A stretch of DNA of 64,000 nt from Luteimonas wenzhouensis (GTDB taxonomy: Bacteria > Pseudomonadota > Gammaproteobacteria > Xanthomonadales > Xanthomonadaceae), in the NCBI RefSeq assembly GCF_007859305.1, contig NZ_VOHE01000010.1, positions 1 to 64,000 of the forward strand, given 5' to 3'. The position numbers were made by a program, and so were the translations under genes. How positions within the stretch are numbered: position 1 is the first letter of the stretch; every line of letters begins with the position of its first letter. Of the stretch, positions 1 through 64,000 are shown piece by piece. The notes under the pieces were generated by a model that ran no database searches, had not been told where the DNA came from, and saw only the letters and a list, made by a program, of their open reading frames with translations.

Positions 1-279
1 TGCGCTGGCTGCGCGACGCGGCGATCGGCCCGGCCTTCATCGCGCCGGGTAGCCCCTGGCAGAACGGGTTCGTCGAGAGCTTCAACGGCAAGCTTCGGGA
101 CGAGCTTCTGAACCGGGAATGGTTCCGTAAGCCGCGCCGAAGCGAAGGTGCTGATCGAACGCTGGCGACAGTTCTACAACGAGCAGCGGCCGCACAGCGC
201 CCATGGCTACAACCCCCCGGCGACCGTTCGCCGGAACTGGTCGGAACCCGATACCATTCACCCCGGACTCACTGCCTGA
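1..279 (+). pseudogene. IS3-family transposase OrfB, 3' remnant with frameshift
   Basis: This is the C-terminal part of a DDE integrase-type transposase, cut by the window edge. The first frame reads [20 protein letters not shown], the typical IS3-family segment around the catalytic Glu. At about base 129 one extra A breaks the frame. The homologous ending ([22 protein letters not shown]) continues in the next frame to a TGA at 277-279. As written the gene cannot make a full transposase, so this copy is probably immobile on its own unless the extra base is a sequencing error. Confidence 0.85.
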
Positions 280-306
280 TTGGCTACAAGTTCCATACTC
301 AGGTCA
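280..306. mobile_element. Likely right terminal end of the IS3-family element
   Basis: After the transposase stop there are 27 bases, whose complement begins TGACCTGAGTATGG. IS3-family ends usually start with 5'-TG. The interrupted GFA gene on the minus strand is collinear with its family up to base 307 and stops at this TGA, so the element end is placed at 306. The opposite end lies outside the window, so the inverted repeat cannot be paired. Confidence 0.5.
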
Positions 307-498
307 GTGCTTGCGGTTGAACAGGTAGGTGCCCAGCCGCTCGCGCGGGGTGGCCAGCTCGAACGCGCTGGCCGGCACGAACCACAGCAGGCCGCCGCGC
401 CGCCGGCACATCGAGCAGTTGCAGTCGACCACCTGGTCGATCTGTCCTTCGACGGTGAACGCGATGCCGCCGCAATGGCAGCTTCCCTGGTACTTCAG
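304..498 (-). pseudogene. GFA-family (CENP-V/GFA) protein, truncated by the IS element
   Basis: Sixty-four codons begin KYQGSCHCG and carry CNCSMCRRRGG, the first zinc-ligand clusters of the glutathione-dependent formaldehyde-activating (GFA) fold. The family usually has about 120-140 residues. Here the reading frame ends after [10 protein letters not shown] at a TGA supplied by the adjoining IS end, so the second half of the fold is missing. No ATG is available in frame. A CTG at 498-496, five bases after a strong GGGGAGG ribosome-binding site, sits where homologues start. Probably non-functional. Confidence 0.75.
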
Positions 499-597
499 GG
501 TGTCCTCCCCGTGCGTGGTGGCGCGGCCCAGCCAATGGCAGGGGCATGGGCGGCGCCTTGCCCCTATCCTGCGCCATCCCTCGACACCGGTATAGCC

Positions 598-2403
598 ATG
601 CGCCCGAACCTGCGCCCCTGCCTGCTGGCCCTCGCCCTGCTCGCGCCGCTGGCGGCCTGCCAGAAGCCCGAAGCCCCGGAAGCCGCGTCCACCGCCACCG
701 CGCCCAGCCCGGCCGACGCCGCCTTCGCTGACCTGTCCGCGCGCGCGCTCGAGGCCTGGATGCGCTTGTCGCCGGTGGCCGCCACCCAGGCCGGCGACCA
801 CCGCCATGACGCCGAGCTGGACGACCTCTCCGCCGAGGGCCGCCGCCAGGCGCTGGAGACCAGCCGCGCCCTGCTGGCCGAACTGGATGCGCTGGACGTG
901 GCCGCGCTGTCCCGCGACAACCAGGTCGACGCCGCGATCCTGCGCAACCGCCTGGAGTACGACATCTGGAGCGCGGAAGTGCTGCAGCCCTGGGCCTGGG
1001 ACCCGCAGGTCTACGGCGACCTCGCCGGCAGCGCGATCTACGGACTGATGGCGCGCGAGTTCGCGCCGCTGCCCGAACGCCTCAGGTCGGCCACCGCGCG
1101 CATGCGCCTGATCCCCGGCCTGCTGGCGCAGGCGCGCGCCAACCTCGATCCGGCGCGGGTGCCGAAGATCCACGCCGAGACCGTGGCCCGGCAGAACTCC
1201 GGCCTGCTGGGCCTGGTGGACCTGCTCGTGGTCCCGGCGCTGGACCAGCTGGACGCGGCCGACCGCCGGGCCGCCGAGGAGGCGATCGCCGGCCTGCGCG
1301 CGGCCGTGGTCGAGCACCAGGCATGGCTGGACCGGACCCTGGTCCCGAACGCGCGCGGCGACTTCCGCATCGGCGCGGAGCTGTACGACCGCAAGCTGCA
1401 GTTCGCCCTGCTGTCCTCGCTGTCGCGCGCGCAGATCCGCCAGCGCGCCGAGGCCGAGCTGGAGCGCGTGCGCGCGGAGATGTACGGCATCGCCCGCACG
1501 GTGCTGGCCGACCGCCCGGGTGTCCCCGAACTGCCGGACTCCCCGACCCCGGAACAGCAGCAGGCGGCGATCGAGGCCGCACTGGAGCTGGCCTACGCCG
1601 AGCGCCCGGCGCGCGACCGCGTGGTCCCCGACGCCGAGGCGGCGCTGGCGCAGGCCACGGCGTTCGTGCGGGAGAAGGACCTGGTGACCCTGCCCGACGC
1701 GCCGGTGGAAATCATCGAGATGCCCGAATTCCAGCGCGGCGTGGCGGTGGCCTATTGCGACTCGCCCGGCCCGCTGGACCGCAACCTCAAGACCTTCTAC
1801 GCGGTCTCGCCGATCCCGGAGGAATGGACCCAGGAACAGGTGGACTCATTCCTGCGCGAATACAACTCGCGCATGATCCACCTGCTGAGCATCCACGAGG
1901 GCACGCCCGGCCACTACCTGGAGGGCTGGCACTCGGCGCGGCATCCCTCCACCCTGCGCGCGGTGCTGCGCTCCGGTCCGTTCGCCGAGGGCTGGGCAGT
2001 GTACACCGAGAAGGTGATGGCCGACGCCGGCTACCTTGGCAACGACCCGCTGTTCCGCCTGGTGCAGCTGAAGTTCTACCTGCGCACCATCGCCAACGCG
2101 ATCCTCGACCAGGGCGTGCACGTGGACGGCTGGAGCCGCGAGCAGGCCATGGACCTGATGGTCCGGAAGACCTTCCAGCAGGAGCGCGAGGCCGCCGGCA
2201 AGTGGGTGCGCGCGCAGCTGACCTCGGCGCAGCTGCCGACCTACTTCGTCGGCGCGCAGGAGCACTTCGACATGCGTGCCGCGGCGGAGGCGGAGCTGGG
2301 CGAGCGTTTCGACGCGAAGACCTACCACGACCAGGTCCTGTCCCACGGTGCCCCGCCGGTGCGCTTCGTCCGCCAGCTGATGCTGGACGAGCCGATCCGC
2401 TGA
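598..2403 (+). CDS. DUF885 family lipoprotein, putative zinc-peptidase-like
   Basis: The 601-residue protein begins with a lipoprotein signal (hydrophobic stretch, then LAAC near residue 20). The rest matches the DUF885 family, common in multiple copies in Xanthomonadaceae. The central-to-late region holds HEGTPGHYLE (about residue 432), an HExxxH-like motif consistent with a metallopeptidase fold, followed by GPFAEGWAVYTEK. The ATG at 598 is chosen because it begins the signal peptide; longer in-frame readings upstream lack any export signal. It converges on the transporter gene across a GC-rich hairpin. The substrate is unknown. Confidence 0.85.
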   Translation: MRPNLRPCLLALALLAPLAACQKPEAPEAASTATAPSPADAAFADLSARALEAWMRLSPVAATQAGDHRHDAELDDLSAEGRRQALETSRALLAELDALDVAALSRDNQVDAAILRNRLEYDIWSAEVLQPWAWDPQVYGDLAGSAIYGLMAREFAPLPERLRSATARMRLIPGLLAQARANLDPARVPKIHAETVARQNSGLLGLVDLLVVPALDQLDAADRRAAEEAIAGLRAAVVEHQAWLDRTLVPNARGDFRIGAELYDRKLQFALLSSLSRAQIRQRAEAELERVRAEMYGIARTVLADRPGVPELPDSPTPEQQQAAIEAALELAYAERPARDRVVPDAEAALAQATAFVREKDLVTLPDAPVEIIEMPEFQRGVAVAYCDSPGPLDRNLKTFYAVSPIPEEWTQEQVDSFLREYNSRMIHLLSIHEGTPGHYLEGWHSARHPSTLRAVLRSGPFAEGWAVYTEKVMADAGYLGNDPLFRLVQLKFYLRTIANAILDQGVHVDGWSREQAMDLMVRKTFQQEREAAGKWVRAQLTSAQLPTYFVGAQEHFDMRAAAEAELGERFDAKTYHDQVLSHGAPPVRFVRQLMLDEPIR

Positions 2404-2413
2404 GCCGCACCCC

Positions 2414-2443
2414 GCCCGGCGCCCCTGCGACGGGGCGCCGGGC
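2414..2443. terminator. GC-rich hairpin between convergent genes
   Basis: Twelve-base arms (2414-2425 and 2432-2443) form a perfect stem with a 6-base loop between the stops of the DUF885 gene and the transporter gene. There is no T-tract, so it is at best a weak or Rho-assisted bidirectional terminator. Confidence 0.5.
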
Positions 2444-2449
2444 GGCGCT

Positions 2450-3772
2450 TCAGGCATCGGCCGCCGGACGCGGGAAGGCGAACGCGGCCACCAGCAGCGA
2501 GACCAGGCAGGCGCCGGTCATGTACCAGCCGAACGAGACGTCGGTGCCGGTGCGCATGTGCAGCCAGGTGGCCATCAGCGGCGCGGTGGAGCCGATCAGG
2601 GTCGTGCCGACGTTGAAGTTCAGCGCCGCGGCGGTGCCGCGCACCTCCGGCGGGAAGGTCAGCACGTAGGCGTGGGTCAGCGGCGCGCCGACGAAGTTGT
2701 TGATGAAGGTGAAGCCGACCACCGCGGCGGTGGCCACCACCACCGAGCCGCCGCCCAGCGCGGTGAAGGTCGGCACGGTGAACAGCACGAAGGCCGCGTA
2801 GCCGACCAGCAGCACGGTCCGGCCGCCATGGCGGTCGGCCAGCAGGCCGCCCCAGATCGCGGCCGGAGGGCCGATGAGGTAGGTCAGGATCGAGGCCAGC
2901 AGCGCCCTGTCGGCGCCGAAGTCGGAGTTGATCAGGGCGACCACGAAGTAGGTCTGGATGCAGAAGGTGCCCACCCGCTGCCCGGCGCCCAGCAGGATCA
3001 CCTGGCACATCTGCCGCCAGTGGCCCCGCACCGCCTCGGTGAACGGGCGCGGCGGCGGCGCCTCCTCGGCGGCCTGCTCCAGCGCCTGCTGGATGCGGGG
3101 CAGCTCCGGCACGCTGCGGCGGATGTACAGCGTGACCAGGCCCAGCGGCGCGGCCAGCAGGAACGGGATGCGCCAGCCCCAGTGTGTGAAGGCGTCCTCG
3201 GGCAGGCCCACGATCAGCGCCAGGGCGACGATGGAGGCCAGCAGCGGCCCGAGCGAGGTCGAACCCACGCTCCATCCCGCCAGGTACTGGCGGCGCCGGC
3301 GCGGCCCGTGCTCGAGGATGAAGTTGGCCGCCACGGTGTACTCGCCGCTGGCGCCCACGCCCTGCACCAGCCGGCACAGCATCAGCAGGATCGGCGCGGC
3401 GATGCCGATGGCCGCGTAGCCGGGCAGCACGCCGATCAGCACCGTGCCGACGGTCATCAGCGCGATGGTGAGGACCAGGGTGAAGCGGTGGCCGCGCAGG
3501 TCGCTCAACCGCCCCATCACCACCCCGCCGACCGGCCTGATCGCATACGAGGCGATCAGGCCGACGTAGGTGGCGATCAGCGCCGCGTAGGGGTCTCCCT
3601 CCGGGAAGAAGATCCGCGACATGAACACCGCCAGGATGCCGTACAGCGCATGGTCGTACCACTCCACCACGTTCCCGAGCACGGCGGTGAACAGCACCCG
3701 GCGCCACACGGGCGAGCCGGCATCGGGGTCGTGCGGGGGCGGCGCGTGCGCCGCCGCGGAGGGATCGTGCAT
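2450..3772 (-). CDS. MFS transporter, metabolite:H+ symporter (MHS) type
   Basis: This is a 440-residue integral membrane protein with about 12 hydrophobic segments. NVVEWYDHALYG near residue 33 and GRLSDLRGHR (loop 2-3) are hallmarks of the MHS subfamily (ShiA, KgtP, ProP), which imports organic acids and zwitterions with protons. It is the last gene of a leftward operon (TonB receptor, two gamma-glutamyltransferases, this gene; gaps of 69, 28 and 33 bases). It most likely carries across the inner membrane whatever the periplasmic transferase releases. GGAG lies eight bases before the ATG. The exact substrate is not readable from sequence. Confidence 0.88.
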   Translation of the reverse strand: MHDPSAAAHAPPPHDPDAGSPVWRRVLFTAVLGNVVEWYDHALYGILAVFMSRIFFPEGDPYAALIATYVGLIASYAIRPVGGVVMGRLSDLRGHRFTLVLTIALMTVGTVLIGVLPGYAAIGIAAPILLMLCRLVQGVGASGEYTVAANFILEHGPRRRRQYLAGWSVGSTSLGPLLASIVALALIVGLPEDAFTHWGWRIPFLLAAPLGLVTLYIRRSVPELPRIQQALEQAAEEAPPPRPFTEAVRGHWRQMCQVILLGAGQRVGTFCIQTYFVVALINSDFGADRALLASILTYLIGPPAAIWGGLLADRHGGRTVLLVGYAAFVLFTVPTFTALGGGSVVVATAAVVGFTFINNFVGAPLTHAYVLTFPPEVRGTAAALNFNVGTTLIGSTAPLMATWLHMRTGTDVSFGWYMTGACLVSLLVAAFAFPRPAADA

Positions 3773-3805
3773 CGGGGACTCCAGGAGAAAGGAAACAGGG
3801 GCGCG

Positions 3806-5425
3806 TCAGTAGCCTTCGACGCTGCCGCAGCGGCGCGGGTCGGCGCACGAGGCCAGCAGGCCGCTGGCCGGGTCCAGGGTGATGGCCTCGAAGTTGCCGG
3901 TGAGCGTGCAGCGCGGGTGCACCCGCTGGTGCCACAGCCGCCGCTCCCGGGCCCAGGCGACGAACCGCTCCTGCATCTGCGGCGCGAAATCGGACTCCAG
4001 TGTGTTGCCGCGTTCCCAGCCGTTCTGCGGATTGTGCGGGCGCGCGCCGAAGCGCGGCTGGTGCACCGAGGCCTCGATGTCCATGCCGAAGTCCATCAGG
4101 TTCACCAGGTTCTGCAGCACGCAGGCCACCAGCGACACCGAGGGCGAGCCGGAGACGATCACCGGCCGGCCGTCGCGCAGGACGATGTTCGGCGCCAGGT
4201 AGACGGTGGCCCGGGCGCCCGGCTGCGGCAGGATCCGCTGGAAGAACGAGCCGCCGCCCGACAGCTGGAAGCCCTCGGCGAACAGGCCGTTGGGCCACCC
4301 CGACGCCATGTGCGAGTGGGTGCAGCTGGCGATGTTGCCGTCCTTGTCCACCGCGGCCAGGTGGATGGTCCCCGGCGTGGGCATGGGCACGCCGGTGGCC
4401 CGCGGCTCGCGCACGCGCATCAGCTCGAAGCGCCGGGCCGCGTACTCCTTGGACAGCAGGATGCCGGTCTCCACCGGCGCGCTGTCCAGGTCGCCCTGCC
4501 GCGGCGGCGCGTAGTAGACCTCGTTGTGCACCCGGATCAGCCACTGCAGCGTCTCGAACGACTCCGAGGCCGGGCCCAGGCGGGCCAGGTCGACGTGCTC
4601 GAGCAGGTTCAGCGCCTCCACCAGCATCATGCCGCCGTCGTCGGGCGCCGGCGAGCCGATCACCGTGTAGCGGTCGCGGTACGTGCCCTGCACCGGCCGC
4701 TGGAACATCGGCCGGTAGGCGCGCAGGTCCTCGGGCACGATCACCCCGCCGCCGCGCTGGCATTCCGCGCTGAAGGCACGGGCGAAATCGCCGTTGTAGT
4801 AGTCCATGCCCTCGTCGCGCAGGCGCTCCAGGGTGCGCGCCACCCGCGCCTGGACCACGGTCTCGCCCTGGGTGAGCAGGTGCCCCTGGGGCCAGAACAC
4901 CTCGCGCCCCTGGACATGCACGCCGATCCCTTCCTGCCTGCCGTACATCACCCCGTACAGGTACGGGTCCATCGGGAAGCCTTCGCGCGCCACCTCGATC
5001 GCGTCGCGCATCAGCCGCGCCCGGCCGGTGCGGCCCCAGCGCTGGCGCGCGGCCTCGAACGCGGGCCACCAGCCGGGCACCGGCACGCCACGGCCGGTGT
5101 ACAGGTCGGCGCCGCTGAAGCCCGGCAGCTCGGCCAGCGGCGCGCTGATGTTGCCGTTGAGGTAGGCCGCCTCGCCGCTGGCCGCGTCCCAGTACATCAT
5201 GCTCAGGCCGCCGGTGATCGAGGTCATGTGCGGCTCGGTGACCAGTTGCATCGCCGCGGCGGCCAGCACCGCGTCGCAGGCGTTGCCGCCCTCGCGCAGC
5301 ACGTCCAGCCCCGCGCGCGTGGCCAGCGGGTCGGAACTGACCACCATGGCCTTGCCCGCTTCCACCCGCCGCTTGCGCCCGAAGCGGGCCTGCGCCATCA
5401 GCGCGGTGCGCTCGTCCAGGTTCAT
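3806..5425 (-). CDS. Gamma-glutamyltransferase family protein, no export signal
   Basis: This 539-residue Ntn-hydrolase of the gamma-glutamyltranspeptidase family is made as a precursor that should cleave itself before the Thr of GTIHLAAVDKDG, the equivalent of TTHxSVVDKDG in classical enzymes. Family landmarks are LATRAGLDVLREGGNACDAVLAA near the start and MDFGMDIEASVHQPRFG near the end. The usual GSPGG oxyanion segment is GSPSV here. Its N-terminus starts directly with family sequence, so unlike its upstream neighbour it appears cytoplasmic. Parts are base-for-base identical to that neighbour. It may act on an imported gamma-glutamyl compound; specificity is unknown. Confidence 0.85.
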   Translation of the reverse strand: MNLDERTALMAQARFGRKRRVEAGKAMVVSSDPLATRAGLDVLREGGNACDAVLAAAAMQLVTEPHMTSITGGLSMMYWDAASGEAAYLNGNISAPLAELPGFSGADLYTGRGVPVPGWWPAFEAARQRWGRTGRARLMRDAIEVAREGFPMDPYLYGVMYGRQEGIGVHVQGREVFWPQGHLLTQGETVVQARVARTLERLRDEGMDYYNGDFARAFSAECQRGGGVIVPEDLRAYRPMFQRPVQGTYRDRYTVIGSPAPDDGGMMLVEALNLLEHVDLARLGPASESFETLQWLIRVHNEVYYAPPRQGDLDSAPVETGILLSKEYAARRFELMRVREPRATGVPMPTPGTIHLAAVDKDGNIASCTHSHMASGWPNGLFAEGFQLSGGGSFFQRILPQPGARATVYLAPNIVLRDGRPVIVSGSPSVSLVACVLQNLVNLMDFGMDIEASVHQPRFGARPHNPQNGWERGNTLESDFAPQMQERFVAWARERRLWHQRVHPRCTLTGNFEAITLDPASGLLASCADPRRCGSVEGY

Positions 5426-5453
5426 GGCCGCCCCCCGCCGCCCGCGACCACGC

Positions 5454-7184
5454 TCACAGTCCCATCGCCACGCCGGCCCGGCGCGGGTCGGCGCAGGCCG
5501 ACAGCCGCCCGCTGTCCGGGTCCTGCACCACCGCCTCGAAACCGCCGGTCAGGGCGGCCCAGGGCTGGACCAGCCTGTGCCACAGGCGGCGCTTTCCGGC
5601 CCACTCCAGGTATTGCCGCTGGATGTCCTCGGAGAAGCCGCATTCGAGGATGTTGCCGCGCTCCCAGCCGTTCTGCGGATTGTGCGGGCGCGCGCCGAAG
5701 CGCGGCTGGTGCACCGAGGCCTCGATGTCCATGCCGAAGTCCATCAGGTTCACCAGGTTCTGCAGCACGCAGGCCACCAGCGACACCGAGGGCGAGCCGG
5801 AGGCGATCACCGGCACGTCGCCGCGCATGACGATGTTCGGCGCCAGGTAGACGGTGGCCCGGGCGCCCGGCTGCGGCAGGATCCGCTGGAAGAACGAACC
5901 GCCGCCCGACAGCTGGAAGCCCTCGGCGAACAGGCCGTTCTCCCAGCCGCCGGCCATGTGCGAGTGGGTGCAGCTGGCGACGTTGCGGTCGCGGTCCATC
6001 GCCGAGATGTGGATGGTGCCCGGCGTGGGCATGATCCGCCCGGCCGGCTGCGGGTCGCGCTGCGACATCAGCTCGAAGCGCCGGGCCGCGTATTCCTTGG
6101 ACAGCAGCAGGGCCACGTCCTCCGGCGCGGTGTCCAGGTCGCCCTGCCGCGGCGGCGCGTAGTAGACCTCGTTGTGCACCCGGATCAGCCACTGCAGCGT
6201 CTCGAACGACTCCGAGGCCGGGCCCAGGCGGGCCAGGTCGACGTGCTCGAGCAGGTTCAGCGCCTCCACCAGCATCATGCCGCCGTCGTCGGGCGCCGGC
6301 GAGCCGATCACCGTGTAGCGGTCGCGGTACGTGCCCTGCACCGGCCGCTGGAACATCGGCCGGTAGGCGCGCAGGTCCTCGGGCACGATCACCCCGCCGC
6401 CGCGCTGGCATTCCGCGCTGAAGGCACGGGCGAAATCGCCGTTGTAGTAGTCCATGCCCTCGTCGCGCAGGCGCTCCAGGGTGCGCGCCACCCGCGCCTG
6501 GCGCAGGGCCTGGCCCGGCATCACCAGGTAGCCGTCGGGCCAGAACACCTCGCGCCCCTGCGGATGGATGCCGATGTTGCCGGCCGAGGAGCTGTAGCTG
6601 GCGAACAGGCGCGGATCGACCGCGAACCCTTCGCGCGCGATGTCGATCGCGTCGCGCATCAGCCGCGCCCGGCCGGTGCGCCCCCAGCGCTGGCGCGCGG
6701 CCTCGAACGCGGGCCACCAGCCGGGCACCGGCACGCCGCGGCCGGTGTACAGGTCCGCGCCGCCGTAGCCCGGCAGCGGCGCCAGGGGGGCGTTGATGTT
6801 GCCGTTGAGGTAGGTCGCCTCGCCGCTGGCCGCGTCCCGGTACATCATGCTCAGGCCGCCGGTGATCGAGGTCATGTGCGGCTCGGTGACCAGCTGCACC
6901 ATCGCCGCGGCCAGCACCGCGTCGCAGGCGTTGCCGCCCTCGCGCAGCACCTCGATGCCGGCGCGCGTGGCCAGCGGGTTGGAGGTGACCACCATCGCGC
7001 CGTCGGCGGTGGCCATCCGCTTCGGACCGGGATGCGCGGCCAGGCCGTCCAGGCCCTGGGGGCGCGCCGGCCGGGCCAGCGCCGGCAGCGCGGCCCCGGC
7101 GGCCGCGCCCAGGCCCACGGCGGCGGCGCCGGCCATGAACCGGCGGCGGCCCGTGGCGTCGGGATGATCGTTGCGGGTACTCAC
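5454..7184 (-). CDS. Tat-exported gamma-glutamyltransferase family protein
   Basis: The 576-residue protein has a twin-arginine signal (RRRFM, then an Ala/Gly-rich hydrophobic stretch) in its first 40 residues, so it should be exported folded to the periplasm. The core is gamma-glutamyltranspeptidase with the predicted autocleavage Thr in GTIHISAMDRD. The start is a GTG at 7184 preceded by AGGAG; no ATG gives the twin-arginine signal. The GSPGG oxyanion motif reads GSPSV. It lies between the TonB receptor and the cytoplasmic paralogue and shares long identical blocks with the latter, suggesting recent duplication or gene conversion. It probably releases gamma-glutamyl groups in the periplasm. 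Confidence 0.87.
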   Translation of the reverse strand: MSTRNDHPDATGRRRFMAGAAAVGLGAAAGAALPALARPARPQGLDGLAAHPGPKRMATADGAMVVTSNPLATRAGIEVLREGGNACDAVLAAAMVQLVTEPHMTSITGGLSMMYRDAASGEATYLNGNINAPLAPLPGYGGADLYTGRGVPVPGWWPAFEAARQRWGRTGRARLMRDAIDIAREGFAVDPRLFASYSSSAGNIGIHPQGREVFWPDGYLVMPGQALRQARVARTLERLRDEGMDYYNGDFARAFSAECQRGGGVIVPEDLRAYRPMFQRPVQGTYRDRYTVIGSPAPDDGGMMLVEALNLLEHVDLARLGPASESFETLQWLIRVHNEVYYAPPRQGDLDTAPEDVALLLSKEYAARRFELMSQRDPQPAGRIMPTPGTIHISAMDRDRNVASCTHSHMAGGWENGLFAEGFQLSGGGSFFQRILPQPGARATVYLAPNIVMRGDVPVIASGSPSVSLVACVLQNLVNLMDFGMDIEASVHQPRFGARPHNPQNGWERGNILECGFSEDIQRQYLEWAGKRRLWHRLVQPWAALTGGFEAVVQDPDSGRLSACADPRRAGVAMGL

Positions 7185-7252
7185 GTGCTCTCCTGTCTGC
7201 TGTGGATAAGGCGCGCGGCCGCCGCGCACGCGGCGCGGCGGCCGCGGCGGCG

Positions 7253-10075
7253 TCACTCGAACGCGAAGCTCATCCGCGCGTAGACGAAGCGCCCGATCAC
7301 GTCGTAGGTGCTGTAGTCCACCGCGAACCTGTCCATCTCCTTGTCGAACAGGTTGTTCACACCCAGGCTGAAGGTCGCGTTCCACGGCTGGTACTGCCAC
7401 GCGCCGGACAGGTCCACGTAGTTGTAGGCCGGCACCTTGTACTTGCACACCACCCCGCCCTGCGGCGTGTCCACCACGGCGCGGCTGCCGTCGCAGTGCG
7501 CACCGGCGGCGGTGTCCAGGTTGTCGACGTAGACATGCGACACGTAGCGGTGGGTCAGCGCCGCGCTGAAGTCGCCCTGCGACCAGTTCAGCGTGGTCCG
7601 CGCGCGGTTGCGGGCGAAGTTGCCCAGGCCGCCGGAGTCCGAGCCCTTCCACTTGCCCGCGTAGCCGACCCGGGTACCGGGCTGGTCGGACACGGCGGTG
7701 TAGTCGTACGAATCCAGGTAGGTGCCGTCGAAGCTGAGCTGGAAGCGTCCGAAGCGGGTCTGGCCGAGGGTCCAGTACAGGCCCAGGTCCACGCCCCGGG
7801 TCTCGATGGTGCCGACGTTGGCCAGGGTGTTGTCGATGTTGACGATGTTGCCCTGGGGACCGCGGCTCACCAGCGAACAGTACGACGGCAGCCCGGAGCG
7901 GTAGCACAGGTCCAGGATGGTCTGCGCGCCCGGGGCCACGATGGCGTCCTCGATGCGGTACTGCCAGAAGTCCACGGAGACCGTCAGCGGGGTGTAGAAG
8001 GACGGGTTGTAGACGAAGCCCACGTTGGTGGCGCGGCCGGTCTCCGGCTGCAGGTTCGGATTGCTGCCGTTGGTGGCGGGCGGCTGCCGCTCGCCGATGA
8101 AGCCGGCGGGCACGTCCGCGCACGCGCCCACGCCGGCGGCCGCCCCGGAGCACGGGTCGTTGACCGTCGGCGTGTCGCCGGTCTGGCCGCCGTACAGGTC
8201 GTCGATGGTCGGGGCGCGGAAGATGTCGGCATAGCTGGCGCGCAGCAGCAGGTCGGCGTACGGGCGCCACTCCAGCCCGAGCTTGGCGTTGGTGGTGTCG
8301 CCGAAGCTGGAGTAGTCGGAGTAGCGCACGCCGGCGGTCAGGTTCAGCGCCTGGGCGAACGGCCGGTCGGCCAGCAGCGGCGCGCTGAACTCGGCATAGA
8401 CCTCGTTCACGTCGTAGCTGCCCCGCGAGGGCGCCTCGGGAGTGGCGTCGACCATCCGGTTGGCCAGCAGGTAGTCGGGCTGGAAATCGGACTTCTGCCG
8501 CCGGTACTCGTAGCCGAAGGCCGCGCCCACCGGGCCGGCCGGAAGGTCGAACAGGTCGCCGGTGATGTTGGCCAGGAAATCGGTCTGCTCGCCGTCGTAC
8601 AGGTTGATCAGGGTCGGCGAGAACGCCTGCAGCTGCTCCCGGGTGAGCGGGCCGAACACGTTGAGCGGGGTGCAGTTGGCGATCACCGCGCCCGGGGCGC
8701 CGCAACGGGCCACGCCGCCGGCGTCGACGAACGAGGGGCCGATCGCGTCCTGCAGCGCGGGCAGGTAGATGCTCCCGGTCTTGGTGATGCGCTGCTGCTG
8801 CTTGGCGTAGGTGAACGCGGTGTCCCAGTCGAAGCGGCCGAGCCGGCCGCGCAGGCCGGTGGTCACCTGCACGTCGTCGCGGTCGTAGGTGCGCACCCGC
8901 GGCCCCAGGTCCACCAGGCGGATGCTGAAGTTGCCGATGTCCGTGCCGAACGGGTTGTAGATGCCGTCGCCCGAGGCGACCACGCCGTAGTTGCCCGCCA
9001 GCAGCGGGTCGGAGGCCAGGGTCGAGTCGGAACGGGTATGGGTGTAGAAGCCGTCGGCGAAGAAGGTCACCGAGGGGGAGAGGTCGTAGCTGCCGTTGAG
9101 GAACAGGCTGTAGCGGTCCTGCGGCGTGCCCAGCTGGGTCTCGCCCGAGAACTCGTACGTGTCGTTGCCCTCGCCCGAGGCGATGTAGCAGCGGAAGTCG
9201 GCCGGCGAGGTGCCGGCCGCGCCGTCCCTCCGGGTCAGGTAGACGGTGCTGGCGGTGTTGCCCGCATTGCCGCAGTCCAGCGACGGGTCCAGCGCGGCCG
9301 CGGTGGCGCGCGGCACCGCGAAGCGGCCGTTGGGGATGGTCGACGAGCCGGCGAACACCGGCCTGCCGTAGCTGAGCGACTGGCTGACCCGGGACCAGTC
9401 GCGGTCGGTGCGCCACATCGCCTTCTGCTTGCCGTAGTTCAGGCCGCCGACGAAGGCGCCGCCGTCGAACGTCCTGCCGAAGGTCAGCTGGTAGCTCTGG
9501 GTCTGGGCATCGCCCTTGTCGCTGGCGCCGTAGTAGGCGCTGAACTCCACCCCGTCCAGGTCCTGGCGGGTGATGACGTTGACCACGCCGGCGATGGCGT
9601 CGGAGCCGTACACCACCGAGGCGCCGTCCTTCAGCACCTCGATGCGCTGGATCATGTTGGCCGGCAGCGCATTGACGTCGCCTGCGTAGTAGCGCACGCC
9701 GTTGAGCAGGATCAGGGTGCGCTCGCTGCCCAGGCCGCGCAGCGAGATGGTCGAGGCGCCGGTGCCCCCGTAGGAGTTGTCGCCGGTGGTCATGCCGGCA
9801 CCGGCGATGTTGGGCAGCTGCTGCAGCAGCTCGCCCACGGTCATGTAGCCGGACTTCTCGATCGTTTCCCGGCTCATGGTGAACACCGGGTTGGCGGTTT
9901 CCGCGTCCACGCGGCGTATGCGCGAGCCGGTCACTGCCACGGTTTCGAGCTGGATGGGCTGATCCGTGCCCGGGGAAGCCTCCTGCGGCTGGTCCTGGGC
10001 CGCGGCCGGCATGCCGCTGATCGCCAGCATGCACGCCGCGGCCAGCACGCCGAGCCTGGGTGTCGTTGCACTCAT
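7253..10075 (-). CDS. TonB-dependent outer membrane receptor
   Basis: This 940-residue protein has a signal peptide ending AAAQ, a TonB-box-like segment (LETVAVTGSRIRR), a plug domain (VGELLQQLPNIAG; SLRGLGSERTLILLNG; IEVLKDGASVVYGSDAIAGVVNVITR) and a long beta-barrel with NPNLQPET. It is the large Xanthomonad type that imports sugars, peptides or modified amino acids rather than a classic siderophore receptor. It is the first gene of the leftward operon with two gamma-glutamyltransferases and an MHS transporter. A perfect TTGGTCTAGACCAA-type palindrome lies 186 bases upstream, so control by the adjacent GntR regulator is likely. Confidence 0.93.
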   Translation of the reverse strand: MSATTPRLGVLAAACMLAISGMPAAAQDQPQEASPGTDQPIQLETVAVTGSRIRRVDAETANPVFTMSRETIEKSGYMTVGELLQQLPNIAGAGMTTGDNSYGGTGASTISLRGLGSERTLILLNGVRYYAGDVNALPANMIQRIEVLKDGASVVYGSDAIAGVVNVITRQDLDGVEFSAYYGASDKGDAQTQSYQLTFGRTFDGGAFVGGLNYGKQKAMWRTDRDWSRVSQSLSYGRPVFAGSSTIPNGRFAVPRATAAALDPSLDCGNAGNTASTVYLTRRDGAAGTSPADFRCYIASGEGNDTYEFSGETQLGTPQDRYSLFLNGSYDLSPSVTFFADGFYTHTRSDSTLASDPLLAGNYGVVASGDGIYNPFGTDIGNFSIRLVDLGPRVRTYDRDDVQVTTGLRGRLGRFDWDTAFTYAKQQQRITKTGSIYLPALQDAIGPSFVDAGGVARCGAPGAVIANCTPLNVFGPLTREQLQAFSPTLINLYDGEQTDFLANITGDLFDLPAGPVGAAFGYEYRRQKSDFQPDYLLANRMVDATPEAPSRGSYDVNEVYAEFSAPLLADRPFAQALNLTAGVRYSDYSSFGDTTNAKLGLEWRPYADLLLRASYADIFRAPTIDDLYGGQTGDTPTVNDPCSGAAAGVGACADVPAGFIGERQPPATNGSNPNLQPETGRATNVGFVYNPSFYTPLTVSVDFWQYRIEDAIVAPGAQTILDLCYRSGLPSYCSLVSRGPQGNIVNIDNTLANVGTIETRGVDLGLYWTLGQTRFGRFQLSFDGTYLDSYDYTAVSDQPGTRVGYAGKWKGSDSGGLGNFARNRARTTLNWSQGDFSAALTHRYVSHVYVDNLDTAAGAHCDGSRAVVDTPQGGVVCKYKVPAYNYVDLSGAWQYQPWNATFSLGVNNLFDKEMDRFAVDYSTYDVIGRFVYARMSFAFE

Positions 10076-10200
10076 GGGTACGCTTTCCTCTCTCGCATAG
10101 ACGTCAACGCCAGTCCGCCGCTCCCGCGAGGTCGCCCACGGCTGGCACGGCACCGTTCTGGTTCGGGATGGCCATCACCGCGCCCGGGGGCCGGACCGGC

Positions 10201-10210
10201 GTATACCAAT
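10201..10210. promoter_or_regulatory. Possible half operator of the GntR regulator
   Basis: GTATACCAAT matches the right half of the palindrome in front of frlB (TATACCAA), and its partner half is degenerate (CCGGC). It may be an auxiliary weak site between the receptor gene and the full palindrome. This is inference from sequence similarity only. Confidence 0.3.
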
Positions 10211-10260
10211 AGGCGACCCCGGTAGACCGGCCCGTCCCAGAAGCGTGTCACAAGAGTTAC

Positions 10261-10276
10261 ATTGGTCTAGACCAAT
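10261..10276. promoter_or_regulatory. Perfect 16-base palindrome, probable GntR/HutC operator
   Basis: ATTGGTCTAGACCAAT is a perfect palindrome and fits the TGGTCTAGACCA consensus known for HutC-subfamily regulators such as NagR/YvoA and DasR. It lies in the 296-base gap between the regulator and the TonB-receptor operon. On the minus strand a TTGCAT and a weak TAACTC box flank it at 17 bases, so a bound repressor would cover the spacer of a possible promoter for the receptor operon. Confidence 0.7.
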
Positions 10277-10371
10277 ATGCAAGTGGCATAGCACCAATTT
10301 CACGCCCGCGCAGCGGGAGCCTCCCGGGAACCGGGGGCGAGGAGAGCGGCCGCGACCGCCGCCATGCACGC

Positions 10372-11151
10372 TCAGGCCGTCATCTCGGCCTTGGAGGTCT
10401 TGAACATCACCAACCCGGGATGGTTGACCGATCGCATGTACTCGACCGGCCGGCCCTGCTCGTCGTAGACCTCCAGGCGCAGCAGCAGGCAGGCCGAGCC
10501 GGCGGGCAGGCCGAGCAGCCGCGCCTCCATGTCGCTGCCGGCGGCGACCGATATCTGGCGCTCGCCGGTCACCGTCCCGATGCCGTAGCGGTCGCGCAGC
10601 AGCCCGTACAGCGACTGCCCGGCCATCAGGTCCTCGGCGGCCAGCCCGGGCACCAGGCCCAGGGGGATGTGGCTGGTCTCTATGCAGCAGGGCGTGTCGT
10701 TGACCGTCCACAGGCGGCGGAACATGACGATCTCGCTGCCCTCCTTGATCTGCAGGTGTTCGGCGACCTGGGCGCTGGCGCGGGTCTGCTCGAAGTGCAG
10801 CAGCTTGTTGCCGGCCACGCTGCCGCCGCTCTGGATGATCCGGGTGATGCCGAGCGAGGTCCGCGCATCGATCGGCCGCATCACCCGCGGCATGGGGATG
10901 CGGGTGCCGCTGGTGCTGTTGCGCTCCAGCAGGCCCTGCGCGACCAGACCGTCGATCGCCTTGCGCACCGTCATCCGGTTCTTCCCAAGCTGCTCGGCCA
11001 GGGCCCGCTCCGACGGGATCCGGTCCCCGGGCCCGTAGTCCGGCCCGCGGATCAGGTCGAGGATGAATTTCTGGATGGCTTTATAGGCGGGGACCGTCTC
11101 GTCCAGGGCGACGGCGGGCGGCGGGATCGGGGTGGCGGTGTCTTGGACCAT
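10372..11151 (-). CDS. GntR family regulator, HutC subfamily (FrlR-like)
   Basis: The 259-residue regulator has an N-terminal winged helix-turn-helix (YKAIQKFILDLI, IPSERALAEQLGKNRMTVRKAIDGL, about residues 20-85) and a C-terminal UTRA ligand domain typical of HutC-type sensors, which often bind phosphorylated sugars. It lies between two divergent catabolic operons. Palindromes matching the HutC consensus stand before the TonB-receptor operon and before frlB, the latter in the gap shared with this gene's own promoter. By analogy with the regulator of fructoselysine genes it probably represses both operons until an intermediate such as a fructosamine 6-phosphate appears. The ligand is inferred. 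Confidence 0.88.
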   Translation of the reverse strand: MVQDTATPIPPPAVALDETVPAYKAIQKFILDLIRGPDYGPGDRIPSERALAEQLGKNRMTVRKAIDGLVAQGLLERNSTSGTRIPMPRVMRPIDARTSLGITRIIQSGGSVAGNKLLHFEQTRASAQVAEHLQIKEGSEIVMFRRLWTVNDTPCCIETSHIPLGLVPGLAAEDLMAGQSLYGLLRDRYGIGTVTGERQISVAAGSDMEARLLGLPAGSACLLLRLEVYDEQGRPVEYMRSVNHPGLVMFKTSKAEMTA

Positions 11152-11268
11152 GGCCTGGCAGGAGGAAGGGACGGTTAACCATCGCAGATTGTGGACTAGC
11201 AAAGCCAGCTCTGGCTTCGATCTGCCTGTTGTACTTGGTCGATGCAATTGGTAGTCTCACCTTCGTTA

Positions 11269-11282
11269 TTGGTATATACCAA
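11269..11282. promoter_or_regulatory. Palindromic operator upstream of frlB
   Basis: TTGGTATATACCAA is a perfect 14-base palindrome with the same TTGGT/ACCAA arms as the site at 10261. It ends 15 bases before the frlB start codon and lies in the divergent gap shared with the regulator gene, so one bound dimer could control frlB transcription and perhaps autoregulate the regulator. A further half site (AATTGGTAGT) is seen at about 11247. Confidence 0.7.
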
Positions 11283-11297
11283 CGGAGAGCTACACCC

Positions 11298-12311
11298 ATG
11301 GCATCGGAAGTGAATCGCAGCGCCATCCTGTCCGGACTGGCCCAGACCGTATCGGCATTGCCGGAAGCGATGGCGCTCGGGCGCAGCTTGGCCGGCGAGG
11401 TGGACCGCATCTATTTCGTCGCGCACGGCTCGGCCAACCGCGCCATGCAGGGGATACAGTACTGGATCGAGCATTTCAGCCCGTCGCTGGAGGTCCGCCG
11501 CTACTTCCCGTCCGAGCTGATGGCGCAGGATCCGCCCCGGCTGGACGAGCGCACCCTGGTCCTGCTGGCCTCCAAGTCGGGGACCACGCCGGAGACGGTC
11601 GCCGCGGCCGAGTACCTGCGCGGCAAGCCCTGTCGCACGGTCGGCTTCACCCTGAAGGGCGACAGCCCGCTGGCCGGGCTGGCCCAGAAGGGCTTCCTGG
11701 CCGGCGACACCGGCGAGTCCTTCGTGGCGCTGTTCATGCTGATGCAGGCGGTGGTCGGCGGCCTGCTGGCCGAGCGCGACGGCTGGCCGCACGCCGACGA
11801 GCTGCTGTCGTCGCTGTCGGCGCTGCCCGGCGTGATCGCCGACGCGGCCGCCGGCAACGACGCCCGCGCCCGCGCCGACGCGCAGGCGTACCAGCACGAC
11901 CACAACCTGTACCACGTGGCCTCCGGCCCCGGCTTCACCCCGGCCTACGTGTTCGGCGTGTGCATCCTGATGGAGATGCTGTGGCTGCACAGCTACCCGA
12001 TCGAGGCGGCCGAGTTCTTCCACGGCCCCTTCGAGATCGTCGACGGGGACACCCCGCTGATCCTGATCCTGGGCGAGGATCCCAGCCGGCCGCTGATGGA
12101 GCGCGTGCTGCGCTTCTGCAACAAGCACGCCAGGCGCCTGATGATCTACGATTCCCGCGACTACGAGATGGAGGGCATCGCCCCGGCGATCCGCCCGATC
12201 GTCGCGCCCTACGTGTTGCAGGCCGCCCTCAAGCGGTTGTCCGAGCACCTGTCCGACCTGCGCGGCCAGCCGCTCAGCACGCGCCGTTACATGTGGAAGA
12301 CCGAATACTGA
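11298..12311 (+). CDS. frlB: SIS-domain fructosamine-6-phosphate deglycase, FrlB-like
   Basis: This is a 337-residue protein with two SIS sugar-phosphate domains. It resembles FrlB, the fructoselysine 6-phosphate deglycase, in length and motifs: RIYFVAHGSANRA (phosphate loop), LLASKSGTTPET, the catalytic-region EFFHGPFEIVDGDTPLILILG, and the ending RRYMWKTEY. Such enzymes split an Amadori-compound 6-phosphate into glucose 6-phosphate and the free amino acid. GGAG sits 10-14 bases before the ATG, next to the operator. The gene starts an operon with the cognate kinase 16 bases downstream. Which amino acid is attached cannot be read; FraB-type (fructose-asparagine) specificity is an alternative. 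Confidence 0.82.
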   Translation: MASEVNRSAILSGLAQTVSALPEAMALGRSLAGEVDRIYFVAHGSANRAMQGIQYWIEHFSPSLEVRRYFPSELMAQDPPRLDERTLVLLASKSGTTPETVAAAEYLRGKPCRTVGFTLKGDSPLAGLAQKGFLAGDTGESFVALFMLMQAVVGGLLAERDGWPHADELLSSLSALPGVIADAAAGNDARARADAQAYQHDHNLYHVASGPGFTPAYVFGVCILMEMLWLHSYPIEAAEFFHGPFEIVDGDTPLILILGEDPSRPLMERVLRFCNKHARRLMIYDSRDYEMEGIAPAIRPIVAPYVLQAALKRLSEHLSDLRGQPLSTRRYMWKTEY

Positions 12312-12327
12312 GCGCGGCGCGACGACC

Positions 12328-13182
12328 ATGGCCAGCCACCATCGCATCCTCGGCATCGGCGACAACACCGTCGACACCTACGTCTCCGCCCGGGTCCAGT
12401 ACCCGGGCGGCAACGCGGTCAACGTGGCGGCGCTGGCGCGCCGCCTCGGGGCCCGCAGCGCCTACCTGGGCTGCGTGGGCGAGGACGCCGGCGGGCGCCT
12501 GGTCCTCGACGCGCTGCGCGCCGAGGACGTGGACGTGTCCCGGGTGCGCGTGCGCCCGGGCGAGAACGCCCGCGCGTTCGTGTCCCACGACCGCGGCGAC
12601 CGGCGCTTCCTCGGGTCCCATCCGGGCGTGCGGGCGCAGTACCGGCTGAGCGACGCCGACTTCGACTACGTGGCCGGCTTCGACCTCGTGCACACCAGCG
12701 TCTACAGCGACCTGGGCCCGGAGCTGCCGCGCCTGGCGGCGGCGGCGCGGCAGCTGTCCTTCGACTGCTCCGACCGCTGGGACGACGCGCTGCTGGGCCA
12801 GGTCGCCGGCGCGATGGACGTGCTGTTCCTTTCGGCCGCCCACCTGCGCGAGGAGGACTGCCGGGCGCTGCTGGAGCGCTGCATCGGCCACGGCGCGCGC
12901 TGCGCGGTGGCCACCCGCGGCGCGGCCGGGGCGCTGGCCGCGGACGCTGGCGGCGGCGTCCACCGCCAGGACGTGTTCCCGGCCGAGGTGGTGGACACGC
13001 TCGGCGCCGGCGACGGCTTCATCACCGCCTTCCTGCTCGCCCGGCTGGACGGCCGGCCGCTGCCGGACTGCCTCCAGGCCGGGGCGCGCTTCGCCGCCCA
13101 GGTCTGCGGCTGGCAGGGCGGCTTCGGCCACGGCCGCCCCTGGGACGGCGACGGCGGCCACCACCTGGAGCGCGCGCCGTGA
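12328..13182 (+). CDS. frlD: PfkB-family fructosamine 6-kinase, FrlD-like
   Basis: This 284-residue ribokinase-fold sugar kinase starts with IGDNTVDTY and has GGNAVNVAALARRLG, as FrlD does, and the PfkB signature VVDTLGAGDGFITAFLLARL (about residues 224-243) with the catalytic Asp. The DRWDDALL segment also matches the FrlD pattern. It should phosphorylate the 6-hydroxyl of a fructosyl-amino acid, giving the substrate of the upstream deglycase. The Shine-Dalgarno sequence is poor, and coupling to frlB across the 16-base gap is likely. A generic sugar kinase is the main alternative, but pairing with the SIS protein favours an Amadori kinase. Confidence 0.83.
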   Translation: MASHHRILGIGDNTVDTYVSARVQYPGGNAVNVAALARRLGARSAYLGCVGEDAGGRLVLDALRAEDVDVSRVRVRPGENARAFVSHDRGDRRFLGSHPGVRAQYRLSDADFDYVAGFDLVHTSVYSDLGPELPRLAAAARQLSFDCSDRWDDALLGQVAGAMDVLFLSAAHLREEDCRALLERCIGHGARCAVATRGAAGALAADAGGGVHRQDVFPAEVVDTLGAGDGFITAFLLARLDGRPLPDCLQAGARFAAQVCGWQGGFGHGRPWDGDGGHHLERAP

Positions 13183-13261
13183 ACCCGCGCGTCCTGCTCC
13201 GCCTGCACACCGCGGCGCGCGGCGCGCGCCGCCCCACTCCCTCATTCCTCAAGGGCATCGC

Positions 13262-15316
13262 ATGAATTGGCGTATTGGCGTGGATTCCGGCGGCACGTTC
13301 ACCGACGTCTACCTGTTTGAAGAAGGCAGCGGGCGGACCGAGATCTGGAAGGTCTCCTCGACCCCCGACGATCCCTCGCGCGGCATCGCCCAGGGCGTGG
13401 CCGAGGCCCTGCAGCGCGTCGGGGCGACCCCGGACGCGGTGGGCTACTTCGGCCACGGCACCACGGTCGGCACCAACGCGCTGATCCAGCTCCGCGGCGT
13501 GCCCACCGGCCTGATCACCACCGACGGCTTCCGCGACCTGCTGGAGATCGGCCGGCAGAAGCGCCCCGAGCTGTACGACCTCCAGGCCGACAAGCCGCCG
13601 GTCCTGGTCGCCCGCGACCTGCGCCTGGAGGTGCCCGAGCGCGTGCGCCACGATGGCAGCGTCGAGACCGCCCTGGACGAGCAGGCCGTGCGCGAGGCCG
13701 CGCGCGCGCTGCGCGAGGCCGGCGTGCGCTCGGTGGCGATCAGCTTCCTGTACGGGTTCGTCCGGCCCGAGCACGAGCAGACCGCGCGCAGGATCGTGGC
13801 CGAGGAGTTCCCCGACGCGTTCGTCTCCGTCTCCTCCGAGGTGGCGCCCGAGTTCCGCGAGTACGAGCGCATGTCCACCACCGTCGTCAACGCCTACCTG
13901 GGCCCGGTGATGGAGCGCTACATCCGCCGCCTGGCCGACCGCCTGGCCGCGCTGGGGCTGGGGGTCGCGCCGCACCTGACCCAGTCCAACGGCGGCGTGA
14001 TCGGCTTCGAGCAGGCCTCGCGCCTGCCGGTGCGCACCGTCCTGTCCGGCCCGAGCACGGGCGTGGTCGCGGCCCAGGCCATCGGCGAGCAGACCGGCTT
14101 CGGCAACCTCATCACCTTCGACGTCGGCGGCACCAGCAGCGACGTGGCCCTGCTCCAGGACGGCCGCTGCGCGCTGGCCAGCGAGGCGGTGGTGCACGGC
14201 TACCCGATCAAGGCGCCGATGCTGGACATCCACACCGTCGGCGCCGGCGGCGGCTCGATCGCCTACGTGGACAACGGCGGCCTGCTCAAGGTCGGCCCGC
14301 GCAGCGCCGGCGCCGACCCGGGCCCGGTGTGCTACGGCCGCGGCAACACCGAGCCCACGGTGACCGACGCCAACGTGGTGCTGCAGACGCTCAATCCCAC
14401 GCACCTGCTGGCGGGGCGCATGCCGATCGACCGGCAGCTGGCGGTGGCGGCAGTGGAGCGGCTGGCCGGGCGCCTCGGCCTGGGGGTCATGGAGACCGCC
14501 CAGGGCATCCTCTCGGTGGTGACCGCCAACATGGCCCGCGCGATCCGCGTGATCAGCGTGCAGCGCGGGCACGACCCGCGCGACTACAGCCTGGTCGCCT
14601 TCGGCGGCGCCGGCCCGCTCCATGCCGCGCGCCTGGCGCGGGAGCTGGAGATGACGCGGGTGATCGTGCCGCTGACCCCCGGCATCCTCAGCGCCACCGG
14701 TCTGCTGCTGACCGACCTGCGCGCCGATTTCGCCGGCAGCCTGATGCGGCAGCTCGACGCCGGCGCCGCCGGCCCGCTGGAACGGGCCTTCGCCGCGCTG
14801 GAGCGCCAGGCCGAGGCCTGGTTCCGGGACGAGCGCATCGATCCGGCCGACCGCGCCCTGGCACGCTCCATCGACGTGCGCTACCTCGGCCAGAACTACG
14901 AGATCGCGGTGCAGGTGCCCGACGGCCCGATCGGGCCGGCCACCCTGGAGACCGTCGCCGCCCGCTTCGCCGCCGAGCACGAGCGCCTGTACGGGTTCTC
15001 GGCCGAAGGCGAGCCGGTCCAGCTGGTGACCTGCCGCGCCGGCGCCACCGGCCGGGTGCGCAAGGCCGCGTTCCGGCCGCAGCCCGACGCCGGTCCGGAC
15101 CCGTCCCCGGCCCTCGCCGGCCGGCGCCAGGTGTGGATGCCTGAGTACGGCGACTTCGTCGACTGCCCGGTCTACGACCGCGCGCGGCTCGAGGCCGGCA
15201 ACCGCATCGCCGGCCCGGCGATCGTCGAACAGATGGACACCACCACCGTGGTCCTGCCCGGCATGACCGCCACGGTCGAGCCCTACCTCAACCTGATTCT
15301 GGAGTTCGGAGCATGA
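13262..15316 (+). CDS. hyuA: Hydantoinase/5-oxoprolinase family protein, subunit A
   Basis: The 684-residue protein is of the HyuA type. It has an ASKHA-fold ATPase start (GVDSGGTFTDVYLF), then GHGTTVGTNALI, LSGPSTGVVAAQAIG, FDVGGTSSDVALL and GGAGPLHAARLARELEM. These enzymes use ATP to phosphorylate the amide carbonyl of cyclic amides (5-oxoproline, hydantoins, caprolactam) for opening by subunit B. AAGGG precedes the ATG. The stop overlaps the hyuB start by four bases. In this operon it may open pyroglutamate or a related lactam formed from glutamyl or glutaminyl products, which links it to the gamma-glutamyltransferases. The actual lactam is unknown. Confidence 0.9.
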   Translation: MNWRIGVDSGGTFTDVYLFEEGSGRTEIWKVSSTPDDPSRGIAQGVAEALQRVGATPDAVGYFGHGTTVGTNALIQLRGVPTGLITTDGFRDLLEIGRQKRPELYDLQADKPPVLVARDLRLEVPERVRHDGSVETALDEQAVREAARALREAGVRSVAISFLYGFVRPEHEQTARRIVAEEFPDAFVSVSSEVAPEFREYERMSTTVVNAYLGPVMERYIRRLADRLAALGLGVAPHLTQSNGGVIGFEQASRLPVRTVLSGPSTGVVAAQAIGEQTGFGNLITFDVGGTSSDVALLQDGRCALASEAVVHGYPIKAPMLDIHTVGAGGGSIAYVDNGGLLKVGPRSAGADPGPVCYGRGNTEPTVTDANVVLQTLNPTHLLAGRMPIDRQLAVAAVERLAGRLGLGVMETAQGILSVVTANMARAIRVISVQRGHDPRDYSLVAFGGAGPLHAARLARELEMTRVIVPLTPGILSATGLLLTDLRADFAGSLMRQLDAGAAGPLERAFAALERQAEAWFRDERIDPADRALARSIDVRYLGQNYEIAVQVPDGPIGPATLETVAARFAAEHERLYGFSAEGEPVQLVTCRAGATGRVRKAAFRPQPDAGPDPSPALAGRRQVWMPEYGDFVDCPVYDRARLEAGNRIAGPAIVEQMDTTTVVLPGMTATVEPYLNLILEFGA

Positions 15317-16968
15317 GCACCTCCACCGCAACCGCGCGGGTCCCGGTCGATCCGATCACGGTCGAGGTCATCGGCAGCGCCCTGTCCTCGATCGTGGAGG
15401 AGATGGGCGAGGCCCTGGTCCGCGCCAGCCACTCGGCCAACATCAAGGAGCGGCGCGACTGCTCCACCGCGCTGTTCGACACCTCCGGCCAGGCGCTGTG
15501 CCAGGCCGAGCACATCCCGATGCACCTGGGCAGCTTCCTCGGCATCATCCCGCACATCCTCAAGCGCCATGCGCCGGAGGAGATCCGTCCCGGCGACGTG
15601 TTCATCGGCAACGACGCCTACGAGGGCGGCGCCACCCACCTGCCGGACATCGTGATCGCCGAGCCGGTGTTCTACGACGGCGCGCTGGTGGCCTGGGCGG
15701 TCAACACCGCCCACCACGCCGACTTCGAGGACCGCGGCCACGCCCACATCTACCAGGAGGGCCTGCGCATCCCGCCGATCCGGCTGTACCGGGCCGGCGT
15801 GCTGCAGGAGGACCTGCAGGCGATGTTCCTGCTCAACTGCCAGGTTCCGCGCGAGCGCATCTCCGACCTGCGCGCGCAGATGGCCGCCAACCGCCTCGCC
15901 TGCGAGCGCCTGGGCAAGCTGTGCGCCAAGTACGGCCGCGAGGTGGTGCTGTCGGCGGGCCAGGAGCTGATGGACTACGCCGAGCGCAAGATGCGCGCCG
16001 GCATCGCCGCCATTCCCGACGGCACCTACCGCTTCAGCGACCGCTTCGACAATCCGGCCATCGACGGCGAGATGGTGTTCGAGTGCGAGGTGCGGGTGCA
16101 GGGCGACGAGATGCACCTGCGCTTCGACGGCCCCGACCAGGTCCGCGCCGGACTGAACATGGTGTTCACCGCGCTGCTGTCGACGGTGTACTACGCGGTC
16201 AAGACCGTGGTCGACCCGACCATCCTGCCCAACGGCGGGCTGGCGCGGCCGCTGCACGTGAGCGCGCGCGAGGGCAGCATCCTCAACTGCCGGCATCCGG
16301 CCGCGGTGAACGGCCGCATCGCCCCCTGCCAGCGCATCGTCGACCTGGTCCACGGCGCGCTGGCGCAGGTCGTGCCCGAGCGCGTGACCGCCGCCGGCAA
16401 CGGCGCGGTGGCCTCGGCCACCTTCGTCGGCACCCGTCCGGACGGCGAACTGTGGGTCTACCTGGAGACCATCGGCGGCGGCGCCGGCGCACGCGCCACC
16501 AAGGACGGGCTGGACGGCGTGCACGTGCACATGACCAACACCTCCAACCTGCCGGCCGAGGCGCTGGAGCAGGAATATCCGCTCACCCTTCTGCGCTACG
16601 AGATGGTCGACGGCTCCGGCGGCGCCGGGCGCTTCCGCGGCGGCATGGGCCTGCGCCGGGTCTACCGCGCCGAACGCAGCTGCCGGGTCAAGGTGGACGG
16701 CTCGCGCATGCGCAGCCAGCCCTGGGGCCTGGCCGGGGGCCTGCCCGGATCCAGCGGCGGCTACGCCTTCAGCGACGGCGTGCAGGTGGCCAACGGCATC
16801 GCCGACCTGCAGCCGGGTGACCGGGTCACGGTGATCACGCCCGGCGCCGGCGGCTACGGGCCGCCCGCCGAGCGCAGCCCGGAGGCGGTGATGCGCGACC
16901 TCGCCGAACGCCGGATCGACCCGGTCGCGGCGCAGCGCATCTACGCCGCGCAGCTGTCCGGGCGCTAG
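15313..16968 (+). CDS. hyuB: Hydantoinase/5-oxoprolinase family protein, subunit B
   Basis: The 551-residue HyuB-type subunit is complete: DPITVEVIGSALSSIVEEMGEALVRASHSANIKERRDCS at the start, GNDAYEGGATHLPDI, NTAHHADF (metal-site histidines), and the glycine-rich GSGGAGRFRGGMGLRRVYR near the end. It forms the hydrolytic partner of HyuA. Translation is coupled by an ATGA overlap with hyuA. It ends the rightward operon at a strong hairpin. It resembles the split bacterial A/B enzymes, not the fused eukaryotic 5-oxoprolinase. Confidence 0.9.
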   Translation: MSTSTATARVPVDPITVEVIGSALSSIVEEMGEALVRASHSANIKERRDCSTALFDTSGQALCQAEHIPMHLGSFLGIIPHILKRHAPEEIRPGDVFIGNDAYEGGATHLPDIVIAEPVFYDGALVAWAVNTAHHADFEDRGHAHIYQEGLRIPPIRLYRAGVLQEDLQAMFLLNCQVPRERISDLRAQMAANRLACERLGKLCAKYGREVVLSAGQELMDYAERKMRAGIAAIPDGTYRFSDRFDNPAIDGEMVFECEVRVQGDEMHLRFDGPDQVRAGLNMVFTALLSTVYYAVKTVVDPTILPNGGLARPLHVSAREGSILNCRHPAAVNGRIAPCQRIVDLVHGALAQVVPERVTAAGNGAVASATFVGTRPDGELWVYLETIGGGAGARATKDGLDGVHVHMTNTSNLPAEALEQEYPLTLLRYEMVDGSGGAGRFRGGMGLRRVYRAERSCRVKVDGSRMRSQPWGLAGGLPGSSGGYAFSDGVQVANGIADLQPGDRVTVITPGAGGYGPPAERSPEAVMRDLAERRIDPVAAQRIYAAQLSGR

Positions 16969-16982
16969 CGCCTACCAGGCGC

Positions 16983-17020
16983 GGTGCCGCGGGGGATCCT
17001 CCCCGTGCTCCCGCGGCACC
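16983..17020. terminator. Strong hairpin after hyuB
   Basis: Eleven-base perfect arms (16983-16993, 17010-17020) with outer CAGGCG/CGCCTG extensions make a long GC stem between hyuB and the convergent hydrolase remnant. No T-run follows. Confidence 0.6.
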
Positions 17021-17033
17021 GTCGCCTGACCCG

Positions 17034-17454
17034 TCACCGGGGCTTGAGCACCAGGTCCTGGAAGTCAAAGCTGAAGTCGGTCAGGTCCGAGGCCGCCTCC
17101 ATCCGCGCCTCGCGCACCTTGCCGTCCGGATCCAGGTGGAAGGTGACGAAGGCATCGCCGTTGAGCGTGCGCTCGCGCCACTTCACCAGGAAGGTGTCGT
17201 GCTGCCAGTGCTGCAGCTCGCCCACCAGCAGCGGGCTGCGGGTGAAGCGCATCAGCAGGCGCCCGTTCTCCTGCTTCACCTCGACGTCGCCGTACCAGGC
17301 ATCGCGGTAGGTCGCGGCGTAGCCGGACAGCGGCAGCGAGGGCTTGGAGCGCTTGTCGCGCGCGGCCACGCGCTTGGCCCAGGCGTCGTCGGCGCGGGCC
17401 TTCGACTTTTCCGCCGCCGCGGCATAGGCCGCCACCCAGTCGACCCGCTCGGCC
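17034..17454 (-). pseudogene. C-terminal remnant of a serine hydrolase (DUF3471-like domain)
   Basis: About 140 codons match the small beta-rich domain found at the end of beta-lactamase-like serine hydrolases (YAATYRDAWYGDVEV, LLMRFTRSPLLVGELQHWQHDTF). It is preceded by the helical linker ERVDWVAAYAAAAEKSKARADDAW. The whole catalytic domain with its SxxK motif is absent: the frame is cut at about 17454, exactly where an unrelated topoisomerase remnant begins on the other strand. A GTG at 17435 could start a 133-residue product, but no upstream promoter is left. Most likely a dead fragment. Confidence 0.7.
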
Positions 17455-17455
17455 G

Positions 17456-18397
17456 TTCTCCTATCGCGATCCCGACGGCGCGCTGGTGCGCGACGACGAC
17501 ACGCTCTCGCGCATCCGCGCGCTCGCGATCCCGCCGGCCTATACGCAGGTGTGGATCTGCGCCTCGCCGCTCGGCCACCTGCAGGCCACCGGGCGCGACG
17601 CGCGCGGGCGCAAGCAGTACCGCTACCACCCCGACTGGCGCCCGCTGCGCGATGCCAACAAGTTCGACCGCATCGTCGCCTTCGGCCGCGCGCTGCCGAA
17701 GCTGCGCCGCCGCGTGCGCGCCGACCTGGCGCGGCCGGGGCTGCCGCGCGAGAAGGTGCTCGCGGGCGTGGTCGCGATCATGGCCAGCACGCTGATCCGG
17801 GTGGGCAACGACAGCTACGCGCGCGAGAACGGCTCGTTCGGCCTGACCACGCTGCGTACCCGGCACGCGCGCTTCCTCGCCGGCGAGCTGCGGCTGCAGT
17901 TCGTCGGCAAGGGCGGCCGTGCCCACGAGGCCGGCATCCAGGACCCGCGCCTGCGCCGCCTGGTGCGGGCGATGCACGAACTGCCCGGGCAGCGGCTGTT
18001 CCAGTACCGGGATGCGGACGGCACGCTGGCGGCGGTGGAGTCCTCCGACGTCAACGACTACCTGCGCGAGTGCATGGGCGAGGCGTTCACGGCCAAGGAC
18101 TTCCGCACCTGGGGCGCGACCGAGGCGGCGTTCCGGCAGCTGGCGACGATCGCCTGCGACGACGCGATCTCCGACACCGCCGCCGCGGGCGTGTGCCGCG
18201 AAGTGTGCACGGCGGTGTCCGCGCTGCTCGGCAACACGCCCACGGTGTGCCGCAAGAGCTACATCGACCCGCGCGTCTTCGACGGCTGGCGCGACGGCCG
18301 CCTGCAGCGCCGCGCCGCCAGGGCCCGCGGCCCGCGCCAGTGGGAAGCCGCCCTGCTGGGCTTCCTCTCGCGCGCAAGCCGCAAGGCCAGCGCCTGA
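17456..18397 (+). pseudogene. DNA topoisomerase IB, N-terminally truncated
   Basis: The frame enters abruptly at FSYRDPDGALV, inside the N-terminal domain of bacterial (poxvirus-like) topoisomerase IB, so roughly 35-45 residues are missing. All catalytic residues remain: Arg in TLIRVGND, Lys in VGKGGRAHE, Arg in KDFRTWGATE, and the nucleophile Tyr in CRKSYIDPRV. A GTG at 17486 would give 303 residues. The loss coincides with the cut end of the neighbouring hydrolase fragment, so one deletion or rearrangement probably removed the starts of both. Activity is doubtful because the N-terminal DNA clamp is incomplete. Confidence 0.7.
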
Positions 18398-18420
18398 AAC
18401 ACCCCTGCACCCCCTGCCTC

Positions 18421-18514
18421 CCCTGTAGGAGCGGCTTCAGCCGCGACCCGGATCCACCCGTCGCGAGCCCAGCATCGTGGTGGCCCGGTCGCGGCTGAAG
18501 CCGCTCCTACAGGG
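18421..18514. repeat. REP-like inverted repeat, 28-base perfect arms
   Basis: Arms 18421-18448 and 18487-18514 are perfect inverted copies centred on GGAGCGGCTTCAGCCGCGAC, separated by 38 bases. This sequence is a widely dispersed short palindromic repeat in Xanthomonadaceae and Pseudomonas. It lies between convergent genes (topoisomerase remnant and cca) and could act as a terminator or mRNA stabiliser. A diverged copy is at 43181. Confidence 0.85.
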
Positions 18515-18530
18515 GGATCCCGCTCGGCGG

Positions 18531-19754
18531 TCAGGACTGGCGCGCGGCGCGGATCGCGGCGATGCGGGCCTTGCGCAGGGCCTGGCCGATGCGTGGGCCG
18601 TCGAGGCCTTCGGTGGCGAGGTCGCGGGCGTTCACCGCCAGTGCGGCGGCGTGCAGGCGGCGCAGTTCGGGCCCTTGCGGGTAGGGCTGGTCTTCCAGTC
18701 CGAGGCGGCCGCGCTTGTCGGCCTCGCACGCGATCACGAGCTTCTCGATCCGACCGGGCTTGCGGAACGCGTCGCAGCGCTCGAGCAGTTCGAGCACGGT
18801 CTCGTCGCGCAGTTCGAGCATGCGGTGGACGTTGAGGTGTTCGCGGCAGGCGATGATCGCCAGGTCGCGATGCTCCAGCGGCACCTTGAGCCGTTCGCAC
18901 AGCCTGCGCAGCGGGGCGACGCCGGCGCGCTCGTGGCCGATGTGGCGCGGCAGCTCCTGCTTCGGGGTGAGCGCCTTGCCCAGGTCGTGGGTGAGCGCGG
19001 CGAAGCCGACCACGGTATCGCCCGGCGCGAGCCTGGCGGCCATGTCGCTGACCAGTTCCTGGTGCGCGCCGGTGTCGATCTCGGGGTGGTACTCGGCGCG
19101 CTGCGGCACGCCGTAGAGCGCATCGACCTCGGGCAGCACGACGGCCAGCGCATCGGCCTCGCGCAGCGTGCGCAGGAAGGCGGACGGCTGCGGCGCGGCC
19201 AGCGCCTTGCACAGCTCCTGCCACACGCGCTCGGCGACCAGGCTCGACAGCTCGCCGCTGGCCGACATGCGCTGCATGAGCGCCATGGTCTCGGGCGCGA
19301 CGCGGAAGCCCAGCGGCGCGAACCGCGCCATGAAGCGCGCGGCGCGCAGCACGCGCAGCGGATCCTCGACGAAGGCGGCGCCGACGTGGCGCAGCACGCG
19401 CGCCTCGAGGTCGCGCACGCCGCCGAAGGGATCGACGAGGTTGCCGTCGGCGTCCTCGGCGATGGCGTTGATGGTGAAGTCGCGGCGCTCGAGGTCCTGT
19501 TCGAGGGTGACGGACGGGTCGGCGTGGACGACGAAACCGCGGTGGCCCGGCGCGCTCTTGCGTTCGGTGCGCGCGAGCGCGTGCTCCTCGCCGGTGTCGG
19601 GATGCAGGAACACGGGGAAGTCGCGGCCGACCGGGCGGAAGCCGGCGGCGAGCATGGAGTCGGGGGTTTCGCCGACGACGACGAAGTCGCGATCGCCGGG
19701 CGGCAGGCCCAGCAACCGGTCGCGCACCGCGCCGCCGACGAGGTAGGTTTTCAT
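18531..19754 (-). CDS. cca: CCA tRNA nucleotidyltransferase
   Basis: This 407-residue class II nucleotidyltransferase adds or repairs the 3' CCA of tRNAs. It shows the N-terminal [13 protein letters not shown] and GDRDFVVVG with the catalytic carboxylates, [26 protein letters not shown], and an HD domain ([10 protein letters not shown], about residue 254) that gives phosphatase/phosphodiesterase activities in the enterobacterial type. Start ATG at 19754. It follows the lytic transglycosylase gene on the same strand after a palindromic repeat element. Length and motifs are normal. Confidence 0.97.
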
Positions 19755-19782
19755 CGCCCTATGATGCCTCGACTCCCCAGCT

Positions 19783-19897
19783 CCTTCCCCCGCTTGCGGG
19801 GGAAGGTTGGGATGGGGGCGATGTCCGATGCGACATCGTTGAGCGCGGCGATCTGAAGCGGCCCCCACCCCGGCCCTCCCCCGCAAGCGGGGGAGGG
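19783..19897. repeat. Dispersed palindromic GC element, copy 1
   Basis: Two 24-base palindromes (CCTTCCCCCGC/GCGGGGGAAGG at 19783-19806; CCCTCCCCCGC/GCGGGGGAGGG at 19874-19897) face each other, each with a GGTTGGGATGGGGGC-like tail, making one large inverted element in the cca-slt gap. Similar units lie at 22778, 39195 and 39545. Confidence 0.8.
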
Positions 19898-19943
19898 GCT
19901 GCATACGGGGGGAGGTGACTGGCGAGCGGAGCCTCGCGCCGTC

Positions 19944-21893
19944 TCAGCCGGCCTGCGGGGCCGCGTCCGGCGCGGGGCATTCGAAGCGCTTGCGCTTGCC
20001 GTTGCCCGCGGCGGCGCCCAGCATGCGTTCGCTCACCGGGCGGGCGGTGCCGAACATGCGCCAGTCGTAGAGCACGCTGAAGGCGAGGATGCGGGCGACG
20101 TATTCGCGGGTCTCGCGGTAGCTGATGGTTTCGATCCAGATGTCCGGGTCCATGTCCCCGCGCTGCGACAGCCAGCGCGAGGTCGGGGTGGGACCGGCGT
20201 TGTAGGCGGCGATCGCCACGTAGGGCTTGCCGTACATCTGCTCCTTCTCGCGCAGGTAGGCGGTGCCCAGGGTGATGTTGGTGGCCGGGTCGTACAGGCT
20301 CTCGGCGCCGCCCCAGGGCAGGCCCAGGCGGCGCGCGACCGCGGCGCCGGTGCTCGGCAGCACCTGCATCAGGCCGCGGGCGTTGGCCGGGGAGCGGGCG
20401 CGGGGGTTGAAGGTGCTCTCGGCGCGGATCTCGGCGGCCACCCAGGCGGGGTCGAGGCCGTTCCTGCGCGCCTCGCGTTCGATCAGGTCGGCATGGTGGA
20501 TCGGGAAGCGCAGGGTGTACAGGCGGTGTTCGTCGGGCGTCTTGCCGAGGTTGAACACGGCGCGGTCGAACCAGCCGTGCTCCTGCGCCACCTGCACCGC
20601 GATGCGGCGCTGGCGGTCGTCGAAGCGGGCCAGCGCGTCGTTCCATTCGCGCACCGCCCAGCCGCTGCGGTCGGCGCGGTACAGCGCCATCGCCCGCACC
20701 AGCGCGGGATCGGCGGCGACGGAGGCCTTCTCGGCCTCGCTCCAGTCAGGCGACCACGGGCACAGCGCGTAGGGGCGGTCGAGCCGGTCGGCGGCGAGGA
20801 AGCCGTGGAAGTCGGGCTTGGTCGCGGCCCTGGCGAACAGCACCCGGGCGCCGGCGCGGTCGCCGGTGAGCTCGAGCATCCGCGCCTCGAACCACTGCCA
20901 GCGCGAGCGGCTGCGCAGCGCCGGGTCCATCGCCCGCAGCGCGGCAAGCGCCGCGTTCCAGTCGCCGCGCGCCAGGGCCTCGCGCACGCGCCACTCGTGC
21001 AGGCGCTCGTCGTAGGCCGAGGCCGGGACCGCGGCCAGCAGGCGCGCCGAGTCGGGCAGGTAGGAGGCCACCGTCCACAGCGCCGCCTGGTACAGCACGC
21101 GGCCGCGTTCGACCTCGGTGAAGTCGAGCGCCCGCGCGATCGCCGGCAGCCGGGCTTCGGCGGCGAGCGGATCGTCCTTGGCGAACCTGGCCAGCCCGTG
21201 CGAGGCGACCAGCCGGCTGCGCGCGGTCTTCGGCCACTGCGTGGCGCGCGGATGCGGCGCCTGCACGAAGGCGGCGTAGTCGTTGGCCAGGGCGAGCTGG
21301 TCGGCCGGCAGCCCGCGGGCGGCGGCGCGCATCACGCCCGGCTCCCATTCGGCGGCGGCCAGTTCGATCCGCTCCCAGCGCAGCGCGTCAGTCAGGCCGC
21401 CGCGCGCGGCGAGCGCCTCGAACACCGGGTCGCACTCGTTGGGCAGCGACTTGCCGCTGCTGCGCCACATCGCCTGGGCGTCACGGATCCACTGCGCGTC
21501 GGCGGCGCCGGTTTCCAGGCGCGCCTGCAGCTCGGCGCACCGCAGCGCCGTGTGTGTGACCGCCGGCGACCAGGCGGCGCGGAAGCCGGCCCAGTCCTTG
21601 CGCTTGAGCAGGGCGCGCAGCCAGGCCTCGCGGAACACCTCGGCCACCGGCTGGCCGGCATGGCGTTCGAGGAAGGCGCGGGCGCGGGCCGCGGGCAGGG
21701 TGTCGATGTCCTTGCGCAGGGCGACCATGTCCACCCAGGGCTTCACCGGGTGGTCGGGAGCGAGGGCGGGCGCGGGCAGGCCGCGTTCGGCGGCCTCGAA
21801 GGCGGCGCGCAGGGTGGCATCGTCCTGCGCCTGCAGGACCGGGGCGGCCAGCAGGGTGAGCGCGGCGAGTACGATACGCAGCTGCTTCGACAT
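19944..21893 (-). CDS. slt: Soluble lytic murein transglycosylase, Slt70 type
   Basis: The 649-residue periplasmic enzyme cleaves peptidoglycan to 1,6-anhydro-muropeptides. It has a signal peptide (LRIVLAALTLLAAPVLQAQ), a long alpha-helical superhelix of about 400 residues, a linker, and a C-terminal lysozyme-like domain with AEIRAESTFNPRARSPANARG (catalytic Glu), LMQVLPSTGAAVAR and AYNAGPTPTSRWL. Length equals E. coli Slt70. The ATG at 21893 begins the signal peptide. It is followed at 189 bases by cca. Roles in wall turnover and beta-lactam sensing are known for the family. Confidence 0.95.
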   Translation of the reverse strand: MSKQLRIVLAALTLLAAPVLQAQDDATLRAAFEAAERGLPAPALAPDHPVKPWVDMVALRKDIDTLPAARARAFLERHAGQPVAEVFREAWLRALLKRKDWAGFRAAWSPAVTHTALRCAELQARLETGAADAQWIRDAQAMWRSSGKSLPNECDPVFEALAARGGLTDALRWERIELAAAEWEPGVMRAAARGLPADQLALANDYAAFVQAPHPRATQWPKTARSRLVASHGLARFAKDDPLAAEARLPAIARALDFTEVERGRVLYQAALWTVASYLPDSARLLAAVPASAYDERLHEWRVREALARGDWNAALAALRAMDPALRSRSRWQWFEARMLELTGDRAGARVLFARAATKPDFHGFLAADRLDRPYALCPWSPDWSEAEKASVAADPALVRAMALYRADRSGWAVREWNDALARFDDRQRRIAVQVAQEHGWFDRAVFNLGKTPDEHRLYTLRFPIHHADLIEREARRNGLDPAWVAAEIRAESTFNPRARSPANARGLMQVLPSTGAAVARRLGLPWGGAESLYDPATNITLGTAYLREKEQMYGKPYVAIAAYNAGPTPTSRWLSQRGDMDPDIWIETISYRETREYVARILAFSVLYDWRMFGTARPVSERMLGAAAGNGKRKRFECPAPDAAPQAG

Positions 21894-21942
21894 CCCCCGA
21901 CTATAGCCAGCGCCCGATGAACGACTTTTCAGGCCGCCGCCC

Positions 21943-22758
21943 GTGCGCGGGGGCATTCCGGTGATCGAGGGCTGGTGGATGTTCCCGCTGCTGGGCGTGG
22001 CCGCCGGCGTGATGGCCGGCCTGCTCGGCATTGGCGGCGGACTGGTGCTGATCGGCGCGCTGGTGTGGCTGCTGCCGGCGCACGGGATCCCGGCCGACGC
22101 GGTGATGCACACCGCGCTGGCCAGCTCGCTGGCGAGCATCATCCTGACCGGCGCATCTTCGGCGCGCGCGCACAACGCGCGCGGCAGCGTGCTGTGGCCG
22201 ACCGTGGCCTGGATGGTGCCCGGCCTGCTGCTGGGCGGCTGGCTGGGCAGCTGGTTCGCCGTCGCGGTGCAGGGCGAGGTGCTGCGCTGGTGCGTGGCGC
22301 TGTACTGCTTCGTGGTCGCGGCGCAGATGGCCTTCGGCGGCCCCCGCGGCGGCGCGGCCGGGGACGCGGTGGTGCCGACCGGCTGGCCGATGGCGGCGGC
22401 CGGGAGCGGGATCGGCGCGGTCTCGGCCGTGGTCGGGATCGGCGGCGGCAGCATGACCGTGCCGCTGCTGGTCTGGCGTGGCGTGCAGCCGGTGCGCGCG
22501 GTGGGCACGTCGTCGGCCTGCGGCGTGTTCATCGCGATCGCGAGCGCCGCGGGTTATGCGGTGCATGCGCCGGACGGCGCGCTGCCGGTGCACGCGGTGG
22601 GCTACGTGTACCTGCCGGCGGCGATCGGGATCGCGCTGGCCTCGGTGCTGGCCGCCCCGCTGGGCACGCGCCTGGCGCACGCCATCAGCGGCACGGCGCT
22701 CAAGCGCGTGTTCGCGGTGTTCATGGTGCTGGTGGGGATCAGCGTCCTGGCCCGGTGA
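21943..22758 (+). CDS. Sulfite exporter TauE/SafE family permease
   Basis: This polytopic membrane protein of up to 271 residues has the two half-repeats typical of TauE/SafE (DUF81): GVAAGVMAGLLGIGGGLVLIGAL at the start and GIGAVSAVVGIGGGSMTVPLL in the middle, giving about 8 membrane segments. Members export sulfite, sulfoacetate or related anions, but most, like this one, have no assigned substrate. GTG codons at 21943 and 21961 and an ATG at 21979 are possible starts; the first is used here without strong support. It is divergent from slt with a 49-base gap. Confidence 0.88.
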   Translation: MRGGIPVIEGWWMFPLLGVAAGVMAGLLGIGGGLVLIGALVWLLPAHGIPADAVMHTALASSLASIILTGASSARAHNARGSVLWPTVAWMVPGLLLGGWLGSWFAVAVQGEVLRWCVALYCFVVAAQMAFGGPRGGAAGDAVVPTGWPMAAAGSGIGAVSAVVGIGGGSMTVPLLVWRGVQPVRAVGTSSACGVFIAIASAAGYAVHAPDGALPVHAVGYVYLPAAIGIALASVLAAPLGTRLAHAISGTALKRVFAVFMVLVGISVLAR

Positions 22759-22777
22759 GGGCGCGGCAAGCTGATGC

Positions 22778-22890
22778 GGCCCCCACCCCTGCCCTCCACC
22801 GCACGCGGGGGAGGGAGCCTGGTCTGAACCTTCTCCCCGCGCACCGGCGCCTTCCCCCGCTTGCGGGGGAAGGTTGGGATGGGGGCAGTG
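22778..22890. repeat. Dispersed palindromic GC element, copy 2
   Basis: GGCCCCCACCCCTGCCCTCC at about 22779 and the palindrome CTTCCCCCGCTTGCGGGGGAAGG with its GGTTGGGATGGGGGC tail (22851-22886) reproduce the 19783 element in the gap downstream of the TauE gene. The 284-base gap (22759-23042) holds nothing else that I recognise. Confidence 0.75.
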
Positions 22891-23042
22891 TCCGACGCGA
22901 GACCGTCGAGCGCGGCGCGCTGATGCGGCCCCACGCCAGCTCTCCCCGCGCCACTCCCGCAAGTGGCGGAAGAGCCTGCGTGCAGGCTGGGCAACGCGCT
23001 CACCACCGGCCCTCGTCAGCCCAGGCCGGCGACGGTGCCGAC

Positions 23043-23963
23043 TCAGGCCGCGGGGGCTTCGCTGCCTGCGTCTGCCGGCGGCCCGGGGGCGGGTTCGGGG
23101 GCCGGGCGCTGGAGGGCGTCCCGGGCGTGGTGCAGGAAGTCGCTGACGTACCAGCGGCCGTCGAGGCGCTGGAGCTGGACCACGGTGTCGATCGGGCTGC
23201 CGGCCAGGCGGTATTGCATGCGCACCATCGCCATGTCGCCGGTCTGCGACTGCAGCTGCACGTCCATCGCGCGCAGGTCGGCGGCCAGGTCGAGGCCGTA
23301 GGCCTGCAGCGCTTCGCGCAAGGTCACTGCCATGCGCGACATGTGCCGCAGGCTGTCGTCCATGCCGGCCCGGGCGAAGGCTTCGTCGCTGTCGAGCGCG
23401 GCCTCGCGCGCGGCGGCCGAGAGCGCGGCGATCGCGGCCTGGGCGCGGGCCCGGTCGCCCAGCGGGGCCTGCATCGCCCAGCTGCCCAGCGCCTCCACCA
23501 GCTGCGGGTAGTGCTCGCGCTCGCTGTCGCTGAACTCGCCCTGCCGGGTGATGTATTGCACGGTGAACACGGTCAGGAACTCCGCCGCCGCGGCCAGGCT
23601 GGTGTTGGCCAGCTGGCGGTCGAAGGCCTGCTGCAGGTCGCGCTCGGCGCCGGGCGCCGACAGCGCGGCCATCGCCCGCGGGATGTGCGGGGCGAACGGC
23701 AGCTGATCGAGCGGCCAGCGCGTGCGGCCCTCGCGCCAGGCCTGCTCCAGTTGCGCGTGCAGGTCGGGTGGTACCGCGTCGCGGGCGAACGCGTCGAGCC
23801 GGCCGTCGGCCAGGTGCGCGGTCAGCAACCGCACCGTTTCGCCCGGGGTGGGCGGCTCGGCCCGTCCGGCATCGTCGGCGTCCTGGCGTCCGCCGCAGCC
23901 GGCCAGGCCGGCCAGCAGCGCTGCCGCCAGCAGGCCCGACAACATGATCGCGCGCTTCCCCAT
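23043..23963 (-). CDS. Conserved hypothetical lipoprotein
   Basis: This 306-residue protein begins with a clear lipoprotein signal (SGLLAAALLAGLAGC, lipid Cys near residue 23). The mature part is mostly helical, with a conserved-looking C-terminal beta segment (VRMQYRLAGSPIDTVVQLQRLDGRWYVSDFL), similar to lipoproteins with an NTF2-like or DUF-type binding domain, and then a Pro-rich tail. I do not recognise a named family. It lies 200 bases downstream of regA on the same strand and may or may not be cotranscribed. Confidence 0.75.
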   Translation of the reverse strand: MGKRAIMLSGLLAAALLAGLAGCGGRQDADDAGRAEPPTPGETVRLLTAHLADGRLDAFARDAVPPDLHAQLEQAWREGRTRWPLDQLPFAPHIPRAMAALSAPGAERDLQQAFDRQLANTSLAAAAEFLTVFTVQYITRQGEFSDSEREHYPQLVEALGSWAMQAPLGDRARAQAAIAALSAAAREAALDSDEAFARAGMDDSLRHMSRMAVTLREALQAYGLDLAADLRAMDVQLQSQTGDMAMVRMQYRLAGSPIDTVVQLQRLDGRWYVSDFLHHARDALQRPAPEPAPGPPADAGSEAPAA

Positions 23964-24164
23964 CGATCGGCGCCCCCTTGGATCCGAGGGCATCTTGGCC
24001 ACTGCGGCGGCGGACGACAACCTCGCCCGACCCGGAACCTGCGCGGCACCCGGGCCGGGGCCGCGCCGCCCTGGCGCCGGTGCGGCGGGAGAGGCTCCGG
24101 GTCCAGGCGCGGCGCGGCCATCGCCGGCCGCCGGTCCGGCAGGCGCCGATCGCGGCGCCGCCGG

Positions 24165-24710
24165 CTACTTCACCCGCCGCTTCTCGAGCTTGCGGGCCAG
24201 GGTGCGGCGGTGCATGCCGAGCTGGCGCGCGGCCTCGGAGATGTTGAAGTCGGCCGCGGCCAGCGCTTCGTGGATGTGTTCCCACTCCAGGGTCTTGATC
24301 GAGGTCTGGCGGCGGGTGAGCGGCACCCCGGTGTCGCCGTCGCCGCTGCTGGCGAAGGCGGCCTCGATGTCGTCGGTGTTCGACGGCTTGGCCAGGTACT
24401 GGTGCGCACCGAGCTTGATCGCCTCCACCGCGGTGGCGATGCTGGCGTAGCCGGTGAGCACCACGATCTTCATCCCGGGGTCGTGTTCGTGCAGCGCCTT
24501 CACGCAGGCCAGGCCGGAAGTGCCGGCGGCGAGCTTGAGGTCGACCACGGCGTGGGTGGGTGCGTAGCCGTCGGCGAGCACCTCCTGCATCGCGTCGAGG
24601 CTGGCGGCGTGGCGCACGACGTAGCCGCGGCGTTCGAACGAGCGGGTCAGCGTCCGCGCGAACGCGGCGTCATCCTCGACGATCAGCAGTCTGCGGGCGT
24701 CGTTGGTCAC
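24165..24710 (-). CDS. regA: Redox response regulator, RegA/PrrA/ActR family
   Basis: This 181-residue response regulator has a receiver domain (acid pocket IVEDD, phosphoacceptor Asp57 in VVDLKL, Lys in YLAKPSN) and a short Fis-type helix-turn-helix at the end (NISEAARQLGMHRRTLARKLEKR), the exact architecture of RegA. It should activate or repress energy and redox genes when phosphorylated by RegB. The GTG start overlaps the regB stop by four bases, so the pair is translationally coupled. Confidence 0.92.
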   Translation of the reverse strand: MTNDARRLLIVEDDAAFARTLTRSFERRGYVVRHAASLDAMQEVLADGYAPTHAVVDLKLAAGTSGLACVKALHEHDPGMKIVVLTGYASIATAVEAIKLGAHQYLAKPSNTDDIEAAFASSGDGDTGVPLTRRQTSIKTLEWEHIHEALAAADFNISEAARQLGMHRRTLARKLEKRRVK

Positions 24711-26041
24711 TCCTCCTCCTGCTCCAGCGACAGCGCCGGCAGCGGCAGGGTGACGGTGACCGCGGCGCCGCCGCCGGGTTCGTTGTATGCGGTTATGGTA
24801 CCCCCGAGCGTACGCGCCACGTTCACGGCCAGGAACAGGCCCAGGCCGCGGCCGGGCGCGCCCTTGCTGGACTGGTAGGGCTTGCCGATGCGCTCGATCA
24901 TCTCCGGCGGGAAGCCGGGGCCGTCGTCGCGCACGGTGAGCACCAGCGCGCCCTCGAACAGCGTCGCCTCCATCTCCACCCGCGAACGCGAGGCCTCGAG
25001 CGCGTTGTCGAGGATGTTCCACAGCATCTGCTGCAGGCCGACGTCGGAGACGATCGCGGCGTCGCGCTGGATCCGGTCGTGGTACTCGAAGCCGCGCACC
25101 GCGCGACTGCGCTTCCACTCGTCGACCAGGTCGTCGAGGAAGGCGCGCAGGGTGGTGCCGCGCGGCTCCTCGCCGCGGGTCTCGCCGGCGGTGGCGAGGA
25201 TGTTGGAGACGATCGCCTTGCAGCGCAGCACCTGGGCCTGCATCTCGGTCACGTCCTCGAGCAGTTCGGGCTCGGAGGCGAAGTGCGGCAGGTGCTGCCA
25301 GTCGCCGAGGATCACCGCCATCGTCGCCAGCGGCGTGCCCAGTTCGTGCGCCGCGCCCGAGGCCAACAGGCCCATGCGCACGATGTGCTCCTCCTCGGCC
25401 GCGCGTTGGCGCATCGCGGCCAGGCGCGCGTCGCGGGCGCGGATGATGTGGCGGATGCGGATGATGAACACCACCAGCAGCACCGCGATCAGGGCGAAGC
25501 ACAGCAGCAGGCCGAACAGGTAGGGGTTGTCGAGGCCGCCGAGCGGGCCGCCGGGCAGGTGCACCGGGCCCGGGAACAGCGTCAGCCCGATCACGCAGGC
25601 GCAGGTCAGCGCCACCACCAGCCACGCCGACCAGGCCTTGAGCAGCTCCGCCGCCAGCACCACCTGCAGCAGGTACAGGAACACGAACGGATTCGCGATC
25701 CCGCCCGACAGGTACAGCTGCACGGTCAGGGTCGCCACGTCCACCAGCAGGCCGACCAGCAGCGCGGTGTTGGTCACGCGCCGGCGCGGGCGCAGCATCG
25801 CCACCAGGTTGAACAGCGCGAGCGCGGCCAGCACCGCGAACATCGGCACCAGCGGCAGGGCGATGCCCAGCGCCCAGTGCACCACCGAGATCGTGACCAG
25901 CTGCCCGACCACGGCGATCCAGCGCACCAGCACCAGCTGGCGCAGGCTGTTGGCGTTGGCGCTGCGGTGCGGCTCCTCGAGCGCCTGGTGCCGGCCGGGG
26001 CCGTGGATCTGGGTCGGCAGGGAAGCCTCGGGCTGGGTCAT
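24707..26041 (-). CDS. regB: Redox sensor histidine kinase, RegB/PrrB/ActS family
   Basis: The 444-residue kinase has about six membrane segments, including the ubiquinone-pocket motif GGIANPF typical of RegB, followed by a dimerisation box with ASGAAHELGTPLAT (phosphoacceptor His) and an ATPase domain (NILDNALEAS, DDGPGFPP, GRGLGLFLAVNVA). A Cys in QVLRCKAI lies 42 residues after the His, where the redox-active Cys of RegB is found. These features predict sensing of quinone-pool and thiol redox state. It is followed by regA with a GTGA overlap and preceded by a small membrane protein gene. Confidence 0.93.
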   Translation of the reverse strand: MTQPEASLPTQIHGPGRHQALEEPHRSANANSLRQLVLVRWIAVVGQLVTISVVHWALGIALPLVPMFAVLAALALFNLVAMLRPRRRVTNTALLVGLLVDVATLTVQLYLSGGIANPFVFLYLLQVVLAAELLKAWSAWLVVALTCACVIGLTLFPGPVHLPGGPLGGLDNPYLFGLLLCFALIAVLLVVFIIRIRHIIRARDARLAAMRQRAAEEEHIVRMGLLASGAAHELGTPLATMAVILGDWQHLPHFASEPELLEDVTEMQAQVLRCKAIVSNILATAGETRGEEPRGTTLRAFLDDLVDEWKRSRAVRGFEYHDRIQRDAAIVSDVGLQQMLWNILDNALEASRSRVEMEATLFEGALVLTVRDDGPGFPPEMIERIGKPYQSSKGAPGRGLGLFLAVNVARTLGGTITAYNEPGGGAAVTVTLPLPALSLEQEEE

Positions 26042-26181
26042 GCGGGCGGCACGCGGGGTTCGGGACTGCGGGGTGGAACGGCTGCCGGCGGCCGGCGTGC
26101 CGCGGGTCCCTGCCACCATGCCCGCGGCCGGCCGCTGCGTCCACCGCCGCGCGCATGCGGGCGTGTCTGCTGTCGGCGCGA

Positions 26182-26700
26182 TCAGCGCCCGCAGGCGATG
26201 CGCAGCGCGGCGTCGTCGGCGGACAGCTGCACCCAGGTGGCGTTGCCCAGGCTGCCGTCCTCGCGCAGCTCGACCTGGTCGAGCAGGTCGGCGCGGCGGT
26301 GGCCGATGCAGTCGTAGACCGCGCCGAACTGGCGCGTGGGCTCCCAGCGGCCGGCGAGGATGACCCGGGTGAGCACCTGTCCCGGCCGGTCGGCGTGGCG
26401 GCGATTGAAGCGGCTGTCGATCGCGATCAGGCGGTTGGTCAGCGGCACCACGTAGGTCCAGGGCCGGTACCAGGAGCGCACCTGGTTGCTGGAGACGACC
26501 TCCACCCCTTCCGGGAAGGTGCCGGTGGTGCGCTCGAACCAGGAGTATTCCAGCCAGATCGCCATCAGCAGCATCCCGGCGCCGGCCGCGGCGGGCACGA
26601 TCCACTGCGGCAGCCGCTTGCGCAGCGCGATGTTGAGCGCGAGCGCGATGCCGGCCAGGCCGAAGCCGGCGGCGAGGATGGCGATGAATTCCAGCAGCAT
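26182..26700 (-). CDS. Conserved hypothetical membrane protein upstream of regB
   Basis: The 172-residue protein has two N-terminal membrane helices (FIAILAAGFGLAGIALALNIAL and PAAAGAGMLLMAIWLEYSWF), then a soluble domain with WYRPWTYVVPLTNRLIAID and two Cys (CIGHRR and a C-terminal CGR). No named domain is recognised, though the layout is common next to regB in related genomes as I recall them. A 140-base gap separates it from regB, so cotranscription is plausible. Confidence 0.7.
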   Translation of the reverse strand: MLLEFIAILAAGFGLAGIALALNIALRKRLPQWIVPAAAGAGMLLMAIWLEYSWFERTTGTFPEGVEVVSSNQVRSWYRPWTYVVPLTNRLIAIDSRFNRRHADRPGQVLTRVILAGRWEPTRQFGAVYDCIGHRRADLLDQVELREDGSLGNATWVQLSADDAALRIACGR

Positions 26701-26780
26701 GGAGGCTCCCGAGGGGTGGCTGGCGATGGAACACGATTGTAGTCGGCGCGCGGCAACCGGATGCCGGGCCCGGAAGCGGT

Positions 26781-26812
26781 GCGGCCCGCCCCCGTTTCCG
26801 GGAGCGGGCCGC
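26781..26812. terminator. Hairpin downstream of the symporter gene
   Basis: GCGGCCCGC and GCGGGCCGC (26781-26789, 26804-26812) form a perfect 9-base stem 21 bases past the symporter stop. There is no T-tract on either strand. Confidence 0.5.
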
Positions 26813-26833
26813 CGCAGTGCGACAGCAGGTGGA

Positions 26834-28609
<1,776 letters not shown>

Positions 28610-28618
28610 GGTCGCCCC

Positions 28619-28876
28619 TTATTGCTCGTCCACGTCGTACTCGCGATCGAGCCGGTTCATGTACCAGGTGTAGTAGAAGATCAGCACGATGAAGGTCAGG
28701 ATCGAGCCCTGCTGCGCGAACCAGAAGCCCAGGTCGGTGCCGCCGATGCGGATGCCGGCGAGCAGCGGCCGCAGGATGATGCCGAACCCGTAGGACACCA
28801 GGGCCCAGATCGACATGCAGATCCAGATGATCCGCAGGTTGGCCTTCCAGTAGTGCTGTGGTGATTTCTCGGACAT
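28619..28876 (-). CDS. DUF4212 family small symporter subunit
   Basis: This 85-residue protein with two membrane helices (LRIIWICMSIWALVSYGFGII and a second at ILTFIVLIFYYTWYM) matches the DUF4212 family, the small partner of VC_2705-type sodium symporters. The diagnostic YWKANLRII and GGTDLGFWFAQQGSI segments are present. It ends nine bases before the large subunit starts, so the two are cotranslated. Its role is presumably assembly or stability of the transporter. Confidence 0.9.
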   Translation of the reverse strand: MSEKSPQHYWKANLRIIWICMSIWALVSYGFGIILRPLLAGIRIGGTDLGFWFAQQGSILTFIVLIFYYTWYMNRLDREYDVDEQ

Positions 28877-28908
28877 GTCTTTCGTTGCCCCCTCGTGCGG
28901 TCGGTCGA

Positions 28909-30276
28909 TCAGAAGGTGTACTTGACGGTGGTCTGGATGCGCCTGAGGTCGCCCTTGCGGCTGTCCTCGAGCTCACGCTGGCCCCAGCCGATCTCCGCGC
29001 CGATGTCCAGCTTGGGGAACGGCGAATAGATCAGGTTGGCGTGGAAGGAGTGCGCGCGCTCCACCGCCGCCCAGCTGTCCAGGCCCCAGCCGGCCAGGTT
29101 GCGGTCGTTGTCGAACGCGGCCACCGAGTACATCAGGTTCGAGCGCAGCTCCGGGGTGAACGCGTGCCGCCACGCCACGAAGCCGCCGGCGCCGGTCTGG
29201 GCGTGCAGCCGGCCGTTGGCGTCGGCCACCGCGTCGGCGCCCAGGCCGAAGCCCATGTAGCGGCCGATGCCCTCGCCGTAGTTGGCCATCCAGCGGATGT
29301 CGTCGCTGGCGCCGAGGTTGAACCGGCCCGAGAGGCTGAACGCCGCGCCGGTGGTGGTCTCGTCGCCCGACTTGAGCTGGCGCAGCAGGCCGGCCGCCGA
29401 GAAGTGGCCCCAGTCGCCCTTGGCCACGTAGCGGGCGGTGAGGTCGGGCATCAGGTCGTTGCCGCCGGCGTTGTTGCGCGCGGCGTTGACGACGTTGCTG
29501 ACCGTGGTGTGCGGGTTCTCCAGCGAAACCGAGAACGGGCCGCTGGTGTAGCGGATCTGCGCCTGGCGCACGAAGGTGGTGCCTTCGGTGACGCCGACGA
29601 AGTCGACCGCCTCGGGCAGCGCCGCCACGTCCTGGAAGTTCGACCAGGTCTGGCCGGCCAGCCAGTTGTTCCAGGTCACGTAGGCGTGGCGGATGGTGAT
29701 GCCGTGGGTGTTGGTGGAGACCTCGTTGCCCAGGTTCGAGGTGCCGCCGCCGAACAGGTCGGCCTCGATGAAGCCGCGGAACTTGTTGCCGTTCTCGGTC
29801 GTGTGGTCGGCCGCGAACCAGAAGCGCGAGAACGCGGCGTGCACGTCGGTATACGGATCGGTGTCGGGCTCGGCGCCGTCGGCGGCCACCGGGATCGTGC
29901 TGGGCACGTAGAACATGCGGCCGGCCGAACCTTCGGCGATCACGCCGTCGCTGGTGTCGGTGGCCATCGCGTCGAGCTTGATGAAGCCGCCGTAGGTGAA
30001 CACCGCGTCGGGGTTGGCCAGGATCGGCTTGGACTGCACCGGCTTGGCGGTCTGCGCGACCTGCACCTCGTCCAGCCGCGTCTGCGCCTGGGTGATGCTC
30101 TGCTGCTGCTGTTGCTGCGCCTGCAGCAGGGCCTGGATCTGTGCCTCGAGCTGGGCCACGCGGGCCTCCAGTTCGACCTCTTTGGCCGTCTGCGCGAAGG
30201 CCAGTCCGGGTGCCGCAAGCGCGACCAGCACGGCACTGGCCAACAGGCGCCGCGGGTGGCGTCGTTTCGTCGTCAT
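28909..30276 (-). CDS. DcaP-like outer membrane porin
   Basis: The 455-residue protein has a signal peptide ending LAFAQ, a Gln-rich N-terminal coiled coil (VAQLEAQIQALLQAQ, poly-Gln) as in trimeric DcaP-type channels, then a beta-barrel ending TTVKYTF with the terminal Phe recognised by the BAM machinery. DcaP-type porins pass dicarboxylates and other anionic solutes. GGGAGGGA precedes the ATG. It is transcribed toward the DUF4212/symporter pair with a 32-base gap, so the three genes probably form an uptake operon for a small carboxylate. Confidence 0.85.
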   Translation of the reverse strand: MTTKRRHPRRLLASAVLVALAAPGLAFAQTAKEVELEARVAQLEAQIQALLQAQQQQQQSITQAQTRLDEVQVAQTAKPVQSKPILANPDAVFTYGGFIKLDAMATDTSDGVIAEGSAGRMFYVPSTIPVAADGAEPDTDPYTDVHAAFSRFWFAADHTTENGNKFRGFIEADLFGGGTSNLGNEVSTNTHGITIRHAYVTWNNWLAGQTWSNFQDVAALPEAVDFVGVTEGTTFVRQAQIRYTSGPFSVSLENPHTTVSNVVNAARNNAGGNDLMPDLTARYVAKGDWGHFSAAGLLRQLKSGDETTTGAAFSLSGRFNLGASDDIRWMANYGEGIGRYMGFGLGADAVADANGRLHAQTGAGGFVAWRHAFTPELRSNLMYSVAAFDNDRNLAGWGLDSWAAVERAHSFHANLIYSPFPKLDIGAEIGWGQRELEDSRKGDLRRIQTTVKYTF

Positions 30277-30343
30277 TGCTCCCTCCCACAGGAATCCGCG
30301 CATGCGCGGTCCCCGGAGCCTGACCGCGCCGCCGGCGCCCGCC

Positions 30344-30363
30344 TATTCGCCATTGGTCGAATA
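30344..30363. promoter_or_regulatory. Inverted repeat upstream of the porin operon
   Basis: TATTCG-n8-CGAATA lies 68 bases before the porin start codon, in the gap to the exonuclease gene. The symmetry and position suggest a regulator-binding site, but I cannot name the regulator. Confidence 0.35.
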
Positions 30364-30398
30364 CGCCGCCGCCGCGGGCGCGGCGCGGCTGCGCCGTG

Positions 30399-31028
30399 CT
30401 AGCCCCGGTCCGCGCCCGGGAGCGGGCCGGACGATCCCTGCAGCGCCAGCCAGCACAGGCCCACGGTCACCGCGTCGCCCAGCGCGCTGTGCCGGGCCAG
30501 CACCGGCACGCCGAGGCTGTCGGCGATGTGCTGGAAGTCGAGGTTGGGCGGCGCGTTGGGCTGGGCGCGGCGGGCGCGGGCGGCGTAGGCCGCGGCCAGC
30601 TCCACGCGCGGGTTGGGCAGGGCGAAGCCGGTGAGCGCGCGCACGTGCGGCGCCAGCATCGCCAGGTCGAACGACAGGTGGTAGCCGAGCAGGGTGCGGC
30701 CCTGCAGCCAGTGCAGGAACTCGCGCACCGCCTCGGTGACGGCCACGCCGCTGGCCGCCTCCTGGGGCGTGATGCGGTGGTGGCGGATGGACTCGATGCC
30801 GAAGGCGCGATGGACGCGGATGCGGCGCTCGAAGCGTTCGGAGACCAGCACCCGTCCGTCGCGCACCGGCACCGCGGCCAGGCTCAGGATCTGGTCCCGG
30901 CGCGGATCCAGCCCGGTGGTCTCCATATCCAGGCTGACCCACTCGCCCGGCCGCGCGGGCCCCAGCAGGCAGGCCCATTCGCCATTGCCGGCCCGGCGTC
31001 GCAGCCACCAGCGTCGCAGCGGGCCCAT
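30399..31028 (-). CDS. DnaQ-like 3'-5' exonuclease (DEDDh)
   Basis: This 209-residue exonuclease of the polymerase III epsilon family has DMETTGLD (catalytic Asp/Glu), YHLSFDLAML (Asp) and HSALGDAV (His and Asp), which together make the full DEDDh site. It starts one base after the stop of the CNMP-CBS-nucleotidyltransferase gene. This pairing, usually next to acs and a sodium symporter, is frequent in proteobacteria. A role in carbon-source signalling is sometimes assumed, but its substrate is unproven. Confidence 0.9.
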   Translation of the reverse strand: MGPLRRWWLRRRAGNGEWACLLGPARPGEWVSLDMETTGLDPRRDQILSLAAVPVRDGRVLVSERFERRIRVHRAFGIESIRHHRITPQEAASGVAVTEAVREFLHWLQGRTLLGYHLSFDLAMLAPHVRALTGFALPNPRVELAAAYAARARRAQPNAPPNLDFQHIADSLGVPVLARHSALGDAVTVGLCWLALQGSSGPLPGADRG

Positions 31029-31029
31029 G

Positions 31030-32847
31030 CTAGTCGCGCAGGTGGAAGCTCTGGCGCACGTGGGCGCGGAACTCCTTGACCACCAGCAGCGCATCGCGCA
31101 TCAGCTCGCGGTCGAGCCGGCGCAGGCGGGAAGGATCGATGTGGTTGTCCGGCGCGCGGCCCTGGTCGAGCGCCGCGAACTGCGCGTCCAGCCGCATGTG
31201 CTGGAACACGTTGAGCGCCTGCGGCAGGTCGCGCCCCAGGCCGGGGGACAGTTGGCCCGCCTCGACCAGCGCGGCGCAGCGCTCGCGGCTGCTGGTGGCG
31301 GCGATGCCGTGGCGCAGCGCCAGGCAGCGCAGCCCGTGCACCACCGGGAACAGGCCGCCCTTCTTGATGTCGGTGCCGGCGCCGCCGCTGCGCACGCGGC
31401 CGAAGAAGGTCAGCGGCATGTCGAATTCCAGCGTGGCCGCGGCCAGGTGGTGGAGCAGGATCTCGTCGTCGCCCAGCGCCATCAGCGCCTGCTTGACCGG
31501 CGCGAACAGCGCGCCGTTGCCGGCGACCGGGCGCGCGTCGAGCGCGATCGACAGGTCCAGCGCGCCCTGTCCGCCGTGCACCCGCCGCCACTGCCCGATG
31601 CGCTCGCGCCACTGCGCCGCGCTCATGCGCCAGTGCGGGTTGTCCACCATCACCCGGCCCGGGCACGGCGGGTAGCCGACCTTCGCCAGCGCCGCGCTGA
31701 AGCGGTCCATCGCCTCGCCCAGCCCCGGCCAGTCGAGGTCGTCGGCCAGCACCAGGGCGTTGTCCTGGTCGGTCTTGAGCAGCTGCTCTCGGCGGCCCTC
31801 GCTGCCCATCACCAGCAGGCAGATGCGCTCGTGCAGCTCCGGCGGCACCACCAGCTCGAAGATGCCGGCCATGATGCGGCTGTTGAGCGCGCTCACCAGC
31901 TCCATCATGTAGGGAATGCGGGTGCCGTTGACGTTGAGGCTGCGCACCAGCCGGGTCATGCCGGAGGCGGCCTCGGCGATCGCGTCGATGTCGCGCGCGC
32001 GCGCCAGGCGCAGGCTGATCAGGTGCGAGTGGCTGGCGAAATGGGCCAGCACCTCGGCCATGCCCAGGGTGCCGGCGACGCGCCCGCCCTCGGTGACCAC
32101 CACGCGCTCGATCTGGCGCTCGGTCATGTCGATCAGCGCCTGGAACAGCACTTCGCCGGTGCCGATGGTCGCCAGCGGGCGGCTGGCCAGCGGGCCGACC
32201 GGCGCGTCGAGCGGCAGCGCGCGCAGCGCCAGCGCGCCCAGCAGGTCGGTGCGGGTGACGATGCCGGGCTGCGCGTGCGCGGGGTCGTCGACCAGCAGGC
32301 AGTCCACGCGCCGGTCGCGCAGCCGCGCGCTGGCCTCGGCGATGGTGGCGGCCGCATCGATGTGCTCGGCCGGCGCCAGGTCGGCCTCGCCGACCCGGAT
32401 CACCATCAGTTCGGCGGCCTCGCGGCGCTCGCCGCCGTTGGCGAACTGGCGCTTGGCGGCCAGTCCCTCGTTGAAATACGCCGCCACCCGCGGATTGTCC
32501 TCGAGCAGCTGGCGGAAGGTGGCGGCCGGGATCATGTGGCTGACGCAGTCGCCGTCGGCGCGATAGCTGAAGCGCGCGCGCCCGGCCATCACCGCCCAGG
32601 CGCCGAGGATGTCGCCGGGTCCGTAGTCGGCGAAGCGCTCCTCGCGCCCGCGGTCGTCCACCTGGTAGGCGTGGACCAGGCCCTTGAGGATCACGAACAC
32701 CTGCGGCGAGGGCCTGCCGGCCTCCATCAGCGTGGTGCCGCCGGGATGGAAACCGATGTCGACGCTGGACTGCAGGCGCCGCCGGCCGGCGTCGTCGAGC
32801 AGGTCGAACGGCGGCAGGCTCAGGTCCAGGCCGGGGACGGGGTCCAT
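31030..32847 (-). CDS. Cyclic-nucleotide-binding, CBS and DUF294 nucleotidyltransferase-like protein
   Basis: The 605-residue signalling protein reads, in order, a cNMP-binding domain (about 15-130; FADYGPGDILGAWAVMAG), a CBS pair (about 145-275; DCLLVDD and GIVTRTDLLGALALRALP), a GlnD-like nucleotidyltransferase domain DUF294 (about 300-440; GSEGRREQLLKTDQDNALV with the metal-binding Asp), and a DUF294 C-terminal domain. It should sense cAMP or adenylates and may nucleotidylate a partner protein. It is divergent from acs across 112 bases and coupled to the exonuclease, which supports a role in acetate or carbon control. Confidence 0.9.
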   Translation of the reverse strand: MDPVPGLDLSLPPFDLLDDAGRRRLQSSVDIGFHPGGTTLMEAGRPSPQVFVILKGLVHAYQVDDRGREERFADYGPGDILGAWAVMAGRARFSYRADGDCVSHMIPAATFRQLLEDNPRVAAYFNEGLAAKRQFANGGERREAAELMVIRVGEADLAPAEHIDAAATIAEASARLRDRRVDCLLVDDPAHAQPGIVTRTDLLGALALRALPLDAPVGPLASRPLATIGTGEVLFQALIDMTERQIERVVVTEGGRVAGTLGMAEVLAHFASHSHLISLRLARARDIDAIAEAASGMTRLVRSLNVNGTRIPYMMELVSALNSRIMAGIFELVVPPELHERICLLVMGSEGRREQLLKTDQDNALVLADDLDWPGLGEAMDRFSAALAKVGYPPCPGRVMVDNPHWRMSAAQWRERIGQWRRVHGGQGALDLSIALDARPVAGNGALFAPVKQALMALGDDEILLHHLAAATLEFDMPLTFFGRVRSGGAGTDIKKGGLFPVVHGLRCLALRHGIAATSSRERCAALVEAGQLSPGLGRDLPQALNVFQHMRLDAQFAALDQGRAPDNHIDPSRLRRLDRELMRDALLVVKEFRAHVRQSFHLRD

Positions 32848-32882
32848 GCGCGCATTGTGCGTCGCCGTCGCCGGGCGTTGAA

Positions 32883-32896
32883 TAGACCAAGGTCTA
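32883..32896. promoter_or_regulatory. Inverted repeat TAGACC-AA-GGTCTA before acs
   Basis: Perfect 6-base arms with a 2-base spacer lie 64 bases before the acs start and 36 bases before the divergent DUF294 gene. A TTGAAT box overlaps its left edge. NarL/LuxR-type regulators bind such short inverted repeats, so it is a good candidate site for CrbR, encoded just downstream of acs. Confidence 0.6.
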
Positions 32897-32959
32897 AATC
32901 GCGTTACGCTGCGATGCGGCAAACTGGGGCCAGCCCAGTTCCAGTGAGGAGGAACCGCC

Positions 32960-34903
<1,944 letters not shown>

Positions 34904-35006
34904 CCGGGCGCGCCGCGCGGCGGGGGCCGGCGGCGCCGTCCTCCGCCATCGGTCGCCGGTCGCGGTCCCAGGACCACCCCAGGCTCCCCACTGCCCCCGT
35001 TCCCCC

Positions 35007-35675
35007 ATGACCACCATCCTCGTCGCAGACGACCATCCACTGTTCCGCGAGGCCCTGCGCGGGGCGGTGGTCCGGGTGATTCCCGACGCCGAACTGTACG
35101 AGGCGGACAACGCCGACGGCCTGTACGCCATGGCCGACGCGCACCCCGACGCCGACCTGCTGCTGCTCGACCTCAACATGCCCGGCGCCCAGGGCTTCAG
35201 CGCCCTGGTCCACCTGCGCGGGCTGCATCCGCAGCTGCCGGTGGTGATGGTGTCCGCGCGCGAGGAGCCGGCCGTCATCCGGCGCGCGCTCGACCACGGC
35301 GCCATGGGCTTCATCCCCAAGTCGTCCAACGCCGAACTGCTGGGCACCGCCCTGCGCAGCGTGCTCGACGGCGACCGCTGGGTCCCCGAGGCGGCCGACG
35401 CCGCCCCGCGGGTCGGCCCGGACGAGCACGAGGTGGCCGCGCGCGTGCGCGAGCTCACCCCGCAGCAGTTCCGGGTGCTGCAGATGCTCGGCTCGGGCAT
35501 GCTCAACAAGCAGATCGGCTACGAGCTGGGCGTGTCCGAGGCCACGATCAAGGCCCACATGAGCGCGATCCTGCGCAAGCTCGGCGCGTCCAACCGCACC
35601 CAGGCGGTGCTCATGGCCGGGCGCCTGGCGGTGGATCCGGACAAGGTGGTGCCTCCCGGCGGCGACGAGGACTGA
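35007..35675 (+). CDS. crbR: NarL/LuxR response regulator, CrbR-like
   Basis: The 222-residue regulator has a receiver domain (DDHPLFREAL; phosphoacceptor Asp55 in LLLLDLNMPGAQG; SARE; PKS) and a C-terminal LuxR helix-turn-helix (LTPQQFRVLQML, NKQIGYELGVSEATIKAHM). It sits 103 bases after acs and converges on the SLC5-containing kinase. This is the arrangement of the CrbSR system, which activates acs in Vibrio and Pseudomonas. The AUG has a weak Shine-Dalgarno, so readthrough from acs is possible. Confidence 0.85.
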   Translation: MTTILVADDHPLFREALRGAVVRVIPDAELYEADNADGLYAMADAHPDADLLLLDLNMPGAQGFSALVHLRGLHPQLPVVMVSAREEPAVIRRALDHGAMGFIPKSSNAELLGTALRSVLDGDRWVPEAADAAPRVGPDEHEVAARVRELTPQQFRVLQMLGSGMLNKQIGYELGVSEATIKAHMSAILRKLGASNRTQAVLMAGRLAVDPDKVVPPGGDED

Positions 35676-35681
35676 GGCCGG

Positions 35682-38600
35682 TCAGGCCTCGGCGTCCACG
35701 CGGCGCCGCTGCGCGGCCAGGAACGCGCGCAGCGAGGCCGGCTTGACCGGCTTGGTGAGCACCCGGTAGCCGCGCTCGCGCGCGGCGCGCTTGAGCGCAT
35801 CGCTGCCGTCGGCGGTGAGCAGGGCGCCGGGCAGCGCGCAGCCGGCGGCGCCACGCAGCGCGTCGAGGGTGTCCAGGCCGTCGAGGCGGTCGTGCAGGTG
35901 GTAGTCGACCAGCAGCACGTCGGGGCGTTCGGACAGGCGTTCGAGCGCCTCGTCCACGGTGGTGGCGGTCACCGTGCGCACGCCCCAGCGCGAGAGCAGG
36001 GCGTGCATCCCGGAGAGGATGTCGCGGTCGTTGTCCACGCACAGCACGGTCAGGCCGTGCAGGCCCTGGTCGATGTCCAGCGGCTGCGCCCCACCCGCGT
36101 CCGGCGCCAGCGGCGAACCGCGCGGCACCACGATCGAGAACACGCTGCCGCGGCCGACCGTCGAACGCGCGTCGAGCGCGTGCCCGAGCAGGCGCGAGAT
36201 GCGCTGGCAGATCGAAAGCCCCAGGCCCAGGCCGCGCCCGTCCCAGTCGAAGGGCTGCTCGTAGCGGTGGAACTCGTCGTAGATCTGGCGCATGTGGTGC
36301 TCGGGGATGCCGGGCCCCGAATCCCAGACTTCCAGCGCCACCTGCCCGCCGCGCAGGCGCGCGCCCAGCACCACCCGCCCGCGCGGGGTGTAGCGCAGCG
36401 CGTTGGCGATGAAGTTCTGCAGCACCCGGCGCAGCAGCCGGCGGTCGCTGCGCACGGTCAGCGCCGGCGCGTGCACGCGCATGTTGATGCTGCGCGCGGC
36501 GGCCATCGGCGCGTACTGCGCGGCCAGCTCGCGCAGCAGCACGCCGGCATCGAAGTCGGTGATCTCCGGCTGCAGCTTGCCCGCGTCCAGGCGCGAGACG
36601 TCCAGCAGCCCGTCGAGCAGCTCCTCGGCCGCGCGCAGCGCGGTGTCCACGCGCTCGGCCAGGTGCGCCTGCTCCTGCGGCTCGCTGCTCTCGCGCAGGG
36701 CCGAGGTGAACAGGCGCGCGGCGTTGAGCGGCTGCAGCACGTCGTGGCTGACCGCGGTGAGGAAGCGCGAGCGCGATTCCTGCGCGATCTCGGCCTCGCG
36801 CGTGCGCTCGGCCACGCGCTGCTCCAGGTGCTCGTTGATCTCGCGCAGCTCGCGCTCGACCCGCTTGAAGTCGGTGACGTCGCTGTAGCTGGTGGCGTAG
36901 CCGCCGCCGGGCAGCGGCTGCCCGCGCAGCTGCAGCACCTGGCCGTCGGCGCGCACCCGCTCGCTCACGTGCGGCGAACCGGCGCGCATGTAGCCGATGC
37001 GCTTGTCCACTTCCTCCTCGATCTGCTCCGGGGTGAGCGGCCCGAGCTCACCGCGCTGGGCGTTGTAGCGGATCAGGTCGGCCACCGGGCGGCCGATGTA
37101 GAGCATGCCGTCGGGATAGTCGAACAGCTGCTGGTAGCGGCGATTCCAGGCCACCAGGCACATGTCGCCGTCGACCACGCTCACGCCCTGGTCGATGTTC
37201 TCGAGCGTGTTGGACAGGATCTCGCGGTTGAAGCGCAGCTCCTGGCCGGCCTCGTCGAGCACCGCCACCACCTCGCCGACCTCCATGCCCGAGCCCTTGA
37301 GCAGGCTGGTGACCACCAGCCGGGCCGAGGCCGCGCCCACCGCGGCGGCCAGCAGGCGTTCGGTGAACTGGACCCAGTTGCGGTCGGCGTGGGCCTGCGG
37401 CTGCAGCTCCTGCGACAGCTCGCGCGCGCGCTGCCGGAACGCGCGCTGCGCGGTGCGCTCGCCGACGATCCGTCTGGCCAGCACCAGCAGGTCGCCGATG
37501 GCGACGTTGCCCTTCCACTCGCCGGCCACCAGCGCCGCGCGCGCGGCGTAGGGGTCGAGGAACGGAGCGGCGCGCAGGCGCTCGTCCAGGCTCGGGCGCC
37601 AGCGCGCCGACACCACCAGCAGCGCGCCGATGTTGGCCAGCAGCGACCAGAACGTGCCGTGGGTCAGCGGATCCCAGCCGCCGAGGCCGAACAGCTGGCG
37701 CGGGCGCAGCCAGTGGATCCCGAACGGACCGTCGCGCACCCAGGCCGGATCGAACCAGCCGGCGTCGGTGAGGGTGGGCAGCAGCAGGGTGTACAGCCAG
37801 ACCGCGAAGCCCAGCGACAGCCCCACCTCGGCCCCACGCCGGCTCGCCCCGTGCCAGTACAGGCCGCCGATCAGCGCCGGCGCGAACTGCGCCACCGCGG
37901 CGAAGGACATCAGCCCGAACGAGGCCAGCGAGGCGTCGCTGCCGCTGGCGCGGTAATAGCCCCAGGCCATGCCGGCGATGCAGACGATGGCGATGCGCCG
38001 GATCCACAGCACGGTGCGGGCCACGTCGCCGCCGTGGCGTTCGGCCCAGCCGCGGCGCAGCAGCAGCGGCATCACCAGGTCGTTGCTGACCATGGTCGCC
38101 AGCGCCACGCTGGCCACGATCACCATGCCGGTGGCGGCGGAGAACCCGCCCACGTAGGCCAGCAGCGCCAGGCTGTCGCGCTGCTCGGCCAGCGGAAGCG
38201 CCAGCACGAAGCTGTCCGGCGCCACCTCGCCGGCGGTGCCGAACAGCACCATGCCGGCGCTGGCGATCGGCACCACCATCAGGGTGATGACCACCAGGTA
38301 GGCGCTGAACATCCAGCGCGCGCGGCGGATGTCGGCGACGTTGCCGCATTCGACGATGGCGACGTGGAACTGGCGCGGCAGGCAGAAGATCGCGGTGAAC
38401 GCGAGCAGGCACTGGGCGACGAAGCCCACCGGCGGGGCCACGTCGACCAGGGCGCGGGTGGCGGCCACGTAATCGAGCTCGCGCGCGCCGAGCCAGCTGC
38501 TGGCGAACAGCCCCACCGCCACCAGCGCCACCAGCTTGACCACCGATTCGAGCGCGACCGCCAGCATCATGCCGGGACGGTGCTCGGTGGCGTCGACCTG

Positions 38601-39131
38601 GCGGGTGCCGAACAGGATCGAGAACAGCGCCATCAGCGCCGCCACGTACAGCGCCGGATCGCCCAGCGCCGGCCCGTCCGGGTCCTGCCCGCCCAGCACG
38701 CCCAGGCTGATCGCCACCGCCTTGTACTGCAGCGCCAGGTAGGGCACCGCCGCGATCAGCGCGATCGTGGCCACCAGCGCCGCCAGCGGCTGCGAGCGGC
38801 CGAAGCGCGAGGCGATGAAGTCGGCGATCGAGACCGTGTTCTGGTCCTGGGCCACCCGCGCCATGCGTTCCAGGATCCGCCAGCCGAACAGCAGCAGCAG
38901 CAGCGGCCCCAGGTAGATCGGCAGGTAGCCGATGCCCGAGCGCACCGCGGTGCCCACCGCGCCGTAGAAGGTCCACGACGAGCAGTACACCGCCAGCGCC
39001 AGGCTGTAGACCAGCGGCCGCAACCACGGCCGCTGCGGATACAGCGGGTAGCGGTCGCCGATCCACGCCACCGCGAACAGCAGCGCGGCGTAGCCGACCG
39101 ACACCAGCAGCAGGACCCAGCCCGGCAGCAT
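35682..39131 (-). CDS. crbS: SLC5-type hybrid sensor histidine kinase, CrbS-like
   Basis: The 1149-residue protein reads, in order, about 13 membrane segments of an SSS/SLC5 sodium-solute transporter domain (1-500), a linker/STAC-like region, a PAS domain (about 650-760, NTLENIDQGVSVVD), a coiled coil, a HisKA with FLTAVSHDVLQPLNAARLF (His about 800), an ATPase domain (NFIANALRYT, DSGPGIP, GRGLGLGLSICQRI) and a C-terminal receiver (LLVDYHLHDRLDG). This matches CrbS, which couples acetate availability or transport to CrbR. The gene converges on crbR with six bases between stops. The ATG at 39131 is placed before the first helix. Confidence 0.9.
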   Translation of the reverse strand: MLPGWVLLLVSVGYAALLFAVAWIGDRYPLYPQRPWLRPLVYSLALAVYCSSWTFYGAVGTAVRSGIGYLPIYLGPLLLLLFGWRILERMARVAQDQNTVSIADFIASRFGRSQPLAALVATIALIAAVPYLALQYKAVAISLGVLGGQDPDGPALGDPALYVAALMALFSILFGTRQVDATEHRPGMMLAVALESVVKLVALVAVGLFASSWLGARELDYVAATRALVDVAPPVGFVAQCLLAFTAIFCLPRQFHVAIVECGNVADIRRARWMFSAYLVVITLMVVPIASAGMVLFGTAGEVAPDSFVLALPLAEQRDSLALLAYVGGFSAATGMVIVASVALATMVSNDLVMPLLLRRGWAERHGGDVARTVLWIRRIAIVCIAGMAWGYYRASGSDASLASFGLMSFAAVAQFAPALIGGLYWHGASRRGAEVGLSLGFAVWLYTLLLPTLTDAGWFDPAWVRDGPFGIHWLRPRQLFGLGGWDPLTHGTFWSLLANIGALLVVSARWRPSLDERLRAAPFLDPYAARAALVAGEWKGNVAIGDLLVLARRIVGERTAQRAFRQRARELSQELQPQAHADRNWVQFTERLLAAAVGAASARLVVTSLLKGSGMEVGEVVAVLDEAGQELRFNREILSNTLENIDQGVSVVDGDMCLVAWNRRYQQLFDYPDGMLYIGRPVADLIRYNAQRGELGPLTPEQIEEEVDKRIGYMRAGSPHVSERVRADGQVLQLRGQPLPGGGYATSYSDVTDFKRVERELREINEHLEQRVAERTREAEIAQESRSRFLTAVSHDVLQPLNAARLFTSALRESSEPQEQAHLAERVDTALRAAEELLDGLLDVSRLDAGKLQPEITDFDAGVLLRELAAQYAPMAAARSINMRVHAPALTVRSDRRLLRRVLQNFIANALRYTPRGRVVLGARLRGGQVALEVWDSGPGIPEHHMRQIYDEFHRYEQPFDWDGRGLGLGLSICQRISRLLGHALDARSTVGRGSVFSIVVPRGSPLAPDAGGAQPLDIDQGLHGLTVLCVDNDRDILSGMHALLSRWGVRTVTATTVDEALERLSERPDVLLVDYHLHDRLDGLDTLDALRGAAGCALPGALLTADGSDALKRAARERGYRVLTKPVKPASLRAFLAAQRRRVDAEA

Positions 39132-39194
39132 CCAACCCTCCCCCGATCGGTGCGCCCCGGAGTGTAGCGCGGCCGGTCGCGGCGGCGGCGCGGG

Positions 39195-39233
39195 CCACCC
39201 CCACCCCGACCCTCCCCCGCATGCGGGGGAGGA
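39195..39233. repeat. Dispersed palindromic GC element, copy 3
   Basis: CCACCCCCACCCCGACC followed by CCTCCCCCGCATGCGGGGGAGG repeats the element seen at 19783, here upstream of crbS at the left flank of a tandem repeat. Confidence 0.75.
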
Positions 39234-39237
39234 GGCA

Positions 39238-39564
39238 CGGCTATTGCGCGGATTGCAGGTCTCCGCGCGCCCTTCCCGCGTTCCGGCCGTGCTCCCACAC
39301 CACCGCACAGCCGCGGAATGTCCCGCCTGCCCCGTGTGCGGGGGAGGGGGCGCGGCTCTTGCGCGGGTCGCAGGGCTCCGCGCGCTTCCCGCGTCCCGGC
39401 CGTGCTCCCACACCACCGCACAGCCGCGGAATGTCCCGCCTGCCCCGTGTGCGGGGGGGCGCGGCTCTTGCGCGGGTCGCAGGGCTCCGCGCCCTTCCCG
39501 CGTCCCGGCGGTGCTCCCACACCACCGCGCAGCCGCCGAATGCCCCCTCCCCCGCATGCGGGGG
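39238..39564. repeat. Three tandem copies of a 109-115 base unit
   Basis: Units start at about 39238, 39353 and 39462 (CGGCTnTTGCGCGG...). Each contains CGTGCTCCCACACCACCGC and CCGCGGAATGTCCC-type text and ends in a run of GC around CCCGTGTGCGGGGG. Copies 1 and 2 share long identical stretches; copy 3 diverges at its end. No coding sense is apparent. The unit ends resemble the flanking palindromic GC element, which probably took part in its amplification. Confidence 0.85.
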
Positions 39565-39580
39565 AGGGTTGGGGTGGGGG
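39545..39580. repeat. Dispersed palindromic GC element, copy 4
   Basis: The 24-base palindrome CCCTCCCCCGC/GCGGGGGAGGG with tail GTTGGGGTGGGGG is the mirror orientation of the copy at 39195, so the pair brackets the tandem repeat. The rest of the 585-base gap (39132-39716) holds only the rpmG terminator. Confidence 0.75.
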
Positions 39581-39630
39581 CCCGCCGTCGCCGCGGGAGC
39601 CGTCCGCCGCGCCCGGCGCGGCCCCCACAA

Positions 39631-39662
39631 CGCAAAAACCCGCCTCGCGGCGGGTTTTTGCG
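39631..39662. terminator. Bidirectional intrinsic terminator after rpmG
   Basis: AAAAACCCGCC-TCGC-GGCGGGTTTTT (39634-39659) forms a stem with A/T flanks on both sides, so it can terminate transcription in either direction. It lies 55 bases downstream of the rpmG stop. Confidence 0.9.
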
Positions 39663-39716
39663 GCCCCGGCTCGCGCCGGAGATCCCCGGTGGCCACGCTG
39701 TCGCGTGGCCGTCAGG

Positions 39717-39881
39717 TCACTTGATCTTGCCTTCCTTGTAGATCACGTGCTTGCGGACGACGGGATCGTACTTCTTGATCTCCATCTTCCCGGGGGTGTT
39801 CTTCTTGTTCTTGTCCGTGGTGTAGAAGTGGCCGGTGCCGGCCGACGAAATCAGGCGGATCTTGTCGCGCTTGGATGCCAT
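39717..39881 (-). CDS. rpmG: 50S ribosomal protein L33
   Basis: This is a 54-codon gene reading [20 protein letters not shown], then [19 protein letters not shown] and ending YKEGKIK, a complete bacterial L33 of the zinc-free type (no CxxC pairs). It is preceded on the same strand by rpmB after 13 bases, the standard rpmBG pair, and followed by an intrinsic terminator. The protein sits near the E site of the 50S subunit and is dispensable in E. coli. Confidence 0.97.
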
Positions 39882-39894
39882 GGCGTCCTACTCC

Positions 39895-40131
39895 TCAGAC
39901 CTTCTCGCCACGCTTGCGCAGCTCGGCGAGGACGGCGTCGATGCCGTTCTTGTCGATGGTGCGCAGTGCGGCGGTGGAAACGCGCAGCTTCACCCAGCGG
40001 TTCTCGCTGGCGACCCAGAACCGGCGTTCGTGCAGGTTCGGCATGAAGCGGCGGCGGGTTTTGTTCATCGCGTGCGAGACGTTGTTGCCCGTCGTCGTAC
40101 GCTTGCCGGTGACCTGGCAGACTCGTGACAT
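39895..40131 (-). CDS. rpmB: 50S ribosomal protein L28
   Basis: The 78-residue complete L28 starts [21 protein letters not shown] and contains [16 protein letters not shown] and [13 protein letters not shown]. It is the first gene of the rpmB-rpmG pair. The 240 bases upstream (40132-40371) hold the likely promoter region and GC-rich sequence, with no other gene seen. Confidence 0.97.
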
Positions 40132-40371
40132 TGCACACCTCGGATGTGTGTCGTGGGGCCTCCCTTGGCCAGGGAGGCGGCGGCCCCGGCGGGCGCGGAC
40201 CCGGCGGGGCCACGCCTGCCACGCAATGCGGGACAGGGTCGCTGCATGGGGGCGGGGGGATCGCGTTCCCGGCCGCTCCGGCGCCCGCGACCCAGCGGTC
40301 GGGGCACAGCGAGCCGGCAATTATGCCCGCCGGCCGGCCTGTGGACAAGTCCGGCCGCGCCCGGCCCGCGC

Positions 40372-43092
40372 TCAGGCCGCGCCGCCGCCTGGCGGCGTGC
40401 CCGGGGCGGCGACCGGCAGCCGCACCACCATCAGCCCCGGCTCGTCCGGGTCCGGGGTGATCCGGAAGCCCAGCTGCTCGCACATCGCCAGCATCCCCCG
40501 GTTCTCGCGCAGCACCTGGCCCTCGACCTCGCGCAGACCCATCCAGCCGGCGACCTCGATCATGATCGTCATCAGCTGCCAGCCCAGGCCGCGGCCCTTG
40601 AGGTCGGAGCGGACCAGGATCCCGTACTCGCCGGCTTCGTAGTTGGCGTCGGCGTGCAGGCGCACCGCGCCGAGCATGGCGCCGTCGGCGTCGATCGCCG
40701 CCAGCGCGATCGAGCGCGCGTAGTCCATCTGGGTCAGCCGGGCGATGAACTCGTGGCTGAAGTGGCGCACCGACTGGAAGAAACGCAGGCGCAGGTCCTC
40801 GTCGGTGACGTGGCTGAAGAACTCGCGGAACAGGGCCTCGTCCTCGGGCCGCACCGGGCGCACGAAGGCGCGGGTGCCGTCGGCCAGGGTGATGTGGCGC
40901 TCGAGCTCGCTCGGGTAGGGGAAGATCGCGAAGCGCGGGTGGCCGCGGCCGCGGTGCAGGGCCTGGACCGGGCCGACCAGGATCCGGGCGTCGACCACCA
41001 CCACCCCGTCGGCGTCGGACAGCATCGGGTTCAGGCTCAGCTGCCGGATCTCGGGCACGTCGGCCGCCAGCTGGGCCAGCTTCACCAGGGTCAGCGCGAT
41101 CGCGCGCTCGTCGGCCGCGCGCTCGCCGCGGTGGGCCTTGAGCCGGCGCGAGACCCGGGTGCGGCCGATCAGCTCGTGGGCCAGGCGCAGGTCCAGCGGT
41201 GGCAGGGCCACGGCCAGGTCGTCGACCACCCGCACCGCGACGCCGCCGCGGCCGAACACGATCACCGGGCCGAACACCGGGTCATCGGCGATCGCCGCGA
41301 TCAGCTCGCGCGCGTGCGGCCGCTCGACCATCGCCTGCACGGTCACTCCGCGGATGCGCGCGTCGGGGCGGCGCTCGCGCGCCAGCCGCAGCACGTCGGC
41401 GGCGGCGTCGCGCACCGCCTGCTCGCTGCCGCGGTTCAGGCGCACGCCGTCGACCACGGTCTTGTGGGCGATGTCAGGCGAGTCGATCTTGACCGCGACC
41501 GTGCGCCCGGCGGCGAGCAGCGGCCGCGCGGCCTCGACCGCGGCCTCCGGGTCGGCCGCGGCCCGCGGCGCCTCCAGCCCGATCCCGTAGCAGGCCAGGA
41601 TCCGCGCGGTGGCCTGCGGGTCGAGCTGCACGTCGCCGCGCGCCAGCGCCTCGCGCACCAGCGCGCGCGCACCGTCGGCGTCCACCGCGAAGTCGGCCGG
41701 CAGGCTGGGCGGGGTTTCCATCAGCGCCTGCTGCGCCTCGCGGTAGCGCACCAGGTGCATGAAGCCGTTCACGGCTTCGGTCTCGGTGGCGTACGCGGGC
41801 ACGCCGGCGCGGTGCAGCTCGGCCAGTGCCTGGTCGTCGTCGGCCAGCCAGACCGCGAATACCGGCTTGCGCGCGGCGCGCGGCGCGCGGCGTTGGAGCG
41901 CGCCCGACAGCGCCCTGGCCGCGTCCAGTGGCGAGGTGAACGCGGTCGGCACGTTCACCACCAGCAGCGCGTCGCTGTCCGGGTCCTGCAGCAGCGCCTC
42001 GACCGCGGCGCCGTAACGCTCGCCGTCGGCGTCGACCACCAGGTCCACCGGGTTGTCGTGCGACCAGCCGCCCGGCAGCACCGCGTCGAGCGCGGCCACC
42101 GTCTGCGGCGCCAGCGTGGCGAGCGTGCCGCCGAGCCTGGCCAGCTGCTGCGCGGCCAGCAGCCCCACGCCGCCGCCGTTGCCCAGGATCGCCAGCCGGC
42201 GGCCGGGGAAGGTGCGCACCGTGGAAAGCGTCTGCGCGGCAGCGAACAGTTCGTCCAGGGCCTCGACCTGGAGCAGGCCGGCGCGCTGGAACGCGGCCGC
42301 GTGCACCGCGTCGGCGGGCGCCAGCGCGCGCAGGCCGATCTCGGTGATGCTCGCCGCCGGCTGCGGCCGCGCGGCGCGCACCAGCACCACTGGCTTGGCG
42401 CGCGCGGCCGCGCGCGCGGCGGACATGAACTTGCGCGCGTCGGCCACCCGCTCGACGTACATCAGGATCGCGCGGGTATGGCGGTCGGTGGCCAGGTAGT
42501 CGAGCAGGTCGGCGAAGTCCACGTCGAGCGCGTCGCCGAGCGAGACCACCTTGGAGAAGCCGATCGCGCGCGACACGCCCCACTCCACCAGCGCGGCCGC
42601 GATCGCGCTCGACTCCGACACCAGCGCCAGGTCGCCCGGCTGCGGCGCGCGTGCGGCGATGCTGGCGTTGATCCCGGCGTGGGCCGAGACGATGCCCAGG
42701 CAGTGCGGGCCGACGATGCGCATGCCGTGCGGGCGCGCGGCGTCGCGGATCGCGTCGTGGAAGGCGTCGCGGCCCGGTCCCAGGTGGGCGCTGAGCAGCA
42801 GCGCCGCGCCCACCCCCAGCTGCGCGGCTTCCGCCACCAGGCCCGGCACCAGGTGGGCCGGCGCGGTGATCACGGCCAGGTCCGGCACCCAGCCCAGGTC
42901 GGCCAGGCGCCGCACCGTGGCGATGCCGTCGATCTGCCGGTGGCGCGGGCTGACCCAGCCGATCTTCCCGCCGTAGCCGCCCTGGCGCAGGTTGCGCATC
43001 ACCGCGCGCCCGGCCGAGCGTTCGCGCGGGCTGCCGCCGACGATCGCGATCGACGACGGCTCGAAGACCGATGGCAGGCGCCAGGTGCTCAT
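40372..43092 (-). CDS. pat: PatZ-type protein lysine acetyltransferase (NDP-forming acyl-CoA synthetase plus GNAT)
   Basis: The 906-residue protein combines an N-terminal CoA-binding domain (FEPSSIAIVGGSPRERSAG), a succinyl-CoA-ligase-like domain (AILGNGGGVGLLAAQQL near residue 305), an ATP-grasp domain (about 470-690), and a C-terminal GNAT domain (about 730-890; VRSDLKGRGLGWQLM is the acetyl-CoA loop). This is the domain order of PatZ/YfiQ, which acetylates the active-site Lys of acetyl-CoA synthetase and switches it off. An acs gene lies in the same window, so that is the likely target. The start at 43092 follows the family N-terminus (STWRLPSVFEP). Confidence 0.9.
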   Translation of the reverse strand: MSTWRLPSVFEPSSIAIVGGSPRERSAGRAVMRNLRQGGYGGKIGWVSPRHRQIDGIATVRRLADLGWVPDLAVITAPAHLVPGLVAEAAQLGVGAALLLSAHLGPGRDAFHDAIRDAARPHGMRIVGPHCLGIVSAHAGINASIAARAPQPGDLALVSESSAIAAALVEWGVSRAIGFSKVVSLGDALDVDFADLLDYLATDRHTRAILMYVERVADARKFMSAARAAARAKPVVLVRAARPQPAASITEIGLRALAPADAVHAAAFQRAGLLQVEALDELFAAAQTLSTVRTFPGRRLAILGNGGGVGLLAAQQLARLGGTLATLAPQTVAALDAVLPGGWSHDNPVDLVVDADGERYGAAVEALLQDPDSDALLVVNVPTAFTSPLDAARALSGALQRRAPRAARKPVFAVWLADDDQALAELHRAGVPAYATETEAVNGFMHLVRYREAQQALMETPPSLPADFAVDADGARALVREALARGDVQLDPQATARILACYGIGLEAPRAAADPEAAVEAARPLLAAGRTVAVKIDSPDIAHKTVVDGVRLNRGSEQAVRDAAADVLRLARERRPDARIRGVTVQAMVERPHARELIAAIADDPVFGPVIVFGRGGVAVRVVDDLAVALPPLDLRLAHELIGRTRVSRRLKAHRGERAADERAIALTLVKLAQLAADVPEIRQLSLNPMLSDADGVVVVDARILVGPVQALHRGRGHPRFAIFPYPSELERHITLADGTRAFVRPVRPEDEALFREFFSHVTDEDLRLRFFQSVRHFSHEFIARLTQMDYARSIALAAIDADGAMLGAVRLHADANYEAGEYGILVRSDLKGRGLGWQLMTIMIEVAGWMGLREVEGQVLRENRGMLAMCEQLGFRITPDPDEPGLMVVRLPVAAPGTPPGGGAA

Positions 43093-43180
43093 GCGGGCAC
43101 AGTATCGGCCACGACGCATGGCCGGCGGATGATGGCGGCGGGCGCGGGCCAGGCTGCCGGCGCGCCGGCGGGGAACCCGC

Positions 43181-43264
43181 CCCGCAGGAGCGGCTTCAGC
43201 CGCGACCCCACTGCCCGGGATCCCGGGTCCGGAGGCCGGTTCGCGGCCGCAGCCGCGCCTGCAG
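43181..43264. repeat. REP-like element, diverged copy
   Basis: GCAGGAGCGGCTTCAGCCGCGAC (43184-43206) matches one arm of the 18421 repeat. The second arm at 43238-43264 is degenerate (GGTTCGCGGCCGCAGCCGCG). It lies between pat and parB. Confidence 0.7.
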
Positions 43265-43312
43265 CCGGAACGGCCGGTGCGGCGCGTCGCGCCCGTCCGG
43301 ACGCGCGCGCCC

Positions 43313-44239
43313 TCACTTGCCGCGCAGGCGTTCCAGCACCCCGTCGAGCGCGTCGAGGCCGGCGTAATGGATCACCAGCTTGCCCTTGTTGCCGCGTCCG
43401 TTCTGGATGCTGACCTTCGCGCCCAGGATCTCGGACAGCTCGTTCTCGAGCCGGGTGATGTCGGGCGCGGCCGCGCCCCTGGGCGCCGGCTTGCGGCGAC
43501 CGCCGGCCGGCACCTTGCCCGCCGCGAACTGCGCTGCGCGGTGCTCGACCTCGCGCACCGACCAGCCCTGCTCCGCGGCTTCCTTCGCCAGCTTCGCGGC
43601 GAGATCGGGCGAGAGGGTCAGCAGGGCGCGGGCATGGCCCATCTCCAGCTTGCGTTCCTCGACCAGGGCGCGGATCGCCGGCGGCAGCTCCAGCAGCCGC
43701 AGCAGGTTGGAGACCGCCGCGCGCGAGCGGCCGACGGCCTCGGCGGCGGCGGCGTGGGTGAGGTCGAACTCGTCGATCAGGCGCTGCAGCGCCTGCGCCT
43801 CCTCCAGCGGGTTGAGGTCCTCGCGCTGGATGTTCTCGATCAGCGCCATTGCCACCACGGTGCGGTCGTCGACCTCGCGCACCACCGCCGGGATCTCGGC
43901 CAGGCCGGCCAGCTTGGAGGCGCGCCAGCGGCGCTCGCCGGCGATGATCTCGTAGGTGCGGTCGGCCAGCGCGCGGACCACGATCGGCTGGATCACGCCC
44001 TGGGCACGGATCGATTCGGCCAGCTCGTCCAGGCGTTCGCCGTCCCAGTGCTTGCGCGGCTGGTACTTGCCCGGGCGCAGCGCGTCGACCGGCAGGTTGC
44101 GCAGCGCCTCGCCGGGCTCGGGTTCGAGCTTCGGCGCCTGGGCCGCGCCCTTGGGGCCGAGCAGGGCCTCCAGGCCACGGCCGAGGCCGCGCTTGCGGGC
44201 GGGCGCGGGCTTGGTGGACGCTGGCTTGGCGGTGCTCAT
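43313..44239 (-). CDS. parB: Chromosome partitioning protein ParB
   Basis: The 308-residue CTP-dependent DNA clamp has a basic tail (KRGLGRGLEALLG), the CTPase/ParB box (GKYQPRKHWD; IIAGERRWRASKLAGL with the GERRWRA motif), a helix-turn-helix for parS (LTHAAAAEAVGRSRAAVSNLLRLL) and a C-terminal dimerisation domain. It loads at parS and works with ParA in origin segregation. It overlaps parA by four bases. No parS (TGTTTCACGTGAAACA) was seen in the window. Confidence 0.96.
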   Translation of the reverse strand: MSTAKPASTKPAPARKRGLGRGLEALLGPKGAAQAPKLEPEPGEALRNLPVDALRPGKYQPRKHWDGERLDELAESIRAQGVIQPIVVRALADRTYEIIAGERRWRASKLAGLAEIPAVVREVDDRTVVAMALIENIQREDLNPLEEAQALQRLIDEFDLTHAAAAEAVGRSRAAVSNLLRLLELPPAIRALVEERKLEMGHARALLTLSPDLAAKLAKEAAEQGWSVREVEHRAAQFAAGKVPAGGRRKPAPRGAAAPDITRLENELSEILGAKVSIQNGRGNKGKLVIHYAGLDALDGVLERLRGK

Positions 44240-45060
44240 GCCGGGGTCTCCGTTTCGTGTGGGGTGTCGGGCCGCGCCTGGCGCGCGGCCTGTTCGCGCT
44301 CGCGCTGGTGGCGCAGCACCTCGCCGGCCAGGCCGAGGTAGGCGATGCCGCCGCGCGAGCCGCGGTCGTAGCCGATGATGCTCTGGCCGTGGCTGGGCGC
44401 TTCGGCCAGGCGCACGTTGCGCGGCACGATGGTACGGAACACCTTGTCGCCGAAGTGTTGCACCAGCTCGGCCGAAACCGCGTTGGCCAGGTTGTTGCGC
44501 ACGTCGAACATGGTCCGCAGCACGCCCTCGATCTCCAGCGCCGGGTTGAGCCGTGCCCGGAGCGCCTCGATCGTCTCGAGCAGCGCGCTCAGGCCCTCAA
44601 GCGCGTAGTACTCGCACTGCATCGGCACGATCACCGAATCGGCCGCGGTCAGTGCGTTGAGGGTCAGCAACGACAGCGCCGGCGGGCAGTCGATGATGAT
44701 GAAGTCGTAGCGCGGGCGCAGCGGTTCGAGCGCGCGCTTGAGCCGCTGCTCGCGGCCCTCCTCGTCCATCAGCTCGATCTCGGCCGCGGTCAGGTCGGTG
44801 TTCGCCGGCAGCAGGTCGTAGCCCTCGGCGGTCTCCACGATCACGTCCTCGGCGTGCAGCTCCTCGAGCAGCACGTCGCAGGTCGAGGCGTGCAGGTCGC
44901 GCTTGTCGATGCCGCTGCCCATGGTCGCGTTGCCCTGGGCGTCGAGGTCGATCAGCAGCACCCGCTTCGGGGTGGCGGCCAGCGCCGCGGCGAGGTTGAC
45001 CGCGGTGGTGGTCTTGCCGACTCCGCCCTTCTGGTTGGCAATGGCGATGATGCGGGCCAT
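44236..45060 (-). CDS. parA: Chromosome partitioning ATPase ParA (Soj)
   Basis: The 274-residue deviant-Walker ATPase starts MARIIAIANQKGGVGKTTTAVNLAAALA (KGGVGKTT), then LLIDLDAQGN and DFIIIDCPPALSLLTLNAL. It moves ParB-parS complexes over the nucleoid. The gene order rsmG-parA-parB is widespread near bacterial origins, though the 155-base gap to rsmG and the absence of DnaA-box clusters here give no proof that the origin is close. Confidence 0.97.
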   Translation of the reverse strand: MARIIAIANQKGGVGKTTTAVNLAAALAATPKRVLLIDLDAQGNATMGSGIDKRDLHASTCDVLLEELHAEDVIVETAEGYDLLPANTDLTAAEIELMDEEGREQRLKRALEPLRPRYDFIIIDCPPALSLLTLNALTAADSVIVPMQCEYYALEGLSALLETIEALRARLNPALEIEGVLRTMFDVRNNLANAVSAELVQHFGDKVFRTIVPRNVRLAEAPSHGQSIIGYDRGSRGGIAYLGLAGEVLRHQREREQAARQARPDTPHETETPA

Positions 45061-45215
45061 GGGGTCCGGGTGCCTCGGTTGCGGCGGGGATCGGCCGCGA
45101 AGGGCGGCCCGGACGGGGGATTATGCCGCGCCCGGCGCCCCCGCGTCGTCCGCGGCCCGTGGACCACGCCGCGGCCGGCCGCCCGCGGCCGCGGCCGGCG
45201 CGCCGCCGCGCGGCT

Positions 45216-45857
45216 TCAGGACAGGCGTTCGACCACCACCAGGTGGCGCTCGGCGGCCAGCCCGGGCACGTCCAGCCGGTGCACGCCCTCCAGGCGCCAG
45301 CCGGCCGGCAGCGCGGCCAGTTCGGTGTCCGGGCGCTGGCCCTTCATCGCCAGCAGCCGGCCGCCCGGGCGGACCAGGTGCCCGCCCACGGCCAGGATCT
45401 CGGCCAGCGGCGCCAGCGCGCGCGCGGTGATCGCATCATGGGCACCCGGTTCATCCAGCGCCTCGGCGCGCGTTTCGGCCACCCGCGCGTTGGCCAGGCC
45501 CAGCTGGCGCACCGCTTCGCGCAGGAAGCGCGCCTTCTTGCCGTTGGACTCGACCAGGGTGACCTGCAGGTCGGGGCGCGCGATCGCCAGCGGGATGCCG
45601 GGCAGGCCGGCGCCCGTGCCCAGGTCGGCCAGACGCTGCAGGCCCTCGGTGTGCGCCGCGATCGCCAGCGAATCGAGCAGGTGCAGGACCACCATCTGCC
45701 GCGGATCGCGCACCGCGGTCAGGTTGTAGGCGGCATTCCAGCGCTGCAGCAGCGCCAGGTAGTCGAGCAGCGGGCCGGCCAGCGCGGCGTCGAGCCCGAG
45801 CGCGGCCAGGCCGGATTCGACGGTCCCGCGCAGCGCGTCGGGGGAGGATGCGGTCAT
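45216..45857 (-). CDS. rsmG: 16S rRNA (guanine527-N7)-methyltransferase RsmG
   Basis: The 213-residue SAM-dependent methyltransferase has [34 protein letters not shown] and the SAM-binding loop [28 protein letters not shown]. It modifies G527 of 16S rRNA; loss gives low-level streptomycin resistance in other bacteria. Its start overlaps the stop of the phosphopantetheinyl transferase gene (ATGA). Confidence 0.96.
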
Positions 45858-46504
45858 CGCGCCATTGTAGGACCGGGCGCGACGTCCGCCGCCGGCGAGG
45901 GCCGCCAGGCCAGGGTGGCCAGGTAGCCGGGCGTCGGCGTGAACGCATGCAGGCGCCAGTCACCGGGCGCGCCCAGGGCCGGGTCGCAGGCGTGCAGCCG
46001 CCAGCCGTCCGGTTCGCGGGTGAACTCGAGCTTCTCCAGGCCGAACGCGATGCCGTGGCCGTGGGCCTTGAGCACCGCCTCCTTGGCGCACCACAGGCGC
46101 ACGAACCAGTCTTCGGCCTCGGCCGCCGGCAGCGCCGCCAGCAGCGCCGCCTCGCGCGGGGTGAAGAAGCGGCGCGCCAGGGTCATCGCCCGCGGCCGCG
46201 GGCGCAGCCACTCGATGTCCGCGCCCACCCGGGCGCCGCGCGCCAGCGCCACCAGCAGGCGTTCGCCGCTGTGGCTCCAGTTCGCGTCCAGGCCGGCGTG
46301 GGCGGGGCCCAGGTGTGGGCGGCCGCGGGCATCGCGCCAGAGCCCGAGCGCCTCCTCGTCCACCGCCAGCTGCGCCGCCAGCCAGCGCCGGGCCTGCGGT
46401 TCGGCCCGCTCGCCGCGCCGGTACGGGCCCCAGGCGCAGCGCACCGCGCCCAGGTCGAGGCTGTCGGGCGGGTGGGGCATCGGCGGGCCGGACTCGGTCT
46501 CCAT
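45854..46504 (-). CDS. 4'-phosphopantetheinyl transferase
   Basis: This 216-residue Sfp/AcpT-type enzyme has [29 protein letters not shown] (GxDIE metal motif) and [20 protein letters not shown] (WxxKEA). It transfers the phosphopantetheine arm from CoA to carrier proteins. It stands back to back with an aryl-polyene-type AMP ligase gene (52 bases), so the xanthomonadin ACP at 60542 is a likely substrate. The ATG at 46504 is used; an in-frame ATG eight codons later is possible. Confidence 0.9.
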
Positions 46505-46556
46505 GGGCCGGCCAGCGTAAGCTAGCGGCCGGACGGCGTGAACTGCGCGGAGAAGA

Positions 46557-47951
46557 ATGTCGGCGGCGATCGGGCACCACACCGCACCCATGCACGCGCC
46601 ATCGCCGCTGCCGACGGGCGATGGCGCGCGGGCCTTTGCATTCGACGGCGCGCATGTGGTCAGCGCCGCCGCGTTCGCCGGGCACGTGCGCGCGCTGGCG
46701 GCGCGGCTGCCGCGCGCCGGCTTCGCGGTGAACCTGTGCGAGGACCGTTACCGGTTCCTGGTCGCGTTCTGCGCGGTGGCCGTGCGCGGGCAGGTGAACC
46801 TGCTGCCGCCGACCCGGACCCGGGCCGCGATCGACGAGGTGCGCGCGCGCCATCCCGACAGCTACTGCATCGGCGACGGCGAGGCCTGCGGCTGCGACGC
46901 GGGACTGCTGCCGAGCGGGAGCCACTTCGTGCACCTGCCGCAGCGGCTGCCCTGGCTCGACGGTCCGCCACTGCGGGTGCCCGACGAAGCGGTGGTCGCG
47001 ATCGGCTTCACCTCCGGCAGCACCGGTACGCCGATGCCGCACGCCAAGACGCTGGGCGCGCTGCGCGCCAGCACCGCGCGCAACCTGGCCGCGCTCGAGA
47101 GCCTGTGGCCGGCGGGCATGCAACCGCAGGTGGTGGCGACGGTGCCGCCGCAGCACATGTACGGGATCGAGATGTCGGTGGTGCTGCCGCTGCTCGGGCC
47201 GGTGGCGGTGCACCGCGGGCGCCCGTTCTTTCCCGAGGACATCGCCCGCGCCCTGCACGAGGCCGCCGCGCCGCGGCTGCTGGTGACCACCCCGGTGCAC
47301 CTGCGCGCGCTGGTCGGCTCGGGCGTGGCGCTGCCGCCGATGGCGGGGATCGTGAGCGCGACCGCGCCGCTGCCGCAGGCGCTGGCGGCCGAGGCCGAGG
47401 CGCGCTGCGGCTGCGAGGTGCGCGAGACCTTCGGCTCCACCGAAACCTGCATCATCGCCAGCCGCCGGACCGCCCTCGGCGAGGCCTGGCGGCTGTTCCC
47501 CGGCGTGCGGCTGGAGCCGCGGCCCGACGGCAGCCTGGTCACGGTGCCGGGGCTGCCCGCGCCGGTGCTGCTCGCCGACGTGGTCGAGCTGCGCGGCGAA
47601 GGCCGCTTCGAACTGCGCGGTCGCCAGGCCGACCTGCTCGAGATCGCCGGCAAGCGCGCGTCGCTGGCCGACCTGACCCGGCGCCTGCTGGAGGTGCCGG
47701 GCGTGGACGACGGCGCGGTGTTCCAGCTCGACGACGAGCGTGCGGGGGTGCGCCGGGTGGCGGCGGTCTACGCCAGCGCCACGCTCGACGAACAGGCGGT
47801 GCGCGAGGCGTTGCGTCGCAGCATCGACCCGGCCTTCCTGCCGCGTCCGCTGCGGCGGGTGGCGGCGCTGCCGCGCAACGACACCGGCAAGCTGCCGCGC
47901 GCGGCACTGCTGCGCCTGTTGCACTGCGGCGAAGACCGCGCGGGGTGCTGA
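46557..47951 (+). CDS. xanA2: AMP-binding acyl/aryl-ACP ligase of xanthomonadin/aryl polyene type
   Basis: This 464-residue adenylate-forming enzyme is shorter than usual CoA ligases. The P-loop reads GFTSGSTGTPMPHAKTLG. FGSTETCIIASRR, GRQADLLEIAGKRASLADLTRRL and PRNDTGKLPRAAL (catalytic Lys) are present. This set fits ApeH/XanA2 proteins, which charge 3-hydroxybenzoate onto an acyl carrier protein to start pigment synthesis. It is divergent from the phosphopantetheinyl transferase. The rest of the pigment genes (xanB2, ACP and others) lie 11-17 kb to the right. Symbol by homology only. Confidence 0.78.
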   Translation: MSAAIGHHTAPMHAPSPLPTGDGARAFAFDGAHVVSAAAFAGHVRALAARLPRAGFAVNLCEDRYRFLVAFCAVAVRGQVNLLPPTRTRAAIDEVRARHPDSYCIGDGEACGCDAGLLPSGSHFVHLPQRLPWLDGPPLRVPDEAVVAIGFTSGSTGTPMPHAKTLGALRASTARNLAALESLWPAGMQPQVVATVPPQHMYGIEMSVVLPLLGPVAVHRGRPFFPEDIARALHEAAAPRLLVTTPVHLRALVGSGVALPPMAGIVSATAPLPQALAAEAEARCGCEVRETFGSTETCIIASRRTALGEAWRLFPGVRLEPRPDGSLVTVPGLPAPVLLADVVELRGEGRFELRGRQADLLEIAGKRASLADLTRRLLEVPGVDDGAVFQLDDERAGVRRVAAVYASATLDEQAVREALRRSIDPAFLPRPLRRVAALPRNDTGKLPRAALLRLLHCGEDRAGC

Positions 47952-48039
47952 CACCACCGTCACGACACCGCTGCCAGCATGAAGTCCACTCCGCGCATGC
48001 GTGCGTCGAGCCCGACTTCACCTGACAGGAGGCAGCACA

Positions 48040-48306
48040 ATGGGCATCATCATCTGGCTCATCGTCGGCGGCATCGTGGGCTGGCTCGCCAGCATCATCA
48101 TGAAGCGCGACGCGCAGCAGGGCATCATCCTCAACATCGTGGTCGGCATCGTCGGTGCACTGATCGGCGGTTGGCTGATCGGGCCGCTGCTGGGCGCCGG
48201 GTCGATCAACGACGGCATTTCGGTGATGAGCTTCATCGTGTCGTTGCTGGGCGCGATCATCCTGCTCGCGATCGTCAACCTGTTCCGCCGCGGCAGCGTC
48301 CGCTGA
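48040..48306 (+). CDS. GlsB/YeaQ/YmgE family stress membrane protein
   Basis: The 88-residue protein has three hydrophobic segments with the glycine patterns of the transglycosylase-associated (GlsB/YeaQ/YmgE) family: IIIWLIVGGIVGWLASIIMKRD, GIILNIVVGIVGALIGGWLIGPLLG and ISVMSFIVSLLGAIILLAIVNLFRR. AGGAGG lies nine bases before the ATG, and a perfect intrinsic terminator follows. These inner-membrane proteins are often stress-induced; the mechanism is unknown. Confidence 0.93.
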   Translation: MGIIIWLIVGGIVGWLASIIMKRDAQQGIILNIVVGIVGALIGGWLIGPLLGAGSINDGISVMSFIVSLLGAIILLAIVNLFRRGSVR

Positions 48307-48338
48307 CGCGCGGTTTCCTCTCTCTTGCTCCAGACGGT

Positions 48339-48363
48339 GCCCGGCCTTGGCCGGGCTTTTTTT
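48339..48363 (+). terminator. Intrinsic terminator
   Basis: GCCCGGCC-TT-GGCCGGGC followed by seven T residues, 33 bases after the GlsB-family stop; a textbook rho-independent terminator. Confidence 0.95.
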
Positions 48364-48508
48364 CGCGTGGGCGCGAGGCCGGCGGCGGCCGCGTCGCCTT
48401 CGCGTTCCGGGCTGCCACGTGAACGGTTCCGCGCCTGCGCGGGGGATTCACGTCGGCTTGCGCGCCCGCCCGCCAGCATGCGCGTTCCCCCTACGAGGAG
48501 TGCAGCTG

Positions 48509-48952
48509 ATGCAACGTCCGATCCGATTCCGCAAGGCGTGGCTGGCCGTGGCCCTGGTCGCCGCCGCGGGCGCCGCCGGCGCCCAGGACCCCGGCAAGGT
48601 CCTGACCGAGGCCGAGGTCCGCGCCAAGATCGAGGCCGAGGGCTACACCAACGTCCACGACGTCGAGTTCGACGACGGCGTCTGGACCGCCGACGCGCGC
48701 AGTGCCGACGGCAAGCGCGTGGACCTGTCGATCGATCCGCGCACCGGCCAGGTTTTCCCCGACCACCAGGTGTCGAAGCTGGGCAAGGCCGATATCGAGG
48801 CGCGCCTGGCCACCGCCGGCTACAGCGACGTGCACGACGTCGAGTTCGACGACGGCGTGTGGAAGGCAGAGGCCCGCGATTCCTCGGGCCGCAAGGTCGA
48901 GCTGCGCCTGGACCCGGAGGAAGGCCGCATTATCGGCGAACACCGCGACTGA
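48509..48952 (+). CDS. Exported PepSY-like protein with two tandem repeats
   Basis: The 147-residue protein has a signal peptide (AWLAVALVAAAGAAGAQD) and two PepSY-type repeats of about 57 residues. Each contains a VxxKIExxGYxxVHDVEFDDGVWxAxARxxxGxxVxLxxDPxxG pattern (repeat 1 about residues 33-85, repeat 2 about 90-145). The two repeats share a 26-base identical DNA stretch, evidence of recent internal duplication. GAGGAG precedes the ATG by eight bases, and a strong terminator follows. PepSY domains usually inhibit proteases or bind metals in the periplasm; the partner is unknown. Confidence 0.88.
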   Translation: MQRPIRFRKAWLAVALVAAAGAAGAQDPGKVLTEAEVRAKIEAEGYTNVHDVEFDDGVWTADARSADGKRVDLSIDPRTGQVFPDHQVSKLGKADIEARLATAGYSDVHDVEFDDGVWKAEARDSSGRKVELRLDPEEGRIIGEHRD

Positions 48953-48972
48953 CCGCCGCGCGCTTGACCCGG

Positions 48973-49007
48973 GCCGATGGCCACCCGCAAGGTGGCCATC
49001 GGCTTTT
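48973..49007 (+). terminator. Intrinsic terminator after the PepSY gene
   Basis: GCCGATGGCCACC-CGCAA-GGTGGCCATCGGC and TTTT form a 13-base perfect stem. An ATG inside the left arm (48977) could be mistaken for the start of the next gene; the stem argues against that. Confidence 0.9.
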
Positions 49008-49024
49008 CCATGCCCGGAGGCGAC

Positions 49025-50110
49025 ATGGCGGTCCCGCAGGAACTCGAGCGCTACGTGCGCGACGCACTCGCCGCCGGCATGCCGCGGCCGCAGGTGGAAG
49101 CGACCCTGCTCGGCGCCGGCTGGGGCCAGGCCCAGGTGCGCGCCGCGCTGGCCGGATACGCCGACATCGCCGGCCCGGTGCCGGTGCCGCGCCCGCGTCG
49201 GCAGCTGTCGGCGCGCGAGGCGTTCGAGTATCTGCTGCTGTTCGCCACCCTGTACCTGTCGGCCTGGCACCTGGGCAGCCTGCTGTTCGACCTGGTCGAC
49301 CACGTCCTGCCCGACCCGGCCGATCCGGCCTACCGGCTACGCCGCCTGGGCCCGTCGATGCGCTGGTCGATCTCGGCCCTGGTGGTCGCGTTCCCGCTGT
49401 TCGCCTGGCTGGCCCGCCGCATCGGCGGCGACGTGGCGCGCGAGCCGGTGCGGCGGCTGTCGCCGGTGCGGCGCTGGCTGACCTACCTCACCCTGTTCAT
49501 CGCCGCCTCGGTGCTGGTCGGCGACCTGGTGGCGCTGGTCTACAACGTCCTGGGCGGCGAGGCCAGCCTGCGCTTCGTGCTCAAGGTGGCGGTGGTCGGC
49601 GTGATCGCCGGGGCGGTGTTCGGCTACTACCTGTCCGACCTGCGCCGCGACGAGACCGGCGGCGACGGTCGCGGCCTGGGCCGGGGGCTGGTGGTGGCCG
49701 CGGCGGTGGCGGCAGTGGCGGCAGTGGCCTGCGCCATCGCCGTGATCGGCACGCCGCCGGCGCAGCGCCAGGCGCGGCTCGACGAGCGCCGGGTCGACGA
49801 CCTGCGCCAGCTGCAGGCCGCGATCGCCGACCATGCGCGCCGCGAGGGCCGGCTGCCGGCCTCGCTCGAGCCGCTGGCCGACGCGACCGGCCGCCACCTG
49901 AACCTGGTCGACCCGCTGGGCCGGACCCCCTACGTGTACGCGCCGGGCGAGGGCGGGCGCTACCGGCTGTGCGCGGAGTTCGCCACCGATACCCGCGGCG
50001 AGGCCTGGCCCGGCGGGCGCGCGGACGAAGGCTGGCGCCACCCGGCCGGTCGCCACTGCTTCGAGCGCGTGCTGTCGGCGGAGGCGGCGCGCGCGCCCGC
50101 GGTCGACTGA
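49025..50110 (+). CDS. Membrane protein with DUF5671-like domain
   Basis: The 361-residue protein has an N-terminal soluble helix pair (LERYVRDALAAGMPRPQVEATLLGAGW, resembling a UBA-like/DUF fold), then four to five membrane segments (FEYLLLFATLYLSAWHLGSLLFDL is typical of DUF5671; SISALVVAFPLFAWLARRIGG; WLTYLTLFIAASVLVGDLVALVYN; VLKVAVVGVIAGAVFGYYLSDLRRDE), and a C-terminal periplasmic-type domain. GGAGG lies four bases before this ATG, which is preferred over the one inside the upstream terminator. Function unknown. Confidence 0.82.
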   Translation: MAVPQELERYVRDALAAGMPRPQVEATLLGAGWGQAQVRAALAGYADIAGPVPVPRPRRQLSAREAFEYLLLFATLYLSAWHLGSLLFDLVDHVLPDPADPAYRLRRLGPSMRWSISALVVAFPLFAWLARRIGGDVAREPVRRLSPVRRWLTYLTLFIAASVLVGDLVALVYNVLGGEASLRFVLKVAVVGVIAGAVFGYYLSDLRRDETGGDGRGLGRGLVVAAAVAAVAAVACAIAVIGTPPAQRQARLDERRVDDLRQLQAAIADHARREGRLPASLEPLADATGRHLNLVDPLGRTPYVYAPGEGGRYRLCAEFATDTRGEAWPGGRADEGWRHPAGRHCFERVLSAEAARAPAVD

Positions 50111-50123
50111 AGCTGCCGCGGGC

Positions 50124-50897
50124 TCAGCGCGCCAGCGTCACCCACGCCGGCGCGTGGTCGCTGGGACGTTCCCAGGTGCGCGGTTCGCGATCGACCCCGG
50201 ACGCCGCGGCCTCGGCGCGCAGCGCCTCCGACACCAGGGTCAGGTCGATGCGCAGGCCCAGGTTGCGGCGGAACGCGGCCTGGCGGTAGTCCCACCAGCT
50301 GAAGATGCCCGCCTCCTCGTGGTGCAGGCGGAAGCCGTCGTGCAGGCCCAGCGCCAGCAGCCGCCGCAGCGCGGCGCGTTCGGCGGTCGAGGTCAGGATG
50401 TGGTCGTCGTTCCAGAGGGTCGGGTCGTGGACGTCGCGGTCGTCAGGCGCGATGTTGAAGTCGCCCAGCACCACCATGCGCGGGTGGCGCTGCAGCTCCT
50501 GCGCCAGCCAGCCGTGCACCGCGTCGAGCCAGCGCAGCTTGTAGGCGTACTTCTCGGTGCCCACGTCCTGGCCGTTGACCACGTACAGGTTGACGATGCG
50601 CACCCCGTCCACGGTGGCGGCGATCACCCGTTTCTGGTCGTCCTCGAAGCCGGGGATGCCCATCTGCACGTCGTCGAGCGCGCGGTCGCGGGCCAGGATC
50701 GCCACGCCGTTGTAGGTCTTCTGCCCGTGGAACACGCTGCGGTAGCCGAGCGCGGCCAGCGCCGCGTCCGGGAAGCGCTCGTCCTCGAGCTTGGTTTCCT
50801 GCAGGCCCACCACGTCCGGCTGCGCGTCGCGCAGCCAGCGTTCCAGGTGCGGCAGGCGCACGTTGAGCGAGTTGACGTTCCAGCTGGCGATCTTCAT
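50124..50897 (-). CDS. xthA: Exodeoxyribonuclease III
   Basis: The 257-residue AP endonuclease/3'-5' exonuclease of the EEP family has [27 protein letters not shown] (metal Glu), [18 protein letters not shown] (Asp/Asn), [11 protein letters not shown] and [10 protein letters not shown] (catalytic His). It removes abasic-site and blocked 3' ends in base-excision repair. Full length, convergent with the DUF5671 gene. Confidence 0.97.
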
Positions 50898-50933
50898 CCG
50901 GCGCGCGGCGTCCTGTTCCTGGGCCGGACCATG

Positions 50934-53090
50934 TTAGCCCCGTGCGTCGCGCGGTGGCGGCCCGGGGCGGGAACGCGCCGTCGCGGCGGCGGGCGCGGCC
51001 TTGCCGCGCAGCAGCCGCTCGGCCGCGGCCTCGTCCAGCGGGCGGCCGAGCAGGAAGCCCTGGCCGTCGTCGCAGGCCAGCGCGCTGAGCTGGGCCAGCT
51101 GCTCGGCGTCCTCGATGCCGCCGCCGACCACGCTCATGCCCAGGCCGTGGGCGGTGGCGATCACCGCGGCCACCACCTCGCGCTGGCCGAGGTCGGCGAA
51201 GCGCGCCAGCTTGACCACGCTCACCGGGATCCGCGGCAGCCGCGCCAGCGACGTGACCGAGGCGCCGAAGTCGTCCACCGCCAGCTGCACCCCCATCGCG
51301 CCCAGCGCGGCGAGGGTGGATTCGACCCGCGGGTCGTCGTGGATCAGTTCGCGTTCGCTGATCTCCAGCCGCAGCGAGGAGGGCGCCACGCCGTGCGCCT
51401 GGAGCGCGCTGCGCACCTGGTCGACCAGGGCGGCCGAGCGCAGCTGGCTGCCGGAGACGTTCACCGCCATGCTCAGCGGTTCGCGGTCGTGGTCGCCGTC
51501 GCCGGCATGGGCCGACCAGGCGGCCAGGCGTGCGCACGCGGCGTCGAGCACCCACGCCCCGATCTGCCCCATCAGCCCGGCGCGCTCGGCGGTCGGCAGG
51601 AATTCGCCCGGCAGCAGCACGCCGCGGACCGGGTGGCGCCAGCGCAGCAGCGCCTCGAAGCCGAGCAGGCGCTGGTCCGACAGCGACAGCAGCGGCTGGT
51701 AGGCGAGCATGAACTGGCCGCGGTCGACCGCGTGCTGGAGTTCGGCCGCCAGCTGCAGGTGGTCGTCGTTCTCGCCGTCGGCGGCCGCGTCGAAGACGTG
51801 GAAGCCGTTGCGCCCGTGCTGCTTGACCCGGTACATCGCGGTATCGGCGTCGCGCAGCAGGTCCGCCGGGCGCGCGTTCGGATCGCCGGTCACCGAAACG
51901 CCCACGCTGGCCGACAACGGCAGCTGCAGTCCGTTGCCGACCGCGAACGGGTCGGCGAGCGCGGCGACCACGCGCCCGGCCAGGGCGCGCACGTCGGCAT
52001 CGCCCTGCACGTTCTCGCACAGCATCACGAACTCGTCGCCGCCCAGGCGCGCGACGGTGTCCTCGCGGCGGCCGACCGCAGACAGCCGGCGCGCGAGTTC
52101 CATCAGCACCTCGTCGCCGACCTCGTGCCCGTAGGAGTCGTTGATCGCCTTGAAGTGGTCGACGTCGATGAATACCAGCGCGACCTTGCCGGGGCTGCGC
52201 TCCAGGCGCAGCATCGCCTGGCCGAGGCGGTCCATCAGCAGGTACCGGTTGGCCAGCCCGGTGACCGGATCGTGCATGGCCTGGTGGGCGAGCGCGCGCT
52301 CGGCGAGCTTGGCCTGGGTGACGTCGCGGGTGGAGGTCAGCACCCCGACCACGGCACCGGAGACGTCGGTTTCCGGCGACAAGGTGGTGTGGAACCAGCC
52401 CTCCTTGCCGTCGGGCAGGGCCATGGAGAATTCGTGCTCGCGCGGGGTGCCGGTCTCGAGCACTTCGCGCAGCGCGGCTTCCCAGGTGTCCAGGCCGGGA
52501 AGGTCGGGGACGAGCTCGCGGTCGGTGCGCCCGATCAGTGCGTCGAGCCGCAGCCCGCGCAGGCGCTCGCCGGCCGGGTTCACGTAGCGGTAGCGCAGGT
52601 CCGGCGAGTACTGGGCGATGGCGTCGGAGGAGCCGTTGAGCACCGCACGCAGCTGCGCCTCGACCCGTGCCAGTTCGGCGCTGGCCGCGGCCGAGCGCTC
52701 GGCCAGCCGTTCCATCGCCTGCTCGGCCACCACCCGGCGGGTGATATCGCGCGAGATGCCGAAGGTGCCGATGATCCGGCCGTCGAGGTCGCGCAGCGGG
52801 AACTTGCTGGTCGAGACCCAGCGCGTGGGCCGGTCGACGAAGCTCTCGCACTCCTCCAGGTCGATGATCGGCTTGCCGGTGCGGATGATCTCCTGCTCGT
52901 CGGCCAGCGCCGCGGCCGCGTGGGCCTCGGCGAACAGGTCGAAGTCGGTCAGCAGGTACATCTGTTCCTGGGTCAGGCCGTGGCGCTGCGCCATGCCCAG
53001 GCTGACCCGCAGGAAGCGGCTCTGCAGGTCCTTGAAATAGATGACCTCCTCCGCGCTGTCGAGCAGGTTGCGGATCCAGATCCGGTCCAT
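50934..53090 (-). CDS. PAS-PAS-GGDEF-EAL protein with degenerate EAL domain
   Basis: The 718-residue protein reads two PAS domains (about 5-125 and 140-270), a GGDEF domain with intact RLGGDEF (about residue 365), and a C-terminal EAL domain (about 450-700). The EAL start FEALLRW and the NVSGSQL, EISE and VDDFG metal residues are present, but loop 6 reads DFGASVTS instead of DFGTGYSS, KID is KLA, and EGVE is GGIE, so the general-base Glu is lost. It should make cyclic-di-GMP and probably not hydrolyse it. The ATG at 53090 is chosen; a GTG 12 codons upstream (53126) is possible. Confidence 0.9.
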   Translation of the reverse strand: MDRIWIRNLLDSAEEVIYFKDLQSRFLRVSLGMAQRHGLTQEQMYLLTDFDLFAEAHAAAALADEQEIIRTGKPIIDLEECESFVDRPTRWVSTSKFPLRDLDGRIIGTFGISRDITRRVVAEQAMERLAERSAAASAELARVEAQLRAVLNGSSDAIAQYSPDLRYRYVNPAGERLRGLRLDALIGRTDRELVPDLPGLDTWEAALREVLETGTPREHEFSMALPDGKEGWFHTTLSPETDVSGAVVGVLTSTRDVTQAKLAERALAHQAMHDPVTGLANRYLLMDRLGQAMLRLERSPGKVALVFIDVDHFKAINDSYGHEVGDEVLMELARRLSAVGRREDTVARLGGDEFVMLCENVQGDADVRALAGRVVAALADPFAVGNGLQLPLSASVGVSVTGDPNARPADLLRDADTAMYRVKQHGRNGFHVFDAAADGENDDHLQLAAELQHAVDRGQFMLAYQPLLSLSDQRLLGFEALLRWRHPVRGVLLPGEFLPTAERAGLMGQIGAWVLDAACARLAAWSAHAGDGDHDREPLSMAVNVSGSQLRSAALVDQVRSALQAHGVAPSSLRLEISERELIHDDPRVESTLAALGAMGVQLAVDDFGASVTSLARLPRIPVSVVKLARFADLGQREVVAAVIATAHGLGMSVVGGGIEDAEQLAQLSALACDDGQGFLLGRPLDEAAAERLLRGKAAPAAATARSRPGPPPRDARG

Positions 53091-53283
53091 GCCGTCGCCC
53101 AGGGGCGGGCCGCCCGGCCCGTTCACCGGCGCCCCCCGGGGTGCCGGGCGCGCGGACGCGGCCGGTGCTGGCGCGACGGGACCCCCATCCGTGGGCGAGG
53201 CAAGGGACAGGACATGTGCAGGCCGGTGCGGGTGGGTCGCAATCGGTAACGGCGGCGGCGGCCGGGGCTTGAGTCGCGGCCGC

Positions 53284-54189
53284 TCAGGCCAGGCCGCGCG
53301 CCTGCAGGATCCGCCACGCCGCGCTCTTCAGGTCGATGTCGAACCGGCGCAGGTTGCCGGGGTGGAGGTCGGCCATGAACAGCGCCCGCCAGTACCGCTG
53401 CAGTCGCCGCGGCACCGCGGCCCACGGGAGGTCGGGGTCGGCATCGGCGCCGAGCGCGGCCATCAGCGCGGCCGGGCCGCCCGGGGCCGCGCGCCGTCCG
53501 GGGCCGGTGGCGGCGAGCAGCGCCGACCGCAGGCGCGCGTGGAGCTGTTCGGGCATCGACTGCGCCTGCATCGCCACCGGCGCCAGCGGCGCCGAGGCCT
53601 CCGCCAGGCCCGGCTGGCCCTGGCGCCAGCTGCGGTACAGGCGCCGGGTCGCGATCAGCCACGGCGCGGGCGGCGGCGGGCGGGCGCTGGCCGGCGCGAT
53701 CACCGCCACGCACGGGCTGCGGTCGCCGGTGGCGGCGGCCAGCCGCGCGGCCACGCCATCGCCTGCCGCGCACACCAGCAGCAGGTTGCCGCGGGTGGCC
53801 AGGTTCAGCCGCGCCAGGTGCGGGGCCAGTGCGTCCCAGCCGGCCCGGCCGCGGCCGCCGTCGCGTTCCGGGCCGGCGAGCCCGTCCGGGTCGCAGTCCG
53901 CGTCCAGGTGCAGGATCGGGCTGGCGCGGGCGTCGCGGGCGAACCAGCTGGCGGCCTTGATCGCCGAGACCACGTCGGTGCGGCCCCGGCAATCGACCAG
54001 CCGCGCCCAGCCCGGGTGCCGGTCCTCGAGCCAGCGGTGCAGCGCGGTCCCGGGCTGCGGGCCGCGCCCGTCGCGCCACTGCACGATCCAGACCCCGGTG
54101 GTGGCGATGTCCTCCAGCGGCGGCGGCCGCGGCAGGGCGTCGCCCAGCGCGTCGTCGTCCGGGTCGGGGGCGCGCGGCGACACGGTCAT
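53284..54189 (-). CDS. Unidentified protein, possible inactive caspase/CHAT-like fold
   Basis: This is a 301-residue soluble protein with no signal or membrane segment. I do not recognise a named family. The N-terminal half (VWIVQWRDG, then AIKAASWFARD, SPILHLDADCDPDGL, LNLATRGNLLLVCAAGDGVAARL) has the beta-alpha rhythm and spacing of caspase/CHAT-like proteins, in which HG and a Cys are catalytic, but those positions read DC and GD here. The C-terminal half is Arg/Pro-rich and helical (WRALFMADLHPGNLRRFDIDLKS). It begins five bases after the aldehyde dehydrogenase stop, so the two are likely cotranscribed. Confidence 0.6.
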   Translation of the reverse strand: MTVSPRAPDPDDDALGDALPRPPPLEDIATTGVWIVQWRDGRGPQPGTALHRWLEDRHPGWARLVDCRGRTDVVSAIKAASWFARDARASPILHLDADCDPDGLAGPERDGGRGRAGWDALAPHLARLNLATRGNLLLVCAAGDGVAARLAAATGDRSPCVAVIAPASARPPPPAPWLIATRRLYRSWRQGQPGLAEASAPLAPVAMQAQSMPEQLHARLRSALLAATGPGRRAAPGGPAALMAALGADADPDLPWAAVPRRLQRYWRALFMADLHPGNLRRFDIDLKSAAWRILQARGLA

Positions 54190-54194
54190 GGCCT

Positions 54195-55610
54195 TCAGCG
54201 CACGAGCAGGTCGATGAGCCGGGCGATCCGGGCGTAGGGCGGGCGCAGCAGGTCGCTGCCGGCACGACGCGCCTGCCATGCCACCGGCAGCTGCTTGCTC
54301 ATCGCGTCGAAGCCGGCGCGGCCGTGGTAGGCGCCCATGCCGCTGGCGCCGACGCCGCCGAAGGGCAGGCCGTCGATGCCGAAGTGGACCAGGGTGTCGT
54401 TGACCGTGACCCCGCCGGCCAGGGTATTGCGCAGGATCCGCTCGACGCTGGCGCGGTCGTCGCTGAAGGGGTACAGCGCCAGTGGCCGCTCGCGGCGGTT
54501 GACTTCGTCGATCGCCGCGTCGAGCGAGGCGACGCTGCGCAGCGGCAGGATCGGGCCGAAGATCTCCTCGCCCATCACCCTGGCCTCGTCGCCGGGCTCG
54601 AGCACCAGGTGCGGCGCGAACAGCCGCTGCCCAGGGTCGTGCCAGGACGCCAGCGGCACCACCTCCAGGCCGCGCGCGCGGGCATCGTCCAGGTGCGCCT
54701 GCAGGCGGGCGAAGGCGGCGTCGTGGATGATCCGGCTGTAGTCGTCCGGCGCGCCGGCCCCGCCGTAGCGGGCGCCGATCTCGGCGCGCAGCGCCTCCAC
54801 CAGCGCGTCGCGGCGCGCGCGCCCGCCGACCAGCAGCACGTAGTCGGGCGCGATGCAGGTCTGGCCGGCGTTGAACCACTTGCCGCTGGCCAGGCGCGCG
54901 GCCACCCGCGGCAGTGGCGCGTCCGCGCACACGATCGCCGGCGACTTGCCGCCGAGCTCGAGCGTGAGCGGCACCAGGTTGGCCGCGGCCGCGGCCATCA
55001 CCTTGCGCCCGATCGCGGTCGAGCCGGTGAACACCAGATGGTCGAAGGGCAGGGCCGCGAACGCCTCCGCCACCTCGGCGCCGCCGGTCGCCACCGCCAC
55101 CCGGTCGGCCGGGAACACCGTATCGAGCAGCGAGCGCAGGAACCCGCTGCTGCGCGGGGTGTGCTCGGAGGGCTTGAGGAAGGCGTGGTTGCCGGCCGCG
55201 ATCGCGGTCGCCAGCGGCACCAGGGCGAGGTTGACCGGGTAGTTCCAGGGCGAGATCACGCCGACCACGCCCAGCGGCTCGCTGCGCACTTCCGCCCGGG
55301 CCGGCCAGAACCGCCAGCCCGCGGCGACCCGGCTCGGCCGCATCCAGCCGCGCAGGTGCCGGCGCAGATGGTCGATCGCGGCCAGCACGGCCATGCCGTC
55401 GGCGATGAGCGATTCGTGGCGGGAGCGGTGGCCGAAGTCGGCGGCGAGCGCGTCGGCCATCTCCGGCAGCCGCGCCTTGAGCGCGGCGCGCAGCCGGGCG
55501 AGGTCGTCCAGGCGCTGCCCGAGGTCCGGCCGCGCCGCCCGCCAGGCGGCGCGCAGCCGCGCCAGGGTGGGCGCCAGGTCGGCCGGCGGGGTGTCGACGG
55601 GCGGCTGCAT
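54195..55610 (-). CDS. Aldehyde dehydrogenase, coniferyl-aldehyde type
   Basis: The 471-residue NAD(P)-dependent enzyme is of the short, membrane-peripheral ALDH group (CalB/ALDH3-like). It shows VISPWNYPVNLALVPLATAIAAGN, FTGSTAIGRKVM, LELGGKSPAIV (catalytic Glu) and FNAGQTCIAPDYVLL (nucleophile Cys). It ends with the sequence GMGAYHGRAGFDAMSK. It oxidises aromatic or long-chain aldehydes in relatives. It is divergent from the gamma-carbonic anhydrase gene and heads a two-gene operon with the unidentified gene. Confidence 0.92.
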   Translation of the reverse strand: MQPPVDTPPADLAPTLARLRAAWRAARPDLGQRLDDLARLRAALKARLPEMADALAADFGHRSRHESLIADGMAVLAAIDHLRRHLRGWMRPSRVAAGWRFWPARAEVRSEPLGVVGVISPWNYPVNLALVPLATAIAAGNHAFLKPSEHTPRSSGFLRSLLDTVFPADRVAVATGGAEVAEAFAALPFDHLVFTGSTAIGRKVMAAAAANLVPLTLELGGKSPAIVCADAPLPRVAARLASGKWFNAGQTCIAPDYVLLVGGRARRDALVEALRAEIGARYGGAGAPDDYSRIIHDAAFARLQAHLDDARARGLEVVPLASWHDPGQRLFAPHLVLEPGDEARVMGEEIFGPILPLRSVASLDAAIDEVNRRERPLALYPFSDDRASVERILRNTLAGGVTVNDTLVHFGIDGLPFGGVGASGMGAYHGRAGFDAMSKQLPVAWQARRAGSDLLRPPYARIARLIDLLVR

Positions 55611-55646
55611 CGGGCCAGTGTAGACGGGCCCGCCGGGGGCAGGGCC

Positions 55647-55652
55647 TACAAT
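55647..55652 (+). promoter_or_regulatory. TACAAT box, possible -10 of a leaderless gene
   Basis: TACAAT lies 8 bases before the second ATG (55660) of the carbonic anhydrase gene. If it is the -10, transcription would start at or next to that codon. No convincing -35 is seen. Confidence 0.35.
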
Positions 55653-55659
55653 GCGCGGC

Positions 55660-56220
55660 ATGACGCCCATGCCCTCCCCCCGCCTGCGTGCCTACCGCGA
55701 CCAGCTGCCCCAGCTGGGCGCGCGGGTCTACATCGACCCCTCGGCCGAGGTGATCGGCGACGTGGTCCTGGGCGACGACGTCTCGGTCTGGCCGACCACG
55801 GTGATCCGCGGCGACGTGAACTACATCCGCGTCGGCGCGCGCACCAACATCCAGGACGCGGTGGTGATCCACGTCAGCCACGACGGCCCGCACGTGAAGG
55901 AAGGCGGCTTCGCCACCATCATCGGCGAGGACGTCACCATCGGCCACCGCGCGATCATCCATGCCTGCCGGATCGAGGACGCCTGCCTGATCGGCATGGG
56001 CGCGGTGGTGATGGACGGGGCGGTGGTCAAGCGCCACGGCTTCGTCGGCGCCGGCGCGCTGGTGCCGCCCGGCAAGGTGGTGGGCGAGGGCGAACTGTGG
56101 CTGGGCAACCCCGCGCGCATGGTGCGGCGGCTGGACGATGCCCAGATCGAGGCCCTGTACTACAGCGCCCAGCACTACGTGCGGCTCAAGGACGAATACC
56201 TGGCCGCGGGCGGCCGCTGA
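55660..56220 (+). CDS. Gamma-carbonic anhydrase family protein
   Basis: The 186-residue left-handed beta-helix protein of the YrdA/CaiE/PaaY type has hexapeptide repeats through GDVVLGDDVSVWPTTVIRGDVNYIRVGARTNIQDAVVIHV, with the metal-ligand histidines in VVIHVSHDG and IGHRAIIHAC. It probably forms a trimer with metal at the interfaces. A start at 55651 adds three residues; 55660 is preferred because a TACAAT box overlaps the earlier ATG. Enzymatic activity in such short homologues is often undetectable. Confidence 0.92.
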   Translation: MTPMPSPRLRAYRDQLPQLGARVYIDPSAEVIGDVVLGDDVSVWPTTVIRGDVNYIRVGARTNIQDAVVIHVSHDGPHVKEGGFATIIGEDVTIGHRAIIHACRIEDACLIGMGAVVMDGAVVKRHGFVGAGALVPPGKVVGEGELWLGNPARMVRRLDDAQIEALYYSAQHYVRLKDEYLAAGGR

Positions 56221-56280
56221 GTACGCCCCGCGCGCGGCTCCGCCGCAGGCGATGCCGGCATCGGGGTGCCGAAGCGCGGC

Positions 56281-57123
56281 TCAGTCCGCGGTCACCAGCG
56301 CCGCGTGCCGGGCGTGCAGTTCCTCGTAGACCTCGTCGGTCAGCGGGCGCACGCCATGCCACAGGGCGAAGCTCTCGGCCGCCTGCTCCACCAGCATTCC
56401 CAGGCCGTCCACCACCTGCTGCGCGCCGTTCGCGCGCGCCCAGGCCAGGAACGGGATCGCGGCCTCGCCGTAGCTCAGGTCGACCGCGGTGCAGCGCGGC
56501 GCCAGCAGCGACATCGGCAGCGGCGGCAGGCTGCCGCCGCGCGCGGCCGAGGTGGCGTTGAGCAGCAGGTCGAAGCTGCCCAGGGCGGGCAGGTCGGAGA
56601 GGTAACGTGCGTGCACCCGCGCCGGCTGGCCGAGGATGTCGGCCAGCGCGTCGGCGCGCTCGGGGGTGCGGTTGACGATGTAGAGCTCGCCCACGCCCGC
56701 GTCGAGCAGCGATGGCGCCACCCCGCGCGCGGCGCCGCCGGCGCCGATCAGCAGGGTGCGGCGCTGGCGCAGGTCGAAGCGGTGGCGCTCGGTGAGGTCG
56801 CGCACCAGTCCGGCGCCGTCGGTGTTGTCACCGTGCCAGCCTTCGGCGCTGCGGGCCAGGGTATTGACCGCGCCGGCGCGACGCGCGCGCTCGGTGACGG
56901 TGGCGCACAGCGCGTACGCGGCCTGCTTGTGCGGCAGGGTGACGTTGGCGCCCGCGCCGCCGGCGGTGGCGAATGCGTCGAGCGCGCGCGGGAATTCTTC
57001 CGGCGTGGCATCGATCGCCTCGTAGCGCAGGGCGATGCCGGTCTGGCGGCCGAAGGTGGCGTGGATGCGCGGCGAAAGGGAGTGCCCGACGGGATGGCCG
57101 AAAACCGCGTACAGGCTGCTCAT
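56281..57123 (-). CDS. aroE: Shikimate dehydrogenase
   Basis: The 280-residue NADP-dependent enzyme reduces 3-dehydroshikimate in the chorismate pathway. It has [20 protein letters not shown] (substrate site Ser-Leu-Ser), [10 protein letters not shown] (catalytic Lys), [13 protein letters not shown] and [33 protein letters not shown] (NADP loop with Arg). Chorismate from this pathway feeds the XanB2 enzyme encoded 3 kb away. Confidence 0.96.
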
Positions 57124-57173
57124 GTCGACCGCTCGCTGGTGGACCGGCCTACGAGTCTACTCCGCGGCGCGGA

Positions 57174-58594
<1,421 letters not shown>

Positions 58595-58633
58595 CTACGC
58601 CCGGCCCCTTGCGCGGGCCCGGCGCGGGGGTGG

Positions 58634-58882
58634 TCAGATCAGCCCACCACCCAGGCCCAGGCGCCAGATCGCCACGATGATCACCAGGGCATTGAGCACC
58701 AGCCCGGCCTTGGCCCGGCCACGGCGCCCGCTGCGGGTGAACAGGATCCCGATCGCGGCCAGGATGGCGCCGACCGCCGCGAACGGGATCAGCAGCCAGT
58801 TGGTGATGCCCACGATCGGCAGCAGGGCCAGGATCATCCAGGCCAGCGCGACGATGCCCCAGATCAGGCTGATCAGTCCCAT
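58634..58882 (-). CDS. Small membrane protein, hypothetical
   Basis: The 82-residue protein has two to three hydrophobic helices (LIWGIVALAWMILALLPIVGI; WLLIPFAAVGAILAAIGILFTRSGRRGRAKAG; LNALVIIVAIWRLGLGGGLI) with a basic loop. It looks like small DUF4190/DUF4870-style membrane proteins, but I cannot assign a family. The ATG follows CCGGAGGAAACGC, a strong ribosome-binding site. Confidence 0.8.
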   Translation of the reverse strand: MGLISLIWGIVALAWMILALLPIVGITNWLLIPFAAVGAILAAIGILFTRSGRRGRAKAGLVLNALVIIVAIWRLGLGGGLI

Positions 58883-59063
58883 GCGTTTCCTCCGGTTGTC
58901 GGGCGTGATGCCCGGTGTGCAGGACGGGTGCTGCGCGGGGATTGTGACCCGGATGGACGTGAACCGCCCGCGTCGCCGCGGCCTCGCGCCGGAGGAGACG
59001 GGTCTCCGGTTGGGGGAAACGAGGCCGTCCGGGCGCCCCCCGGACGCGCGTGGCTGGACCCGT

Positions 59064-60095
59064 TCAGCCCGCCCCGTGCACTCCGTCGATCTCCAGCGCC
59101 AGCTCGCGCCGGCAGATCACCGCGTGCAGCAGCATCCGCGGCACCCGGTCGCCGAAGTGCCGGTCGAGCGCCTGCGCCACCAGCGGCAGGTCGTCGCGGT
59201 CGCGCACGTACACCTTCAGCCGCGTGCCGGGGCCGAACCGGGCCGGCAGTTCCGGCGCGCGGGCGCGGGCCGCGCCGAGCAGCGCGTCGAAATTGGCCAG
59301 GGTCTCCTCCAGCTGCGCCAGCAGTTCGCCGGCATGCCGCGAGGCATGGCCCACCACCGCGGCGGTGCCCGAGAGCAGCAGCGGCATGTCCGCCCCCGGG
59401 GGCGGCAGCATCGCCCGCGCGAACGTCGGCGGCTGCGGCCCGTACTGGCGCGGGTAGCGGTAGGCGCTGACCTGGCGCGGGTTCTCCACCGGCGTGCCCG
59501 GCGAGCGCGCGGACAGCCAGTACACCTGGATGGTGCGGTCCTGGTCGCAGCGGCCGATCGCGGTCGCCGCCGGCAGCGTGCTCGCGTCGAAGTCGCCCAG
59601 GCCGCGCGCGCGGCCGACGCAGAAACGCCGGTAGCGTTCGGCGTCGCCCTCGCCCTGGGTGATCGCGTCAAGGTAGTTCCAGGCCCGCAGCATGTACGGG
59701 TAGTCGCTGCCGGCGACGAAGCGCGTCAGCGAACGATAGGCGTGCTCGGCGGCGAGCAGGATGCCGCTGTTGTCGCCCTCGCCGGCGTGGCCTTCCGGTT
59801 CCTCGATCTCGATCGCGCCGAACAGCAGTTGCCCGTCGCAGGCCCACGCGATCGCCCCGTCGCGGCCCGCGTGCACCGGTGCCGAGGCGTGCCAGACCTC
59901 CAGCGGCGCCGCGCCGTAGGGTTCCAGGGGCACCCGCAGGTAGCGCGGGTCGCCCACCCGCGGCGCACCGTCGCCGAAACCCAGCACCGCCAGCACGTCG
60001 TCGCGCGCCAGCAGCGCGTCCACGCCGGTGTCGTAGGCGTACTCGACCTGCAGCCGCGGCGGCGGCCCCGGGGGCAGCGGCGAGGGGCGGCTCAC
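59064..60095 (-). CDS. xanB2: XanB2-type chorismatase (3-/4-hydroxybenzoate synthase)
   Basis: The 343-residue protein of the FkbO/Hyg5/XanB2 chorismatase family converts chorismate to 3- and 4-hydroxybenzoate, precursors of xanthomonadin and ubiquinone in Xanthomonas. Recognisable segments are FGAIEIEE, AEHAYRSLTRFVAGSDYPYMLRAWNYLDAITQGEGDAERYRRFCVGRARGL, and SGTAAVVGHASRHAGELLAQLEETLANFDALL near the end. The GTG start at 60095 is the best available. It is divergent from the ACP operon, as expected for a pigment locus. Confidence 0.85.
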   Translation of the reverse strand: MSRPSPLPPGPPPRLQVEYAYDTGVDALLARDDVLAVLGFGDGAPRVGDPRYLRVPLEPYGAAPLEVWHASAPVHAGRDGAIAWACDGQLLFGAIEIEEPEGHAGEGDNSGILLAAEHAYRSLTRFVAGSDYPYMLRAWNYLDAITQGEGDAERYRRFCVGRARGLGDFDASTLPAATAIGRCDQDRTIQVYWLSARSPGTPVENPRQVSAYRYPRQYGPQPPTFARAMLPPPGADMPLLLSGTAAVVGHASRHAGELLAQLEETLANFDALLGAARARAPELPARFGPGTRLKVYVRDRDDLPLVAQALDRHFGDRVPRMLLHAVICRRELALEIDGVHGAG

Positions 60096-60541
60096 CGGCG
60101 CGCCTCCCGCAGGGCGTCGTCGCGGGACGCGGCCGGTATCCGGCGGCGATCGCGCCCGCCGCGCGGCGCCTGCCCGGGCAGGCGCGGGCACGGCCGACGG
60201 CCCGCCAGCGCGTGGCCCGACGCCGCTCCGGCCAGGGTCGGGGCGCGCGCCCCCGGCACCGCGCCGGGCGCGGACGGGATCGCGGCCCGGCGTCCCGCCG
60301 GCCCGCCGGGGGCCGCGGGAACCTCGCAGTCTGCGGGGCCGTCGCTGGAGCTGGCGGGCGGGGTCTGGCTGGCCATCCGGTCGATGTGGGGCACGGGCTG
60401 CGGCGCGGACCGGCATCATAGCGGACGCCCCGGCCACGGCCGCGTGGCCTCCGCCGCGCAGCTGAACGGCGCCGCCGCGCCCTTGCGCCGCGCGACGCGA
60501 TGCAGGATCGTTGCGGGCCCTTTCCGAACCGCCCGATGCCC
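60096..60541. other. GC-rich gap between xanB2 and the ACP operon
   Basis: This 446-base stretch must hold the divergent promoters of xanB2 and the pigment operon. No clear -10/-35 pair stands out. A 100-codon reading frame on the minus strand (60092-60394, starting MPHIDRMASQ) overlaps the xanB2 GTG by four bases, but its Arg/Pro/Ala composition looks like a chance frame in GC-rich DNA, so it is not called. Confidence 0.5.
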
Positions 60542-60811
60542 ATGTCCGAACAGACCGCCGCCGAACGCGAACTCGCCGAACTGCTGGTCGAAAGCCTGAA
60601 CCTGGACGGCGTGGATGCGGCCGGGATCGACCCGGAGGCGCCGCTGTTCAACGCCGGGCTGGGCCTGGATTCGATCGACGCCCTGGAGCTGGCGCTGGCG
60701 ATCAGCAAGCGCTACGGCTTCCAGCTGCGCTCGGACAGCGACGAGAACCGGCGCATCTTCGCCTCGCTGCGGGCGCTGTCGGAACACGTCCAGCAGCACC
60801 GCACCACTTGA
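60542..60811 (+). CDS. xanC: Acyl carrier protein of the xanthomonadin/aryl polyene pathway
   Basis: The 89-residue ACP has GLGLDSIDALELALAISKRYG, where Ser44 takes phosphopantetheine. It matches the ACP partner (XanC/ApeE-like) of the type II polyene synthase; the arylated starter would be loaded by the AMP ligase. In-frame ATGs at 60500 and 60536 are also possible; 60542 begins MSEQTAAERELAELL, typical for the family. Its TGA overlaps the TTG start of the next gene. Confidence 0.88.
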   Translation: MSEQTAAERELAELLVESLNLDGVDAAGIDPEAPLFNAGLGLDSIDALELALAISKRYGFQLRSDSDENRRIFASLRALSEHVQQHRTT

Positions 60812-61491
60812 TCCCGGTCCTGCAGATCGCGCTTGCACTGGCCTATGCGCTGCTGGCGCACCTGGCCAGTGCGCGCGACGAACCGCGCCTGGCGTTCGCC
60901 GCCCTGCTGGTGCTGGTGGCGCTGCTGTTCGTCGCGCCGCTGCTGCGGCTGCGGCCGTGGGCATTCGCGCTGGCCGGCGCGGCGGCCGCCGGCGCATGGT
61001 GGCTGCACGCACGCGGGCTGGACGCGCTGCCGCTGCTGCTGGTGCCGGTGGTGTTCGTGGCGCTGGTGGCCTGGATGTTCGCGCGCACCCTGCGCGCCGG
61101 GCGGGTGCCGCTGATCACCCGCATCGTCTCGGTCCTGGACGGCGAGCCGGTCGACCGGCTCCCGGCCGACGTGGCCAGCTATGCCCGCCGCCTGACGGCC
61201 GCGTGGGCCGCGCTGCTGGCGGGCCTGGGACTGGCCAACCTGGTCCTGGCGCTGCTGGCCAGCCCGGGTGGACTGCTGGCGCAAGCCGGCATCGCGCCGC
61301 CCTGGTCGATCACCCATGCCCAGTGGTCGTGGTGCGCCAACCTGCTGGGCTATGGCGTGGTGGGCGGGTTCTTCGTGCTCGAATTCCTCTGGCGGCGCCG
61401 CCGCTTCCCCGATCGCCAGCACGGCTTCGTCGATTTCGTGCGCCGGCTCGGCGGGCTGGGGCCGGCGTTCTGGCGGGACGTGCTGAGGTGA
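60808..61491 (+). CDS. COG4648-type membrane protein of the pigment cluster
   Basis: The 227-residue protein has about six hydrophobic segments, then a conserved ending WWLHARG...RVPLITRIVSVLDG...YARRLTAAWAALLAGLGLANLVLALLA...FVLEFLWRRRRFPD. Proteins of this type (ApeG-like) occur in aryl polyene operons. It starts at a TTG overlapping the ACP stop (TTGA). Its role is unproven; membrane anchoring of the synthase is a common guess. Confidence 0.85.
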   Translation: MIPVLQIALALAYALLAHLASARDEPRLAFAALLVLVALLFVAPLLRLRPWAFALAGAAAAGAWWLHARGLDALPLLLVPVVFVALVAWMFARTLRAGRVPLITRIVSVLDGEPVDRLPADVASYARRLTAAWAALLAGLGLANLVLALLASPGGLLAQAGIAPPWSITHAQWSWCANLLGYGVVGGFFVLEFLWRRRRFPDRQHGFVDFVRRLGGLGPAFWRDVLR

Positions 61492-62348
61492 ACGCCGGCC
61501 CGCGCCCCCGGGCGGCCTGGCGTGGCGGGCCGGCACCGCAGCCGGCCGGCGCGCCCGCGTCCGCGGACGCGGGCGCGGAAGGGCCGTTCGCGGCGGCGGC
61601 CTGGCGGCTGTGCAACCTGCTCCAGTTCGCCTTCACCCTGGCCTGGACCGCCGCCTGGATCTGCCTGGCGCTGCTGCTGCGGCCGCTGTCCGGCCGCGAG
61701 GCGCGGCTGCCGCTGCGCATGGCCGCGCGCTGCTGGGCGCCCGGCCTGCTGCGCGGCGCCGGGGCGCGCCTGGAGGTGGAAGGCGCCGCGCGCGTGGACT
61801 GGTCGCGGCCCTGCCTGCTGGTGGCCAACCACGCGTCGGTGATCGACGTCTGCGCGCTGTTCCGCGCGGTCCCGGTGCCGCTGCGCTTCCTGCTCAAGGA
61901 CGAGATGAAGCGGGTGCCGTTCGTGGGCTGGTACGCGCGCGCCACCGGGATGCTGTTCATCGTCCGCGACAGCGCCCGCGCCGGTGCGCTGATGCGGCGC
62001 GAGGCGGCGGCGATGCTGGCGCGTGGCCAGGTGCTGTGCCTGTTCCCGGAGGGTACCCGCAGCCGCGACGGGACGGTGGCGCCGTTCAAGGGCGGATCGC
62101 TGCAGGCGGCGATCGACGCCGGCGTGCCGGTCGTCCCGGTGGCCGTGCAGGGCGCGGGCCGGGTGCTGCCGGTACAGGGCTTCTTCCGGGTGCGTCCGGG
62201 CCGGATCCGGGTCGGGTTCGGCGAGCCGCTGGCGGTGCGCGAGGACGGCGCCCCGGTGCCGCGCCAGGTGCTCGCCGACCGCGCACGGACGCGGATTGTT
62301 GGCATGCTGGAGGCATGGCGACGGAAGCACGCGACGTGCGGTTCGTGA
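61488..62348 (+). CDS. 1-acyl-glycerol-3-phosphate-type acyltransferase of the pigment cluster
   Basis: The 286-residue PlsC-like protein has an N-terminal Pro/Ala-rich stretch, a membrane helix (FAFTLAWTAAWICLALLL), and acyltransferase blocks NHASVIDVCAL (HxxxxD), GMLFIVRDSARAGA, FPEGTRSRDGTVAPFKGGS and VVPVAVQG. It probably esterifies the polyene acyl chain to a lipid, as proposed for xanthomonadin. GTGA overlap with the upstream gene and a 34-base overlap with the downstream gene show tight coupling. Confidence 0.88.
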   Translation: MNAGPRPRAAWRGGPAPQPAGAPASADAGAEGPFAAAAWRLCNLLQFAFTLAWTAAWICLALLLRPLSGREARLPLRMAARCWAPGLLRGAGARLEVEGAARVDWSRPCLLVANHASVIDVCALFRAVPVPLRFLLKDEMKRVPFVGWYARATGMLFIVRDSARAGALMRREAAAMLARGQVLCLFPEGTRSRDGTVAPFKGGSLQAAIDAGVPVVPVAVQGAGRVLPVQGFFRVRPGRIRVGFGEPLAVREDGAPVPRQVLADRARTRIVGMLEAWRRKHATCGS

Positions 62349-62632
62349 TCGGCCACGACCATCCGGCCCTGCCCGGCCACTTCCCCGGCCAGCCGGTGGT
62401 GCCGGGCGTGGTGCTGCTGGACCGGGTGCTGGAGGCGGTCGAGCGCGAGGCCGGTCCGCTGGGCGCGCTGTTGCTGCCACAGGTGAAGTTCCTGCAGCCG
62501 CTGCTGCCGGGCGAGGAGGCGCGGGTCGAACTCGAGCCGCTGGCCGCCTCACCTGGTGCGCGCTGGCGCTTCCGGGTGCTGCGCGGCGACGCCCTGCTCG
62601 CCAGCGGCGACGTCGCCGAGGCCGCGTCGTGA
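62315..62632 (+). CDS. Hotdog-fold 3-hydroxyacyl-ACP dehydratase, ApeI-like
   Basis: The 105-residue protein has HDHPALPGHFPGQPVVPGVVLLDRVLE, the FabZ/FabA-type motif with the catalytic His in LPGHFPGxPVVPGV, then a beta strand FLQPLLPGEEARVELE. It should dehydrate the growing polyene. It overlaps both neighbours (34 bases upstream, 4 bases downstream). Confidence 0.88.
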   Translation: MATEARDVRFVIGHDHPALPGHFPGQPVVPGVVLLDRVLEAVEREAGPLGALLLPQVKFLQPLLPGEEARVELEPLAASPGARWRFRVLRGDALLASGDVAEAAS

Positions 62633-63627
62633 GCGCGGACTGGCGGCGGCGGCCGGAAGGCGGCGGGCGCTTCGCGCTGCGCCTGGTGCGCGCGATCGCC
62701 AGCCATGGCGGACGCCCGCTGGCGCGCCTGCTGCTGTATCCGATCACCGCCTACTTCCTGTTCCGGCGCGGGCCGGAGCGGCGCGCCTCGATCGCCTTCC
62801 TGGGCCGCGCGCTCGGCCGGCCGGCGGGCCTGTTCGACGGCGCGCGCCACGTACACACCTTCGCCGCGACCATCCTCGACCGGGTGTTCCTGCTTCAGGG
62901 CAAGGAGTCGCGGTTCCGGATCGAGGCCCGCGGCCTCGACGTGCTCGAAGCGCGCCTGGCCGAAGGCCGCGGCGTGCTGCTGTTCGGTTCGCACCTGGGC
63001 AGCTTCGAGGCGATGCGGGTGCTCTCGCGCCGCCGCCCCGGGCTGAAGCTGCGGGTGGTGCTGGACAAGGCTCACAGCCGCGTCCTGACACAGATACTCG
63101 ACGCCCTCGCGCCGGAGATCGCCGCCGGCGTGATCGACGCCGGCCAGGACGGCCCTGCGCTGATGCTGCAGATCCAGCAGGCGGCGGCCGAAGGCGCGCT
63201 GGTGGCGCTGCTGGTCGACCGCAGCGTGCCCGGCCAGCCGGTGCTGCAGGTGCCGTTCCTCGGCGCCCCGGCGCCGTTCCCGATGGCGCCGTGGCTGATG
63301 GCCGCGGTGCTGCGGCTGCCGGTGGTGCTCGGTTTCGGCCTCTACCATGGCGGCAACCGCTACTCCCTGGAGTTCGAGGATTTCTGCGATCCGATCGAGG
63401 TGCCGCGCAGCGAGCGCGCCGCCGCGATCGAGTCGCTCATCCGGCGTTACGCCGCACGGCTGGAGCATCATGCGCGTCAGGCGCCCTACAACTGGTTCAA
63501 CTTCTACGATTTCTGGCATGTCGACGAACCGCAGACCCGATCCGGCCCGTCCGGCGCACTGCTGGCTGCCGGCCCTGCTGCTGGCGGCGACCGCACCGCT
63601 GGCATGGGCGCAGGCCGCCCCGGATAG
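62629..63627 (+). CDS. LpxL/HtrB-like acyltransferase of the pigment cluster
   Basis: The 332-residue lauroyl-acyltransferase-like protein contains GVLLFGSHLGSFEAMRVLSRR (HxxxxE), LVDRSVPGQPVLQVPFLGAPAPFPMAPWLMAA and NWFNFYDFW, which is where homologues end. About 35 residues follow, encoded over the start of the next gene in another frame. The GTG start overlaps the upstream stop. It probably acylates the pigment lipid, or is a counterpart of ApeD/ApeJ. Confidence 0.85.
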   Translation: MSADWRRRPEGGGRFALRLVRAIASHGGRPLARLLLYPITAYFLFRRGPERRASIAFLGRALGRPAGLFDGARHVHTFAATILDRVFLLQGKESRFRIEARGLDVLEARLAEGRGVLLFGSHLGSFEAMRVLSRRRPGLKLRVVLDKAHSRVLTQILDALAPEIAAGVIDAGQDGPALMLQIQQAAAEGALVALLVDRSVPGQPVLQVPFLGAPAPFPMAPWLMAAVLRLPVVLGFGLYHGGNRYSLEFEDFCDPIEVPRSERAAAIESLIRRYAARLEHHARQAPYNWFNFYDFWHVDEPQTRSGPSGALLAAGPAAGGDRTAGMGAGRPG

Positions 63628-64000
63628 CGACGCGATTGTGCGTTCGCTGGCGCGGCCGGCGCCGGCGGCGACGCCGTTCGTCGAGGTGCGCGAGTCGCCG
63701 CTGCTCAAGGCGCCGCTGCGGGTCTCGGGCGAATACCGGCGGCCCGACGCCGACACCCTGGTGCGCGAAGTGCGCGCGCCCTACGCCGAGACCACCACCC
63801 TGCGCGACGGCCAGGCGGTGCTGGCGCGCCAAGGCAGGCCCGAGCGCCGCTTCGCGCTCTCGCGCGCGCCGGAACTCGCGGCCCTGCAGGGCAGCTTCGG
63901 CGCGCTGCTGTCCGGCGATGCCGAGGCGCTGCGCCGCCACTACACGGTCGAGTCCGAGGGCGACGCGCAGCGCTGGGTGCTGCGCCTGGTGCCGCGCGAC
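63518..64000 (+). CDS. LolA-like outer membrane lipoprotein carrier protein (partial)
   Basis: The gene opens MSTNRRPDPARP, has a signal peptide (CWLPALLLAATAPLAWAQA) and the start of a LolA-like fold (FVEVRESPLLKAPLRVSGEYRRPDADTLVREV). It runs past the window edge after 161 codons. LolA-like proteins (ApeL) are standard in aryl polyene operons and are thought to carry the pigment lipid across the periplasm. It overlaps the upstream gene by 110 bases in a different frame. Confidence 0.85.
   Translation, partial: MSTNRRPDPARPAHCWLPALLLAATAPLAWAQAAPDSDAIVRSLARPAPAATPFVEVRESPLLKAPLRVSGEYRRPDADTLVREVRAPYAETTTLRDGQAVLARQGRPERRFALSRAPELAALQGSFGALLSGDAEALRRHYTVESEGDAQRWVLRLVPRD

Follow-up and report, generated by a model that had tools for sequence, protein, structure and literature searches.

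The question raised by this locus is which substrate is handled by an island in which a putative Amadori-type deglycase and kinase are encoded together with an ATP-dependent lactamase and two proteins of the gamma-glutamyltransferase (GGT) superfamily. The island lies within a 64,000-nucleotide stretch of Luteimonas wenzhouensis DNA (contig NZ_VOHE01000010.1, positions 1 to 64,000), the whole of which is referred to here as the window. The explanation favoured, with somewhat better than even confidence, is that the island is spread horizontally and serves to utilise N-(1-deoxyfructosyl)-glutamine and -glutamate and, above all, the lactam N-(1-deoxyfructosyl)-5-oxoproline (fructosyl-pyroglutamate). 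Glutamine and glutamate Amadori compounds cyclise readily to the lactam. The features seen in the sequence itself are the gene content, the sharing of a palindrome, the HyuA subfamily and the conserved catalytic residues of the deglycase and the Ntn hydrolases.

Gene content and shared palindrome

All nine genes were located by open reading frame calls combined with domain and profile searches, at positions that agree with the sequence-only reading (Table 1). The start codons of four of them were chosen by the analyst, the mechanical list of open reading frames having longer starts. The names gamma-glutamyltransferase and 5-oxoprolinase apply at the level of the family, the specific models scoring below their cut-offs.

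Table 1. Coordinates within the window of the island genes and operator-like sites.
Feature	Position	Strand	Basis and remarks
MHS-type MFS symporter	2450..3772	-	Putative inner-membrane uptake; TIGR00883 best model, under its cut-off
GGT1, GGT-superfamily Ntn hydrolase	3806..5425	-	G_glu_transpept; no obvious signal peptide, presumably cytoplasmic
GGT2, GGT-superfamily Ntn hydrolase	5454..7184	-	G_glu_transpept; probably exported, Tat-like start
TonB-dependent receptor	7253..10075	-	PF00593, PF07715; putative outer-membrane uptake
Operator-like perfect palindrome TTGGTCTAGACCAA	10262..10275	.	Upstream of TonB-receptor/GGT/MHS operon
GntR/UTRA (HutC/FrlR-type) regulator	10372..11151	-	PF07702, PF00392; presumed repressor at both palindromes
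Operator-like perfect palindrome TTGGTATATACCAA	11269..11282	.	Regulator-frlB gap; ends 15 bp upstream of frlB ATG
FrlB-like SIS-domain 6-phosphate deglycase	11298..12311	+	Nearest FrlB; best PDB match 3eua
FrlD-like PfkB kinase	12328..13182	+	Nearest FrlD; fructoselysine 6-kinase model NF007321 206.2 bits, below its cut-off of 247
HyuA, ATP-dependent lactamase subunit A, Ti/pAo-plasmid subfamily	13262..15316	+	Domains, identity, tree
HyuB, lactamase subunit B	15313..16968	+	Sole Hydantoinase_B match in genome

The perfect palindrome TTGGTNTANACCAA occurred in only two copies in the 3.44-Mb genome, upstream of the TonB-receptor operon and of frlB. Because these only two perfect sites precede the two operons, the operons look like one private regulon. 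Within the window a search allowing up to one mismatch gave two matches, with none in 100 shuffles. The palindrome upstream of the TonB receptor was also found in Pseudoxanthomonas broegbernensis (locus L055) and, with one mismatch, in Sphingomonas (locus L056). The core of the site, TGGTNTANACCA, was present with at most one mismatch and no more than 200 bp upstream of frlB in 28 of 32 loci and in 5/5 plasmid loci, compared with 148 of 5918 random 200-bp stretches from the same loci, a background that includes true sites elsewhere. A GntR/UTRA regulator was encoded in 29 of the 31 named relative loci, the set on which all relative-locus counts given here are based (tblastn table).

The deglycase clade was found in one of 394 other sampled genomes of the family, that of P. 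broegbernensis, which contains the complete island as a single 14.6-kb block of the same nine genes with 89.9% DNA identity. The corresponding FrlB search matched 386 of 395 family genomes at E <= 0.001, the best E being no stronger than 1e-15 in all but two; the weak matches (at most 30% identity among the matches listed) were taken as GlmS/NagB-type background and discounted, and the two strong rows were kept. Given the block conserved in P. broegbernensis and a palindrome with no further perfect copy in the genome, the grouping of these genes exceeds chance. The sequence-only reading had placed both operons around a single regulator and had named co-conservation in relatives as a check; the co-conservation is supported by the shared nine-gene block, and one operator-like palindrome precedes both operons.

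Deglycase, kinase and GGT-like proteins

The FrlB-like protein has an SIS fold in which a Glu is paired with a His at a distance of 16 residues, as in FrlB/FraB-type deglycases; we take this to be the catalytic pair of FraB. The corresponding columns, Glu226 and His242, were identical in 25 of 25 proteins in an analyst-chosen alignment that covers 14 of the 31 relative loci and includes E. coli FrlB. When aligned with the window protein, PDB entry 9otu has Ala at the Glu position and its sister 9otj has Glu. The FrlB equivalog model NF008481 gave 109.9 bits against a cut-off of 430, so that by profile score the protein is a relative of fructoselysine 6-phosphate deglycase rather than an equivalog. 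The FrlD-like kinase was present in 30 of the 31 named relative loci. With both catalytic columns invariant, the earlier assignment of an Amadori-type deglycase and kinase pair was supported.

The GGT-like proteins retain the nucleophilic threonine, Thr353 of GGT1 (in GT-I-H) aligning with Thr391. A loss of the nucleophile, considered on comparing GT-I-H with AT-H, was rejected: PDB entry 2e0w carries the mutation T391A, and it is the first Thr that acts as nucleophile; 4y23 has the same pattern. The start of GGT2, TGRRRFMAG, is twin-arginine-like by eye. At the donor-binding positions Arg114 is replaced by Asn, PLSSMxP by ATVYLAP and Gly-Gly by Ser-Val, and the Asp433 region has no counterpart. 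The roles of the donor-binding residues are described in the available text of two papers (PMC8062742, PMC6769717). Active GGTs with Ser in place of the Arg, and Asp433/445 mutants that still hydrolyse, are reported in the accessible part of one of these, a review (PMC8062742), so the GGT-like proteins may still hydrolyse gamma-glutamyl bonds. TIGR00066 gave 222.7 and 207.9 bits for the two proteins against a cut-off of 357.85, and an AlphaFold model of GGT1 built from a six-row alignment was set aside (mean pLDDT 47.8). Since this clade lacks the usual donor-binding motifs, the label of transferase is doubtful for GGT1 and GGT2, and a role as a FraE-like amidohydrolase is possible.

When 398 genomes of the phylum were searched for the GGT clade at E <= 1e-60, the L. 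wenzhouensis genome itself was the sole match. The clade was present in 2 of the 31 relative loci, compared with 23 of 31 for HyuA; by this distribution the GGT-like proteins appear accessory to the island, and with the donor motifs also absent, a defining role of transferases was not supported. Sphingomonas BK235 has one copy with no obvious signal peptide, for which reason the tandem GGTs were rejected as proof of a two-compartment pathway. Two further genes, a Bosea GGT above the TIGR00066 cut-off (locus L062) and an annotated ggt near the Terrarubrum cluster, were rejected as cluster members because neither has a palindrome site nearby.

HyuAB and its plasmid relatives

The adjacent HyuA and HyuB carry the domains of both subunits (PF05378, PF01968, PF19278 and PF02538, all above cut-off) of the oxoprolinase/hydantoinase A+B family, which the available text of PMC8453981 names ATP-dependent lactamases. 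The CapA and CapB models gave 615.8 and 268.7 bits, both short of a cut-off of 1000, and HyuA scored 538.6 bits against the solved N-methylhydantoinase. HyuA was 67.7% identical over 684 aa to HyuA of the octopine Ti plasmid and 68.4% identical to that of pAoF64/95, in both cases over the full length. Among plasmid records, 52 of 1008 fell at 60-80% identity, and the next values in a 60-row spread sample were 59.7%, 46.6% and 45.8%. In the HyuA tree, where the tool itself warned of long branches at several joins, the deglycase-linked and Ti/pAo proteins formed one clade with a support of 97/95, which places the window protein in the Ti/pAo subfamily. The clade also includes Martelella and Paracoccus plasmid genes for which we know of no opine link; kinship within it is therefore no proof of substrate, and HyuAB may work on an unrelated lactam or hydantoin. 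On the octopine Ti plasmid the pair is neighboured by DAO, RidA and peptide-ABC genes, in what we take to be the agropinic-acid (N-mannityl-pyroglutamate) region, its genes presumably being agaF/agaG and acting on agropinic acid. For pAoF64/95, the full mannityl-opine gene set and an agropinic acid uptake operon are described in the available text of PMC6341043.

The core of regulator, deglycase and kinase recurs among alphaproteobacteria. HyuAB was present in 23 of the 31 relative loci. The other 8, of which two are on short contigs, have no HyuA, which means that a core of deglycase and kinase can function with no lactam-opening step. Many Bosea loci hold DAO oxidases, which are absent from the window, and their substrate may therefore differ; with RidA, SDR and peptide-type binding-protein genes these loci resemble the Ti region. 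HyuAB of a second subfamily lies beside frlBD in Sphingobium (locus L057) and in a metagenome-assembled genome (locus L059; 43%). On the chrysopine Ti plasmids pTi2788 and pTiChry5, HyuAB of a third subfamily adjoins an SIS gene and a gene named fructoselysine 6-kinase. The combination of HyuAB, deglycase and kinase is thus not unique to the island. The Amadori lactam (dfop) occurs with chrysopine-type strains. The available text of PMC4231840 connects these strains with deoxyfructosyl-glutamine, an Amadori compound, and that of PMC6733357 already proposes lactam opening by a HyuA/B pair for pTiEU6. These loci point to about three recruitments of HyuAB to a deglycase/kinase pair, one of them on chrysopine-type Ti plasmids.

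Genes for the 5-oxoprolinase PxpA, PxpB and PxpC and for a pyroglutamyl peptidase were found in the genome, all outside the island. The separate PxpBCA could take free 5-oxoproline, which would make HyuAB redundant there, though HyuAB may have such an activity. The Ti/pAo subfamily of HyuA, the repeated recruitment beside deglycase and kinase, and the separate PxpABC make it most likely that HyuAB opens the lactam with the sugar still attached, converting fructosyl-pyroglutamate to fructosyl-glutamate ahead of deglycation.

Predicted pathway, alternatives and known systems

Which substrates are used, in which order the steps run, what the transporters and the GGT-like enzymes do and what the effector is are all predictions. 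In the pathway so pictured, the TonB receptor and MHS symporter would import the compound. Of the two GGT-like Ntn hydrolases one is probably exported and the other not, and they may cleave the gamma-amide of fructosyl-glutamine to give fructosyl-glutamate. The same product would arise when HyuAB, using ATP, opens the gamma-lactam ring of fructosyl-pyroglutamate, either ahead of the 6-phosphorylation step of the FrlD-like kinase or following it. The FrlB-like deglycase, which needs an amine rather than an amide nitrogen, would act only after ring opening, releasing glucose 6-phosphate and glutamate. One GntR/UTRA repressor would control both operons through the single palindrome and would probably be released by a phosphorylated sugar-amino acid, like the phosphorylated effector proposed for E. 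coli FrlR in the available text of PMC12632257.

The order of steps had been read differently, with deglycation of fructosyl-amino acids first and free pyroglutamate from the products opened last. HyuAB does belong to the oxoprolinase/hydantoinase superfamily, but this order is unlikely: the genome has separate PxpA, PxpB, PxpC and pyroglutamyl peptidase genes, HyuA groups with the Ti/pAo subfamily and scored lower against N-methylhydantoinase and CapA, and a deglycase with an amine leaving group would not itself make pyroglutamate. The kinship of HyuA with the octopine Ti plasmid and pAoF64/95, together with the Ti-like gene set of the Bosea loci, is what would be expected if HyuAB opened agropinic acid and the mannityl sugar were then oxidised to yield fructosyl-glutamate for the kinase and deglycase. 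The window island, however, has no oxidoreductase gene for the step from mannityl to fructosyl, and such mannityl-opine use is considered decidedly improbable.

It is also improbable that GGT1 and GGT2 are genuine gamma-glutamyl hydrolases that trim glycated or plain gamma-glutamyl peptides imported through the TonB receptor, with HyuAB acting on cyclised glutamyl ends. The catalytic Thr, the common palindrome and the probable export of one protein only would fit such a role, but the clade is missing from 29 of the 31 named relative loci and its donor-binding positions are replaced, though some active GGTs vary there. The missed cut-offs of the FrlB and FrlD models would allow the pair to act on another ketose or another amine, in which case the lactam opened by HyuAB would not be that of pyroglutamate; with the best PDB match of the deglycase named a putative fructose-aminoacid-6-phosphate deglycase and the Ti/pAo kin of HyuA pointing to a glutamate-derived lactam, this is very unlikely. 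Use of fructosyl-pyroglutamate, with its lactam opened before deglycation, is retained as the favoured explanation; it keeps from the sequence-only reading the Amadori-type deglycase/kinase pair and the two operons around one regulator, and sets aside a final opening of free pyroglutamate and the defining role of the transferases.

The chances are evenly balanced that this is a separate Amadori route, a lactam-opening deglycation, in which an opine-type ATP-dependent lactamase and a repurposed GGT-fold amidohydrolase feed N-fructosyl-glutamate to the kinase and deglycase. The same balance applies jointly to the recruitments involved, at least three in number: an alphaproteobacterial core that spread to two Lysobacteraceae genomes, a Sphingobium-type replacement and the chrysopine Ti assembly. 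The available text of the literature on Frl, Fra and Soc gave no account of bacterial opening of an Amadori lactam ring. Among the matches listed for HyuAB or oxoprolinase with Amadori compounds or deglycase, and for fructosyl-pyroglutamate, no title or opening of an abstract dealt with this combination, though part may be in print. The locus gives a candidate enzyme for this step, its substrate predicted through a subfamily common to opine plasmids, and hints that the use of opines and that of ordinary glycation products draw on common components; were the route true, the use of Maillard-type lactams in soil would be tied to opine use on Ti plasmids.

Of the known systems, Frl of E. coli and B. 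subtilis has a FrlB-like deglycase, a FrlD-like kinase and the GntR-type FrlR, the window FrlB and FrlD sharing 29% and 34% identity with their E. coli counterparts. It differs in its transporters (FrlA or the FrlONM ABC system), and the E. coli frl run and the B. subtilis operon, as described in the available text of PMC12632257, contain no lactamase or Ntn hydrolase. SocABCD of Agrobacterium pAtC58 differs in its gene roles, which we take to be amadoriase and oxidoreductase, and like the island uses an Amadori compound, deoxyfructosyl-glutamine (PMC4231840, available text). An SIS gene with 34.5% identity to FrlB occurs in the neighbourhood of soc-type genes in A. tumefaciens F2. The Fra system of Salmonella, with FraB, FraD and FraE, resembles the island in its GntR regulator, kinase, SIS deglycase, dicarboxylate-type transporter and periplasmic side-chain amidohydrolase; the latter is an asparaginase, and the Fra genes described in the available text (PMC4072780, PMC9609667) include neither HyuAB nor a TonB receptor nor GGT-like enzymes. 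The octopine Ti and pAoF64/95 region has the closely related full-length HyuA and its HyuB, but the neighbours are DAO, SDR, RidA and peptide ABC genes, with no SIS or PfkB gene among those listed in an incomplete gene table. The chrysopine plasmids pTi2788 and pTiChry5 bring lactamase, deglycase and kinase together as the island does; their HyuA and SIS proteins are 45.8% and 27.7% identical to those of the window, their regulator is of the LysR type and their transporter a peptide ABC system, and the HyuAB-SIS-kinase operon was apparently assembled there separately from the island.

The island genes and their shared palindrome

All nine genes that the sequence-only reading had gathered into one island were upheld by Pfam and NCBIfam profiles, confirming the original observation. 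The window begins at the first base of its contig, in a genome of 3.44 Mb that belongs to one family with Pseudoxanthomonas broegbernensis. The genes flanking the window island also have matches beside the island of P. broegbernensis. The DUF3471 and DUF885 gene ends beside the window island match those flanks at 80% and 79%, respectively, and the P. broegbernensis counterpart of the DUF3471 end is a full beta-lactamase-DUF3471 gene.

Features of the window and their positions
Feature	Position	Strand	Remark
Putative IS3-type transposase	1-279		contig start; C-terminal part, from reading the translation
DUF885 gene end	2235-2427		flanks island
GGT1 and GGT2 gene pair	3806-7184	-	
GGT2	5454-7184	-	start codon chosen by analyst
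TonB receptor	7253-10075	-	start codon chosen by analyst
Perfect palindrome TTGGTCTAGACCAA	10262-10275		upstream of TonB-receptor operon
GntR/UTRA regulator	10372-11151		start codon chosen by analyst
Perfect palindrome TTGGTATATACCAA	11269-11282		gap between regulator and frlB
frlB	start 11298	+	start codon chosen by analyst
DUF3471 gene end	17034-17435	-	flanks island
tRNA called by ARAGORN	61515-61606		four-base anticodon (ggcg); probably spurious

When one mismatch was allowed, scanning the window returned only the two palindromes, with none in 100 shuffles, and a genome-wide scan gave no further perfect site. With up to one mismatch allowed, the core TGGTNTANACCA was located within 200 bp upstream of frlB in 28 of 32 loci (the window and 31 relatives) and in all five plasmid loci; it was 156-165 bp distant in L067, L076 and L081 and absent from this interval in L074, L075, L078 and L079. 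As background, 148 of 5918 stretches of 200 bp drawn at random from these loci contained one. P. broegbernensis also has a site upstream of the TonB receptor, as does Sphingomonas BK235 at one mismatch; no palindrome site was found in the pTiChry5, octopine Ti plasmid and pAoF64/95 stretches examined. Because the palindrome is shared by both operons, there is direct sequence evidence that they would act together, the site being a predicted operator.

Ten relative loci (L060-L066, L071, L082 and L083, mostly Bosea) carry the same palindrome beside the gene of a peptide-binding protein. All but L065 also have palindrome sites next to RidA/DAO/SDR genes, so that the regulon of these loci looks larger.

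Distribution among relatives

The island deglycase was detected in 2 of 395 family genomes, the genome itself (100%) and P. broegbernensis (90%), the best match in the remainder having an E value of 1e-15 and 57.6 bits. Matches at E ≤ 1e-30 were obtained in 8 of 398 phylum genomes, one being a Bosea at 69%; the genome itself is counted in both sets. A scan of named genomes gave 31 relative loci, mostly from Bosea and other alphaproteobacteria, with one from Brevibacillus. Among these loci the kinase was present in 30 of 31, the regulator in 29, HyuA with HyuB in 23, the MHS transporter in five and the window-type GGT in two. The HyuAB pairs comprised 21 of the window subfamily (69-92%) and two of another (43%, L057 and L059). 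These two loci carry the second type in place of the usual pair and retain frlBD and the palindrome.

A DAO oxidase of at least 50% identity was present in 17 of the 31 loci, a peptide-type binding protein in 16 and a sugar-type one in five, all five being without HyuA. HyuA was not found in L067, L074, L075, L076, L078, L079, L081 or L084, of which L078 and L079 are short contigs. HyuAB closes the same gene run in Terrarubrum, and the run listed for four Deinococcus plasmids consists of regulator, deglycase, kinase and binding protein, with nothing else. The counts over the relative loci thus indicate that the island is patchy across genomes and that the recurrent companion of the deglycase core is HyuAB, not the GGT pair.

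The lactamase pair and the proposed order of steps

The best solved chain for the window HyuA was N-methylhydantoinase (538.6 bits), and HyuB was the sole match of its family in the genome. The window HyuA was 67.7% identical over 684 residues to a protein of the octopine Ti plasmid and 68.4% identical to one of pAoF64/95. Identities of 60-80% were obtained in 52 of the 1008 matching plasmid records, with a gap from 59.7% to 46.6% below this group in a 60-row spread sample. The octopine hyuAB genes, which we take to be agaF/agaG, lie together with DAO and RidA genes and with peptide ABC genes. The lactam of mannopinic acid is agropinic acid. Plasmid pAoF64/95 is described as containing a full mannityl-opine gene set and an operon for uptake of agropinic acid (PMC6341043), and a HyuA/B pair of pTiEU6 has been proposed to open succinamopine lactam rings (PMC6733357).

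In a tree of 38 HyuA proteins, in which the program flagged joins between long branches, a clade of 27 (support 97/95) united the 23 proteins linked to a deglycase (from the window, 21 relative loci and Terrarubrum) with Ti, pAo, Martelella and Paracoccus proteins, while the L057/L059 and chrysopine Ti proteins fell in two separate other clades. We know of no opine link for Martelella or Paracoccus.

Genes for PxpB, PxpC, PxpA and pyroglutamyl peptidase, all four identified by Pfam, lie on another contig of the genome, clustered at C12:79000-88000 (L090) as a separate free-pyroglutamate island. Given these genes, free 5-oxoproline should need no HyuAB, and the earlier placing of lactam opening last is not upheld. 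Since an Amadori deglycase expels an amine, the lactam would be opened before deglycation, with HyuAB acting ahead of the deglycase step.

Active sites and comparison with known systems

The closest solved protein to the deglycase was 3eua. Glu and His columns were invariant in 25 of 25 chosen deglycase-type proteins and presumably correspond to catalytic residues of FraB; the Glu position is Ala in 9otu and Glu in 9otj. The GGT-like proteins retain the catalytic threonine (Thr353 in GGT1). The donor-binding arginine is replaced by Asn, PLSSMxP by ATVYLAP and Gly-Gly by Ser-Val, and the aligned GGT-like proteins contain no counterpart of the segment around Asp433. What Arg114, Asp433 and the nucleophile do is described in PMC8062742, which also reports active GGTs with Ser replacing Arg, as well as hydrolysis retained in Asp mutants; true gamma-glutamyl hydrolysis is therefore possible. 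An altered donor pocket would presumably fit a substrate with a sugar on the alpha-amine. The GGT1 and GGT2 genes share an identical run of 371 nt compared with 61 nt in P. broegbernensis, suggesting recent gene conversion in this genome.

The chrysopine/nopaline-type pTi2788 and chrysopine-type pTiChry5 (KX388536; PMC10410297, PMC6733357) both contain a row of LysR, HyuA, HyuB, SIS, annotated fructoselysine 6-kinase and peptide ABC transporter genes; this HyuA is present at ≥99% in six plasmid records, the gene row being examined in these two. The chrysopine family is termed 'amadori-type' in the title of a cited reference, and tumours of chrysopine-type strains are reported to contain deoxyfructosyl-glutamine (PMC4231840). 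Compared with the window, the SIS protein and HyuA of these plasmids are 27.7% and 45.8% identical, so the combination of HyuAB, SIS and kinase was apparently assembled separately on plasmids serving Amadori opines. Chrysopine Ti plasmids also carry a second SIS-PfkB pair (L113 5939-7789 and L110 7145-8995), with genes for a LacI regulator and an Xaa-Pro peptidase next to it; this is possibly another glycated-amino-acid system.

In Salmonella, a periplasmic asparaginase is reported to act on fructose-asparagine (PMC4072780, PMC9609667), a job that would match the one proposed for the GGT-like proteins of the window. The functional class assigned from sequence, use of glycated amino acids, was right. 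The island differs from Fra/Frl by its added lactamase, and is best described as a Fra/Frl-type system with a Ti/pAo-type lactamase and predicted substrates.
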